Part shown: positions 1-64,000 of the stretch, piece after piece
Layout of the letters: each line of letters opens with the position of its first letter
Numbering within the stretch: the first letter of the stretch is position 1
Assembly: GCA_039654915.1 (NCBI GenBank)
Contig: CM077596.1
Coordinates: forward strand, 7,502,001 to 7,566,000
DNA from: Aquilaria yunnanensis
Taxonomy: Eukaryota > Streptophyta > Magnoliopsida > Malvales > Thymelaeaceae
Direction: 5' to 3'
Length of the DNA: 64,000 nucleotides
The notes under the pieces: model-generated
The model's input: the letters and a program-made list of their open reading frames with translations, nothing else
Database searches by the model: none
Told to the model about the DNA's origin: nothing
Position numbers and translations under genes: made by a program

Positions 1-562
1 ATATGCCTAGAAACGATGAATTGCACACCATATGGGCAGAAATGATTTTCCCTTAGAAGAATCAAATTAATTCCTTATAGACTAAGAACATGCAAATTAA
101 GCAACCTATGCTGTGGTAATACTGTCAGATTTCAACAAGAAACCATTTAAGAATTCTAGGAGCATAAAAGCATACTCTAGGTCTACATCTTGATGAACAC
201 ACCCTTGAGGCTAGAAATTGGGTTAAGAGAGTAAAACAAATAGTCACCAAAGATCTAACTCACAATCAACTTGATTCCAAGCAAAAGCAAACACTTATTA
301 ATGACCTTCCTTGTTGAATCTTTAAGCAAATGAAACTAGACCAGAAATTATGTTTTTCCTTTTGTTCTTAGTGTGTTTTCTGTTGTATTTTGCTTAACAG
401 AAAGTGCCAAATTCATAGATATCCTTACTACGCTGTATAGGTGGTTATTTAGAAAGTTCATGGGTAGTTATCAAAATAACTATCAACTTTTATCACAATA
501 ACCACCCACTACCCTACAAACGTGGCACATTGCACACATTGTTTGCACATGATTTAAATGCA
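1..562. other. Unassigned AT-rich DNA
   Basis: No coding region or repeat that I recognise. The stretch ends at the target site duplication of the solo LTR that follows. Confidence 0.5.
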
Positions 563-567
563 AAACT

Positions 568-1952
568 TGTTGGGTTTCGGGAGCCAAACAGCGCAGCGGA
601 ATTTAACCGAAACCCTCCAGGATCCAAGTGAAACGGGGTAAACCGGGTGTTCGAAAATTTCATACCTAATTTTCGGTTGAGATCTCTCACTCAACTGTAG
701 AGTCGAATCACAAAACCTGAACAGTTGACGTGTTCAGGCTCTCTATGGTATCCACACGAGCCTCTCGGGATCACCACGCTTCCACCACGTCCCGGCAGAT
801 GCGTTTCTCTTGCGCTCGCAGTGCTAGCTTGCATCCTCCAAGGAATTGCAAGAGAAGAGTGCGGCTGTCCTTTTGGGAGGCTAGGGCAAGGAGACCTGCG
901 AATTTCTCACTTAAAAGTTGTATTTATAGTGAGACTCAACTTCCAGGCCTAATGGGTTTCAAAGCCCTAATCCAATTAGGATTTAATTTCGGGCTTAATA
1001 ATGGCTCAACTCCTTGGCCCATTATTAATACGAAATTAAAGTGAAACCATAACCCAAATAATTAGCCCATGCACTCTAATGATCCAAATAGCTCTATGTG
1101 TGCGACCCAATAGGCTTTTGCCATGTTGGCAATGAGCGGTGTCTAGCAACACATCATTGCTACCCAAGTGACAAGATTGTCGGTGAATCGACTAAACCTT
1201 TATGATCATCATCGATATATGCCATTGTCCCTTTGTCCAAGATATCAAGACTAAGCACAAGACATGGAATGTGTCACTCTCGTATAGCCTAATCTTTGGT
1301 TTCTTGATTACCGAGTAGACCAAATTAAACTGACGACATTGATATCATATATCAACTCATCGGAGCATGGCCATGCATTTTCTAAGTCTCACTCTATCAA
1401 GGGGCCCAAAGATATCACTCCCGTTACATAGGAGGGACAAATCCCATCTTGATCATACAAATCCCTCCGCATGATATGTGACATACCCAATGACCTCCTT
1501 CAAGTTCACTCAGTTACGAGCAACAAAGGAAAGTATCAAAGTATGTGACTCACATGTAGGGAACCTTGATGATCTTAGGTCGAAGGACTACATATACCAT
1601 GATCACTATGAGAATCACTTATGACACTCATATAACGATCCATGAAGTGTTCTCATGGTGGGTCGGTCCAGTACACAAGTTCTCCAACTTGTACCCATAT
1701 GTAGACTACATATCTCATATTAGTCTCCACATATGCTAGTCATTATGTATTATTGCAACCCGCTCCACAATAATACTAGACTAGGGACATTTAAGAATAT
1801 CATTATTCTAGGGTTACAATTATGTTTATTACGTTACGCAGAAACAAAACAACAAACATAATTGCTGGATTAATGCCTCAATAAAATATCATGACTCAAT
1901 GTGTAAAAATACGATCATCTCATGATTGGCCTTTTTGGGCACAATACTAACA
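568..1952 (-). mobile_element. Solo LTR, family S, copy 1
   Basis: A 1385-bp element with termini TGTTGGG...ACTAACA, flanked by a perfect 5-bp target duplication AAACT (563-567 and 1953-1957). It is the reverse complement of the copies at 6536-7952 and 33745-35160. I take it as minus strand because a TATA box (TATAAATA read on the minus strand, 921-928) lies about three quarters of the way along in that direction, with about 350 bp of leader-like sequence after it. No internal retrotransposon sequence is attached, so it is a solo LTR left by LTR-LTR recombination. Small reading frames in the leader-like part are shared by all copies but show no protein-family resemblance and are not genes. 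Confidence 0.88.
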
Positions 1953-1957
1953 AAACT

Positions 1958-2200
1958 ACCTTTGTGCATCTAAATATCACACCTGTATGCCACATCAACC
2001 TGTTACCATAAATGTCACTCCTAGTGTTATTTGTGCATCTAAATGAACCTTCATGAGTATGTATAACATATTAAGGAATTTTATTTTATGTTATTTATGT
2101 GCATATACTTGTGCTTATAAATCGAACATATTGTGTCAGATAAAGACCTAAAATTTGTCTCTAGATTCTAGAAACCTTTCTAGCATGCTATGGTACATAG
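1958..2200. other. Unassigned DNA between solo LTR and Ty3 relic
   Basis: AT-rich sequence with no coding signal. It may belong to the interrupted Ty3 element that follows. Confidence 0.4.
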
Positions 2201-3020
2201 GTGAAGTTGAGTTCTACTTATCATCCTAAAATGGATGGGCAAACTGAAAGAATAATACAAGTGTTGGATGATATGTTGAAGAGCTATGCAATTGATTTCA
2301 AAGAAGAATGGGACAGGTGTTTGCCTCTGATTGAATTTTCATACAACAACAACTATCATTCACTTATAAAAATGGGACCATTTGAAGCCCTATATGGTAG
2401 AAAATGTATAACACCCCATTGTTTGCATGACTTAAAAGATAAGTTAGAATTTGGTTCATAATTGATAAAAGAAACTACGAAGAAGATAAAAAAAAATCCA
2501 GGAAAAAATATCAAGGCAACAAATGAGTGATAAGAAGCTTATGCAAATTTTAAAAGAAGGAACTTGGAATTTCAAGTAGGTGATTAGGTATGGTGCAAGT
2601 GGTCTCATACGAAAAGGGTATAAGGTTTGGCAAAAGAAGCAAACTATCCCCTAAGTATATTAGACCTTTTGAAATCATAAAGAAAATTGGAAAAGTAGCA
2701 TATAAGTTATCTTTATTGGTACACTTGAGGCATATTCACAGTGTGTTTCATGTGAGTGTTTAGAAGACATATCAACCAGATGCTAGACATGTGATTTTAG
2801 TGAATGAAATGCCATTGTCTTCTAATTTAAATTAAGAAAAATAACCTTTAAGGGTTTTTACTAAAGATGTGAGGAAGCTTAGGAGTAAGCTAATACCAAT
2901 GGTTAAATCTAATGGACTAACCATGGTTAAATCTAATGGACTAACCATGGGGAGGAAGAAGCAATGTGAGCAAACAAAAACTGATTTGAGGAAAAGGCAT
3001 CCTAACTTGTTTCTTAAAAA
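2201..3020 (+). pseudogene. Ty3/gypsy chromovirus-like integrase relic
   Basis: The first 86 codons read as the end of a Ty3/gypsy integrase core: STYHPKMDGQTER, then a stretch with EFSYNNNYH and GPFEALYGRKC, all typical of Del/Tekay-like chromoviruses. Further downstream, in a different frame, the integrase C-terminal region is recognisable (YIRPFEIIKKIGKVAYKLSL, then a VFHVSV segment and LRSKLIPMV). In-frame stops and at least one frameshift separate these parts, so it is dead. Near the end a 24-bp unit is present twice in tandem (2899-2946), which duplicates eight codons. The rest of pol is missing upstream, where solo LTR copy 1 lies. Confidence 0.8.
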
Positions 3021-4634
3021 ACTAAAAAATTTGGCGGCCCAAATTTTTTAAGGTGAGGGAATATTTACCCCATACCCTGAATTTGTTTACCCTTGGTTTA
3101 TTTGAAGTAAATAAGTTGTTTAAAAAGTTTGTATTAAGGACATTAAGGCAACAAAAGAAAGAGATTGGTCACTTATCAGCAACAAAAGAAAATTTTCTTA
3201 AACTTGCATGGGCTTTCCTTTTGCAAGCCACTGCATTGCAAAGACTACATTGAAGGTTGGTGTTAAGGTTTGGTAAACGTAATGCCTTGACTCTGTGACT
3301 CCATTTCTGAACTTAATGTTTCATTCATACTTTGCTTGTAATGAAAGGTACAGCCTTGGGTGATGACTTGATTGTCTAGTAAACTCAAGAGTTGGGGTCG
3401 AGGGGTGTATGTAATTGATGTAATTAGAAGCATCTTTGACACAAAAGGGGGATAATTTTAGCTAACTTCTAAAAGGAAAGAAGCATTAAGGCTTTTGGTA
3501 AGCTTAGCTTGCCCTAAATAGCCTTGGAGTTCTCTAGCATAGTTTAGTATTTTAAGCTATATACTATATACTAGTTGGGGCCTTTATGCATATCCTTATA
3601 GTAAATGATGATGAGAATGTGTGTGCTTGTGTGTTGCATGCTTTTGTGATTTGTTTGCATGTGCTGACCATTAGACTAGGTGATTATTATTTTTTATATT
3701 TTTGTTCTGCTTCTTCTTGTTTTTGTTTGTATGCAGGTGAGTTCTTGGCTTTTAAAGCTAATTTGTAGCTTAATGCTATATCTTCCCTTACTGATTTCAA
3801 ATGAACTCATGCCCTTTATGTCTTGATGTAAGGAAAGGTCTTGCTAAGTATTCTCACTCTGTTATATAGTGGATTTAGTAAGTTTTGCTTATAGGTAAAA
3901 TTTGATCACTAGATTTCTAACTTGTTGCTTAATTCTATAGCTAACATTTTATAGCGTCTGTAACTACTGGCCTAGCAAGATTATTGATCTGTGGGAAGCA
4001 TGTTGTAAAAGGGAAGGATGTCATTAAGGCCTTTATTAGAGTTGAATTTCAGATTTATCAAGCAAAGTGAGCCAAAGGTATTTTCTTAAACTCACATGTT
4101 AAAATGGACTTGTATGCAAATTTCCATGTCATTTTAGCAACTAAATGCAAAGCTATGAATTAATTGGCTAAAAACAACATTTCTTGCAGAAATTGTCCTT
4201 GTCTGTCAAATTTACTATTTTTCTGTATTGCTGTCTAACTACATCTTTAGCTGTTCAAAGGGTTATCAGACTTAAAGTAGGCTATCCGACTTAGCCAAGG
4301 GTAGTTTAGTCTATTACACAAGGCTTGTATTTCAACAAGGGCATCTCCCGTGGCAAAGAGATATGACTTACCCTTGACACCAGACATTTGTAAAAAATTA
4401 ACGTAAAATGTAGATTACCAACAAGGCTGAACCTGACATTGATTAAATAACTGGCAACCTTAGACAAATGGGTGAAGACCCATGAATAATAATAAAATAA
4501 GGGTTCATGAACTCTCATATGCACCTTGGATAGAGGGCAATGAATGACATCGAAGAATGTATGTGAGCTTGAAGGTTGACTTTGATTGGCATGAACAAAA
4601 AAGAAAAAAAGGTACATGAAGTATAAGGTGCTAT

Positions 4635-4915
4635 TAGAGTTTTGAGTATGAAAAAAAAAAATAAACTTCGTGAATATGTAAGATGTGGGGGTTTTAAGGA
4701 GGAAAGGTACAAAAGCCAGAGAGAGCTAGGATGAAAAGCCTTTTATATTCTCACATTTTGTAATTGTGTGAAGGCAAGATATGAATGTTATTAATAGTTG
4801 GAGGGATGAATAAGCTCATATGAGCATTTGATGCCATATTTTTACTGCAATTTCTATATTTTGTCTTGTGAGTTTATCTTATCAATGGATATAAGTTCAA
4901 TAAGAGCAAAACTAT
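4635..4915 (+). repeat. Diverged direct repeat, copy 1 of 2
   Basis: This stretch matches 5665-5945 in order and orientation: a gttttga-tatgaa start, a gtaagatgt purine-rich block, a tgttatta-tagtt block and a tcttatca-tggat end. Identity looks like roughly 65-70 % by eye with small gaps. It could be part of an old LTR pair or of a local duplication. Confidence 0.5.
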
Positions 4916-5664
4916 GTTAAATTTTATGTGACCTTGTTGGAATCATGCTTGATTTTCTACTATGCACACTGGGTGTTTGAAAAACTTCTTTCCCAATAAG
5001 TGGTTTGAGAGTATATGATTCATTCTAAGTATGGTGGAGTGTGAGGTTTGATCTTAGCATGGTGGAGTGGGTGGTTTGATGATGCGGCATAGTGAAGTCT
5101 AGGGAATCAACCTGAGTGTAGCAATTTGTCCATTTATGGTTTGATGAAGTTTTTTTTTTGTTTGTAGTCCAATGTAACCTATATAGAATATTTGTTTTGG
5201 TTGTAGTATAGCACTCACTATGTGATGTGTCTTGGTGGTAGTGTGGTACCAACTAGTCAGTAGAAGTTTGAAGATTGTATTAATAATGTTGTCTAGAGTC
5301 ATGTTCATGGTTGTTCTTATTTATGTCTTGGAGGTGTCTATGGATTGTTTTATTGTTTGTGTCATGGTTGTATCATTTGTTCGTGGTTACCTTCACGCAT
5401 GGTTGTGCATGGAAGAATTTAAGTCAAGATGAAGATTATTAGTATAAATGGCTCAAATTTGAATATTTGATGGCTTGACTAGTCTTTTTCTGGCATTTTT
5501 GCTAATTTTGAAGATTTTGGCCAAAGCTTATACGGACTATGATTCTTGTTGTTGCTTTTACCAGGAAAGTAAGGTTTGCATGTGTAATGAGATCTATTAC
5601 TTTGAGTGTTTAGATTATTTTCTTATTTTGGTTAGGTTCAGGTGCAACCTACATATATGCATGT

Positions 5665-5945
5665 TGTGTTAAAGTTTTGAATATGAAGAAAAGTTGATCG
5701 TTGTGAAAAGGTAAGATGTAAGAGTTTTAAGAGAAAAGGGAGAAGCCAAAGATGGCAAAGATAAGAAGTCTTTTGTGTTCTTATATTTTTTAAAAGTGTA
5801 AGGCTAAGATGTAAATGTTATTAGTAGTTTTAGGTTATACATATGCCCATGTGCATAGAAGACATGCTTCTACTATAATTTATATATTTTTAACAAGTGA
5901 ATTTCTCTTATCAGTGGATCTAAACTAGTTAAGTCAAACCACATT
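5665..5945 (+). repeat. Diverged direct repeat, copy 2 of 2
   Basis: Partner of 4635-4915, about 1.03 kb downstream and in the same orientation. No coding signal lies between the two copies. Confidence 0.5.
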
Positions 5946-6535
5946 AAATTTTGAGTATATTTTCTTGTTGTGTTTGTTATTCCATTGCTCATGATGGGTC
6001 TATGAGGAATTTTGCTTCAACATACTTGGGCCCCATTTTTTTTGAAACAAAAATACTTAATCAAACCTTTAAAAGTATGGTATCACTACAATAATTTCCT
6101 CCAATCTAGCTCCAATTTCAAACTTCTAACAAAATTCTCTAATGAGATGCTACATTGTTGCTCTATGTGGTAGCAAAACATTGAAATTTCAAATTCATTT
6201 AGATTGATCTCATTCAACACTAGGTTGTGAATTCATGTAGCTATTCTTAGAGTGTAATAAATATTACAACCCACAAAATTTGCTACATAGTTCCATTGGT
6301 GAGTCTCTAGTCATGTCTTATATATAAGAGCAAATTTAAGTGTTTTGTATTGCTCCAATGTCCAAACCAGCATCCTCAAACATGAAATAGAAGAAAACAA
6401 GGCAATCATATGGAAAGCATTGGAGAGAATTGATGTCAACGGGCTGGATGGTTTAGTAGTTTTACGTACTCTGTATTTTTCATCATCTCACCAAATAGGG
6501 TTATTGGGGCAACAACAACACTCATAATTGCTTAG

Positions 6536-7952
6536 TGTTAGTGTTGTGCCCAAAAGCCAATCGTGAGATGATTGTATTTTTGCACATTGAGTCATGATAT
6601 TTTATTAAGGCATTAATCCAGCAATTATGTTTGTTGTTTTGTTTCTACGTAACTTAACAAACATAATTGTAACCCTAGAATAATGATATTCTTAAACATC
6701 CCTGGTCTAGTATTATTGTGGAGCGGGTTGCAATAATACATAACGACTAGCATATGTGGAGACTAATATGAGATATGTAATCTACATATGGGTACAAGTT
6801 GGAAAACTTGTGTACTAGACCGACCCACCATGAGAACACTACATGGATCGTTATATGAGTGTCATAAGTGATTCTCATAGTGATCATGGTATATGTAGTC
6901 CTTCGACCTAAGATCATCAAGGTTCCCTACATGTGAGTCACATACTTTGATACTTTCCTTTGTTGCTCGTAACTGAGTGAACTTGAAGGAGGTCATTGGG
7001 TCTGTCACATATCATGCGGAGGGATTTGTATGATCAAGATGGGATTTGTCCCTCCTATGTAACGGGAGTGATATGTTCGGGCCCCTTGATGGAGTAAGAC
7101 TTAGAAAAATGCATGGCCATGCTCAGATGAGTTGATATACGATATCAATGTCATCAGTTTAAGTTAGTCTACTCGGTAATCAAGAAACCAAAGATTGGGC
7201 TATACAAGAGTGACACATTCCATGTCTCGTGCTTAGTCTTGATATCTTGGACAAAGGGACAATGGCATATATCGGTGATGATCATAAAGGTTTAGTCGAA
7301 TCATTGACAATCTTGTCACTTGGGTAGCAATGATGTGTTGCTAGACACCGCTCATTGCTTATGATCATAAATGTGATTTAGGATCATTGCCAACGTGATA
7401 AGAGCCTATTGGATCGCACACATAGAGCTATTTGGATCATTAGAGTGCATGGGCTAATTATTTGGGTTATGGTTTCACTTTAATTTCATATTAATAATGG
7501 GCCCAAGAGTTGAGCCATTATTAAGCCCGAAATTAAATCCTAATTGGATTAGGGCTTTGAAACCCATTAGGCATGGAAGTTGAGTCTCACTATAAATACA
7601 ACTTCTAGTGAGAAATTCGCAGGTCTTCTTGCCCTAGCCTCCCAAAAGGACAAGCCACACTCTTCTCTTGCAATTCCTTGGAGGACGCAAGCTAGCACTG
7701 CGAGCGCAAGAGAAACGCATCTGCCGGGACGTGGTGGAAGCGCGGTGATCCCGAGAGGCTCGTGTGCATACCATAGAGAGCCTGAACACGTCAACTGTTC
7801 AGGTTTTGTGATTCGACTCTACAGTTGAGTGAGAGATCTCAACCGAAAATTAGGTATGAAAATTTTTGAACACCCGGTTTAACCCGTTTCACTTGGATCC
7901 TGGAGGGTTTCAGTTAAATTCCCCTGCGCTGTTTGGCTCCCGAAACCCATCA
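6536..7952 (+). mobile_element. Solo LTR, family S, copy 2
   Basis: A 1417-bp element starting TGTTAGTGTTGTGCCC and ending CGAAACCCATCA, with a perfect 5-bp target duplication CTTAG (6531-6535 and 7953-7957). A TATA box TATAAATA lies at 7591-7598, which sets the orientation. It is close to copies 1 and 3. No internal region is attached. Confidence 0.9.
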
Positions 7953-7957
7953 CTTAG

Positions 7958-9117
7958 ATATTCTTCAAGATAGTTATTAACATCTTTGCATAGAAAATCT
8001 CTTAGATAACCTTACTAGCTATAAAGATACCCCTCAGCATAATGGCCCAAAACAAGTGTACAATCTTCTCTCAATGCTAAGGCTTCTATCATGATTTGCA
8101 CATAAATTAGTTCTAGAACTCAATACTAAAAAAAAAAAGTCAAAGAAAGTACCAACAACTATTTTGGTTCATTTTAGCACTTCTACACAAGGAATTTATA
8201 TTCACAAATCTACTAGTGGTCATTTAAAGCTTTGCTAAACATGCAAGTGACCATTTCATTTTTATTTTTATTTTTTTGGGTACACTTCAAAAGCTAAAAG
8301 ATAAGAAGACCCAAGAGTACTAAGGCTAAAATATGGCAGGATAGATGACCTCTCCATAGACAATGACAAGAGTTAGTTGCCCCAACTCTACATTTTGCTA
8401 ATGAATAGCCTAAACTAACCCAACTTCTTTGATATATAGATATCCAGGGGAAATAAAATGTCTATTTTTTTGGACTTAGGAAGCCTCCGAACCAACATTT
8501 TACGGCATTATGGAGGAAGTGGGAATAGCCGAAACCACTACGCCAAGTGACTGGGGACAAGTTAATTCTAGATTTATAATGCTAAACAAGGCCCTAAAAC
8601 AATCTACCACGATGTGTCAGGAAATTGCTTATATTTTTGGAAACTTGATTAAAGGAGATTCCTCATGATTGTGACAGGCTGTACAACAGCTTTAGGACTA
8701 GGTGTAATTTCAAAATAATATTATTCTTATGTTAGGCATCATTGTACATAGTAAGGAATCATGTTCTCTTTGGGAAGTAAGTAAATTTTACGAACCATAT
8801 AAATCTTTGCAACATTTTATTTTCTTGCTTCTTGGTTTATTTGCATTGATTCTCTTGCTTGAGAGTTTGAAGGAAAGATCAAAATTCTAGAATTTCCCCA
8901 AAAACTAATGTCAAAACTTCTAGGTTTAAAAATTCAAGTGACTCAAAAATTAGTATGCATGTCATAGATCTAAAAAAAAATCAGAGTGGAGAAATTTGAT
9001 GGGAGAAGTAGCTTCACTTTGTGGTAAGGGTGGATGATCTTCTAATGCAGTAGGGGAGGATCTTCTAATCCAAAGGTATGGATGCGAATGTGTTGGTTGT
9101 TCATGGTGGAGATTGAT
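7958..9117. other. Unassigned DNA, no gene seen
   Basis: No supported reading frame. A 44-nt stretch near 8617-8660 resembles 33389-33432 on the far side of the nested elements (about 80 % by eye), so this may be the outer shell of the oldest element. Confidence 0.35.
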
Positions 9118-9861
9118 GGTTGATTTGAAGATTAAGGAAGAAGATCATGCACTGTTACTTATTACCTCATTCCCTAACTCCTATGAGAACTATGCAGAAA
9201 TGTTGAATGATGAGCACATCATGACATAAACCAAGTACAAGTAGCTTTGGTTACATATGAAATTAAGAAAATCAAGAAATCCAAAGGTGCAAATGTGAAT
9301 GCATTGGTTGTTCATGGTGGAGCTTGGCGAGGATGAACATTTGATCGAGATAAATTCAATAGGGTAGGTCTTAGTTAAGGGTCAAGAACTTGGATGAAGT
9401 TCAATGTTGTTGATGCAAAGGATAAAAACATATCATGTCGTACCATTCAAAAAAAAAAGAAGGAAAAAAGCAAAGTCAATAAGAATTATAGGAACGATAA
9501 TTATTCTTTCATGGAGGATGCCAGTAGTGGTCTTCTTACATTATCCAAAGGTAAGGATGAATATTCTTAGTATGGTTAATATTTAGATTCCTATTATGTT
9601 ACTCATGTTTATTCCTGAAAGGTTTATTTTGATATATGGGACACGATTTAATGGTGGATGTCATGACCATGTTGGCTCCATAAAAATCTAAATAGAATAT
9701 GGATCAATTTGCACTTTAGGTGGAGTTGCCTATGTCCCAAAGTTGAGGAGGAATTTAATATCATTAAGCTCCTAGATTTCCATGGTTATGCTTATAAAGC
9801 TGGAGGTAGAGCTATGGAGGTGACTAAAGAATGTATGTTCTGGAGGAAAAGGGAATTGCTT
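9118..9861 (+). pseudogene. Ty1/copia gag-protease relic
   Basis: Broken frames give a weak but ordered copia resemblance. Around 9140-9220 there is a gag stretch with LLITSFPNSYENYAEMLNDE. Around 9240-9300 there is a segment with VALVTYEIKKIKK, the place where copia gag runs towards its zinc knuckle. Near 9760-9850 a pre-integrase-like stretch reads LDFHGYAYKAGGRAMEVTK. Many stops and shifts are present and the protease motif is not intact. The next copia element inserted here at 9862 and duplicated TGCTT (9857-9861), so this is the oldest layer of the nest. Its continuation should start at 31663. Confidence 0.55.
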
Positions 9862-10041
9862 TGTTGAAAATCAGACTCCATCTTTTTCTCTTCTTATCTC
9901 TTAGTAGGATGTAGCCATTATCTAATCCTAGTAGGTAAACTTTGTATAGGCTATATATATATTATTTCCTTGTAACTATAGTTGACATATGAAGGATATA
10001 CATGTTCTTTTAAATTCTATATTTTTTTTCAAAGTTTTAGA
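9862..10041 (+). repeat. 5' LTR of the split copia element
   Basis: About 180 bp, shorter than its 3' partner (about 248 bp) because the repetitive tttatctc part is contracted. Shared blocks include atctaatcctag and ggctatatata followed by ttatttccttgtaac. The primer-binding-like site starts at 10042. Confidence 0.78.
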
Positions 10042-10095
10042 TAGTATTAGAGCATGCTTGATCCAAGTTTTTTATTACCGTCTCATCATAGAAAG

Positions 10096-13000
10096 ATGGC
10101 AGAGTACGATAGAGACTTGGAGTCAACTGTGTCTATTCCTACAATTGATGATATGCAAGGAGTATGGACCATAATTTGCCACGCTATGCAAAACATGCCG
10201 ACAAAATGACGGGATCTACTGATGGAGAATATGGTCCTTAATGAGGAGTCAACCTATCGTGAGAAAGTAGAGACAACATGCTCTAAAGCCAATCCTGTCG
10301 ACTTGATGGGAAAAGATGAAACCCAAGGGATGCATATGGATCAATTAATCCTTCCTGGTTCAAGACTAAATATCGTGGACTTAACAGGAGAAGGTGAAAA
10401 ACAAAGAGACAACCATAGTTGGCTTTGTACGTACAATTACTTATTATTCTTTACCTAGTAGCAAACTATAAAACATTTCGATCTTAGACACTGAAGCCAC
10501 AGATCATATAGCTTCTCAGAAGGAACTTGTTAAAGATATAAGACCTATGGCCAGTCGACCCATACATTGACCCAATGGAAGCATCAAAATCATAAATAAA
10601 ACTGGTACCTCTTTCCTTAACCACAACCTGAAACTTCATGGCGTCCTTTATGCACCCAACTTCAAATGTAATTTGATATTTTTAAGCAAACTAACTAAAG
10701 TTCACAAATGTGTTGTGATTTTTTTTCCAGATTTCTGTGTCTCGCAGGACCTTACTATAAGAAAGTTGGTTAGAGTGGCTAAGCAAAAAGGGGGGTTGTA
10801 TTATCTTGAGATGAATGAATAAGAATGAGTGTCACTAGCAATGAGAACTGAAAGTGTTCCTATGGAGTTGTGGCACCAAAGATTCGGTCATCTGTCCAAA
10901 GATCATTTGAAAGAAATCCTAAGTTTATCTCATTTAAGTTCAAATAATAAAGAAAGTATCGTTTCTCCATTAGCCAACTCTACTAGATCTCTGTTTCCTA
11001 GAAGGTTTCCTTTTGATTTGGTTCATATTGATGTATGGGGACCATATCATACACCCTCCACTAATGGATGTCATTTTTTTCTTACCATAGTAGATGACTT
11101 CACGAGAACTGTTTGGACATATTTGATGAAACAGAAAAGTGATGCAAGCAAGATGTTAAAGGAATTTTACCACCTCATCAACAACTAATTTGATCTCAAG
11201 GTGAAGGGTGTAAGGAGCAGTAATGCCCTGGAACTAATCGAAGGATTATTGAACATGTTTTTCAAATCAAAGGGAATCTTACACCAAAAATACATGTCTG
11301 GGCACACTCCAACAAAATGGAGTGGTGGAGCAAAAATGCAGAGACATTTTGAACATAGCCCAAGCCTTAAGACTACAAGCCAACTTACCCATAAAATTTT
11401 GGGGAAAGTGCATCCTTACAGCCACTCACTTAATCAACCGACTTCCTACCTCAAGCCTAAAATATAAAACACCCTCTCAAGCTCTCTTCTGTAAGTCACC
11501 CACATATGAAAATTTATGAGTATTTGGCTGCCTGTGTAATGTAATCAGCCCTTTATGCCCAAAGGATAAGTTTGACCTAATAGCTCAACCATGTGTGTTA
11601 AGTTTCTTGGTTGTCCCACCAACAAGAAAGATTACAGAGTTTATGACATGGAGGAAAATAAATTCTTTGCCTCAAGAGACATTTTTCATGAGTCAGTTTT
11701 TCCATATGAGTTGACGAAAGAAAATGTTGCGAAAAATTCTAATATTTGATAGCTAACTGAAACTCATCTGATGAGTTTCCTCAAATGGTGATGCCATGTA
11801 GCGATGAAAGCCCAGCAGTAAGGGAGCAACAAGCAGGACAAGGTGACACCAAGGAGAATGAACAAAATGAAGTTCCATAAGAATCCCAGGTTGAAAAAGG
11901 CGAACAATTTAGAAGTAGTCAAGTCAGACAAGCACCTTCTTACCTCACAGATTATGAATACAACCTCCTAAGACAATAGAGTCATTCCAACATAGCTCTT
12001 GTAAGTAAGACTTACCCTTTTTCTTCCTACATAAGTAACAAAAAGTTTTTTGTGAGCCACCAAAGTTTTCTTGCAGCAGTTTTAACATGTACAGAGCCCA
12101 AGTCCTATTTAATGGCTCAGAAGGAAGAATGCTGGAAACAGGCAATGCGGGCAGAATTGGATGCACTGGAATGAAATCATACATGAGATTTAATAAAGCT
12201 GCCAAAAGGAAAAATAAGAGTGGGGTGTAGATGGGTGTATAAACTAAAAAACAAATCAGAAGGGTCGATTGAGCGTTACAAGGTGAGACTCATTGCAAAA
12301 GGATATACTCAAGTTGAAGGGCCTTGACTATAATGAAACATTCGCACCCATTGCAAAATTGACAATTGTACGTTGTCTCCTAGCAGTGGTGGCCGTAAAG
12401 CGAGGGAACTCCACCAACTAGACGTACATAATGCCTTTTTACATGGGGACTTACATGAGTAGATTTACAAGAAGCTGCCACCAAGCTACCTCAAGCCAGG
12501 AGAAGATCAATTTTTTCACTTAAAAAATCACTTTTTAGGCTAAAACAAGCCTTAAGAAAATGGTCTATAAAAATATCATCTTCATTAAAATAATATGGGT
12601 TCATTCAATCGTATGTAGATTCATCTTATTCACTCGTGTTACTAATGGCAATTTTCTTGCAATCTTGGTATTTGTAGATGACATGATTGTAGATAGAAGT
12701 AATTCACAAGAATGTGAAGAAATCAAGAAGTTCCATCACAAGCATTTTCACTTGAAAGAGTTAGTGTGTCATAAATATTTCCTCTATCTTGAAATAGCAC
12801 ATGGCCCTAATGGAATCTTCGTCAGTCAGAGAAAATATGCCTTGGACATCCTAGATGATGTTGGACTTACTACAGCCAAGATAAGTGGGGTGGCCATGGC
12901 TTAATGACACAAATTAGGCCAATCCATAGCTCCCTTCTTAAATGACCCTAAATCGTACTGACGATTAATGAGACGACTCCTCTAACTCATGATCACCAAA

Positions 13001-13420
13001 CCGGATATCATATATGCAGTGAATATGTTGAGTCAATTCATTCAACAACCCATTTTGGAACACTATGATGCGGCCATCAAATTCCTCCGCTACATTAAAG
13101 GAGCTCCAGGGTAAGGTCATATCTTCCCTTACTACAATGAGTTGAAGTTAAAAGCTTCCTCTGACGCAGATTGGGGTGCTTGCCTAAGCACACAATGATC
13201 AATAATAGTCTACTTCACATTACTTGGAGATGCGCCTTTATACTGGCGAACAAAGAAGCAATCGGCAGTAAGTAGGTCTTCTTCTATAGAGGAGGAATAT
13301 AGGTCCACGGCAATAGCAGCAAGTGAAATTTTTTGGCTAAGTGCTCTATTGAAGGACATGACCTTGGATTCTATGCCAACCATGGAACTTTCTTGTGACA
13401 ATCAGGCAGCCATGCACATT
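10096..13420 (+). pseudogene. Ty1/copia polyprotein, 5' part (gag to RNase H)
   Basis: A short gag start (MAEYDRDLES) soon ends in a stop, and most of gag is deleted. From about 10480 the copia order is visible in broken frames. Protease-like: DTEATDHIASQKEL. Pre-integrase: MELWHQRFGHLS. Integrase core: DLVHIDVWGPYHTPSTNG, then TIVDDFTRTVW. Integrase 3' part: KFWGKCILTATHLINRLP. Reverse transcriptase: an early block with RYKVRLIAKGYTQVEG and, at about 12660, FVDDMIVD, the catalytic YVDD-type box. RNase H: SDADWGACLS and EEEYRSTAIAASE. The last codons read SCDNQAAMHI, where the cargo retrotransposon is inserted. Multiple stops and shifts make it non-functional. Confidence 0.85.
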
Positions 13421-13924
13421 TGTTGACACCCAATTTCGTCCGGCCATTAAAATAATTTTAAAAAAAATTAAATAAAAAAAATTAAATAAAAAAAATGTAT
13501 TATTATTATTATTGTTATTATTATTACTAAATTTTTTTTTAATTAGTTTAAAATATATATATTTTTTTAAGATTTGATATATGTGTGTATATGTGTATGT
13601 TTGAAAGAAAAAAAGAAAACTCCATAAAAATGACAAAATTTAAAAGTTTGAGGTAAAAATGACAAAATTAAGAAGTTTCAGGCAAAATTGACAAATTCTG
13701 AAAGTTCCAGGAGCATTTGGCAGTTTGTCACATAAAATTTTGAGCCTGCCGACGTTTTTGGCTCAAATTGACAGAAAACGACAAAATTGTCAAAATCAGA
13801 AGCTTCAGGAACTTATCCAGAGGCTGAGAGACGTAAAGGACTAAAATTGTCATTTTACCAATTTAAGAGATAAGTTTGAAATTTTTTATTAATTTATCCA
13901 TCAACAGTTCAGCTAAACTTCCTC

Positions 13925-13933
13925 TATAAATAG
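13925..13933 (+). promoter_or_regulatory. LTR TATA box
   Basis: TATAAATAG preceded by cctc, about 505 bp into the LTR. The same box in the same context occurs in the 3' LTR and, as TATAAATAG at 61650-61658, in the related LTR near the window end. It is the likely promoter for the element transcript, with the start expected near 13955. Confidence 0.7.
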
Positions 13934-14075
13934 CCCCCCAAATTTTGTGCTGAACACAGAAAAAAATAGCAAAAAAACTTAGAGCTCCGTTTCAAAAAAA
14001 AGAGAAAATTACAGCCCTTAGCCCCAGCCCTCTTCCCTTCTTCCCCAGAAAGCCAAAATTTTTTTTCACTGCTGT

Positions 14076-14078
<3 letters not shown>

Positions 14079-14117
<39 letters not shown>

Positions 14118-14420
14118 GTGCCCCTCGCCGCCCGCCGCCGCCGCCCTACGCCGTTCGCCGCCGCCGTGCCCTCCCCTCGCCGCACCTGCCGCCGCCGCGC
14201 TCGCCCTCGCCGCCAGCCGCCCACGCCGTTCCCCCCGCCTCACCTTCCTTTTTCCCCTTGCACCGCCCCTGCCCGCCGCCGCGCCGCCCCTGCCTGCCGC
14301 CGCGCCGCCCTCGCCGCCGGCCCCCCCCCCGTGCCCCACGCCGTCGCCCCCTGCCCCTGGCCGTGCCGCCAGCTGCCCCTCCCTTTTCCCCCCCTCGCGC
14401 CGTCGTCGTTCTCGTTTCTC
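14079..14420 (+). repeat. (CT)n microsatellite followed by a CpG-rich leader segment
   Basis: Seventeen CT units are followed by about 300 bp made almost only of C and G, rich in GCCGCC-like triplets, inside an otherwise very AT-rich LTR. The related LTR at 61163 lacks it and has only a short cgcgcgcgtccgcg stretch in its place. The segment would be in the transcribed leader. Length of a C-run (10 versus 13) and one G/A change distinguish the two LTR copies here. Confidence 0.8.
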
Positions 14421-14447
14421 AGGAATTCAAAATTTTAATTCAAAAGG

Positions 14448-14523
14448 GTAAACCCTTGTTTCACCCATCATCTTTTCAATTTCTTTCTATTAGGTCACTA
14501 ACCTTTTTATTTTGTCTTTGCAG
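14448..14523 (+). other. Putative 76-nt intron in the LTR leader
   Basis: Donor GTAAAC at 14448 and acceptor CTTTGCAG ending at 14523, with a T-rich tract before the acceptor. The related LTR has GTAAAA at 61858 and CTTGCAG ending at 61933, also exactly 76 nt, although the flanking leader differs. Conserved borders and length in diverged LTRs favour a real intron, but splicing is not shown. Confidence 0.5.
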
Positions 14524-14684
14524 AAAATTAATTAACTAACTCATTTATTTTTTTTACTTGTTTATTTATTTGTTTATTATTGTTATTATTACTAACCTTT
14601 TTTTTTTTTTTGTTATTAGCAACTAACAACTAACTTGCTAATTTTTACTAACCTTTATTATTATTGTTGTTAATAATTAATTAA

Positions 14685-15080
14685 ATTGTCTAACTTTTAT
14701 TTTTGTTGTAATTAATTAACTTAATTAAACTTGGCTAACTTTTATTTATTGTTGTTAATTAATTAACTTAATTAAACTTGGCTAATTTTTATTTATTGTT
14801 GTTAATTAATTAACTTAATTAAACTTGGCTAACTTTTATTTATTGTTGTTAATTAATTAACTTAATTAAACTTGGCTAACTTTTATTTATTGTTGTTAAT
14901 TAATTAACTTAATTAAACTTGGCTAATTTTTATTTATTGTTGTTAATTAATTAACTTAATTAAACTTGGCTAACTTTTATTTATTGTTGTTAATTAATTA
15001 ACTTAATTAAACTTGGTTAATTTTTATTTATTGTTGTTAATTAATTAACTTAATTAAACTTGGCTAACTTTTATTATTGT
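14685..15080 (+). repeat. 47-bp tandem repeat array in the 5' LTR
   Basis: About eight copies of a 47-bp unit recognised by cttggctaa, with phases at 14731, 14778, 14825, 14872 and 14919 and onwards. Degenerate copies continue to about 15240. The same array is in the 3' LTR; the related LTR at 61163 has only simpler ctaac/ttatta repeats there. Confidence 0.85.
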
Positions 15081-15592
15081 TGTTAATTAATTAAATTAAT
15101 TAAATTGTCTAACTTTTATTTTTGTTGTAATTAATTAACTTAATTAACTTGACTAACTTTTTATTATTGTTGTTAACCATTAATTTAATTAAACTTGGCT
15201 AATTTTTATTATTGTTGTTAATTAATTTAATCTAACTTTTACTAACCTTTTTTATTGTTATTAACTAACTAATCCAACTAATCTAACTATATTAATTGTG
15301 CTAACTTTTATTATTATTGTGTTATTAAAGTGGATGGCCAAAAAGCCCCACTTTATTAATTGAATTTTTTTTATGATTAAAAGATAAAAAAAGGAATTTT
15401 ATGTGAATAATTTTCTAAAGGCTAATAAAAATTACTTTTTTTTATTTTGAAACAAAGTTTTTATTCCTTTTAATAAACAAACATAATGAAATAATTCAAA
15501 AATAAAATAAATAAATAAATAAACATAAAACCATTCTTTTAATACATCTTTAAAATTAATAATTAATGAAATAAAAAAATTTAATTAAAACT

Positions 15593-15623
15593 CCATGACC
15601 AAATGATCCGCCAGGATCCATGG
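15593..15623 (+). other. 31-nt LTR hairpin, copy h1
   Basis: Outer stem CCATG/CATGG, inner stem GATCC/GGATC, loop GCCA, and a 7-nt bulge on the 5' side between the stems. It belongs to a family of four per LTR; see 17021-17231. Confidence 0.6.
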
Positions 15624-16280
15624 CTCGGAAATATTTTTAAAATAAAATATATAAATAAATTTTTTTTTTTCTTTATAAAAAATAAAAAAAAAAAACTTTA
15701 GACTAATATATTAATTATCTATTAATATATAATTTTTTTTAGTTTTCTTTATTAAAAAGAATAAAAAGCGTAAAATTTTTGAGTTAATATTTTTCAATAA
15801 TATTTTATTTATTTCTTTTAAAAATATAATTTTTTTTTAGTTTTCTTTATTAATAAAAAGAATGAAAAGAATAAAAATTTTGGGTTAATATGTTATTCAG
15901 TAATATTTTACTTATTAAAAGATATAACTTTTTGTTTCCTTTATAAAAATCTTAATCAAATAATTTCAAAATAATACAAAATAAAACAAAAATAATTGAA
16001 TTTTCTCTTAAATATTTTTGACTTATTGATTAGATATATTTTCAGAAATATAAATTAAAATTAAAAAAAAAAAATCTTTCATCAAACAAAGAAGAATATA
16101 AAAATAAAAATATCAAGACTTTTGTTTTAAAATACATATAAGTTTTCGGTTAAATAATCTTTTATTCCAAAAATAAATTAAATAAATATCAAAACTTTTC
16201 TTCTTTTGTTTAAAATTTTTGATTCTCTTAATAAAAAAAAATAATAAAAAATAAAAATAAAAATAAAAATTTTTTTTAGT

Positions 16281-16376
16281 TCATGGTATATTGGCTGGAA
16301 ACTGTCTCGTGCCCGCTTTTGAGCTGCTTCACCTGGTGAAGAGGGTCTGGCTGAGTAACAACGCCCCGTACCATGA
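16281..16376 (+). other. GC-normal island bracketed by an inverted repeat
   Basis: About 96 bp of balanced composition inside very AT-rich LTR sequence, closed by TCATGGTA (16281-16288) and its perfect reverse complement TACCATGA (16369-16376). Inside, CTTCACC/GGTGAAG (16327-16341) forms a small palindrome. No reading frame. It is present in both LTRs of this element but not in the related LTR at 61163. Confidence 0.5.
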
Positions 16377-16499
16377 TCAAAATTTTTATTTTTAAACTCT
16401 TTAATTCTTTTAAATTAACTTCTTATTAAATAAAAATTAATTATTATTATTATTATTTTTTTTTTTTAATTCTTTTATAAATTGAGTAATCCTTTAAAA

Positions 16500-16915
16500 T
16501 AATAAATATCTTTCATTAAACAAGAAAAACAAAAAAAGTAAACAAGAAAAAAAAGAAAGATAAGAAAAATAAAAGAAAGATAAGAAACAAAAATAAAAGA
16601 AAGATAAGAAAGAAAAGGAAGATAAAAAAAATATAAAAGAAAAGATAAGATAAGAAAAGAAAGAAAGAAAAGACAAGAAAAATAAAAGAAAGATAAGAAA
16701 GAAAAATAAAAGAAAGATAAGATAAAGAAAAAAAGGAAATATAAGAAAAAGAAAAGAAAGATAAAAGAAAGAAAAAGAAAAAGCAAAGAAAGAAAGAAAA
16801 GAATAAAAAAGAAAGAAAAGAAAAGAAATTAAAAGAAATTAAAAAAAAGAAGTAAAAATAAGTAAAAAAAGAAGAAAAAGAAAGAAAGTAAAAAAAGAAG
16901 TAAAAAATATAAAGA
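16500..16915 (+). repeat. Purine-rich tract
   Basis: About 400 bp with almost only A and G on the plus strand (gaaagataag-type units). The long phenylalanine/serine-rich frames on the opposite strand come from this composition and are not genes. Copied in the 3' LTR. Confidence 0.8.
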
Positions 16916-17020
16916 TAAATTTTTTAGTTAGTATTAAAAATCATTCATAAACAAAAAGAATTACCATTTAAAAATTAATTTCATAATAATAAGAATTAAA
17001 TAATTACGATAAATCAATTT

Positions 17021-17231
17021 CCATATCCGGATGATCCGGTAGGATCTACGGTTTGGAAAATATCAAACTTTTTAAAATAAACAAATTAAATAAACAGATA
17101 AAAATCCATATTTTTACAATATGGATAAAATTGTTTAAAATTTCACCAAATTCCGTGTCCAAATGACTCGGCAGAGTCCATGGTTCGGAATCAAAATCTT
17201 CCATGTCCAAATGACTCGGCAGAGTCCATGG
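17021..17231 (+). other. LTR hairpin cluster, copies h2-h4
   Basis: Three 31-nt hairpins with the same layout as h1. h2 (17021-17051) has CCATA/TACGG outside and GATCC/GGATC inside. h3 (17153-17183) has CCGTG/CATGG outside and GACTC/GAGTC inside. h4 (17201-17231) has CCATG/CATGG outside and GACTC/GAGTC inside. Inner stems swap two base pairs between GATCC and GACTC types on both arms. The related LTR carries the same four at 62845-62875, 63608-63638, 63736-63766 and 63783-63813, where the h2 equivalent pairs as CCATA/TATGG. A TCGGAA or TTGGAA tail follows each. Confidence 0.65.
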
Positions 17232-17515
17232 TTCGGAAGTATAAAATTCTATACAAATTAATTTCCAAAAATCCGCATTCAACTAATTCAGTTAAAATTT
17301 CTAGTTTGAAAATTAACTGAATTTTTTTTAAGCAAAGTAAAACAAAATTAAAATCAACTAAGGTGCCAATTTTGGGCGCTATAACAATATTGTTTTAGCG
17401 TAACCGTACTCCCGATCCCCGAACTCTCGCAGACCATATTTTAAGGTATCCAATCGACCTGAGCGAAAACCGATTGGTGGCGACTCCCGAAAACGGCCCG
17501 CACGTTGCCACAGCT

Positions 17516-17534
17516 TGGCGACTCCACTGGGGAC
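17516..17534 (+). other. Primer-binding site
   Basis: TGGCGACTCCACTGGGGAC starts 3 nt after the 5' LTR end and begins with the TGG expected to pair with a tRNA CCA tail. The TGGCGACTCC start fits the arginine-tRNA primer class that I recall for Ogre/Tat elements; the tRNA identity was not checked. Confidence 0.75.
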
Positions 17535-18587
17535 ACGGTTAGTGAGTCGAGCCTAAAACTTGATTTGTTTTGCTTTGCTTATTTTTATGTGGATTTTTTT
17601 TTATGCTATATTTGCTTAGCAAAAACATGCATTATGCATTCACAATATGAAGCTCTATACCCGAGCTTCCTCAAATCGAACACGATTCTTTCTAAGCGGA
17701 ATTGGTGTTGTTGTCCTTGTGAGGCCATGGTCTCCAAGCCTTCACCGGTTTCAAAGTAGCAAAGTAGTGTATTGCCTTCTGAGACGGTTAGTCTCTGCAT
17801 GGGCCCACGAAAAGCTACGACTCGAATTAATCCATTCCTTACATTAACCCTAGAGGGTAAGGAATCGGGCCGTCACTATGATTTAGTGACGGGATTCGGG
17901 AACTATCCCTGGCCTTTTTGATAAGCCACCTTATGCATATAGAATTCCCCACTTAACCATAGAACTGACCATAGAATTTCTACCATTTACCAACACTATA
18001 AGCATGTTATTGTTATGCCATTTTTGTTACCTTATCCTTGGTTTTCTTTGTGTTTTATATTTATGGCTCAGACTTCTTTTCGTAATAGTTCATGTGTTAT
18101 TAATTGATATCTAACTCGTTGTTAACCTTGTTATTCTTTTGTTATACTTCTGTTTTGTACAATTTTTCGTCATGCATCAAAACCACGCACCAAACTGTAA
18201 TAACTTTTGATCTTTCTAAATGACAACTAGAAATCTCGAAGTTCTACGATAGTTGATAATCAAACTCACTTATTGCATGCATCCATTACATCAATCATGT
18301 GCATACAAAGTCTGATAAAAACATAATCTCATTTTGTATTGCATGCATCCATTACATCAATCACGTGCATACAAAGTTTGATAAAACATAATCTCATTTT
18401 GTATTGCACGCATCCATTACATTAAATACATGCATACAAAGTCTGATAAAAACATAATCTCATTTTGTATTACATACATCCATCACATCAATCAATTGCA
18501 TATAAAGTTTAATAAAATGAATCTCACTTTAGAAACGGTAAAATTGGCCATCAACACCGATATCCAGCTCGGCTCCAAATAAGATTA
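17535..18587 (+). other. Untranslated leader of the cargo element
   Basis: No protein signal. A tandem repeat of about 66 bp lies at 18271-18530, listed separately. Confidence 0.55.
18271..18530 (+). repeat. Tandem repeat, 4 x about 66 bp
   Basis: Unit with tgcatccattacat followed by gcatacaaagt, at phases 18271, 18337, 18402 and 18468. Non-coding, between the primer site and gag. Confidence 0.8.
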
Positions 18588-19860
18588 ATGGCAGAACAAA
18601 CCAAAGGACGTCTCATAGATATGAAGTCCAATATAGAAAGTATGGCTGAGCAAATGAAACAGTTAATGGAGTTAGCGACCCAAGTCCCCGTCAATGACCC
18701 ACAAGATCTAACCTATCCTCCCCAATTCACTCAGAACAGGTCTCAGTTCAAGAGAAGCTCTTTCATGACTCAGGTCTATCTGATATCATTCATCTAAGGC
18801 ACAATCCAATTTTTGAAGAAAAGAAGCTCCTGCTTAAAGAAGAAGAGAATACTAAAAAAACTCAAGATCATAGAAAAGAGACTGCGGACCATTGAAAGAG
18901 GCACTTTATCTCTTTTGATGAACAATCTTTGCTTGATACCAGATGTTGTGATTCCCTCATACTTTAAGGTACCTGACTTTGTGAAATATGATGGAACAAG
19001 TTATCCCATCAATTATATTACGCTGTTTCTAAGGAAAATACAACCACTCACAAGAGACGAGAAAGTGTTGATAGCACTTTTTCAAGAAAATCTTACAAAG
19101 TCAGCGCTACAATGGTATCTAAGTCAAGGTCTGAGAAACATCAAAGCCTGGAATGACCTCGTTTAAGCTCTCAATCAGTAACTGTGAGCATGTTATAGAC
19201 TTACCCCTAGATCACCAAATTCTCCAGAATATAGAGAAGAAGGAACAAGAGACCTTTAAGGAATACGCATAAAGGTGGAGACACTTAGCCGCACAAGTTC
19301 AACCATCTATGATAGAAAGAGAATTGATCACCCTGTTTACCCAGGCATTAAATAGACCATTTCATGAAAAAGTAGTTGGGAACACTTCAAGTAGCTTTTC
19401 AAATGTGGTCTTATCTGGAGAAAAGATCGAATTTGGAATCAAAACAGAAAAGCTGGTCGATTCATCAATTGAAGGATGTTTCAATGAAAGAACCGGAGCC
19501 ATCCAAAACATCATCTCCAAGTCCTATGATCCAATACCACTCAAGTTACAAGTGAAAGGATATCCTATTGAGACTGTAATCTTCAAGGCTCCCTCATCAG
19601 TGCCACATACCACTCATGGGAAGAAATGCTACTCAAGTCGATTCAATTTTCACAAGTTACAAACCTGCTACCACCCATACCAACGGTAGCAAAGATCAAG
19701 TAGCCTCCTCTTCCAAGTTGGAATGACCCAAACGCCAAATACAAAATGTTCAATCGGGCATTTAATTGAAAATTGTGTGGCACTAAAACTCAAGGTCCAA
19801 TAGTTGGTCGAGTTTAAATTCCTAGGCCATGATGTGATTGGTAATTGAAAGTGAAGATTT
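18588..19860 (+). pseudogene. Ty3/gypsy gag relic of the cargo element
   Basis: An N-terminal piece (MAEQTKGRLIDMKSNIESM) ends at 18797. In the next piece a retrotransposon gag core is clear: IPDVVIPSYFKVPDFVKYDG, then a stretch ending LQWYLSQGL and AWNDLV. After a stop at 19167 and a frame change the core resumes with EKKEQETFKEYA, a stop, RWRHLAAQVQPSM and VVGNTSSSF. Towards 19730-19800 a decayed zinc-knuckle-like segment (KCSIGHLIENC) is followed by LKLKVQ. At least three interruptions make Gag non-functional. The pattern is that of Tat/Athila-branch gag. No protease or pol sequence follows. Confidence 0.85.
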
Positions 19861-22374
19861 CGAGCTGGAATTACATTGATTTTGGAAGGACTCCAAGTCA
19901 AATCTGACCTAATAGTCCGCACACACTTTTGAATGACAGGGAATCCTTTGAATAAACTTGTATCTTTGAAAGCTTGCAAAAGTAATTTAATAGTAAAAAT
20001 CTCCTAGATTTAGTCCAGAATCTAGGGTGTAGTCTTTGTTAAATGGACACCTGCTATTCTTTTTTTGGTACAACAAAAAGATGTGATGCGTGCATTCTAC
20101 TACTTTCCATTTTTACACTCTTTGCCATTATACTATCCATTATTGCTATCACACTTTACTTTTTCGACAGCCGGTAATTCTTTTTGTTCTCTAACAAAAA
20201 GATGTTGCGTGTGCATTCTACCACTTTTTAATTCCATTATTACATCTACACATTCTACCAATTTTTACCAAAAATTCAATTATTACACCTACACATTCCA
20301 CCACTTCTTACTAAAAATTCCATTTTTACATCCATCTCTCACTCCTTTCCATTATACTATCCATTATTGCCATCATACTTTGCTTTCTAAATGATACTAC
20401 TCGTGGGTGAAAATAAAAAGTTAAGGAAAATTTGATAGTAGTGATCTTGAAAGTGCTGCCAAATCTAGTAAGAAGGATTTCAAACGTTGCACCTCAACCC
20501 TCAAAAGGAATTCACAGTGGTTATCAACATCCTTGCAAGAAGTCCGGGGTTAGCTTCCAAATCCAAAGAAGTTAGCTCTCATATTAAATGGCTTTAATGG
20601 TCTCTCAATTCTCATGAATGCTCAACACAAGCAAAGGTTCTCAGTTCTCTGCAACACAAACTCCAAAAAGAAAGAGAAATTCGTCCCTTCCATCAAAAGA
20701 CAACAAGGGGAAATTCAAAACCAAAAAAGGACTGAGAACAAGCACGAGCAAGCAAGGCCATTTGAGTCATCTCACTTCAAGAGAGTTATCAAGTATGTCA
20801 TCACCATAGCTCACAAAAAAAAAAAAAAGGAAACAAAGAAAAAAAAAAGAAAAGAAAAGAAAAAAGGGCTCAAGTTAGAGCAAAAGAAAGAAAACAAAAA
20901 GTGAGCTATGGATTCTAGACTGAAAACCTGCAAAGGCGGTTTAGAACACAAAAGCAACCCTCAAACCAAGCATGCATAAAGATCACAATAGTTGGGGGGG
21001 CAACAGATAAGGTCTAACTTTCTGGAAAGAGTGGCAAATTGAGGTCATCACTATTGAGTTTTTCACCATAATCAAATTTGCTCACGAGTAGTATTAAAAG
21101 ACCCTTCTCCCACACCACTTAAATTTAACTTTCCTCAGACCTAACATCCTCATTCAGTTAAAAGACTATCATTGTGAATCATGTTTCTACCTTATTTAAT
21201 ACTGCTCACGAGTAGTATTAAAATACCCTTCTTTCACACCACTCAAACTTAACTTTACTCAAACCTAATATTTACCTCTTAATATTATTCTCATTCAGCT
21301 AAAAGACTGCCACAAAAAAAAAAAACATTCAAACTTAACTTTCCTCACACCTAATATTTACCTCTTGATATCATCCGCATTCAGCTAAAAGGCTATCATT
21401 CTGAATCATGTTTCTACCTTATTGCATTGCACAGTTTATGTCTTCGAGTTGGAAAAGAGAAGAATGACAGGATATTTTAATTAAAAACAAAGACCGTAAA
21501 TTACTTTGTCAAGCTTTGAGAATTGATGAAAGTTTTTCTTTAAGGCCAAACCATTATTCATTAATGTATGTAGACTTAAAAGTGAGGAGATAGCTTGAGT
21601 CTTTCTTTAATAAGATGTGGTTCTTGTAAGAAAAATTTACGATCAAGTGCCAGCACAAAGGTCTAGAAATGCTCGACCTTCTGTTAAATCAAAGGCGAGA
21701 TGATACCTTTTATCCACATAAATACCATATTCAGGGGGGCAAAGTAGTCTTTACGAAGCGTAAGAGGAGTACTGCCAACAAAGAAGTTCAATAGACAAGG
21801 GGGCAAGTCTTATGGATCAAAACTTGAGCTCAAGGAAGAGCAATCTTTCAGATTATAACATGGGGATAAGTAAGTGTCGGCACGGCTACAAGAAAATGGG
21901 CAAAGCAGACATTGAAAGTAAAGCCTTTGATGGTATCAAATCCATGACAATGGATGAGTACCCGAAAGAGATATAAATTATGAGGCGGGCCAACTTTAAA
22001 GAAATTGAGGCCAAAATTCAAGAACAAGTCAAAGAAAGGGGATTTTGAAAAGAGTTGGGCTTTTGAGGCAGCGAACAAAAGCTGGAAAGCATAAAGAGAT
22101 TCAATGATAGTCCAAGAAGGCCATCACAAAGAGGATCCAGTAAAACAAAGACATAAAGAACTAGATCCATACAAAAAAAGCCATTAGTTACACATGCTCT
22201 GCATTCATGCATTTCATATCATGCATACATAGCCTTTACATAACAAGGACCAAACGGGAATCACATTCACAGCACAGTTACAACAGTATAAGCTGAGATC
22301 TCAATGTCATCAGTTCTTACCAATCTATCACTGGATACACAGCTAATATGCGGGACCAACCCGCATCAGGAATT
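19861..22374 (+). other. Non-coding interior between gag relic and cargo genes
   Basis: No recognisable protease, reverse transcriptase, RNase H or integrase in any frame. It holds an imperfect direct duplication near 20060-20260 (a caacaaaaagatgt / taacaaaaagatgt block followed by gtgcattctac), an A/G-rich stretch at 20810-20900, and a diverged tandem repeat at 21081-21430 (unit about 124 bp, with ctcacgagtagtatta and accactcaaacttaac-type blocks). Confidence 0.6.
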
Positions 22375-22770
22375 CAAGGATAAAGTAGACAATATTGTCA
22401 AAAGCTTGGCTACCGATTCAATAATCGAGGCTACACCTGGAAGGATACGATTGACGTCAGCTAGTAGTATCCAAGATAAGAGATAGCTATAGCCAAGGAT
22501 AAGGCAGATATCAAAAAATATAAAGTAGACAATATTGTCAAAAGCCTGGCAATTGATTCAATAATCGAGGCTACACCTGGAAGGACAGGATTGATGCCAG
22601 CTTAGCAGCATCCAAGATAAGAGATAGCTGTGGTCAAAGATAAGGCAGACATCAAGAAATATTGTCGTTGAAAATTTGTCAAAAGCGGACAATGGATTCA
22701 ATAATCGAGGACTGGATCGACGTCAGCTCGATGGAATATCCAAGATAAAAAATATCTATCACATCAAAAT
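22375..22770 (+). repeat. Tandem repeat, 3 x 140 bp, upstream of the first cargo gene
   Basis: gattcaataatcgagg occurs at 22415, 22555 and 22695, an exact 140-bp period. Units also share gtagacaatattgtca and atccaagataa-type blocks, and the third is the most diverged. The array ends about 125 bp before the first cargo ATG and could hold promoter or splicing signals. Confidence 0.8.
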
Positions 22771-22857
22771 GAAGTAGGATCTACTTTTCCGGTTAAGTGG
22801 CGGATACGGTACTCCGTGACTCTCAAGTCGGTTCTCTCAGTTGCCCATAATAACTGA

Positions 22858-22892
22858 TTCTTTCCTCTCTTATTTCTTTTACTTCCCTCTAG
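22858..22892 (+). promoter_or_regulatory. Strong 3' splice-site-like tract before the first cargo gene
   Basis: A nearly pure pyrimidine run of about 30 nt ends in CTCTAG, 3 nt before the ATG at 22896. No TATA box is seen close upstream, unlike the other two cargo genes. The arrangement suggests that this gene is expressed from a spliced element transcript, possibly with a leader donor such as 14448. Confidence 0.45.
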
Positions 22893-22895
22893 AAA

Positions 22896-23444
22896 ATGGA
22901 TCCTACTTTTTTTGTCTTGCGAAAGTATTTCCCTTCTCTCCTAATGAACATCCTCAAAAAGATCTACCAAGTTCGCTGTGAACGATTAAGAGTTCTGATG
23001 CACAAAGGAATCCCTGAAGATGTGCCGTGGTTAATCGAAGCCAAGGTCCGTTTGGCAGGTGAAATCCCAGAGGCATTTGTGTCTCACATGCCTAGTATAG
23101 GCAAAAGCTCTTATGCCAAAAAGCGAAGAGCGAAAAGGTTACAAGTCTGCCATAAATGTGGACGGTGGATTTGTAATACTAAATGTCGTTCTTTAGGGAT
23201 GATCTCTGATAATCAAGAAGATAAAATACGATTCATTAAGAATGGCCTGAGTAAGGACTCGTTGGATGATATCCAATTGACTCTTGAGACGCATTCTTGT
23301 GGATCTGTGCAACGTGAACTTCTTGGTTTATGGAGCATTTTTCATGAAGAACGAAACCGTTACAGTCCCGGGAATCTGACTGTAAATGACCCTGTTTGCC
23401 AGCTTGTAAGAAAACTGGATGGAAAGCAAATCCTCGACTCATAG
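22896..23444 (+). CDS. Virus-like cysteine-rich nucleic-acid-binding protein, cargo copy 1
   Basis: An intact 182-aa frame. Residues 8-25 form a hydrophobic/basic helix-like start (LRKYFPSLLMNILKKIYQ). Residues 69-81 are a strongly basic block, GKSSYAKKRRAKR. A zinc-finger-like Cys set follows: C85-x2-C88-x4-C93-x3-C97. Residues 110-118 read KIRFIKNGL. The order GxSxYAxxRRA, CxxC, further Cys, then IRFIKxG resembles the small nucleic-acid-binding proteins at the 3' end of Betaflexiviridae genomes (vitivirus p10 and carlavirus cysteine-rich protein families; Pfam Viral_NABP/Carla_C4), some of which suppress RNA silencing. Residues after about 120 have no match that I know. It is 69 % identical to copy 2 without gaps. 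A plant origin with later viral capture, or chance resemblance of a basic Cys-rich protein, remains possible because no search was run. Confidence 0.75.
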   Translation: MDPTFFVLRKYFPSLLMNILKKIYQVRCERLRVLMHKGIPEDVPWLIEAKVRLAGEIPEAFVSHMPSIGKSSYAKKRRAKRLQVCHKCGRWICNTKCRSLGMISDNQEDKIRFIKNGLSKDSLDDIQLTLETHSCGSVQRELLGLWSIFHEERNRYSPGNLTVNDPVCQLVRKLDGKQILDS

Positions 23445-23668
23445 AAGCCGTTAATGCCGTTACTGGACATAAATCAGGGGAAGATGAGAGCCACAGTCAT
23501 GATTGCTGTACATATAAGCTGTCATTTGTCTTTTCTTTTGACAATAATGAACTTGCTTCTGCAAGTGTAATTAACACATTATCCCTTTCATCACTATAAA
23601 TATGTGTTAGTTATTTCCATTTCCTACAATCACTAATTTCTTTCTTCTCTTAAATACCTCCTTCATCA
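23445..23668 (+). promoter_or_regulatory. Spacer with promoter for cargo copy 2
   Basis: TATAAATA at 23595-23602 lies 67 nt before the ATG at 23669. Upstream is one unit of the repeat expanded before the LOG-like gene: agtcatgattgctgtaca near 23490, then a tgtcatttgtctttt and caataatg block. Gene and spacer appear to have duplicated as one module. Confidence 0.65.
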
Positions 23669-24217
23669 ATGGAGTCTTCTCTTTCCGCCCTACGAAAGTA
23701 TTTTCCTTCCTTCCCAATAAATGTTCTTAAAAAGATTTATCAAGCTAGATGTGAACGATTCAGAGTATTTATGCACAAAGGCATTCCTGATAATGTGCGG
23801 TGGCTAATCGAAGCTAAGGTTCGTTCAGCTGGTGAAGTTCCAGAAGCCTTCTTTCCCCGTATGTCCGGCTTTGGTAAAAGCGCTTATGCCAAAAAAAGAA
23901 GAGCAAAGAGGCTAGGCGTTTGTCATAATTGTGGATGGTGGATTTGCGGCAATAAATGTCGTTCTCCAGGAGTGATCACCAGAAATCGTAATGATAGAAT
24001 AAGATTCATCAAGAATGGCCTACGTAAGGAATCTTTGGATGATATCCTATTAACTTTTGAAACACATTCTTGTGAAATAGTGCAATGGGAAATTATGGAT
24101 TTATGGTGGACTTTCCGTAAAGAACAGAATCGTTACAGTCTTGGAAATCTGACTTTTAATGACCCTGTTTGCCAGTTTGTGAGAAAACTGGATGGGAAGC
24201 AAATCCCCGATTCGTAA
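23669..24217 (+). CDS. Virus-like cysteine-rich nucleic-acid-binding protein, cargo copy 2
   Basis: An intact 182-aa tandem paralogue of the 22896 gene, the same length with no gap. It keeps the basic block GKSAYAKKRRAKR (69-81), all four cysteines (85, 88, 93, 97), the RIRFIKNGL segment (110-118) and the C-terminal NDPVCQ...RKLDGKQ. About 56 of 182 residues differ. Many conserved residues use different synonymous codons, for example Phe ttc/ttt, Ile atc/att, Ala gcc/gct and Arg cgc/aga, so the pair is not recent and seems held by selection. It has its own TATA box and a pyrimidine-rich leader. The likely role is binding nucleic acid, with silencing suppression as an inference from the viral families. 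The residue 90 change (R to W beside the finger) is the most notable difference in the core. Confidence 0.75.
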   Translation: MESSLSALRKYFPSFPINVLKKIYQARCERFRVFMHKGIPDNVRWLIEAKVRSAGEVPEAFFPRMSGFGKSAYAKKRRAKRLGVCHNCGWWICGNKCRSPGVITRNRNDRIRFIKNGLRKESLDDILLTFETHSCEIVQWEIMDLWWTFRKEQNRYSLGNLTFNDPVCQFVRKLDGKQIPDS

Positions 24218-24219
24218 AA

Positions 24220-24800
24220 GGCATCGAAGCCGTCCCTGGACGTAAAACCAGTAGAAAACGTGAACTACGGTCATGACTACTGTACAGGCTAGTTGTCACT
24301 TTTCAAAATTTTTCCTTCTCTTCTGACAAATGATGTACCTGCTCCTGACGTGATCCACAGTCACGACTACTGTACAGGCTAGTTGTCGTTTTTGAAAATT
24401 TTCCTTCTATTTCAAGAATAATGTACCTATTCCTGACGTGAGCAACAGTCACGAATACTATACATGCCAACTGTCGCTTTTGAAATTTTTCTCCCCTTTT
24501 GGTAATAATGTATCCACTCCTGACGTGAACCAAAGTCATGATTACTGTACATGCTAGCTGTCACTTTTGAAATTTTCCTTCTCCTTTGGCAATAATGTAC
24601 CCACTCCTGACACGGACTACTGTATATAGCTGCCACTTTTGAAATTTTCCTTCTCTTCCAACAATCACGTACCTACTCCTGACATAAGCTACAGTAGTGA
24701 CTACTGTACATGCTAACAGCTATTTTGAAAATTTTCCTCCTCTTTTAACGATAGTGTACCCATAACTGACCAGAGTCATACTCGTGACTACTGTGAATAG
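24220..24800 (+). repeat. Seven-unit tandem repeat forming the LOG-like gene's upstream region
   Basis: The core actgtaca or a close variant recurs at 24278, 24368, 24457, 24544, 24618, 24703 and 24788, spacing 74-90 bp. Most units also have a cctgacgtga-like TGACG motif, a cttttgaaattttcctt block and a caataatgtacc block. TGACG repeats resemble the as-1/ocs enhancer type used by plant viral and T-DNA promoters; that role is inferred. One unit also lies between the two virus-like genes. Confidence 0.75.
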
Positions 24801-24856
24801 CTGGCAATAATGTATCCATTCTTGAAAATAAAATTATTGCCTTATCTCTTCATCTC

Positions 24857-24864
24857 TATAAATA
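24857..24864 (+). promoter_or_regulatory. TATA box of the LOG-like gene
   Basis: TATAAATA followed by tatcc, 40 nt before the ATG at 24897. A start site about 30 nt downstream would leave a very short leader and places the in-frame upstream ATG at 24810 outside the transcript, so 24897 is chosen as the start. Confidence 0.6.
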
Positions 24865-24896
24865 TATCCTCTTTTCTCACAAGGGTAAGGATAGGA

Positions 24897-25526
24897 ATGG
24901 AGAAAACCCTAACTCGTAAATCCCGAAGTATTTGTGTATTTTCTGGGGCTTTTCCTGGAAAAGATGAAGAGTATTTAAAGGCAGCCAACCATTTGGGTAG
25001 AGTATTAGCTGAGCGAAAAATACATTTAGTTTATGGAGGAGGTAGTGTCGGATTAATGGGAGGCGTAGCATCAGCAGCATCTTTAGGAGGAAGTCAAGTT
25101 CTAGGCATTATCCCAGGACCTTTGAAGTTTATTTCTGGGGGCACGATCGGAGAGGAGCTAGTGGTCAAAAATCTGCAAGAACGTGTGCTACAAATGCTTT
25201 TAAATGCTGATGCTTTCATCGCTCTACCCGGCGGTTTTGGTACATTAGGAGAAGTCTTCCAAATCGCTTCCATGGCCCAACTTAATTTGCATAAGAAACC
25301 CATTGGGCTTTTAAATGTTAACAATTTCTTTACAGGTCTGATAGCTTTTATGGATTATGCTATGCAGAAGAATTTCATATCAAGAGTGGCACGGCGAATC
25401 ATAATATCCGCAACAACTGCTGAAGAATTGCTAGATAAAATACAAGCTTTTGTTCCTGAACCTGATCCAGCAATGATTCAGATAGACTGGACACGACAGT
25501 CTTTCCCGACCAGTTCACTCTCATAA
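24897..25526 (+). CDS. LOG-like cytokinin riboside 5'-monophosphate phosphoribohydrolase, intronless cargo gene
   Basis: A 209-aa frame, full length for the family. LOG enzymes remove ribose 5'-phosphate from cytokinin nucleotides to give active free bases. Visible motifs: ICVFSG (12-17, Rossmann-like start), LVYGGGSVGLMG (44-55), the hallmark PGGFGTLGE (111-119) with catalytic-type Glu119, Arg96 at the place of the conserved active-site Arg, and KPIGLLNV (134-141). Differences from typical plant LOGs: the stretch around 92-100 (NLQERVLQML) keeps Arg but not the usual Lys after it, and residues 70-90 have a shortened, altered loop. An extended in-frame start at 24810 exists but lies upstream of the TATA box. 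Plant LOG genes that I know have several introns, so this single-exon copy fits capture through RNA. Its location inside a young retrotransposon, after two virus-like genes, is unusual. Activity is unproven. Confidence 0.88.
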   Translation: MEKTLTRKSRSICVFSGAFPGKDEEYLKAANHLGRVLAERKIHLVYGGGSVGLMGGVASAASLGGSQVLGIIPGPLKFISGGTIGEELVVKNLQERVLQMLLNADAFIALPGGFGTLGEVFQIASMAQLNLHKKPIGLLNVNNFFTGLIAFMDYAMQKNFISRVARRIIISATTAEELLDKIQAFVPEPDPAMIQIDWTRQSFPTSSLS

Positions 25527-26090
25527 TGGTCCTCTACTCACCCTGTTGAAGTATTGTGGAAGAAAGAAGCGATCTGATCCGTTTTTCTTGTCCTTTAGTT
25601 TTAATTATCAGCATTTTCTTTCGTATTTCAGTTTTTCTTTTCAGGGAATTTCGTTATCTTATAAGATAGTTTCGTCCATGCTGATATTAAAACCATGGGA
25701 CAATGCCTTTAGGTTGGAATGGCTGAGTAAAGAGTAATTTTTATTACTCTAGAAACGCATCCTATTAGGTCTACTAGGCATAACATTTTGGGGTAGTTAA
25801 GCTTTAACCTTATTTGGATGACATATCTCACAAGGGAATCTCTATTTACTGAAGAAAATATTAGATGAACCTTGGATATTGATTCCAAACATCCGTTCCC
25901 TTTACATAATTTGTCAGTGTTATTGTCATCATCAAGATTCACTCATCTTATCGAAGTTTAAATTTTTGCACTCACCTATTATGAAAATTCACACTTTCGA
26001 AGAAAATTATTCCAATTTCAATTGCTTTCATATAAATTTCGCTCGAGGTCCTAAGGAAAGCTCCTTAGCCTCAAAATCAATTTTCATCAT
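25527..26090 (+). other. 3' region of the LOG-like gene
   Basis: No further gene seen. T-rich sequence follows the stop, then AT-rich DNA running into the tandem arrays. No clear oligo-A tail or flanking duplication marks the LOG-like gene as a separate insertion. Confidence 0.45.
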
Positions 26091-26235
26091 CGGGGTTTTA
26101 AGGATGGAACCTTTGCCTCGAAAACAATCAATTTTCACCATCGGGGTTTTAAGGATGGAACCTTTGCCTCGAAAACAATCAATTTTCATCATCGGGGTTT
26201 TAAGGATGAAACCTTTGCCTCGAAAACAATCAATC
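26091..26235 (+). repeat. 51-bp tandem repeat, about 3 copies
   Basis: cggggttttaaggatg recurs at 26091, 26142 and 26193, an exact 51-bp period. A degraded earlier unit starts near 26041. Because 51 is a multiple of three, both strands show repeated peptide frames, which are artefacts. Confidence 0.9.
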
Positions 26236-26995
26236 ATTCAGTCCATCTTACAACGATAGAACCTTTCCTATCGTTAGAGGTTCTAAGGATCTTTCCTTAA
26301 CCTCAAACAAACAATCAATCATTCAGTCCATCTTACAACGATAGAACCTTTCCTATCGTTAGAGGTTCTAAGGACCTTTCCTTAAACCTCAAACAAACAA
26401 TCAATCATTCAGTCCATCTTACAACGATAGAACCTTTCCTATCGTTAGAGGTTCTAAGGACCTTTCCTTAAACCTCAAACAAACAATCAATCATTCAGTC
26501 CATCTTACAACGATAGAACCTTTCCTATCGTTAGAGGTTCTAAGGACCTTTCCTTAAACCTCAAACAAACAATCAATCATTCAGTCCATCTTACAACGAT
26601 AGAACCTTTCCTATCGTTAGAGGTTCTAAGGACCTTTCCTTAAACCTCAAACAAACAATCAATCATTCAGTCCATCTTACAACGATAGAACCTTTCCTAT
26701 CGTTAGAGGTTCTAAGGATCTTTCCTTAACCTCAAACAAACAATCAATCATTCAGTCCATCTTACAACGATAGAACCTTTCCTATCGTTAGGGGTTCTAA
26801 GGACCTTTCCTTAAACCTCAAACAAACAATCAATCATTCAGTCCATCTTACAACGATAGAACCTTTCCTATCGTTAGAGGTTCTGAGGACCTTTCCTTAA
26901 ACCTCAAACAAACAATCAATCATTCAGTCCATCTTACAACGATAGAACCTTTCCTATCGTTAGAGGTTCTAAGGACCTTTCCTTAAACCTCAGAG
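26236..26995 (+). repeat. 85-86-bp tandem repeat, 9 copies, each with two hairpins
   Basis: acgatagaacc recurs at 26253, 26338, 26424, 26510, 26596, 26682, 26767, 26853 and 26939. Each unit has a perfect inverted repeat AACGATAG/CTATCGTT around an 8-nt loop, followed by a second one built on GAGGTT/AACCTC and AAGGA/TCCTT arms. Tandem repeats just before the 3' LTR are known in Tat/Ogre elements and can seed satellite DNA. Confidence 0.92.
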
Positions 26996-27084
26996 TTTAG
27001 GCGGCGAGAAGGTTTTCAATGCCTAGCTAAGCTGGACGAAATTTGGTAACTAACTTTGCATACATCATGTCCCATGAAGCATGC

Positions 27085-27097
27085 AAAGGGGGGCAGC
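27085..27097 (+). other. Polypurine tract of the cargo element
   Basis: AAAGGGGGG (27085-27093) then CAGC directly before the 3' LTR. The related LTR at 61163 is preceded by AAAAGGGGGGCAGC in the same position. Confidence 0.85.
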
Positions 27098-27752
27098 TGT
27101 TGACACCCAATTTCGTCCGGCCATTAAAATAATTTTAAAAAAAATTAAATAAAAAAAATTAAATAAAAAAAATGTATTATTATTATTATTGTTATTATTA
27201 TTACTAAATTTTTTTTTAATTAGTTTAAAATATATATATTTTTTTAAGATTTGATATATGTGTGTATATGTGTATGTTTGAAAAAAAAAAAGAAAACTCC
27301 ATAAAAATGACAAAATTTAAAAGTTTGAGGTAAAAATGACAAAATTAAGAAGTTTCAGGCAAAATTGACAAATTCTGAAAGTTCCAGGAGCATTTGGCAG
27401 TTTGTCACATAAAATTTTGAGCCTGCCGACGTTTTTGGCTCAAATTGACAGAAAACGACAAAATTGTCAAAATCAGAAGCTTCAGGAACTTATCCAGAGG
27501 CTGAGAGACGTAAAGGACTAAAATTGTCATTTTACCAATTTAAGAGATAAGTTTGAAATTTTTTATTAATTTATCCATCAACAGTTCAGCTAAACTTCCT
27601 CTATAAATAGCCCCCCAAATTTTGTGCTGAACACAGAAAAAAATAGCAAAAAAACTTAGAGCTCCGTTTCAAAAAAAAGAGAAAATTACAGCCCTTAGCC
27701 CCAGCCCTCTTCCCTTCTTCCCCAGAAAGCCAAAATTTTTTTTCACTGCTGT

Positions 27753-27794
<42 letters not shown>

Positions 27795-30700
27795 GTGCCC
27801 CTCGCCGCCCGCCGCCGCCGCCCTACGCCGTTCGCCGCCGCCGTGCCCTCCCCTCGCCGCACCTGCCGCCGCCGCGCTCGCCCTCGCCGCCAGCCGCCCA
27901 CGCCGTTCCCCCCGCCTCACCTTCCTTTTTCCCCTTGCACCGCCCCTGCCCGCCGCCGCGCCGCCCCTGCCTGCCGCCGCGCCGCCCTCGCCGCCGGCCC
28001 CCCCCCCCCCGTGCCCCACGCCATCGCCCCCTGCCCCTGGCCGTGCCGCCAGCTGCCCCTCCCTTTTCCCCCCCTCGCGCCGTCGTCGTTCTCGTTTCTC
28101 AGGAATTCAAAATTTTAATTCAAAAGGGTAAACCCTTGTTTCACCCATCATCTTTTCAATTTCTTTCTATTAGGTCACTAACCTTTTTATTTTGTCTTTG
28201 CAGAAAATTAATTAACTAACTCATTTATTTTTTTTACTTGTTTATTTATTTGTTTATTATTGTTATTATTACTAACCTTTTTTTTTTTTTGTTATTAGCA
28301 ACTAACAACTAACTTGCTAATTTTTACTAACCTTTATTATTATTGTTGTTAATAATTAATTAAATTGTCTAACTTTTATTTTTGTTGTAATTAATTAACT
28401 TAATTAAACTTGGCTAACTTTTATTTATTGTTGTTAATTAATTAACTTAATTAAACTTGGCTAATTTTTATTTATTGTTGTTAATTAATTAACTTAATTA
28501 AACTTGGCTAACTTTTATTTATTGTTGTTAATTAATTAACTTAATTAAACTTGGCTAACTTTTATTTATTGTTGTTAATTAATTAACTTAATTAAACTTG
28601 GCTAATTTTTATTTATTGTTGTTAATTAATTAACTTAATTAAACTTGGCTAACTTTTATTTATTGTTGTTAATTAATTAACTTAATTAAACTTGGTTAAT
28701 TTTTATTTATTGTTGTTAATTAATTAACTTAATTAAACTTGGCTAACTTTTATTATTGTTGTTAATTAATTAAATTAATTAAATTGTCTAACTTTTATTT
28801 TTGTTGTAATTAATTAACTTAATTAACTTGACTAACTTTTTATTATTGTTGTTAACCATTAATTTAATTAAACTTGGCTAATTTTTATTATTGTTGTTAA
28901 TTAATTTAATCTAACTTTTACTAACCTTTTTTATTGTTATTAACTAACTAATCCAACTAATCTAACTATATTAATTGTGCTAACTTTTATTATTATTGTG
29001 TTATTAAAGTGGATGGCCAAAAAGCCCCACTTTATTAATTGAATTTTTTTTATGATTAAAAGATAAAAAAAGGAATTTTATGTGAATAATTTTCTAAAGG
29101 CTAATAAAAATTACTTTTTTTTATTTTGAAACAAAGTTTTTATTCCTTTTAATAAACAAACATAATGAAATAATTCAAAAATAAAATAAATAAATAAATA
29201 AACATAAAACCATTCTTTTAATACATCTTTAAAATTAATAATTAATGAAATAAAAAAATTTAATTAAAACTCCATGACCAAATGATCCGCCAGGATCCAT
29301 GGCTCGGAAATATTTTTAAAATAAAATATATAAATAAATTTTTTTTTTTCTTTATAAAAAATAAAAAAAAAAAACTTTAGACTAATATATTAATTATCTA
29401 TTAATATATAATTTTTTTTAGTTTTCTTTATTAAAAAGAATAAAAAGCGTAAAATTTTTGAGTTAATATTTTTCAATAATATTTTATTTATTTCTTTTAA
29501 AAATATAATTTTTTTTTAGTTTTCTTTATTAATAAAAAGAATGAAAAGAATAAAAATTTTGGGTTAATATGTTATTCAGTAATATTTTACTTATTAAAAG
29601 ATATAACTTTTTGTTTCCTTTATAAAAATCTTAATCAAATAATTTCAAAATAATACAAAATAAAACAAAAATAATTGAATTTTCTCTTAAATATTTTTGA
29701 CTTATTGATTAGATATATTTTCAGAAATATAAATTAAAATTAAAAAAAAAAAATCTTTCATCAAACAAAGAAGAATATAAAAATAAAAATATCAAGACTT
29801 TTGTTTTAAAATACATATAAGTTTTCGGTTAAATAATCTTTTATTCCAAAAATAAATTAAATAAATATCAAAACTTTTCTTCTTTTGTTTAAAATTTTTG
29901 ATTCTCTTAATAAAAAAAAATAATAAAAAATAAAAATAAAAATAAAAATTTTTTTTAGTTCATGGTATATTGGCTGGAAACTGTCTCGTGCCCGCTTTTG
30001 AGCTGCTTCACCTGGTGAAGAGGGTCTGGCTGAGTAACAACGCCCCGTACCATGATCAAAATTTTTATTTTTAAACTCTTTAATTCTTTTAAATTAACTT
30101 CTTATTAAATAAAAATTAATTATTATTATTATTATTTTTTTTTTTTAATTCTTTTATAAATTGAGTAATCCTTTAAAATAATAAATATCTTTCATTAAAC
30201 AAGAAAAACAAAAAAAGTAAACAAGAAAAAAAAGAAAGATAAGAAAAATAAAAGAAAGATAAGAAACAAAAATAAAAGAAAGATAAGAAAGAAAAGGAAG
30301 ATAAAAAAAATATAAAAGAAAAGATAAGATAAGAAAAGAAAGAAAGAAAAGACAAGAAAAATAAAAGAAAGATAAGAAAGAAAAATAAAAGAAAGATAAG
30401 ATAAAGAAAAAAAGGAAATATAAGAAAAAGAAAAGAAAGATAAAAGAAAGAAAAAGAAAAAGCAAAGAAAGAAAGAAAAGAATAAAAAAGAAAGAAAAGA
30501 AAAGAAATTAAAAGAAATTAAAAAAAAGAAGTAAAAATAAGTAAAAAAAGAAGAAAAAGAAAGAAAGTAAAAAAAGAAGTAAAAAATATAAAGATAAATT
30601 TTTTAGTTAGTATTAAAAATCATTCATAAACAAAAAGAATTACCATTTAAAAATTAATTTCATAATAATAAGAATTAAATAATTACGATAAATCAATTTC

Positions 30701-31187
30701 CATATCCGGATGATCCGGTAGGATCTACGGTTTGGAAAATATCAAACTTTTTAAAATAAACAAATTAAATAAACAGATAAAAATCCATATTTTTACAATA
30801 TGGATAAAATTGTTTAAAATTTCACCAAATTCCGTGTCCAAATGACTCGGCAGAGTCCATGGTTCGGAATCAAAATCTTCCGTGTCCAAATGACTCGGCA
30901 GAGTCCATGGTTCGGAAGTATAAAATTCTATACAAATTAATTTCCAAAAATCCGCATTCAACTAATTCAGTTAAAATTTCTAGTTTGAAAATTAACTGAA
31001 TTTTTTTTAAGCAAAGTAAAACAAAATTAAAATCAACTAAGGTGCCAATTTTGGGCGCTATAACAATATTGTTTTAGCGTAACCGTACTCCCGATCCCCG
31101 AACTCTCGCAGACCATATTTTAAGGTATCCAATCGACCTGAGCGAAAACCGATTGGTGGCGACTCCAGAAAACCCGACGTTGCCACA
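27098..31187 (+). repeat. 3' LTR of the cargo element
   Basis: 4090 bp. By eye it differs from the 5' LTR at about 4 substitutions (one in gaaagaaa/gaaaaaaa near the start, gtcg/atcg after the C-run, catg/cgtg in hairpin h4, c/a near the 3' end), a 3-base longer C-run, a 1-base shorter T-run and a 4-base deletion near the end. All internal LTR features of the 5' copy recur here. It is followed by ACATT and the resumed copia frame. Confidence 0.93.
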
Positions 31188-31192
31188 ACATT

Positions 31193-31409
31193 GCTACTAA
31201 TCCTGTATATCATGAGAGGGCAAAACACATATAAATAGATTGTCAGTTTGTTAGAGAAAGGATCCAATCTAGTGAACTCTCAACTAAGTATTTTGCTTCT
31301 GATGAACAACTGGTAGATTTGTTCACCAAAGCCCTTAGTCATGCTTAGTTTCATGTGCTTATAAACAAGCTTGGTATTTCGCTACTCCATGCTCCAACTT
31401 GAGGAGAGA
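31193..31409 (+). pseudogene. Ty1/copia RNase H C-terminus, 3' part of the split element
   Basis: After the cargo element the interrupted copia frame continues with ATNPVYHERAKHI, a stop, IDCQFVRERIQ and QLVDLFTKALS, the typical end of copia RNase H, then LLHAPT and a stop. A purine stretch cttgaggagaga leads into the 3' LTR. This matches the frame lost at 13420 and proves the nesting. Confidence 0.9.
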
Positions 31410-31657
31410 TGTTGAAAATTGGACTCTATCTTTATCTCTTGTTTTTATCTCCTCAGTTTTGTATTCTTTTAGCCTTTATCTTCTCTTAAGTTTTTATCTC
31501 TAAATTTAGCCCTTATCTCTTAGTAAGATGTAGCACTTATCTAATCCTAGTAGATAAACTTTGTATGGGCTATATATATTATTTCCTTGTAACCATAGTC
31601 AACGTATAAAGCATATATATGTTCTTCAAAATTCTACATTTTTTTAAAAAATTTACC
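31410..31657 (+). repeat. 3' LTR of the split copia element
   Basis: Starts TGTTGAAAATTGG and ends ...aaaatttacc before TGCTT. It contains repeated tttatctc-type blocks missing from the 5' copy. Divergence from 9862-10041 is much larger than between the cargo element's LTRs. Confidence 0.8.
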
Positions 31658-31662
31658 TGCTT

Positions 31663-31827
31663 CTAGGGCTATATCGCCTATGATGTGACACATTCAAGAC
31701 CTAAAAGAATTAGAAATAAAATCCATGTGATGGAGATGCTAGCCACTAGCAAAAGAAAGTTTTGTTTGCAAAATCAGAAATGAAGGATAGTTTGTAGAGC
31801 ATGGATGGATATGAAAAGGAAGCCCTA
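31663..31827. other. Probable continuation of the oldest copia layer
   Basis: Follows the TGCTT duplication, so it should join the relic ending at 9861. I see no clear domain, only short broken frames. Confidence 0.35.
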
Positions 31828-33174
31828 TAAGGTTTTGGGATCAAAATTGTGCAGTGGAATTAACCAAAATACCTCCAGGATCCATGTGAAACCAAGTGTC
31901 CAAAAATATTTTATACATACTAGATTCAAATCTTTCAGTCAAATCATAAACTTGAACAGCTGGCATGTTCAAGCCCTTCACGGTATCTACATGAACCAGT
32001 TGAATCACTATGCTTCCTCCATGAATTTGGCCAGAGCATTCCTCTTGTGCTTGCAATACTAGCTTGCGCCCTCCACGGAAGACAAAAGGATAGTATGGCT
32101 AGGATTTTAGAACTTTTTTGATTTCATCTAGAATGGTTCTCACATAAAGACACACATTATATATCCCTATGAATGCATGAATCCTAAGCCAAATGGGCTT
32201 CATAACCCTAACTTCATTGGATCAATTTTGGGTACAATTATTGGCTTAACTTTTGGGCCAATAATTAATCCGAAATTACCATGAAACCATAACAAAATAG
32301 TTTGGCTCATATCATGTTGGTAGTGATCATAAATCACATTTATGATTATAAACATTACAGGGTGTCTAGCAATACATCATCGCTACCCAAGTGACACGAT
32401 AGTCAATGGCATGACTAAACCACTATGATCATTATCCGTATATGCCTTTATCCCTTTGTCTGAGATATGAAGATCGAGCATAAGACATAGAATGTGTTAT
32501 TCTCATATAGCCTAATCTTTGGTTTTTTGATTCCTGAGTATACTAACTGAACCAATGACTTTGATATCTCATATCAATTCATCTGACCATTGTCATGCAT
32601 TACCTTAGTCCAACTCAATCAAGGAGCCTGGAGATATCACTCTCATTATATAGGAGTGCCAGATCCCCCATCTTAATCAAACAAATCCTTCCACATGATA
32701 TGTGACATATCCAATGACCACCTTTATGTTCAATCAGTTACGAGCAACAAAGGGTAGTACTAAAGTATGTGACTCACATATAAGGAACCTTAATGATTTC
32801 ATGTCAAAGGGATACAAATACCATGATCGCTATAAGAACTGCTTATGATACTTATATAATAATACATGTAGCGTTATCATGGCATGTTGGTCCAGTACAC
32901 AAGTTCTCCAGCTTATAATCATATACAGACTATGTATCTCATATTAGTCTCCACATATGTTAGTCTTTATGTATTATTGCAACCCATTCCACAATTTTAC
33001 TCAACTAGGGATGTTTAAGAATACTATTTTTCTAGGATTATAACTATGTTTGATTATGTGACATAGAAACAAACAACAAACACAATTATTCGAATAATGT
33101 CTTAGTAAAACATCATGACTTAATATACAAAAATACAATCATTTCATGATTGGCTTTTAGGAAAAACACTAACA
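31828..33174 (-). mobile_element. Solo LTR, family S, degraded copy 4
   Basis: Same order of blocks as copy 1 (minus orientation), from ggttttgggatca-type start to aaaacactaaca end, but with many substitutions and small gaps. The flanks give no convincing target duplication. It is clearly older than copies 1-3. Confidence 0.75.
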
Positions 33175-33739
33175 AGTCCTTCCATAGTCAAGGTGAAGAG
33201 GTGAAATTTTCTCTCCATGATTGAGTAACAGAAACGACTAAGGTCCAGCTGCACATGGTTTTTTGGTTGGAATCAAGTTATGAACCTTAAACTGATTCTA
33301 GTATGCAGCTGTACTGTAACAAGGCTAATGAAATTTGAAGTTTTTCTTCAAAATTTTTCTAGAAGTACTGAGTACTCACAAGATGAAGATTGTCAGGAAA
33401 TTGCTTGTATTTTTGGGAAACTAAATCAAAGGACTTTCTTGTTAGAGTGCAAATTTATATCCAGTTCGTTTTAACTTAAGTCAATTGACTTCAAAATGAC
33501 TTATTTTTATTCTTACATTTTTTTACCCAGAACTAATCTATTAAAATATATGAATGCGGGTAAATTGGCTAAAATGTCATTTCATATTATTTGAAAATTG
33601 ACAAAATTCTAGCCAATTGACAAGCATACTTTTGATCTTTGCATAAAATGACACCTAGCGATTTCCCATTTTAACTCTGAAACAATACACGTCCTGGGTA
33701 GAGATTTGTTTGTAGTTTGAATTCATCCCATCTAATGCG
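33175..33739. other. Unassigned DNA between two solo LTRs
   Basis: No gene supported. It includes the 44-nt resemblance to 8617-8660. Confidence 0.4.
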
Positions 33740-33744
33740 CATAT

Positions 33745-35160
33745 TGTTAGTGTTGTGCCCAAAAAGCCAATCATGAGATGATTGTATTTTTGCACATTGA
33801 ATCATGATATTTTATTAAGGCATTAATCCAGCAATTATGTTTGTTGTTTTGTTTCTGCGTAACTTAACAATCATAATTGTAACCCTAGAATAATGATATT
33901 CTTAAACGTCTCTGGTCTAGTATTATTATGGAGCGGGTTGCAATAATACATAACGACTAACAGATGTGGAGACTAATATGAGATATGTAGTCTACATATG
34001 GGTACAAGGTGGAGAACTTTTGTACTGGATCGACCCACCATGAGAACACTATATGGATCGTTATATGAGTGTCATAAGTGATTCTCATAGTGATCATGGT
34101 ATATGTAGTCCTTCGACCTAAGATCATCAAGGTTCCCTACAAGTGAGTCACATACTTTGATACTTTCCTTTGTTGCTCGTAACTGAGTGGACTTGAAGGA
34201 GGTCATTGGGTATGTCAAATATCATGCGGAGGGATTTGTATGATCAAGATGGGATTTGTCCCTCCTATGTAACGGGAGTGATATCTTCGGGCCTCTTGAT
34301 GGAGTGAGACTTAGAAAATGCATGGCCATGCTCGGATGAGTTGATATACGATATCAATGTCATCAGTTTAAGTTAGTCTACTCGGTAATCAAGAAACCAG
34401 AGATTGGGCTATACAAGAGTGACACATTCCATGTCTCGTGCTTAGTCTTGATATCTTGGACAAAGGGACAATGGCATATATCGGTGATGATCATAAAGGT
34501 TTAGTCGAATCATTAACAATCTTGTCACTTGGGTAGCAATGATGTGTTGGTAGACACCGCTCATTGCTTATGATCATAAATGTGATTTATGATCATTGCC
34601 AACGTGATAAAAGCCTATTGGGTCGCACACATAGAGCTATTTGGATCATTAGAGTGCATGGGCTAATTATTTGGGTTATGGTTTCACTTTAATTTCGTAT
34701 TAATAATGGGCCCAAGAGTTGAGCCATTATTAAGCCCAAAATTAAATCCTAATTGGATTAGGGCTTTGAAACCCATTAGGCCTGGAAGTTGAGTCTCACT
34801 ATAAATACAACTTCTAGTGAGAAATTCGCAGGTCTCCTTGCCCTAGCCTCCCAAAAGGACAGCCGCACTCTTCTCTTGCAATTCCTTGGAGGACGCAAGC
34901 TAGCACTGCGAGCGCAAGAGAAACGCATCTGCCGGGACGTGGTGGAAGCATGGTGATCCCGAGAGGCTCGTGTGCATACCATAGAGAGCCTGAACACGTC
35001 AACTGTTCAGGTTTTGTGATTCGACTCTACAGTTAAGTGAGAGATCTCAACCGAAAATTAGGTATGAAAATTTTTGAACACCCAGTTTACCCCGTTTCAC
35101 TTGGATCCTGGAGGGTTTCGGTTAAATTTCGCTGCGCTGTTTGGCTCCTGAAACCCCTCA
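33745..35160 (+). mobile_element. Solo LTR, family S, copy 3
   Basis: 1416 bp, from TGTTAGTGTTGTGCCC to GAAACCCCTCA, with a perfect target duplication CATAT (33740-33744 and 35161-35165). TATA box at 34800-34807. Very close to copy 2. The small frames in its leader-like part are not genes. Confidence 0.9.
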
Positions 35161-35880
35161 CATATCATGACACTGCCACACCTTTTAGAAATAGGACACA
35201 TGTACATTACTTGAATTAAATTTCTCCTCATTATTCCATTTTCAAAAATTTTTTTTGTAATATTCTTTTTAACATGTATGGTATCATCCTTTTAGCCCAC
35301 GTTCTCCAAATAGTTAGCTTTTCAATTTTTTTTCTTTAACCCAATTATGGGCCGCACAGTTAACTCACGTCCCCACGATTGCTTTCAGTTAACCAATATA
35401 TCCCTTCCACCCACTACGCCACTCATCGACAATCATGCCTTAGTGACAGAAATTAACTATTTATTTCACACGCCTTTTCATTTTTTTTTACCTTCCAAAT
35501 ATTTACACTTCATCCGTCTCTGTAGCAACAAACATTGTGAACCAGCAGGCATTTTATGCTTCACAAGGCACCGCACTCAACCACCACAATTTCCTATCCT
35601 TCAGGCATTCCCTGCACCAATAATAGGTTTTAATACCTCAACATCAATTCTTATTTTTGTAATATTGAAGATAGAGTTCTCAATAACCGAATAGATAGAG
35701 TTACTTGATCTCTAAGTTATCTTGTCTCTGTAGATATGTTTATAGTATAAATATTTACTTGTTTACGGAACTCATGTAACCTGTATAAATAATACACAAG
35801 AATCACGTTGAGGTGTGGGATGCCAAATACTTGTTTTCTTTACATGGTATTAGAGCCACATTTCCTGACAAACGTCAATA

Positions 35881-36506
35881 ATGTCTTCTCTCAACTCTTC
35901 GGCCACTTCCTCCTCTACTATTTCTTCCTCAGCCCCACCGCTTCTGCCTACTCCATCTTTAAACATGGGTCACCTTATAAATATCAGACTGACTCGAGAA
36001 AACTACCTGTTGTGGAAGGCGCAGTTCCTTCCTTACCTTTGGGGTCAACGACTCTTTGGTTATGTTGATCGCACAATTCAGGGCCCATCTCAAATGATCA
36101 CTGGAGAAGGTTCATCTGAAGAAATCGAAACAAATGAGGTCCCAAATCCTGCTTACCAGGCATGGTTCCAATAGGACCAGATGGTCTTGAGTGCGATTCT
36201 ATCATCATTGTCAGAGGAAATTCTTGCTCATGTTATTAACATGACTTCATCCCAAGAAATTTGGAGAGCACTCAAGCAGATGTTCTCTTCTCGATCACTT
36301 GCCAGGATCATTTAAATTCGGCTCCAGTTATCTACAATATAGAAAAAGGAGTCCTCTGTCACTGATTATTTTCAACGTGTGAAGAACCTAGCCGACACAT
36401 TGTCGTCAGTAGGACAACCATTGCAGGAGTATGAAGTTGTTTCATATATGCTGGTAGGTCTTGGTTCAAAATATGATCTGCTAGTCACCTCCATGATGAC
36501 AAGAAT
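35881..36506 (+). pseudogene. Truncated copia gag, array unit 1
   Basis: Starts MSSLNSSATSSS, with the copia gag block RLTRENYLLWKAQFLPYL, then stops (one at 36172). Cut at the unit junction before the gag zinc knuckle. Confidence 0.85.
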
Positions 36507-37140
36507 TTTTGTAATATTCTTTTTAACATGTATGGTATCATCTTTTTAGCCCACGTTCTCCGTATAGTTAGTTTTTCAGTTTTTTTTTTCTCGAACCCAG
36601 TTACGGGCCTCATAGTCAACTCACGTCCCCAAGTTTGGTTTCAATTAACCAATATATCCCCTCCACCCACTGCGCCACTCATCGACAATCATGCCTTAGT
36701 TACAGAAATTAACTATATATTTAACATGCCTTTCCATTTTTTTTTTTTTTGCTTCCAAATATTTACAGTTCATCTGCCTCTGTAGCAACAAACACTGTGA
36801 ACCAGCAGGCATTTTGTGCTTCACAAGGCACCACACTCAACAACCACAATTTCATATCCTTCAGGCATTCCTTACACCAATTATAGGTTTCAATACCTCA
36901 ACATCAATTCTTATTTTTGTAATATTGAAGATAGTGTTCTCAATAACTGAATAGATATAGTTACTTGATCTTTAAGTTATCTTGTCTCTGTAGATGTGTT
37001 TATTGTATAAACATTTACTTGTTTACAGAACTCATGTAACCTGTATAAATAATACACACGAATCACGTTGAGGTGAGGGAAGCCAAATACTTGTTTTGTT
37101 TACATGGTATCAGAGCCACATTTCCTGACAAACGTCAATA

Positions 37141-37766
37141 ATGTCTTATCTCAACTCTTCGGCCACTTCTTCCTCTCCTATTTCTTCCTCAGCCCCACCT
37201 CTTCTGCGTACTCCATCTCTAAACTTGGGTCACCTTATAAATATCAGACTGACTCGAGAAAACTACCTGTTGTGGAAGGCACAGTTCCTTCCTTACCTTC
37301 GGGGTCAACGACTCCTTGGTTATGTTGATGGCACAATTCAATGCCCATCTCAAATAATCACTGGAGAAGGTTCATCTGAGGGAATCGAAACAAATGAGGT
37401 CCCAAATCCTGTTTACCAGGCATGGTTGCAACAGGACCAGATGATCTTGAGTGCGATTTTGTCATCGTTGTCAGAGGAAATTCTTACTCATGTTATTAAC
37501 ATGACATCATTGCAAGAACTTTGGAGAGCACTCGAGCAGATGTTCTCTTCTTGATCACATGCCAGGATCATGCAAATTCGGCTCCAGTTATCTACAATAT
37601 AGAAAAAGAAGTCCTCTACCACTGATTATTTTCAACGTTTGAAGAACCTAGCCGACACATTGTTGGCAATAGGACAACCATTGCAGGAGTATGAAGTTGT
37701 TTCGTATATGCTGGCAGGTCTTGGTTCGGAATATGATCCGCTAGTCACCTCCATGACGACAAGAAT
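37141..37766 (+). pseudogene. Truncated copia gag, array unit 2
   Basis: The longest surviving gag start of the five truncated units (137 codons, MSYLNSSATSSSP...). It keeps the tryptophan-rich ELWRALEQMFSS segment before a stop at 37552. A further segment with LLAIGQPLQEYEVVSYMLAG is in frame after it, up to the junction. Confidence 0.85.
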
Positions 37767-38397
37767 TTTTGTAATATTCTTTTTAACATGTATGGTATCA
37801 TCTTTTTATCCCACGTTCTCCGTATAGTTAACTTTTCAGTTTTTTTTCTTTACCCCAGTTATGGGCCACACAGTCAACTCACGTACCCATTTTTGGTTTC
37901 AGTTAACCAATATATCCCCTCCACCCACTATGCCACTCATCGACAATCATGCCTCAGTTACAGAAATTAACTATATATTTCACACGCCTTTTCATTTTTT
38001 TTTTTTTGCTTCCAAATATTTATAGTTCATCTACCTCTGTAGCAGCAAACACTGTGAACTAGCAGGCATTTTGTGCTTCACAAGGCACCGCACTCAACCA
38101 CCACAATTTCCTATCCTTTAGGCATTCCCTACACCAATAATAGGTTTGAATACCTCAACATCAATTCTTATTTTCGTAGTATTGAAGATAGGGTTCTCAA
38201 TAACCTAATAGATAGAGTTACTTGATCTTTAAGTTACCTTGTTTCTGTATATATGTTTATTATATAAACATTTACTTGTTTACGAAACTCATGTAACCTG
38301 TATAAATAATACACAAGAATCATGTTGAGGTGTGGGACACCAAATACTTGTTTTCTTTACATGGTATCAGAGCCACATTTCCTGACAAACGTCAATA

Positions 38398-39023
38398 ATG
38401 TCTTCTGTCAACTCTTCGGCCACTTTTTCCTCTCCTATTTCTTCCTCAGCCCCACCTCTTCTGCCTACTCCATCTCTAAACTTGGGCCACCTTATAAATA
38501 TCAGACTGACTCGAGAAAACTACCTCTTGTGGAAGGTGCAGTTTAATCCTTACCTTCGGGGTCAACGACTCCTTGGTTATGTTGGTGGCACAATTCAATG
38601 CCCATCTCAAATTATCACTGGAGAAGGTTCATCTGAAGAAATTGAAGCAAATGAGGTCCTAAATCCTGCTTACCAGGCATCATTCCAATAGGACCAGATG
38701 GTCTTGAGTGTGATTCTGTCATCGTTGTCAAAGGAAATTCTTGCTCATGTTATTAACATGACATCATCGCAAGAACTTTGGAGAGCACTCAAGCAGATGT
38801 TCTCTTCTCGATCACATGCCAGGATCATGCAAATTCGGCTCTAGTTATCTACAATATAGAAAAACGAGTCCTCTGTCACTGATTATATTCAACGTGTGAA
38901 GAACCTAGCCGACAGATTGTCGGCAATAGGACAACCATTACAGGAGTATGAAGTTGTTTCGTATATGTTGGTAGGACTTGGTTCAGAATATGATCCGCTA
39001 GTCACCTCCATGATGACAAGAAT
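38398..39023 (+). pseudogene. Truncated copia gag, array unit 3
   Basis: Same gag start (MSSVNSSATFSSP), stop at 38689, and the same junction after the YDPLVTSMMTR segment. Confidence 0.85.
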
Positions 39024-39657
39024 TTTTGTAGTATTCTTTTTAACATGTATGGTATCATCTTTTTAGCCCACGATCTCCGTATAGTTAACTTTTCATTTTT
39101 TTTTTCTTTAACCCAATTGTGGGCCGCACAGTCAACTCACGTCCCTATGTTTGGTTTCAGTTAACTAATATATCCCCTCCACCCACTGTGCCACTCATTG
39201 ACAATAATGCCTTAGTTACAGAAATTAACTATATATTTCACATGCCTTTTCATTTTATTTTTTTTATAATTCCAAAAATTTACAGTTCATCCGCCTCTGT
39301 AGCAGCAAACTCTATGAACCAGCAGGCATTTTGTGCTTCACAAGGCGCCACACTCAACCACCAGAATTTCCTATCCTTCAGGCATTCCCTGCACCAATAA
39401 TAGGTTTTAATGCCTCAACATCAATTCTTATTTTTGTAATATTGAAGATAGAGTTCTCAATAACCGAATAAATAGAGTTACTTAATCTTTATGTTATCTT
39501 GTCTCAGTAGATATGTTTATTGTATAAACATCTACTTGTTTACGGAACTCATGTAACCTGTATAAATAATACACAAGAATCACGTTGAGGTGTTGGAAGA
39601 CAAATACTTGTTTTCTTTACATGGTATCAGAGCCACATTTCTTGACAAACGTCAATA

Positions 39658-40283
39658 ATGTCTTCTCTCAACTCTTTGGCCACTTCCTCCTCTCCTATTT
39701 CTTTCTCGGGCCCACCTCTTCTACCTACTCCATCTCTAAACTTGGGTCACCTTATAAACATCAGACTGACTCGAGAAAACTACCTCTTGTGGAAGGTGCA
39801 GTTCCTTCCTTACCTTCGAGGTCAACGACTCCTTGGTTATGTTGATGGCACAATTCAATGCCCATCTCAAATGATCACTGGAGAAGGTTCATCTGAAGAA
39901 ATCAGAACAAACGGGGTCCTAAATCCTGCTTACAAGGCATGGTTCTAACAATACCAGATGGTCTTTAGTGCGATTTTGCCATCGTTGTCAGAGGAAATTC
40001 TTGCTCATGTTATTAACATGGTATCATCGCAAGAACATTGGAGAGCACTCGAGCAAATGTTCTCTTCTCGATCACGTGCCAGGATCATGCAAATTTGGCT
40101 CCAGTTATCTACAATATAGAAAAAGGAGTCCTCTGTCACTGATTATTTTCAACGTGTGAAGAACCTAGCCGACACATTGTTGGCAATAGGATAACCATTG
40201 TAGGAGTATGAAGTTGTTTTGTATATGCTGGCAGGTCTTGGTTCGGAATATGATCCGCTAGTAACCTCCATGATGACAAGAAT
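39658..40283 (+). pseudogene. Truncated copia gag, array unit 4
   Basis: MSSLNSLATSSSP start, then a stop at 39946 in a place that differs slightly from the other units, then the same truncation point. Confidence 0.85.
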
Positions 40284-40917
40284 TTTTGTAATATTCTTTT
40301 TAACATGTATGGTTTCATCTTTTTAGCCCACGTTCTCTGTATAGTTAGCGTTTCAGTTTTTCTCTCTTTAACCCAGTTATAGGCTGCACAGTCAACTCAC
40401 ATCCTCATGTTCGGTTTTAGTTAACCAATATATCTCCTCCACCCACTACGCCACTCACTGACAATCATGCCTCAGTTACAAAAATTAACTATTTATCTCA
40501 CACGCCTTTTCATTTTTTTTTTTTTTTGCTTCCAAATATTTACAATTCATCCGCCTATGCAGCAGCAAACACTGTGAACTAGCAGAAATTTTGTGCTTCA
40601 CAAGGCACCACACTCAACCACCACAATTTCCTATCCTTCAGGCATTCCCTGCACCAATAATAGGTTTTAATACCTCAACATCAATTCTTATTTTTGTAAT
40701 ATTGAAGATAGAGTTCTCAATAACCGAATAGATAGAGTTACTTGATCTTTAAGTTATCTTGTCTCTGTAGATATGTTTATTGCATAAACATTTACCGGTT
40801 TACGAAACTCATGTAACCTGTATAAATAATACATAAGAATCACGTTGAGGTGTGGGAAGCCAAATACTTGTTTTCTTTACATGGTATCAGAGCCACATTT
40901 CCTGACAAACATCAATA

Positions 40918-41566
40918 ATGTCTTCTCTGAACTCCTTGGCCACTTCCTCCTCTCTTATTTCTTCCTCAGCCCAACCTCTTCTACCTACTCCACCTCTAAA
41001 CTTGGGTCACCTTATAAATATCAGACTGACTCGAGAAAACTACCTGTTATGGATAGCGCAGTTCCTTCCTTACCTTCAGGGTCAACGACTCCTTCATTTT
41101 GTTGATGGCACAATTCAATGCCCATCCTAAATGATCACTGGAGAAGGTTCATCTAAAGAAATTGAAACAAATGAGGTCCCAAATCCTGCTTACCAGGCAT
41201 GGTTCCAACAGGACCAGATGGTCTTGAGTGTGATTTTGTCATCATTGTCAAAGGAAATTCTTGCTCATGTTATTAACATTTTCTTGCTCATGTTATTAAC
41301 ATGACCTTATCACAAGAACTTTGGAGAGCACTCAAGCAGATGTTCTCTTCTCGATCACATGCCAGGATTATGCAAATTCGGCTCCAGTTATCTACAATAT
41401 AGAAAAATGAGTCCTCTGTCACTGATTATTTTCAACGTGTGAAGAACCTAGCTGACATATTGTTGGCAATAGGACAACCATTGTAGGAGTATGAAGTTGT
41501 TTCATATATGCTGGCAAGTCTTGGTTCAGAATATGATCCGCTGGTCACCTCCATGACGCCAAGAAT
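40918..41566 (+). pseudogene. Truncated copia gag, array unit 5
   Basis: Stop at 41128 after only 70 codons, and a local duplication of about 22 bp (ttcttgctcatgttattaac twice) that shifts the frame. Same truncation point. Confidence 0.85.
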
Positions 41567-42199
41567 TTTTGTAATATTCTTTCTAACATGTATGGTATCA
41601 TCTTTTTAGCCCACGTTCTCCGTATAGTTAGCTTTTCAGTTTTTTTTTCTTTAACCTAGTTATGGGCCATACAGTCAACTTACGTCCCCATGTTTGGTTT
41701 CAGTTAACCAATATATCCCCTCCACCCACTACGTTACTCATCGACAATCATGCCTTAGTTACAGAAATTAACTATATATTTCACACGCCTTTTCATTTTT
41801 TTTTTTTTTTGGTTCCAAATATTTACAGTTCATCTGCCTCTGCAGCAGCAAACACTGTGAACCGGCAGGCATGTTTTGCTTCACAAGGCACCGCACTCAA
41901 CCACCACAATTTCCTATCGTTTAGGCTTTCCCTACACCAATAATAGGTTTTAATACCTCAACATCAATTCTTATGTTTGTAATATTGAAGATAGAGTTCT
42001 CAATAACCGAATAGATAGAGTTACTTGATCTTTAAGTTATCTTGTCTCTGTAGATATGTTTATTGTATAAACATTTACTTGTTTATGGAATCATGTAACT
42101 TGTATAAATAATACACACGAATCACGTTGAGGTGTGGGAAGCCAAATACTTGTTTTCTTTACATGGTATTCGAGCCACATTTCCTGACAAACGTCAATA

Positions 42200-45100
42200 A
42201 TGTCTTCTCTCAATTCTTCGGCCACTTCCTCCTCTCCTATTTCTTCCTTAGCCCCACCTCTTCTGCCTACTCCATCTCTAAACTTCGGTCACCTTATAAA
42301 TATCAAACTGACTCGAGAAAACTACCTGTTGTGGAAGGCGCAGTTCCTTCCTTACCTTTGGGGTCAACAACTCCTTGGTTATGTTGACGGCATAATTCAA
42401 TGCCCATCTCAAATGATCACTGGAGAAGGTTCATCTGAAGAAATCGAAACAAATGAGGTCCCAAATACTGCTTACCAGGCAACGTTCCAACAGGACCAGA
42501 TGGTCTTGAGTGCGATTCTATCATCGTTGTCAGAGGAAATTCTTGCTCATGTTATTAACATGACATCATCAGAAGAAGTTTGGAGAGCACTCGAGTAGAT
42601 GTTCTCTTCTTGATCACACGCCAGGATCATGCAAAATTGGCTCCTGTTATCTACAATACAGAAAAAGGGGTCCTCTGTCTCTGATCATTTTCAACATGTG
42701 AAGAACCTAGCTGACACATTATCGGTAATAGGACAACCATTGTAGGAGTATGAAGTTGTTTCGTATATGCTAGCAGGTGTTGGTTCGGAATATGATCCGT
42801 TAGTCAACTCCATGATGACAAGAATGGAACCCATATCCTTGAATGAGCTCTATGGTTATTTACTCAGTTATGAGTTGCGTCTTGAGCAACATAACACTTC
42901 TGTGCAGGCTACTTTAATGGCAAATGTTGCTGCCCGCAATAATCAGGGCTTCAACCCAAATCGAGGGAACAGAAATTTTAATGATAGAGGTTAGGGTCGA
43001 AGATGTGGCTGAGGTGGTCTAAGGTGACCAAATTTAGAAGGATCTCGATATGAAGACAGTAGAACTCATGTCATCTGTCAAGTATGCCAGAAACCTGGGC
43101 ACTCAACAATAGCTTGTCATCATCGATATGATCACTCATTTCAGCGGGATTCAGACCACCTTCCTGCGTTTGATTCTAATCCATCGTATCAAGTGGACCC
43201 AAATTGGTACACCGACAATGGGGCCAATGACCACATTATTGCTGACCTCAGTAAACTCACGGTTAGTGAAAAATATAATCGGACCGAACAAGTTCAGGTC
43301 AGGAATGGAGTAGGTTTGTCAATCAAACACATTGGTCACTCTCAAATCCTTACTCCTTCATTTTCCTTATCCTTAAATAATGTTCTTCATGTTCCTCACA
43401 TTAAGAAGAACTTGATCTCTATTAGTAAGCTTACTCGTGACAATAATGCCTTTGTTGAATTTCACCCACATTGTTTCTTTGTAAATGATCATTTTACGAA
43501 GAGAAAAATCCTCCAAGGAGAATGTAGACAAGGGCTTTATCAAATATCTCAGTCCAGCATTGTTCCCTCGACTATTCAGGCACTTGTTGGGGAACGAGTG
43601 GATCCTGACCAATGGCACAAGAGGCTTGGCCATCCTTCCCTCTCTACAGTATCCAAAGTCATACGCGAAAATAAACTTCCTTGCCGATAGGGTAATCCAA
43701 CTCTGGTTTGTGATGCTTGTCAACAAGCCAAAAGTCACCAGTTACCATTTAGTAGTTTTGCTTATCTCTCTAAAACTCCATTAGACATTGTCTTTTCTAA
43801 TGTTTGGGGTCTAGCACCTCTTTTGGTTAATGGTTTTTGTTATTATGTCAGCTTTATTGATAACTTCAGTAAATTCGTTTGGCTTTATCCCATTGCTCAT
43901 AAATATGATGTTTACAAAATCTTCTCACAATGGAAAAAACATATCGAACGTTTACTAGACAGGAAAGTTAAAAGAGTGCAAACGGATTGGGGTGGTGAGT
44001 ATCAAAGACTTAATAACTTCTTCTCCTCCATTGGCATTGAACATAGAGTCTCTTGTCCTCATACTCACGAACAAAATGGCTCAGCAGAACGAAAACATAG
44101 ACATATCATTGAAACTGGTATGTCATTTCTTGCGCAAGCTTTTACGCCATTACCATTTTGGGATGATGCATTCCGTTCTACATGCTACTTAATTAATAGG
44201 CTACCTAGTCCTGTCATACAAAATCAATGCCCTTTGGAATGATTATTTCATGTCAAACCTGATTATTCTTTCCTCAAGGTCTTTGGTTGTGCTTGCTGGC
44301 CCTACCTTCGACCACACCACTCTGCCAAATTTGAATTTCATTCTATGTAGTGTGTGTTCATTGGGTATAGTAGCCAACATAAAGGATACAAGTGTTTACA
44401 TGTACCCACTGGTCGGGTCTACATCTTATGACACATTGTTTTTAATGAAACCATGTTTCCTTTCTCACAACTCTCCAGTACAGGTCCTACTTCCACGCAA
44501 CCCTTGGAGGTATCACCAATTCCTCTCCCTCCTTCCCTGGATACATCCACTTCAGCCGAGCCTTCCAATCTCACAAATTCCATAATTGTCCCCCCACCAA
44601 GTGAGTCTGATCATGTGTCAACTACTGATGACATATCTGCTTCAAGTCCGCCCACATCTAATCTTCATCCCATTCAAACACGTCTTCGCAATAATATCAG
44701 GAAACCCAAGCTATTCACGGATGGCATAGTGGCTTATACTTCTTCAACCTTAAGTGATTATAGCAAACCGGATTGCTATTTGACAGCCATCAAATCACAG
44801 TCCTAGAAGAAGGCAATGGATACTGAATATATAGCATTAATGAAGAATCAGACATGGACACTTGTTCAACCAACGAAAGACATGAACTTGATCAACAGCA
44901 AATGGGTTTTTAAGCTCAAGAGAAAGGCTGATGAGAGCATTGAAAGACACAAGGCAAGACTAGTTGCTAAGGGATACAAATAGCACATGGAGTGGATTAC
45001 CATGATACATATAGTCCAGTGGTCAAGCCTGCAACAATTCGCACAATCATTTCACTTGCGGTCTCAAAAGGTTGGGACATACATTAGATAGATGTCCAAA

Positions 45101-46270
45101 AGGCATTTCTGCATGGTTACTTGAATGAAGCAATCTACATGAAACAGCCCACTGGATATGTTCATCTCGGTTTTCCCAATTATGTCTGCCGGCTGCATAA
45201 AGCTCTTTACGGGCTGAAACAAGCACCTAGGGCATGGTATGCTCGATTAAGCTCATAACTTCTCGAGCTTGGTTTTTCCTCTTCTAAGGCTGATAATTCA
45301 CTCTTTATATTGAAGGAGAAAGGTGTTACTCTTTATATTTTAATTTATGTTGATGACATTCTTATCACTGGTTCTTCATCAATACTTGTTGACAAGTTTT
45401 TACAGGAGCTTCGAAAAGATTTTGCTACAAAGGATTTGGGAAACCTAAGTTATTTTCTTGGCATTGAAGTCATCAGAGATAAGCATGGATTAATCCTTTC
45501 TCAGCAAAGGTATATACTTGATTTGTTGGCTCGAACAAATATGCTTGATCCCAAATCAACGTCAACTTTCATGTCAACTGAAGGGAAAATGTCTCAAAAT
45601 GATGGTGATGCACTTTCTGACGCTACCAAATATCGAAGAACTGTCGAAGCACTTCAGTACATCAAGCTAATGAGACCTAATGTATCATTTGCTGTAAACA
45701 AAGCCTGCCAATTTATGCATTCTCCCACAACAATACAATGGGCAGTAGTGAAACGGATCCTTCGATACCTACAGAACACATATGCACTTAGGCTACGCAT
45801 CTAGAAATCACAATCAACTCGTCTTAGTGCCTTTTCAGACACAGATTGGGCAAGATGTCCGGATGATAGGCGATCAACCAGCGGTTATATTGTCTTTCTT
45901 GGATCGAACTTAGTGTCATGGAGCTCAAGAAAACATCTACTATTTCACGTTCAAGCACAGAAGCTGAGTATAGATCGTTGGCTAATACTACAGTTGAATT
46001 AATATGGCTTCAGTTGCTACTTTTCTGAGTTCGGAGTGTTCCAGCCACATCCTCCAATACTTTGGTGTGATAATCTTGGGGCCACATATCTCACGGCAAA
46101 TCCTTTGTTTCATGCTAGAACAAAACATATAGAAATTGACTTCCACTTTGTTTGAGAAAAGGTTGTACAAAGGAACTTAGAAGTTCAGTTCATATCCACC
46201 AAAGATCAACTTGCTGATATCTTAACCAAACTACTGTCTGCAATGGATTTTCAGAAGTTCTGCTTCAATC
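42200..46270 (+). pseudogene. Ty1/copia gag-pol polyprotein, many stops
   Basis: Domains in canonical copia order. Gag: MSSLNSS..., RENYLLWKAQFLPYL. CCHC knuckle at about 43078-43120: CQVCQKPGHSTIAC. Protease: WYTDNGANDHII (Asn in place of the usual Ser beside the catalytic Asp). Pre-integrase: DQWHKRLGHPSLS. Integrase: SFIDNFSKFVWLYP, QTDWGGEY and HTHEQNGSAERKHRHI, a near-complete D,D,E layout. Reverse transcriptase: RHKARLVAKGY, then LIYVDDILITGSS at about 45338. RNase [19 protein letters not shown] and [18 protein letters not shown]. Stops (for example at 42596, 43688, 44240, 44804 and 45802) and some shifts leave it inactive. The short LTRs and sequence style suggest the Ale/Retrofit lineage. 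Confidence 0.9.
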
Positions 46271-46310
46271 TCAACGTGACCTCAAGACCCTTGAGATTGC
46301 AGGGGTGTAT

Positions 46311-46489
46311 TGAAGATAGAGTTCTCAATAACCGGATAGATAGAGTTACTTGATCTTTAAGTTATCTTATCTCTATAGATTTGTTTATCGTATAAACATT
46401 TACTTGTTTATGGAACTCGTGTAACCTGTATAAATAATACACAAGAATCACGTTGAGGTGTGGGAAGCCAAATACTTGTTTTCTTTACG
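46311..46489 (+). repeat. 3' LTR of the copia element
   Basis: Aligns over its full length with the six upstream LTR copies. It differs at several scattered positions, for example the final base (tttacg instead of tttaca). Confidence 0.88.
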
Positions 46490-47720
46490 TGTAAGACCAA
46501 CAACATATCTTACGTGTTTCCGACTCTCAAAAATTCCTATTTCCAACTGACAAAAGAAACTGCAGCAGGAAGGATGAAAGTATAGGAACATCAATAGGAA
46601 GAAGGAACAAATTTCAAACCATGTATTTCGCTTCCTCTTGATTTTTAATCAGCATTTTCACTATTAGTTATTTAAAATGTTTTATTATGTATTCACCTAG
46701 CATGACACCCAGCAAAAACAACAAGAGGTAGTAGCAAAACAAGCAGGTTCCAATATAATTGTCTTCATGTGATTCACTATGTTTGACTGCTCTATTACAT
46801 CTATTGGTTGGTCTGTGTATTGCAAACTTTATACTGTTATTGATGGTGTTTGACGATTTCTACTTCTTGTTAATAAATAACATGGTAGAAATGAGTAATT
46901 ACCGATATTGTTGAGATGAATGTCAGATGGGTCCACTAGGTATGGACGAAAACATTGATGACGGTGACAAGTTAAGGATGTAGAACAAATTGGCAGAAAA
47001 GTTTACAATTCTTTGGGGGGTTGTAGGAGGAATTTAACTGAGTAAAATTCTCTAAATGCATGGAGAGACATAGAGCAATCATTTTGATATCGTACTAATA
47101 TAAAGGTTACAAATTTTGCCATTTTTTGATATCCTACTAATATAGGTGTAATTATATGTATATGATTTTTTAGATCTCAATTCATGGCAGTATCACTTTT
47201 TATTTTTTATTTTTTTGTGAGTTCAAAAATATAAGTTGGTTGAGCAATGATGTACCACTTTTTAATGTTTCTTAGTGAGTGCGAAAAAGATAAGTTCGTC
47301 GACCTACATGTTGCAAAATGTTTTTCAAGTCTGAGTCCTACATGCATCATGCATTATCACTTAAATAGAGGCCAGGAAAATGAATACCTATTAGCCACAA
47401 ATGGGTGAAGGCCTACAGCTTCTCGCTCGTTGACCCGTGCCTTCTGAAAATAACTATTAATTTGGGCTTCAAAAATTGGAAGATCATAATATTATTATAA
47501 TTTTAGCAAATTCTCAAATTATATAAGATTTAAGGTATTTTCCTTTAAAAAAAGTACTTTTCATGATTTTTTAATTTTATTCATACCAAAATAGAAAATA
47601 TATTTAAAATGTTGTTTTTATAAACAAGTTTCATTAAATTTCACTAAATGATGGTGTTCATTACAGGTCATATAAGATAATTTCAATTTGACACAACTAC
47701 CCGTCCGTTTGACAGGTTAT
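46490..47720. other. Unassigned AT-rich DNA, no gene seen
   Basis: No supported frame, repeat or structural RNA. Confidence 0.45.
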
Positions 47721-47928
47721 GAAACTAGTTTTAATTAAAAGTCAATATTATGTAGTTGCAATAATCCATGAAAGTACAATTTTTGTAATCTTACTAAATT
47801 TTTATGAATTTTTCTAATTCAAGGTATTAAAACAGAAAATTCATAAATATTTAACAACATTATAAAAATTTACTTTCAAATGGATTATTGCATCTAAATA
47901 ATATTGAATTTCAAATAAAATTGGTTTC
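47721..47928. mobile_element. Foldback (MITE-like) element
   Basis: Two arms of about 92 bp (47721-47812 and 47836-47928) are imperfect inverted copies separated by 23 bp. The left arm starts gaaactagttttaatt and the right arm ends aaaattggtttc. Similarity looks near 80 %. No coding capacity and no clear target duplication. Confidence 0.65.
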
Positions 47929-48859
47929 AAGTAAAAAAAATATTAAAGTAAAAATAAGTCAGTTGATTTAAATTAAAACGAATTGGCCATTATGTTAACT
48001 TGGTCAACAAGATTCGTAAACCTTCAAGGCCAACACTTTTTATTTGACTAGTAGGCTAACATAGTTAATACGTATTGGATTTCTTGGGTTAGTAAGGGTT
48101 AGGGGTGGAAACAGACCAAGTCTCTTATTAAATAGTTTGAGCTCGAGCTTGATTTCATGGTTATCAAGTCAAGCCTAATGAGTTTTGAGCAGCATTTTAG
48201 GTTCAAACTCTTAAAAACTGAGCTTTAAGCCCAATAATGTTCGAATTGACATTTCGTTGAGCCTAATAAGCCTAATCTTATTTTTAATATACCTTGATTT
48301 TTGACTTTTAATTATATTAGTCAAGCATGCCATATATACTAAGGGAAGGGAAAAGGCCGCTTTACGGAGATGGCTCTATGGGTTGTCTGTCCTAATGCCC
48401 CTTCACGACAGCGACACCGCTCTCGAATTAGTTATTAATTTTAACTTTAATTTCAATTCATGAATGTATCTCCCCACCCTAGTCCCCACTCCTAGCACAT
48501 TTGCGTCATCCTTTTCTTGGCACTTTATCTCTTTCTCATGTGCAGCGCATTAGCGCGGCCTCACAGCCCACCATAAATCTCGCCAACCTAACAGCATCCA
48601 TCTAGCCCTTCGACCTATATATCTGAAAAATATATGTCCAGGCACACACTCCACCCAATAGCAACTGATTTTTGCAAAAGCCACCACCAAGTCCTCAACC
48701 GCTCCACTGCCTGAGTCTTCATTCAATTACCACGACCACCCGCCGTGTCAGAACCTATTTAAGTCATGGTTGATTTAATTTTGAAGTAAATCTATAATTT
48801 TCCCTAAACTTTGTTCACTTAGATATTTAACCCCTTCAACTATGACTCAAAGGAACTCA
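47929..48859. other. Unassigned DNA
   Basis: No gene. The last 70 bp (48790-48850) are an inverted copy of 52340-52400, with blocks aaactttgttcac and ttaaccccttcaac. Confidence 0.45.
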
Positions 48860-51426
48860 TGTCACAGAGTGGGGACCTAGTGCCCCAAATTAATTGACTT
48901 GTAGGCACTTAAGACTATGGTCCCACTTAATTATTATTAGCTGACTATTACTTATGGCTATATTAAAATAATTTATGTACAACTAATTACTTAGCCTACC
49001 TTATAAGAAAATATGGATGTGTTTGTCTTGGCAATGAAAATCAATTAAGTAAACCAGCCGAAGAAAACATCACTCAAGCGTTAATTTTAAAGCATACTTA
49101 AAACATTCCAAGACAATAAAATGCCATTTACTTCAACTTCAAATAATAGTTAGTGCACACTTTTTAACATTAACATGTACCCAAGAGTAACTCAAAGGTC
49201 TTACACAACAATGTATCCTAGTAGAGGCAATGTCTTAGTACACAATGTACCATATACACAAGGTAAAATACTACTAAAATCATCTACTTGACATCCCAAC
49301 TTTGAGCTACCGAGCTATAAGTACAAAGCCCTCACATGTCCCTACATTTAGCCTCTAACAGTAAAGGCATAAACACTTAGTTAGTACAAAACTTATCTTT
49401 CAAGCAACCTTAGAATCTCATGGATTCAAGTAAAGAAGTACTTGAAAACGAGAAAAACATACACAACTATCCACTGAGTTGTTCGGCTTGACATTAGAAC
49501 CTGCACAACAAACTTAAGGGAGTGAGTACATGAATGTACTCAATAAGGGTCTTTTGTGGTACCTATAAAGAAGATGATAAACAAGCACACAAATATGGCA
49601 TACAAGCAAGTAAACAACCATTAAACAACCAACACAAACAATAAACATAATCAATATGCAATGCATGAATGTATGATATGCAACTGCACAATCCTTGGGA
49701 CTTCTTACACCGTAGATGCCTTATGCTTGCTATGAGCTCAAATGATGGAGGCATTTAAGACACTAGCCCACGTATCTCGAATCCTTTACCTCATTTAAGT
49801 CCTACTTATGGGTCCTATAGTAGATCATCACATCCTCTCAAATCTTTCCCATATTTCATTTAACTTATTGCGCAAGGTAGCTATCTTATGTGGTCCAACT
49901 TGCCAAACTATTAGAGCTTAGCTTAAAGTTCATTAGTGGCTTACTTACCAAACCAAAAGATTTGGTTAGGATCCTATTTGGTTTCCTCTTCATTGCCCAA
50001 AGGTCTAAGATATCTCATTTGGCCTAATGAAGACTACGAAACCCACCTCAATCCCCTTACTTCTTTCTTAACAACTTGAGCCCTTTAACCCCTTTAGCCA
50101 CCCTTCTTTACCTTACTTTAACCACATCACTTAGCCACATCCTAAATAATGCATAATTCCTAACTTAGGATTGAGTTTTAGACCCAACCAAAGCTACTGA
50201 ATATCTTAGAATAGCCTAGGGATGATAATCAAGAGATTGAGACATTCTTAAGGTGCATTGCACTTAAGGGGCTTAGGCCTTGGCGACATAGCACCAAAGG
50301 CATCATCAAAGCAAAAAAATTTCTTGTTTCCTTGGGCACTGTTGGTCATGCATCGTCACTATTGGTGACGCATCCCCAATGGCTTCTTCAACATTTTGTG
50401 CTCTTGTGCTATTTTGCACAAATCTTTCTTAATCATTCAATTGCCAAAGCCAAACCAAATAGGTCTTGCTTTTACTTTATTCCCACATGTAATATTACCT
50501 TTATTCATTATTAAAGATAACTAAACTTGAACTCTTACCTCAAATTCAGCTACAAAGTAAGAACAAAAACTCAAGCACCACAAGCACACTTGAGCTTAAT
50601 TTAGCTCTCTTGAGTTCTAGACCTAAAACCAACGTGATATGGAACTAAGAACTTGAAATAAAGACCATTTATAGCTACTCAATCAACTTAGAACCACCTC
50701 AATCCAATCCAAGAAGATTACCTTAGGGTTTATGCCCAAAACATGCAACAAAGAGCTAAAATGAAGCAAATGCTCCAATGATGAGTTAGAGGATTCTTAA
50801 TTTCACTTTGGGACCTTCAAATTTGCTGGAAATTTGTGGGATTAGAGGAACTAGTAGCAGGTGAGCTGCTAGAGAGGGAGAGGCATGAAAATGGAAAATG
50901 GAAGAGATGAAGAATTGGGTCCAAGTCTTGCATAATATCTTAACCACTTCAGTAAGGCATTTTTCTTGTTTTCAAGGCTCTTGGCCCCCAAGTTCTCTTT
51001 TGTTCACTTTGGCCACTAGACTTACTATGGAAACCATCCCTTCTTGGTTCCAAATAATTGTTTTATGCATCCTATGCTTAGTCTCTTGGACATTTAAGCC
51101 ACTTAAGACATAAATGACTCATTTGAACACTTAGTGCAATGTTTTGCACTTTTCTTCAAATGGTAGTTCTAATATATAGAATAACTTATGGCCTTAACTT
51201 AATTAGTAAAAAATCCTTACATGAACCTAATGCCACTCACTTAGGTAAATGATTACTATTTTGCTATTATGACTTTTAGGTACCAAATCACACTTAGGAA
51301 CTTGTTTTTACTTTACTTAGTTAGTCTTTCTTGCTTAACAAGAAACTAATTTGAGATATAAGTAAAAATACTTGAATAAAACATACTTATAGAGTCAAAG
51401 TAATGCATTAACTAGGAGAGTTGTCG
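48860..51426. repeat. 2.57-kb direct repeat, left copy
   Basis: Shares with the right copy, in order, blocks near 48960 (acttagcctacc), 49150 (gtgcacactttttaacatt), 49680 (cacaatccttggg), 50200 (atcttagaatagcctaggga), 50740 (acatgcaacaaagagctaaa) and 51100 (gactcatttgaacacttagtg). Confidence 0.7.
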
Positions 51427-54341
51427 CAACTCAGCCCCCAAACTTTGTTAACTAGAACCCATTTTGCCCTTCTTAGATCACTTGCAATCATGTTTTATGA
51501 ATGCATCAAGTAAATACCCTTTTTAGTTTTAGTAAGGTGTTAAAGAAAAATAATATTGAAAAAGGAGGCTGGACTTGGCATTTCCATATAAGCTTTTCTC
51601 GTTGAACATTCTTGGATTAGTATAGTGGTTTTCTTTGTGTTCTTGGCATTTTCTTCTTGTTTTTTTTTTTTTAAATTTTTGATCTTTTTTTAGAGTTTCT
51701 AAATACTTTTAGGTTAACTTCACTGTGGATTTATCTAGGCTCTAGACCAATTGGTGTGTGGGTTGTAATTCCATAATGAAGACTTATAAGTGAGTAGTAA
51801 TTAGTGCTGAAGGTGAATGATTGCAAGACTGATGACATGAGCTCGTCATTCTTGTGTTGCAAGATGTTGGGCACTAGTTTGGGTGCGTGATGCCTTATAT
51901 AAAGGATCCAAAGGACAGTGACGTGGAGTCACTAGTTTGTGAAAGATGGTGCGAGTTGATGCCTTGATGAAGAACCATATAACAATTGTCTTGTGTTACA
52001 TGATGAGCACCGACTAGCTCCACCATTAATTTCAACACCTAAAGTCACAAAAGTTAAAGAGGAAGTTGTGGGCGACAATGCTCAACTTGATACTAGACGA
52101 TTAAGTTGGGTACATGATGCTGTAGGTGCAAAAGATTGTTTAGAATTTCATATGCTTAAGGTTGTTGTACTTTGGGAGGATAATTGTGAAGGACTTGGAT
52201 TTGCACTTTTGGAGGAAAATGTTCATCTTAAGTCCTTGTGAAACTGAAAAGAACATTTTTGTGACATAGTCATCACACATGATTAGTAATGGGGTTATGT
52301 GTCCCGGTTAACGAAATTGGGGGCCTAAGTTATCCAGAGTCAAAGTTGAAGGGGTTAAGTGTCCGAGTGAACAAAGTTTGGGGTGAATTATGGTATATTC
52401 TATTTAATTTTTCTTTGGATAATTTTTCCTTCCAGATTATTGGTTATAGTTGAACAATTTAAAAGAAAAAGAAATTGCTTGTATGGTTAAATTATGCCAT
52501 CAAACTAGTGTCATGACTTATCTAACGGATAAGATAGTAGTTGATATAAAAAAAATGTGTTCCACTAATTGTGTTAAAAAATCTTAAAAATTCAATTTGA
52601 AGAAGAAAATGTAAACCATTAAATGTTACAACATGTGTGTGAGAGGGATAGTCATATATGTGAGGAAATTCTATTTTGGGGTATTTTGCCACAGCAATGC
52701 AATTCTTTATGAGTTTAATCCTGTTAACATAGAAAGTATGAGTTAAATTTTTAATAGTTTAGATGTTTAGGTAAAGTTTATTTATAAGATGTGTGGATGA
52801 AGTTAAACAAATACTATCATGAGATGGAAAGAATCACCATTTATGTACCACGATCATGTGACATGCAAACTCATGATTGGTATTTGGATCATGAGAAGTA
52901 TGAATGTTATTTTGAAAGTCCAACCTATCAGAAGGCTAAATTAGGAAGGTAAGAATGAAATATCTATTAAGAATTAGTGAATATATCTTAATGGTGCTTA
53001 TAGGGTAGAAGCAATTTTAACTTTAGTAGTTGATGATATGTTGAAATACGAAAATTGAGCAAATGTATAACTTAAAGTACTTGGCTTATGGCAACACAAT
53101 AATAAATATAAAATAATATTCTATCTGGCCCAAATTATTTACACTATTTACTATTTACAGCAATTAATTTAGAATTTTTTATCTTTAACTTTTTAGTATA
53201 TAAATATGAAATTTACTTTTTATATAAATGATACATTTATACTTGTTGTTTCTAAATATATTTTTTTAAATTTTTTCAAAAAAATAATAATATGAATAAA
53301 TTCATGTCAAACTCAGGTTAAAAAAGTGAAATGTATCAAAAAAATATAGGACAGAAAGAGAAATAATCAAGATTATACTAATTGGGCAGAAATACAAAAA
53401 AGGAATAAGAACATACGCATTCATGGATTAAAGTCGCATAATTGATGGAGTCATGTCTAGTATTTGATCTCAAGAAATAGCATGCTATAAAATTAAAACA
53501 ATGGTGAAGATGGAACTGTAGAGTGAAATACAAGGGAAATATTTAGTATATAAAAGCACAGAACCAAGCAATCTATTATTTTAGTTAGAATGCAAGCTTC
53601 TCCTCTTGATTAATGAAGTGAAACTTCTGAAGAGTCAATGGGTAAGAAAGATTCTGAAAGTTAAAAGAAGTAAGCACATGTTCAAGAATTAGCTCACAAT
53701 TCAGAAAGTGTTGAAATCACTGCTGAAGTTTTGTAGGCCCAGTATCCTATGTAATCAGGAGGAAGATTGAATAAGGTAGTAAATGAATTATCAAAACAAA
53801 GCAGTAGAGTCAAACAACTCAACAATTATGTTAAATCTTTAATAAAACTCAAAGGATTTGAATAAGTTTTTTTTTGCTAAATAATAAAATGAAATTTTAT
53901 CAATCTAATGAATGAACTTGAAGTAATTACAAATGGATACTGTCTGGGTGGTGTTCGATTGACAATGTTGCAGTCATAATAGAAAAAACAAAAAAGTTAA
54001 ACCAATTAGTTCAATTTTTATTTTGCATTATTTCTCACATGTGATATACCACCATCCATGTTCAATGAAAAGCTCAGACATGATTGCACGACAAGTGTAG
54101 TTATTATACTAAAACCAAAATTTAGGTGGCAGTGTTAAAGAAATTTTAATTATTTATATTGTTTAAATAAAAATAAAGTGAAAGGTCAATCAATTGACAA
54201 ATAATGTTGCATGGGAAAAGAGTTCCTTAATTTTTGTGATGGTTCTTCGGCACCCCATAAAGTAGCCTAACCTTGGGCCACCAAGAAATTGGAGGAGGAA
54301 CATATGCTCAACATCCATTCCAAATGATGGTCTAAGATGAG
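51427..54341. other. Interior between the two 2.57-kb repeats
   Basis: No retrotransposon domain seen. An 82-codon frame at 51993-52241 (MLHDEHRLAPPLIS...) has no family that I recognise and is not called as a gene. The inverted partner of 48790-48850 lies at 52340-52400. The rest is AT-rich. Confidence 0.45.
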
Positions 54342-56914
54342 TGACACAAAGTAAGGTCCTAATGCACCGAATTACTTAACTTGTAGACTCTTAGGGACTA
54401 TGATCCCACTTAGTTACTATTTGCTAACTATTGCTTGTAGGTAAATTAAGACAATTTACATGCAACTAGTAACTTAGCCTACCCTGCAAAAAGATATGCA
54501 TGTGTTTTGTCCTGGCAATGTGAAACAAATAAGTAAACCATTTGAAGAAAACATTACTTGAACATTCTTTTTAAAACATACTTAAAGCGTGCCAAGACAA
54601 TAAAACACAAGTTACTTTAACTTCAAGTAATAGTTTGTGCACACTTTTTAACATTGTTATGCACCCAAAAATAATTCAATGGTCTAACCCCACAATATAT
54701 CCTAAAGAGGCAATGTCTTCGTACATAAGGTACCATATGCCCAAGTTAAAATCATAGCCAAGATCTATCACTTGAGCCCCACACTTGAGCTATCAAGCTC
54801 TAAGTACATGCCCCCACTTATCCTTGTGCACCACTCAGCCTCTAATTTGTACAGACATGGCACTTAGTTAGTACAATGCTTATCTATCAAGTAAGCTTAA
54901 AATCTCAAGGATTCAAGTACACAAGTGCCTACAAAAGGGGAAACTTAGCCCACAACTATACATTTAGTTGTTAGGCCCGACATTAGAACTTGCAAAACAA
55001 ATTTAAGTGAGTGAATACATGAAAGTACTCAGAAAAGGTCCCTTGGGTTACCTGCAAAAAGATGATAAGCAAACATGAAAATAAGGCATAAACTAAGCAA
55101 ATGACCAACCAACAATTAACACAAATAAATAACATAATAAATATGCAGTGCATGAATGTATGATATGCAACATGCACAATCCTTGGGCCTTCTTACATCC
55201 TAGGTGCTTTATTCTTAATGTGAGCTCAAATGGCAGAGGTATTTGAGACACTGGCCCTCGTATCCTGAATCCTTTACCTCCCTTAAGTCCCACTTATAGG
55301 TCCTAGAGTAGGTCATCACCTCTTCTAAAATCTTGCCCTTTTTTCCCTTAACTTATTGTACAAGGTAGTTATCTTTCGTGATCCAACTTGCCAAGTTATT
55401 GGAGCTTAGCTTAGGGCTTCTTAGTGGTTTACTTACCAAACCACAAGTTTTGGTTGGGCTCTTCTTAGGTTTTCTTTTCATTTCCCAAAGTTCTAAGACA
55501 TTTCACTTAGGCCAACGAAGACTCCGAAACTAGCCTTAATCCCCTAGGTGTCTTTTTAGTAACTTGAGCACTTAAACCCCCTTAGCCACTCTACCTAGCC
55601 CTACCTTATCAACATCACTTAGCCACCATTTAAATACTATGTAATTCTCAACTTAGTGATGAGTTTTAGACCCAACCAATGCTATGGAACATCTTAGAAT
55701 AGCCTAGGGATGTTAACTGAGAGATTAAGATGTTCTTAGAGTGCTTCAAGCTTGAAGGGCTTAAACCTTGGTTACATTGTTAGTGATGTGTCACCAAGGG
55801 CAAAAGGCCTTAGATTTCCTAGAACATAGCTGGCAACACGTCCCCAAGGATATTGTATCATTTTGCGTGCATGTGCTATCTTGCACAAATCTTGCTCAAT
55901 CTTTAAATCCCCAAAGACAATTCACATGGTTCTTTTTCTACTTCATTCCAACATGTAATAATGTGTTGCTATGCATTATTTGAGCTAAATTAATTTGAAT
56001 CCTTACTTCAAATTCAACTACAAATCAAGAACAAATCAGAAGCACTACAAGCACATTTGAGATCAACTTAACTCTCTTGAGTTCTAGACCTAAAATCAAA
56101 ATGATATGGCACCAAGAACTTTAAATCAAGACCATTTGTAGCTACTCAATCAACTTGGAACTAGCCTAGTCCATGCCAAGAAGCTTTCCTTAAGGTTTAT
56201 GCCAAAAACATGCAACAAAGAGCTAAAATGAAGCAAATGTACCAAGAATGAGTTAGACACTTCTTAATTTCTCTTTGGGACTATCAAAATTTGGGAAATT
56301 GTAGGAACAGGAGATCTTGTAGTAGGTGAACTTCTGGAGAGAATGAGCCACAAAATTGGGAAAGATAGAGATGGCGAATGATAGTCAACTCTTGCAAGAA
56401 ATATCTCAACCACTCCACTAAGGTATTTTCCTTGTTTTCCTATCTATTGGCCTTCAAGTTCTCTTTTGTTTCCATTCGGCCACTAGACAAAGACTCAAAA
56501 CCATCCCTCCTTGGTCCCAAAGAGTATTTTATGCCTCTTACATCTAGCCTCTTAAGCAATGAAGCCACTTAAGACTTAAATGGCTCATTTGAACACTTAG
56601 TGTAATTTTTTGCACCTTTTCTTCAAACAGTGACTCTATTAGCTGGAATAACTTATGGTCTTAACTTATTTAGGAAAAAAAAAATCCTTGCATGACCCTA
56701 ATTTCATTAAAATTATGGTCATGCCAGACATTTGGGACAAAATTACAATTTTGCCCATATAACTCTTAGGTGCTAAATCACACTTACGAAATCATCTTTA
56801 CTTAGCTTGCCTTTCTTACTTAATAAAATACTAACTTGAGGCATTTAAGTAAAAAAAACTTAAATAAAATATACTTATCAGGTTAAAGCCAGTCATTGAG
56901 TATGAGAGTTGTCA
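54342..56914. repeat. 2.57-kb direct repeat, right copy
   Basis: Partner of 48860-51426, co-linear along the whole length. It ends in atgagagttgtcaccatgag, directly before the Helitron relic. Confidence 0.7.
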
Positions 56915-57059
56915 CCATGAGGGCATAATTTTTTTGCATATTGGCATAATAGTAAACTATGTTAATATTTGCCATAATTGGAAAGTAAGGAAAAGTGAGA
57001 AAGTAGAATGGTCATAGGATCCAAGGAATTGATTGACTTCATCGATGTTAATATTTACG

Positions 57060-57840
57060 TGATATTTTGTCCCCGATGTTGAGGCTAGATTATATTGCTC
57101 TAGAAATTGAGAATAGTGGCAAATACTGGTAAGTTGTCATAGAAAGTTAAGTGGGATATTGATTATAATTTACTCAATAACATACCTTCACATAACTTAA
57201 CGGAAGTATAGGTCAGAACCATAATTTGGTTCATCATTGTGTTCTTCAATGAGTTGAAATCAAGCAGATTTGCTTAATCTCCCAAAAAAGTTATATCCAT
57301 GATCATTAAAATATAGATGTCATATGTAAGGATGATGACACTATAACTGGAAAGGAAAAGAAGTGGAAACATAGTTTATGTAGTACTGGTAAACAAAATT
57401 ATTTTAGATCTAGAACCTTTATAATACAGTTGTTGGTGGATAACCTCTCAATTTGTTTGGTCGCACAGGAATCAACAGTTTGAGTTAGCTTCCCAACGAT
57501 ATCTGTAGTGAAGGAAAGATCAGTATAAATTCTAAAATTATCATAAAAGTTAAATTATGAAATGTTTATTGTTCGAACTCAAACCACACTGTTGAATATT
57601 TGTAGTGTGGCAAAAATGGATCTAATGAAAAGGAAGAAACTTAAACTTGTAATGTGCAATATTTGGTACAAGAACAAAGGCCGGTGTGACTTTTGTTCTC
57701 ACATTGAAATGAATTATGTGTTCATTACTCATTGGCCTAAATGCTCTATCAATTGTAAAGACATTGAAATTTGAAATTACATACGCATTCCCCTTTTCCG
57801 GCTTAAATTTGAATCTTGGGGTTATGGAGATTGAAGCCAT
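57060..57840 (-). pseudogene. RPA1-like single-strand DNA-binding protein relic (Helitron-associated)
   Basis: Read on the minus strand from 57840, a 72-codon frame holds an OB-fold start typical of plant RPA70 paralogues: KFKPEKGNAYVISNFNVF, then a FRPMSNEHIIHFNVRT stretch. Further on, about 57230-57310, a second OB-fold piece is seen in broken frames (ITFLGD, then NQIMVLTYTSVKLCEG). Plant Helitrons often carry such RPA genes next to their helicase. With the PIF1-like relic upstream on the same strand, this is best read as one degraded Helitron. Confidence 0.65.
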
Positions 57841-58289
57841 TACAAGAATGCGATCATTCTAAAGAAAAACATTCAAGGAGTACGAACAGAGAATTATCAA
57901 GAATAAAATTATTAGTTAATAGATGTTTTACCACTACTAACAGGAAGTGCAATAAAGGAGCAATAGTAATACCTTTTCATTAAGTAGTTTTATCAAAATT
58001 TTGAATCACTTGTTGTTGTTAATGTTGATAGCCTCCCAAATACAACCTATTCATGCTCTGAATATCCAGTTGTAAGTCAGCAGACTCAATTGGTTGAGAT
58101 ATGTTATTTATGGTATGATTTTCACATATAATTTAAAAAATAATGGAATAATGTTCGACATTCGTGTACGCAAAGTGCTAGCACAAAATGTAGTGACAAT
58201 AACAATAGACATACAATGACATATCAAGGTACGATCAAATTGGTAAAGATGCTAAAACACTTCATGATACATAATATTCATTGTTAGTG
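57841..58289. other. Spacer between Helitron relics
   Basis: AT-rich, no gene seen. I could not find a definite Helitron CTRR hairpin end. Confidence 0.4.
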
Positions 58290-59876
58290 ACTAATTAGGT
58301 ATGTTTATTTTGACAAGGAGATGAAAACTACAAGGACTGGCGACACGAGATGCAGCTACATACAATTGCCCATGGCTGCAAATAGATTGCCGCAGATATA
58401 GGCTGGCATGATTGCAAATACGTCCTTGTCTTTTGATAATAATCGTGGAAAAAAAGATCTTGAGTGGGAATTTCCTTCAACAGAAGAAGAAAGGCAAGTC
58501 GCTATCAGAAGAAACCATTTCTACCCGTAGGATAAAAAACTGATGACCAGAATTCATATATGTGATAATATCAGCTTCAATGACTCTATGCCCCAACCTT
58601 GTGAAAACCATGTGCATGTCATTATGTAAACAAAGAGATTCATTCCAATTTCTCATCAACATAACCAGAATGCTAACCTTAAGTCATAATTCATGGTTAG
58701 GAAAACTAAAGAACTTAGGCTATTAAGGTACTCCCCACAGTATAACAACTCATGCCCTTCAAAGTGATCAGAGACGGGTAAAACTTTATCAGCACTAAGA
58801 AATGTTTCAATATCACCAATGACTATACTAACGATACGATCATTAACCTCATCAACAATGTCAATAGTGGATGAAAAAATAGCTTGTTCCTTCAAGTAGT
58901 TCACATCTTCATACCTTAGAAGCAAATCTAGATAAGTTGAGGCATTCACATCAGCAATGGGATCAACAAATCATGGGATTAAATTATTATTAGGAATGTT
59001 AATCCATGTAGGTTCATCCTCAAATATTCATCCTAATGGCAGAAAAGCATCCTCAACCAACATAATCCACTCATGAAATACAGATACATCAGGTGATGTT
59101 GAGTTATGTAGCCACATTTTCTAAGTGGGACAGTATATTATGGATTGAGACCAAAGTAAAGAAGACAATATTGATGCTCCAACTATATCTCCATGGCTAC
59201 CATGTGGAATAACAAGTAAGATCTGCCTAAAATCACTACCAATAGCAACTAGTATCCCATCAAATATTTTTGTGCTAGTAGCACGGTCAATGATAGAAAG
59301 GATATCGAGAAAGTTCAATCCACCATTTCAAACATATGTTGATGTGCCATTGGAGCTTCATCCCATATAACCAAGGTCGTATTGCAAAGTAACTCCTCCA
59401 ATGGGGTTGACCTCTTAATATTGCAACTGATGTGCTATCTATAGTAATAGGGATTTTATAAAATGAGCAGTTGTTCCTCCAAGTAGAAAGAGTGATTCAA
59501 TTCTAGAAGTTACGACTACAAAAACAATTCACCTAGAGAACCGTAGCTTAGAAGTGATAATGCGCTTTAGGAAAGTCTTACCGATGCTTCCACTACCTTG
59601 CACAAAGAAGAAACTACCATTACATGAGTCAAAAGCATGGACCAATGATGAAAACAGATGACCTTGCCCATCATTAAGATGGCAAACCAAGTCAGGTTCT
59701 GTAGCTAAAGTAGACCTATTATAGTTGACTTCCTCCATGAGTAGAGAGTTTTGCAACAACATCATGGCATTAACTTGTGGGAATGACATAAGGAATGCTC
59801 ACATACATCTACCCACCCTATTCATAACTTATTCAATTTCATATAGTGCACAACTTTGCTGTTCATCATATGTCAT
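58290..59876 (-). pseudogene. PIF1-like helicase relic (Helitron)
   Basis: Minus-strand order matches the PIF1 helicase end of plant Helitron proteins. ALYEIE near 59850. A Walker A box with one change (FFFVQGSGSIGKTFLKRII, where the usual box is GxGGxGKT) near 59590. Then GSDFRQILLVIPHGSHGDI near 59200, corresponding to the GGDFRQ motif. Then FSSTIDIVDEVND near 58860. Then LCLHNDMHMVFTRLGHRVIEA and VEMVSSDSDLPF near 58520-58620. Last, HGQLYVAASRVTS near 58340, the end of the SF1B core. Stops, frameshifts and the missing Gly in the Walker A box make it inactive. A MULE is inserted just upstream. Confidence 0.85.
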
Positions 59877-59884
59877 AATTAGTT

Positions 59885-60932
59885 AGGGTAAAATCCAAAT
59901 TTAGTCCTCTAACTTTAAAGGTTGTCCTAATGTGGTCCCTTAACTTAAAAAGTGCTTATTAAAGTCCCCTAACCTAACTCACGTGTCCTATTTTGATCCC
60001 TATTGTCAATTTAGGCATTAGTTCGAACAAAAATTGCCTATGTGGCACCCAAATTGTCATGTGGCATCCTCTTTTATGACAATAAGTAACAAGACTGGAA
60101 GAATAATAAATCTCAAGATAGAATAGACATAAAAAAATAATTTTCAAGACTTAAAAGGTTGATTAATCCAAATTTTATCCTTTTCTCACCTTTTCACCGT
60201 CCGCTGCTTGCCATGCTCGCCCATTCACATCAGTAACCATCTCACTGCCCAAACTCCCACCACCACTCACGTCTTTCTCCACACCGGTCCCTGCCCTTTC
60301 CTCTCCTCTATTTCCGCCGCCCGCCTACACCCGTCTCCATCCCCATCTTGATCCCTCTTCTCGTCCCAATTTCTCCCTCCCCGTCCTTGATTTCTACCCT
60401 TCCACCACGTATCCCTTCAATTTCTCTTGTTCCCCCTCCACTCCTCTCCTCTTCCTAATTTCTTTCTCATCGTCCCCAATTTCTTTTTTTTCCTATCCCA
60501 ATTTCCCCCTTTAATTTTGCCCTCCTTCAATTTCACTAGTCCTCTCGGTCCTTTGATTTCACCTCATCGACCTTTGCCTTGCCCAGCAAATTCGGATGTT
60601 GCCGCCGCCTTCAAATCGGGAAGATTTTGGGAAGGAGAAGAAGATTGGGTTAATGTACATTTTATATACTTAGGATTACATGTCTATGTCAATTCTACCA
60701 TAAGATTTATTACTCTTCCAGTCTTGTCATTTATTGTCATAAAAGAGGATGCCACATGGTAGTTGGTGGTGCCATGTAGGCAATTTTCATCCGAAATAAC
60801 ACTTGAATTGTTGGTAGGGACCAAAATAGGATACGCAAGTTGAGTTAGGGAACTTTAATAGTCACTTTTGGAGTTAAGGGATGACATTAGGATAACCCTT
60901 AAAATAAGGGGACTAAAGTTGGATTTTACCCT
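59885..60932. mobile_element. Non-autonomous MULE-like element with 250-bp inverted repeats
   Basis: Starts AGGGTAAAATCC and ends GGATTTTACCCT. Arms 59885-60133 and 60681-60932 are inverted copies over about 250 bp (roughly 80 % by eye). The target duplication AATTAGTT (59877-59884 and 60933-60940) is 8 bp, slightly short for a MULE, where 9 is usual. The centre, 60180-60650, is C-rich on the plus strand and unlike the arms, suggesting captured genic DNA (Pack-MULE type). A 111-codon frame at 60427-60762 runs into the right arm and is not called as a gene. Confidence 0.82.
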
Positions 60933-60940
60933 AATTAGTT

Positions 60941-61148
60941 GGGAACTATTCAACAACCTATGTTGCTAGTAAAAGATATCTTTAGATAAAGAAGCAGTGT
61001 TATGTGTCCACAGCACAAGTAGGTCATCAACACGACAAAATAATAAGAAAATCATAAATAACTACTGTAATTAGTTGCTTGATGCCTACTTAGTTGCCTT
61101 GCGCAAGTACTGATGTTATTCTCTATCACCTTTATGAAGACCAAGTGC
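60941..61148. other. Short stretch before the related LTR
   Basis: Only the last 40 bp or so resemble the end of the cargo element's interior. The rest may be the far side of the MULE insertion in the Helitron. Confidence 0.4.
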
Positions 61149-61162
61149 AAAAGGGGGGCAGC
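61149..61162 (+). other. Polypurine tract of the second Tat/Ogre-like element
   Basis: AAAAGGGGGG then CAGC directly before TGTTGACACCC, the same arrangement as at 27085-27097. Confidence 0.75.
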
Positions 61163-64000
61163 TGTTGACACCCAATTTCGTCCGACCATAAAAAAAAATT
61201 TTAAAAGAAATTAAATAAAAAAAATTATTATTTTTATTATTTTTATTATTACTAAAAATTTTAATTAGTTTAAAATACATTTTTGTTTTGTGAAGATTTG
61301 ATTTAAAATGATATATGTGTGTATTTGAAAGAAAAAAAGAAAACTCCAAAAAAAGTGGCAAAATTTAAAAGTTTGAGGTAAAAATGACAAAATTAAGAAG
61401 TTTCAGGAAAAATTGACAAATTCTGAAAGTTCCATGAGCATTTGGTAGTTTGTCACATGAATTTTTGGGTCGACCGACGTTTCTGGCCCAAATTGACAGA
61501 AAACGACAAAATTGTCAAAATCAGAAGCTTCAGGAACTTATCCAGAGGCTGAGAGACGTAAAGGACTGAAATTGTCATTTTACCAATTTAAAAGATAAGT
61601 TTGAAATTTTTTATTAATTTATCCATCAACAGTTCGGCCAAACTTCCTCTATAAATAGGCCTCCAAATTTAGTGCTGAAGACAGAAAAAAATAGAGAGAA
61701 AGCTTAGAGCTCCGTTTAAGAAAAAGGGAAAAAATTAGCCTAGGTCCCTGGCCCTCTTCTCTTCCTCTCCAGAAAACCTAAACCTTCTCTCACTGTTTTT
61801 TTTTTTTTCCTCGCGCGCGTCCGCGTTTCCTGGAGGATTAGAAATTTTAGTTCCTAGGTAAAATTCAGCTTTCGCCCTTCATCTTTTCAATTTATTTCTA
61901 TTGAGTCACTAACCTTTTATTTTATTCTTGCAGAGAATTAATTACTAACTTTCCTTTTATATTTTACTTGTTTATTATTATTATCATTATTAACTTTTAT
62001 TACTGTTGTTATTAACTTACTAACTTACTAACCTTACTAACCTTTTATTATTGTTATAATTGTTATTAACTCACTAACTTACTAACCTTACTAACCTTTT
62101 TTTATTGCTATTATTGTTATTAACTTACTAACTTTACTAACCTTTTATTATTATTATTGTTACTAATTTACTAACTTTACTAACTTTTATTATTATTGTC
62201 ATTAATATTAACATCTAACTTTACTAACTCTTGCTAACTTTTATAATTCATGGAAGGTTATGCCTTATATTTATTTATTTTTTAAGTGGATGGTCAAAAA
62301 GCCCCACTGTATTTATTTATTTATTATCTTTTAATATTCCTTTATATGTTTACATGTGTTATTTTATGCATTTTTTTATGTCTAAACTAAAATAAAACCT
62401 CCCCTTTACTTTACTTTATTTAATTTTCCTTTATGCCAAAACTTTATTTTATGATAAAATTTATTTTACTTATTTAATAATAAAAAATAAATAAATAAGT
62501 AAACAGTAACTAATTAAAAGAAGATTCTTTTATGTGAATAATTAACTTTATTCTATTTAAAAAATCGTTTTTTTAAAGACAATTATCTTTTATTATTTTG
62601 AAACATATGTTTTAATTATTTCTTTAAAGAGAACAAAAAGTTAAACTTTTTATTCTTTTTATTAAAAATTATTTAACAAACATAATTAAATAATTCTAAA
62701 AATACAACAAAAATCAATTCTGTTTTTAAATATATTTCTATAGTAATAATAATTAAAAATTCAAGGAAAACAATAATAAAAATCCAATAAAACTTATGAT
62801 TTAATTAATAATTAATTAAATAAATAATTAATAAAAATTAAACTCCATGTCCAAATGATCCGCCAGGATCCATGGCTTGGAAAATATTTTTTAAATAAAG
62901 TATATAAAATATATTTTTTTTTACATAAAGTATATAAATAAATTTTCTTTTATTATTAAAAAAATAAAAACTTTGGGATAATATTTTACTTATTTTTTAT
63001 CCAGTAATATTTTACTTATTTCTTTCAAAATAATAAAAAGATATAACTTTTTGTTTCCTTTATTAAACAAAATAAAATTTTACCCAAATAATTTCAAATA
63101 AAGGTAATAAAAATAAACAAGAAAAAAAGAATTAAATTTTTTTAAATATTTTAGACTTATTAATTAGATGTATTTTTAGACTTATAAATTAGAAAATTAT
63201 TTTATCAATAAAAAAGAACACAAAAAAATAAAATATATAAATATCAAAAACTTTTATTTATTTTTAAAATATGCATATAAATTTTTGGTTTCTTAATTAA
63301 ATACTTACTTTTGGTTTCTTAATTAAATAATTACTTTTGGTTAATCTTTCATTAAAACAAAATAAAACAAATAAAAATATTAAAAATTTTCTTTTATTTT
63401 TGAAATATACATATCAATTTTTGTTTCCTTTATTAAATAAAACTTTGATTAAATAATTATTTTTTTTGTTCACCTTTCATCAAATAAAGTATTAAGACTT
63501 TTCTTTTATTTTTTTTGAAATATACATAAATTTTTGGTTTCATTATTAAATAAATGAAATTTTGATTAAATAATTATTTTTTTGCTCACCTTTTTTAAAA
63601 ATAATTTCCATATCCGGATGATCCGTCAGGATCTATGGTTTGGAAAACATCTACTTTTTAATTAAATTAAATAAATACAAAGATAAAAATCGATATTTAC
63701 GATATGGATTAATTTATTTAAAATTTTATCAAATTCCGTGTCCGGGTGACTCGGCAGAGTCCATGGTTCGGAATTAAATCTTCCATGTCCAAATGACTCG
63801 GCAGAGTCCATGGTTCGGAAGTATCAAATTTTATATAAATTAATTTAAAAATCCACATCCGATTAATTCAGTTAAAATTTCTAGTTTGAAAATTAACTGA
63901 ATATTTTCTAAAAGCAAAGCAAAACAAAATTAAAATCAACTAAGGTGCCAATTTTGGGCGCTATAACAAAGTTGTTTTAGCGTAACCGTACTCCCGATCC
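61163..64000 (+). repeat. LTR of a related Tat/Ogre-like element, cut by the window end
   Basis: Starts TGTTGACACCCAATTTCGTCC and follows the cargo element's LTR block by block to the shared cgtaaccgtactcccgatcc, about 95 bp short of the LTR end. It is more compact (2.84 kb against about 4.0 kb to the same point), because the CpG-rich segment, most 47-bp repeats, the structured island and the purine tract are absent. It keeps the TATA box (61650-61658), the putative 76-nt intron (61858-61933) and all four hairpins. The purine tract before it marks it as a 3' LTR, but only about 40 bp of matching interior remains upstream, so the element is truncated or interrupted. Confidence 0.88.

Follow-up and report, generated by a model that had tools for sequence, protein, structure and literature searches.

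The window (the whole 64,000-nucleotide stretch of Aquilaria yunnanensis DNA analysed here) carries, as the preliminary description had stated, a single young LTR element at 13421–31187. Its features, with positions counted from the first letter of the window, are as follows.

13416..13420, no strand: target site duplication ACATT, 5 bp, 5' copy (sequence reading)
13421–31187, + strand: whole LTR element (LTRs, target duplication, primer site, purine run)
13421..17512, + strand: 5' LTR, 4092 bp, with CTATAAATA at 13924 (LTR alignment)
17516..17534, + strand: primer binding site TGGCGACTCCACTGGGGAC, 3' of the 5' LTR
18588..19824, + strand: gag relic in several frames (match to intact sister-copy gag)
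22896..23444, + strand: NABP1, 182 aa, carlavirus NABP-like, C-x2-C-x4-C-x3-C after a basic run (frame, Pfam, alignment)
23594..23602, + strand: CTATAAATA, TATA 74 bp 5' of the NABP2 start (motif search)
23669..24217, + strand: NABP2, 182 aa, tandem relative of NABP1 (frame, Pfam, pairwise comparison)
24258..24783, + strand: array of ~87-bp units ahead of LOG, spacer with three TGACGT (repeat and motif search)
24856..24864, + strand: CTATAAATA, TATA 40 bp 5' of the likely LOG start (motif search)
24897..25526, + strand: predicted LOG-like phosphoribohydrolase, 209 aa, PGGFGTLGE kept (frame, Pfam, alignment, structure model)
26075..26992, + strand: tandem repeats with 51-bp and 86-bp units, lying between LOG and the 3' LTR (repeat search)
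27085..27097, + strand: polypurine tract AAAGGGGGGCAGC, directly 5' of the 3' LTR
27098..31187, + strand: 3' LTR, 4090 bp, with CTATAAATA at 27601 (LTR alignment)
31188..31192, no strand: target site duplication ACATT, 5 bp, 3' copy (sequence reading)

The two LTRs are 99.7% identical over 4095 aligned columns; a second alignment, 4087 columns long, has 6 mismatches and 3 gap events. These near-identical ends, the 5-bp duplication on both sides, the primer site and the purine tract are those of a plant LTR retrotransposon. The Tat/Ogre-type trait checked in the window copy was LTR length, which is 4.1 kb. We take the primer site to be a match to tRNA-Arg. Ogre elements use tRNA-Arg as primer, according to the available part of PMC9289625. 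A further LTR at 61163, which runs 88 bases beyond the window end, was considered as the mark of a full partner element and rejected; a purine tract precedes it, and no gag, NABP or LOG matches lie nearby.

NABP1, NABP2 and LOG are all open between the gag relic and the 3' LTR, and the virus-like and LOG-like identities proposed for them are borne out by matches to PF05515/PF01623 and PF03641, respectively. The scores for NABP1 are 6e-7 (PF05515) and 1e-6 (PF01623), and NABP2 lies barely over both cut-offs (PF05515, 4e-5, 24.1 bits versus 23; PF01623, 1.8e-4, 21.9 versus 20.9). These matches, together with the four-cysteine motif, are the marks of a viral NABP, and the basic run and four cysteines are present in all 39 aligned NABPs. 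The two proteins are identical at 126 of 182 residues, with a dN/dS of 0.20 at a dS of 0.89. Upstream of NABP1 there is neither a TATA box nor the ~87-bp repeat. One unit resembling this repeat sits between NABP1 and NABP2, and in one sister copy the ATG is absent at the usual NABP1 start.

The resemblance of NABP to viral NABPs is what would be expected of an integrated plant RNA virus, a carlavirus relative, in place of retrotransposon cargo, a reading to which we give almost no credence. The predicted NABP structure is a poor model (pLDDT 60), for which the best viral match has an E of 0.12 and none falls below 0.001; 10 of the 19 listed viral matches, none significant, are to proteins that we group as carlavirus-/trichovirus-like, and 9 of these 10 carry the names silencing suppressor or nucleic acid binding protein. 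The reading is opposed by the interior, where no replicase, coat or movement family was found in 13 scanned open frames (of 37 of at least 62 aa), and by the position of the genes, which sit between LTRs with gag and in other plants adjoin Ty3/gypsy pol. No virus-named protein occurs among 116 NABP relatives, viral contigs held no relatives of NABP or LOG and phage records held no match to NABP1.

The LOG frame is open from 24810 to 25526, and alignment with relatives places the likely start at 24897, not 24810. The protein has a LOG-family domain (TIGR00730, 149.6 bits versus a cut-off of 96.35; PF03641, 1.7e-30, 106.3 bits versus 27), whereas the NCBIfam LOG equivalog NF058542, against which element-type LOGs alone were scored, gives 98.7 bits for the window LOG and 79.6–117.1 for three element relatives, versus a cut-off of 300. 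The PGGxGTxxE motif is PGGFGTLGE in the window and LPGGFGTLGE in 12 of 14 copies, and the predicted structure fits Arabidopsis 2a33 with an E of 4e-23. The C-terminal LxLxL tail, present in most listed LOG relatives, is absent from the LOG of this family. From its sequence the protein is predicted to be a cytokinin-activating enzyme.

The earlier view of gag as a relic is true of the window copy, where the match covers the first 298 residues of the sister-copy gag at ~58% identity (18588–19464, in two frames) and a further segment, reaching 19824, matches at 49%, but not of two sister copies (L029 and L030), each of which keeps an intact gag of 583 aa. Both are Ty3/gypsy-type by PF03732, above cut-off at 4e-11 and 6e-12, and presumably Ogre-like in appearance. 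The preliminary reading of an element lacking pol is supported: no pol family was found in the 13 scanned interior frames, no pol match was found in L029 or L030 between the 5' LTR and NABP2, and the cargo is the only part of the interior that pol-bearing relatives match. The family is pol-less in the three copies read. Over the stretch from 5' LTR to NABP2, gag is the sole element protein in L029 and L030, as in TR-GAG elements; the window copy, with gag broken in several frames, lacks the intact gag of that class.

To sample the 842-Mb genome, copies were chosen by leader DNA alone (ranks 2–22 minus rank 6 of 40 listed rows). LOG was present in 19 of these 20 copies, 7.3–8.5 kb downstream of the leader, and its frame was open in 16. 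The preliminary description had named other copies without the three frames as the outcome that would count against it, and the LOG count went the other way. It had also proposed counting copies with distinct target duplications, and such copies exist: of ten LOG-bearing copies whose ends were retrieved, five have both outer LTR ends in view, with five different 5-bp duplications, and the remaining five are evidence neither way. An apparent 5' end at C7:82487928 is that of a neighbour. The LTR pairs of the five copies with both ends are 99.08–99.96% identical in the parts compared, which, with 99.7% in the window, indicates that the copies are young. First-look candidates in the genome numbered 8178 for NABP1 and 4039 for LOG. 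Two LOG searches returned 149 and 148 stop-free matches, each among 150 scored, and because they share eight places (counted by eye) there are ~289 stop-free LOG places; the NABP1 search gave 148 of 150. The family thus holds hundreds of unbroken copies of the LOG-like gene, and the NABP-LOG cassette is a family-level cargo, not a one-off.

For LOG, dN/dS is 0.086 over 14 leader-picked copies (codon bootstrap 5–95%, 0.049–0.133), for NABP2 0.265 over 7 such copies (0.188–0.399) and for gag 0.354 in one pair of copies; values among copies mirror master lineages and come from open frames only. The LOG set leaves out the open L031, L038 and L040, with starts outside the pattern, and the broken L033, L048 and L049. 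A LOG value of 0.018, biased because its copies were picked by LOG similarity, was set aside for the leader-picked one; in that LOG-picked set NABP2 gave 0.310 (7 copies) and NABP1-type frames 0.315 (4 copies). The cassette could be a passive hitchhiker on a successful element, intact through youth (LTR identity of 99.7% for the window copy and 99.1–99.96% for five others) and of no benefit to its carrier. We judge this rather unlikely in view of the low LOG and NABP2 values in copies chosen regardless of cargo and of the tandem NABPs, still open at a dS of 0.89 while the window gag decayed. The cargo might mainly benefit the host, or a truce between host and element, perhaps as a small-RNA source, which hundreds of similar copies would richly provide, or as a domesticated cytokinin supply. 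Constraint at the protein level is unexpected for a pure small-RNA source, and the five copies with both ends have moved, each with its own target duplication; we consider this explanation improbable.

Thirty-nine of 342 fetched proteins match both NABP and LOG, with NABP first in all 39, and gene models from seven named plants have the NABP-then-LOG order. There are also plant proteins in which NABP or LOG comes after a reverse transcriptase, RNase H or integrase of Ty3/gypsy type; the fetched Citrus sinensis and Primulina proteins have pol domains followed by NABP or LOG, and in one fetched Populus protein a protease-like stretch precedes the cargo domain. Reevesia pubescens alone gives 40 of the 120 LOG relatives among the matches listed (counted by eye). 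In the LOG tree a 100/100 branch splits the element-type LOGs, including that of the window, from 21 canonical plant LOGs, the groups having been set after P0339 and P0323, first placed with host LOGs, fell on the element side. P0339, an Orobanche minor protein named cytokinin-activating enzyme, groups with the element LOGs. That this one family recently captured host genes, in the manner of maize Bs1, would account for a plant-type LOG enzyme, and a single open stretch fits a reverse-transcribed origin, host LOG genes being intron-containing. This part of the preliminary description did not survive, and we now regard it as very improbable, given the NABP-LOG pair in seven named plants and the position of the element LOGs as one group across that branch from the canonical LOGs. 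Because the pair spans seven plants and the element LOGs form a separate group, a capture from the host, if there was one, is old.

The earlier observation is confirmed and its interpretation partly supported. According to the available parts of PMC7588395 and PMC12172455, carlavirus p12 is a nuclear transcription activator, a weak silencing suppressor and an inducer of hyperplasia. The explanation that we put forward, with about an even chance of being right, is that the window holds a young copy of a large LTR family, pol-less in the three copies read, with a conserved NABP-LOG cassette that would likely switch host genes and raise active cytokinin, so that cells holding the element divide. 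A related full element would give reverse transcriptase and integrase in trans, and NABP2 and LOG would be expressed from their own TATA-bearing promoters. NABP would enter the nucleus and, in the way of the cysteine-rich protein of carlaviruses, activate transcription and weakly suppress silencing, and LOG would release cytokinin from the riboside monophosphate, favouring dividing, meristem-like cells, where new insertions are heritable. The cargo would in this way drive host cells to a dividing, less defended state. Counting against this explanation are the poor NABP model, matched significantly by no viral structure, the equivalog score below cut-off and missing LxLxL tail of the family's LOG, the lack of TATA box and repeat upstream of NABP1, and the absent NABP1 ATG in one sister copy. 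More tentatively, a mobile proliferation cassette of RNA-virus-type transcription activator and cytokinin-activating enzyme may be common to plant retrotransposons, moving between lineages and selected even without gag and pol, a possible plant counterpart of transforming retroviruses that acts via a meristem hormone. Should the cassette act in this way, retrotransposons of plants would steer a host growth hormone, beyond mere hiding, and there would be a reason for the persistence of some extra frames in Ty3/gypsy elements; genes that plant gene lists give as cytokinin-activating enzymes may be cargo of transposons.

A YgdH/LOG domain in Ty3/gypsy elements of Citrus and Populus was reportedly described by Steinbauerova et al. 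in 2011. Such elements are published in the part of PMC9289625 available, so LOG in elements of this type is known and the preliminary claim of an undescribed cargo falls for LOG; it stands for the pair itself, which, like selection on a pol-less element, was not found in the literature searched. The Citrus and Populus elements resemble ours in a LOG-type domain within plant Ty3/gypsy elements, but LOG alone is described in that part of the source, whereas here a NABP-LOG pair of fixed order lies in a pol-less element. Ty3/gypsy elements of orchids that encode an AlkB RNA demethylase (PMC9289625) are likewise large and Ogre-related with a lineage-fixed accessory enzyme frame, but the enzyme is another one and pol is retained. 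In TR-GAG elements, as described in the available part of PMC8704663, GAG is the sole element protein of the LTR retrotransposon; the LTRs, the intact gag in two sister copies, the lack of pol matches and the young insertions are shared, whereas three cargo frames, 4.1-kb LTRs (window copy) and the further loss of gag in the window copy set the present element apart. The p12 of chrysanthemum virus B, in the available parts of PMC7588395 and PMC12172455, shares with NABP the basic run and zinc-finger region and both PF05515 and PF01623; the NABP described here differs from that of carlaviruses in being retrotransposon-encoded, ~180 aa long and followed by LOG. Most element LOG relatives in the tree have a basic run and the LxLxL tail, the latter missing in this family. 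With the plant LOG enzymes At2g37210 and At5g11950 the element LOG shares the fold and the PGGxGTxxE motif, but it forms a separate group in the tree and is encoded in a single open stretch.

Two carlavirus-like nucleic-acid-binding-protein frames (NABP1 and NABP2) and a LONELY GUY-type enzyme frame (LOG) form the cargo of the retrotransposon in the window, whose features are listed below with a neighboring LTR that runs into a further fetched stretch, L051.

Features of the window element and the neighboring LTR
13421–31187, LTR retrotransposon (LTR pair; ACATT target duplication on both sides; primer site after the 5′ LTR; purine tract ahead of the 3′ LTR)
13421–17512, 5′ LTR, aligned with the 3′ LTR at 99.7%
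18588–19824, broken gag, inside the element
22896–23444, NABP1, 182 aa, in tandem with NABP2
23669–24217, NABP2, 182 aa, in tandem with NABP1
24810–25526, LOG frame; likely start 24897, giving 209 aa, from alignment with relatives
27098–31187, 3′ LTR, aligned with the 5′ LTR at 99.7%
61163–64000 plus L051:1–88, related LTR, approximately 88–93% identical in the best pieces, ending 88 bases beyond the window

Both NABPs matched Viral_NABP and Carla_C4 above the Pfam cut-offs, NABP2 narrowly, and LOG matched PF03641 (1.7e-30) and TIGR00730 above its cut-off, falling below the cut-off of the NCBI LOG equivalog model in the profile scan. Scanning 13 of the 37 interior frames of at least 62 aa gave no pol family, and pol-bearing relatives compared with the interior matched the cargo and nothing else. 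The LTR identity and the profile scans bear out the preliminary description of a young LTR element with two NABPs and LOG in which pol is not found; in this copy gag has been lost too, with the cargo still open. The LTR at 61163 is a 3′ LTR with almost no interior remaining, because the purine tract AAAAGGGGGGCAGC stands before it. We take the broken frames at 37129–45804 to be copia-type gag and pol, and the ORF at L051:5914–6384 presumably resembles prolyl oligopeptidase.

The family is real, amplified, and constrained. Both outer LTR ends were seen in five of the 10 LOG-bearing copies fetched at their ends, with at least one end of the other five missing from the fetched stretch. In the count of copies with distinct target duplications that was proposed earlier, these five copies have their own perfect 5-bp duplications, all different (CTCTT, CATAG, ACCTC, ATAAT, and ATCAT), and LTR pairs 99.08–99.96% identical over the compared parts. 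An intact 583-aa gag with PF03732 is present in two of the five, followed, reading from the 5′ LTR, by NABP1 and then the beginning of NABP2, with no pol match between the 5′ LTR and NABP2 in either; as far as the copies were read, the family is gag-only. The copy at C7:1245673 lacks an ATG where NABP1 usually starts, and that at C6:20433193 (stretches L030 and L008) has both NABPs and LOG open. In the fetched copy L007 an NABP1-type gene lies directly 5′ of LOG, where NABP2 is expected, so the tandem varies among copies. As a sample unbiased by the cargo, copies were also picked with a 501-bp query covering the end of the 5′ LTR and the leader, for which 40 of 2408 candidates were scored; in 20 of these (ranks 2–22 without rank 6) we read 2.8 kb where LOG was expected. 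The possibility that other copies lack the cargo frames, raised in the preliminary description, was tested here for LOG, which is present in 19 of the 20 (absent from the stretch read in L043), with an open frame in 16 and a broken one in L033, L048, and L049. The distance from leader start to LOG is 7.3–7.6 kb in 11 of these 19 copies (7.4 kb in the window) and 7.7–8.5 kb in eight. LOG is the most constrained among the frames measured, because its dN/dS is 0.086 (codon bootstrap 5–95%, 60 rounds: 0.049–0.133; 13 of the 16 open leader-picked copies plus the window), compared with 0.265 for NABP2 (codon bootstrap 5–95%: 0.188–0.399; six copies plus the window), 0.354 for gag (a single intact pair), and 0.20 (0.12–0.31; dS 0.89) between NABP1 and NABP2 of the window. 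In the 842-Mb genome, where all LOG and NABP1 lists are made up of best matches, 149 of 150 scored LOG matches have no stop and are 98–100% identical (best 150 of 4039 first-look candidates). A second search with potato LOG gave 148 of 150 without stop (best 150 of 3543), for approximately 289 stop-free places over both searches, eight places, counted by eye, being common to both. The potato-LOG matches are single stretches with 45–49% identity to the query, which we take to be element LOGs too, as intron-split host LOGs would be expected to score lower. For NABP1, 148 of 150 scored matches have no stop (best 150 of 8178 candidates), and the NABP1:LOG ratio of 2.02 to 1, which is one of unscored candidates, hints at two NABPs per LOG.

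The NABP-LOG cassette is old. A protein search with NABP1 found 116 relatives, and those with an organism in the name are plants (Xanthoceras, Orobanche, Citrus, Acer, Striga, and Diplodiscus); of the NABP clusters, P0066 represents 109 sequences. LOG has 7407 relatives, of which the best 120 were examined, and a joined NABP-LOG query (best 120 of 2731 matches) brought gene models with both. NABP and LOG are matched by 39 of the 342 proteins gathered, which is no frequency, as the searches select relatives of the pair; it is the order that counts, and NABP comes first in all 39. By name these are from Citrus x changshan-huyou (18), Orobanche gracilis (11), O. hederae (3), O. minor (2), Acer yangbiense (3), Rhamnella rubrinervis (1), and Diplodiscus trichospermus (1). 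The parasitic Orobanche species are rich in such gene models (16 of 39), with Orobanche gene models among P0237–P0254. A frame at 24169–24330, overlapping the NABP2 stop, matches residues 127–183 of the Citrus gene model P0305 (E 5e-6), a hint that the DNA beyond the NABP stop is conserved or that splicing past this stop yields NABP-LOG fusions. In a Pfam scan of 10 proteins, four join Ty3/gypsy domains to the cargo.

Proteins joining Ty3/gypsy domains to cargo
P0262, Citrus sinensis: reverse transcriptase, RNase H, and integrase zinc domain, then NABP
P0267, Citrus sinensis: integrase, then NABP
P0282, Populus euphratica: protease match below cut-off, then NABP
P0286, Primulina eburnea: RNase H and integrase, then LOG

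By these four proteins, other elements carry the same cargo after their pol domains, and the window element carries it with no pol. P0262, P0267, and P0282 do not reach the cut-offs of the viral NABP families, yet match window NABP1 at approximately 60%. The integrase tails of the cargo-bearing pol proteins look, we presume, Athila-like. In a tree of 64 LOGs, a 100/100 branch separates 43 element-type rows, including the window LOG, each of the nine rows in which LOG is joined to NABP or pol, and two Orobanche rows initially classed with host LOGs, from 19 canonical plant LOGs and two Arabidopsis structures. A C-terminal LxLxL tail, which has the form of the EAR repression motif, is found in 32 of 43 element-type rows versus 0 of 19 canonical, and a basic run near the C-terminal end in 38 of 43 versus 0 of 19. 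LxLxL stands at the very C terminus in 99 of the best 120 LOG relatives, and together with the basic run in, for example, P0124, P0137, and P0202. The window family LOG has no LxLxL tail, ending in SSLP or SSLS in 13 of 14 copies, with one extending to another end. PGGxGTxxE is present in all 19 canonical and 35 of 43 element-type rows, and some of these relatives may be inactive because eight, five of them from Citrus, do not have it.

Seven copies of the motif CTATAAATA lie on the + strand of the window: one in each LTR of the element, one in the related LTR after 61163, one ahead of NABP2, one ahead of LOG, and two at other sites. An 87-bp repeat array lies 5′ of LOG, and a similar unit between NABP1 and NABP2 has a local score of 55 (maximum 32 over 100 shuffles); ahead of NABP1 there is no such similarity (29 versus a shuffle maximum of 31, and 23 versus 28). 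The LOG spacer holds TGACGT three times, a number reached in 0 of 500 shuffles, the three not being independent given the repeat. NABP2 and LOG may have separate promoters. The carlavirus NABP p12 of chrysanthemum virus B has been described as activating transcription in the nucleus and suppressing silencing in the cytoplasm (PMC7588395), and elsewhere as a weak suppressor that induces hyperplasia (PMC12172455). The element NABPs could act likewise in the nucleus and against silencing. The NABP structure model (pLDDT 60) is too poor for fold comparison, its best viral match having E 0.12; 10 of the 19 viral matches listed are from carlavirus-like viruses, nine named suppressor or binding protein, and none beats this value. 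Plant LOGs yield active cytokinin in one step, the window LOG model fits 2a33 (E 4e-23), and the element LOG would release active cytokinin. NABP and LOG together would then drive cells toward division and weaken silencing; this is the mechanism we favor, each step beyond the sequence being one that we infer.

Two Athila-like elements with LOGL4 similarity were reportedly described by Steinbauerova et al. in 2011. The initial view that no such family had been described holds only in part, as Ty3/gypsy consensuses that include a YgdH/LOG domain have already been published for Citrus and Populus (PMC9289625, which also cites the 2011 study). In the broad survey by Neumann et al., extra frames were counted from 250 codons up (PMC6317226), and frames of 182 and 209–217 codons would escape it because of this threshold. 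No report of the NABP-LOG pair, or of NABP in plant elements, was found in the open-license literature searched. The surprise lies in a fixed NABP-LOG pair, on unlike elements, with LOG constrained in a family in which pol is not found. In being gag-only the family resembles TR-GAG elements, one of which is described as having been seen to transpose (PMC8704663). Its general kind, gag-only LTR elements with extra frames, is known, and the family is a variant within it.
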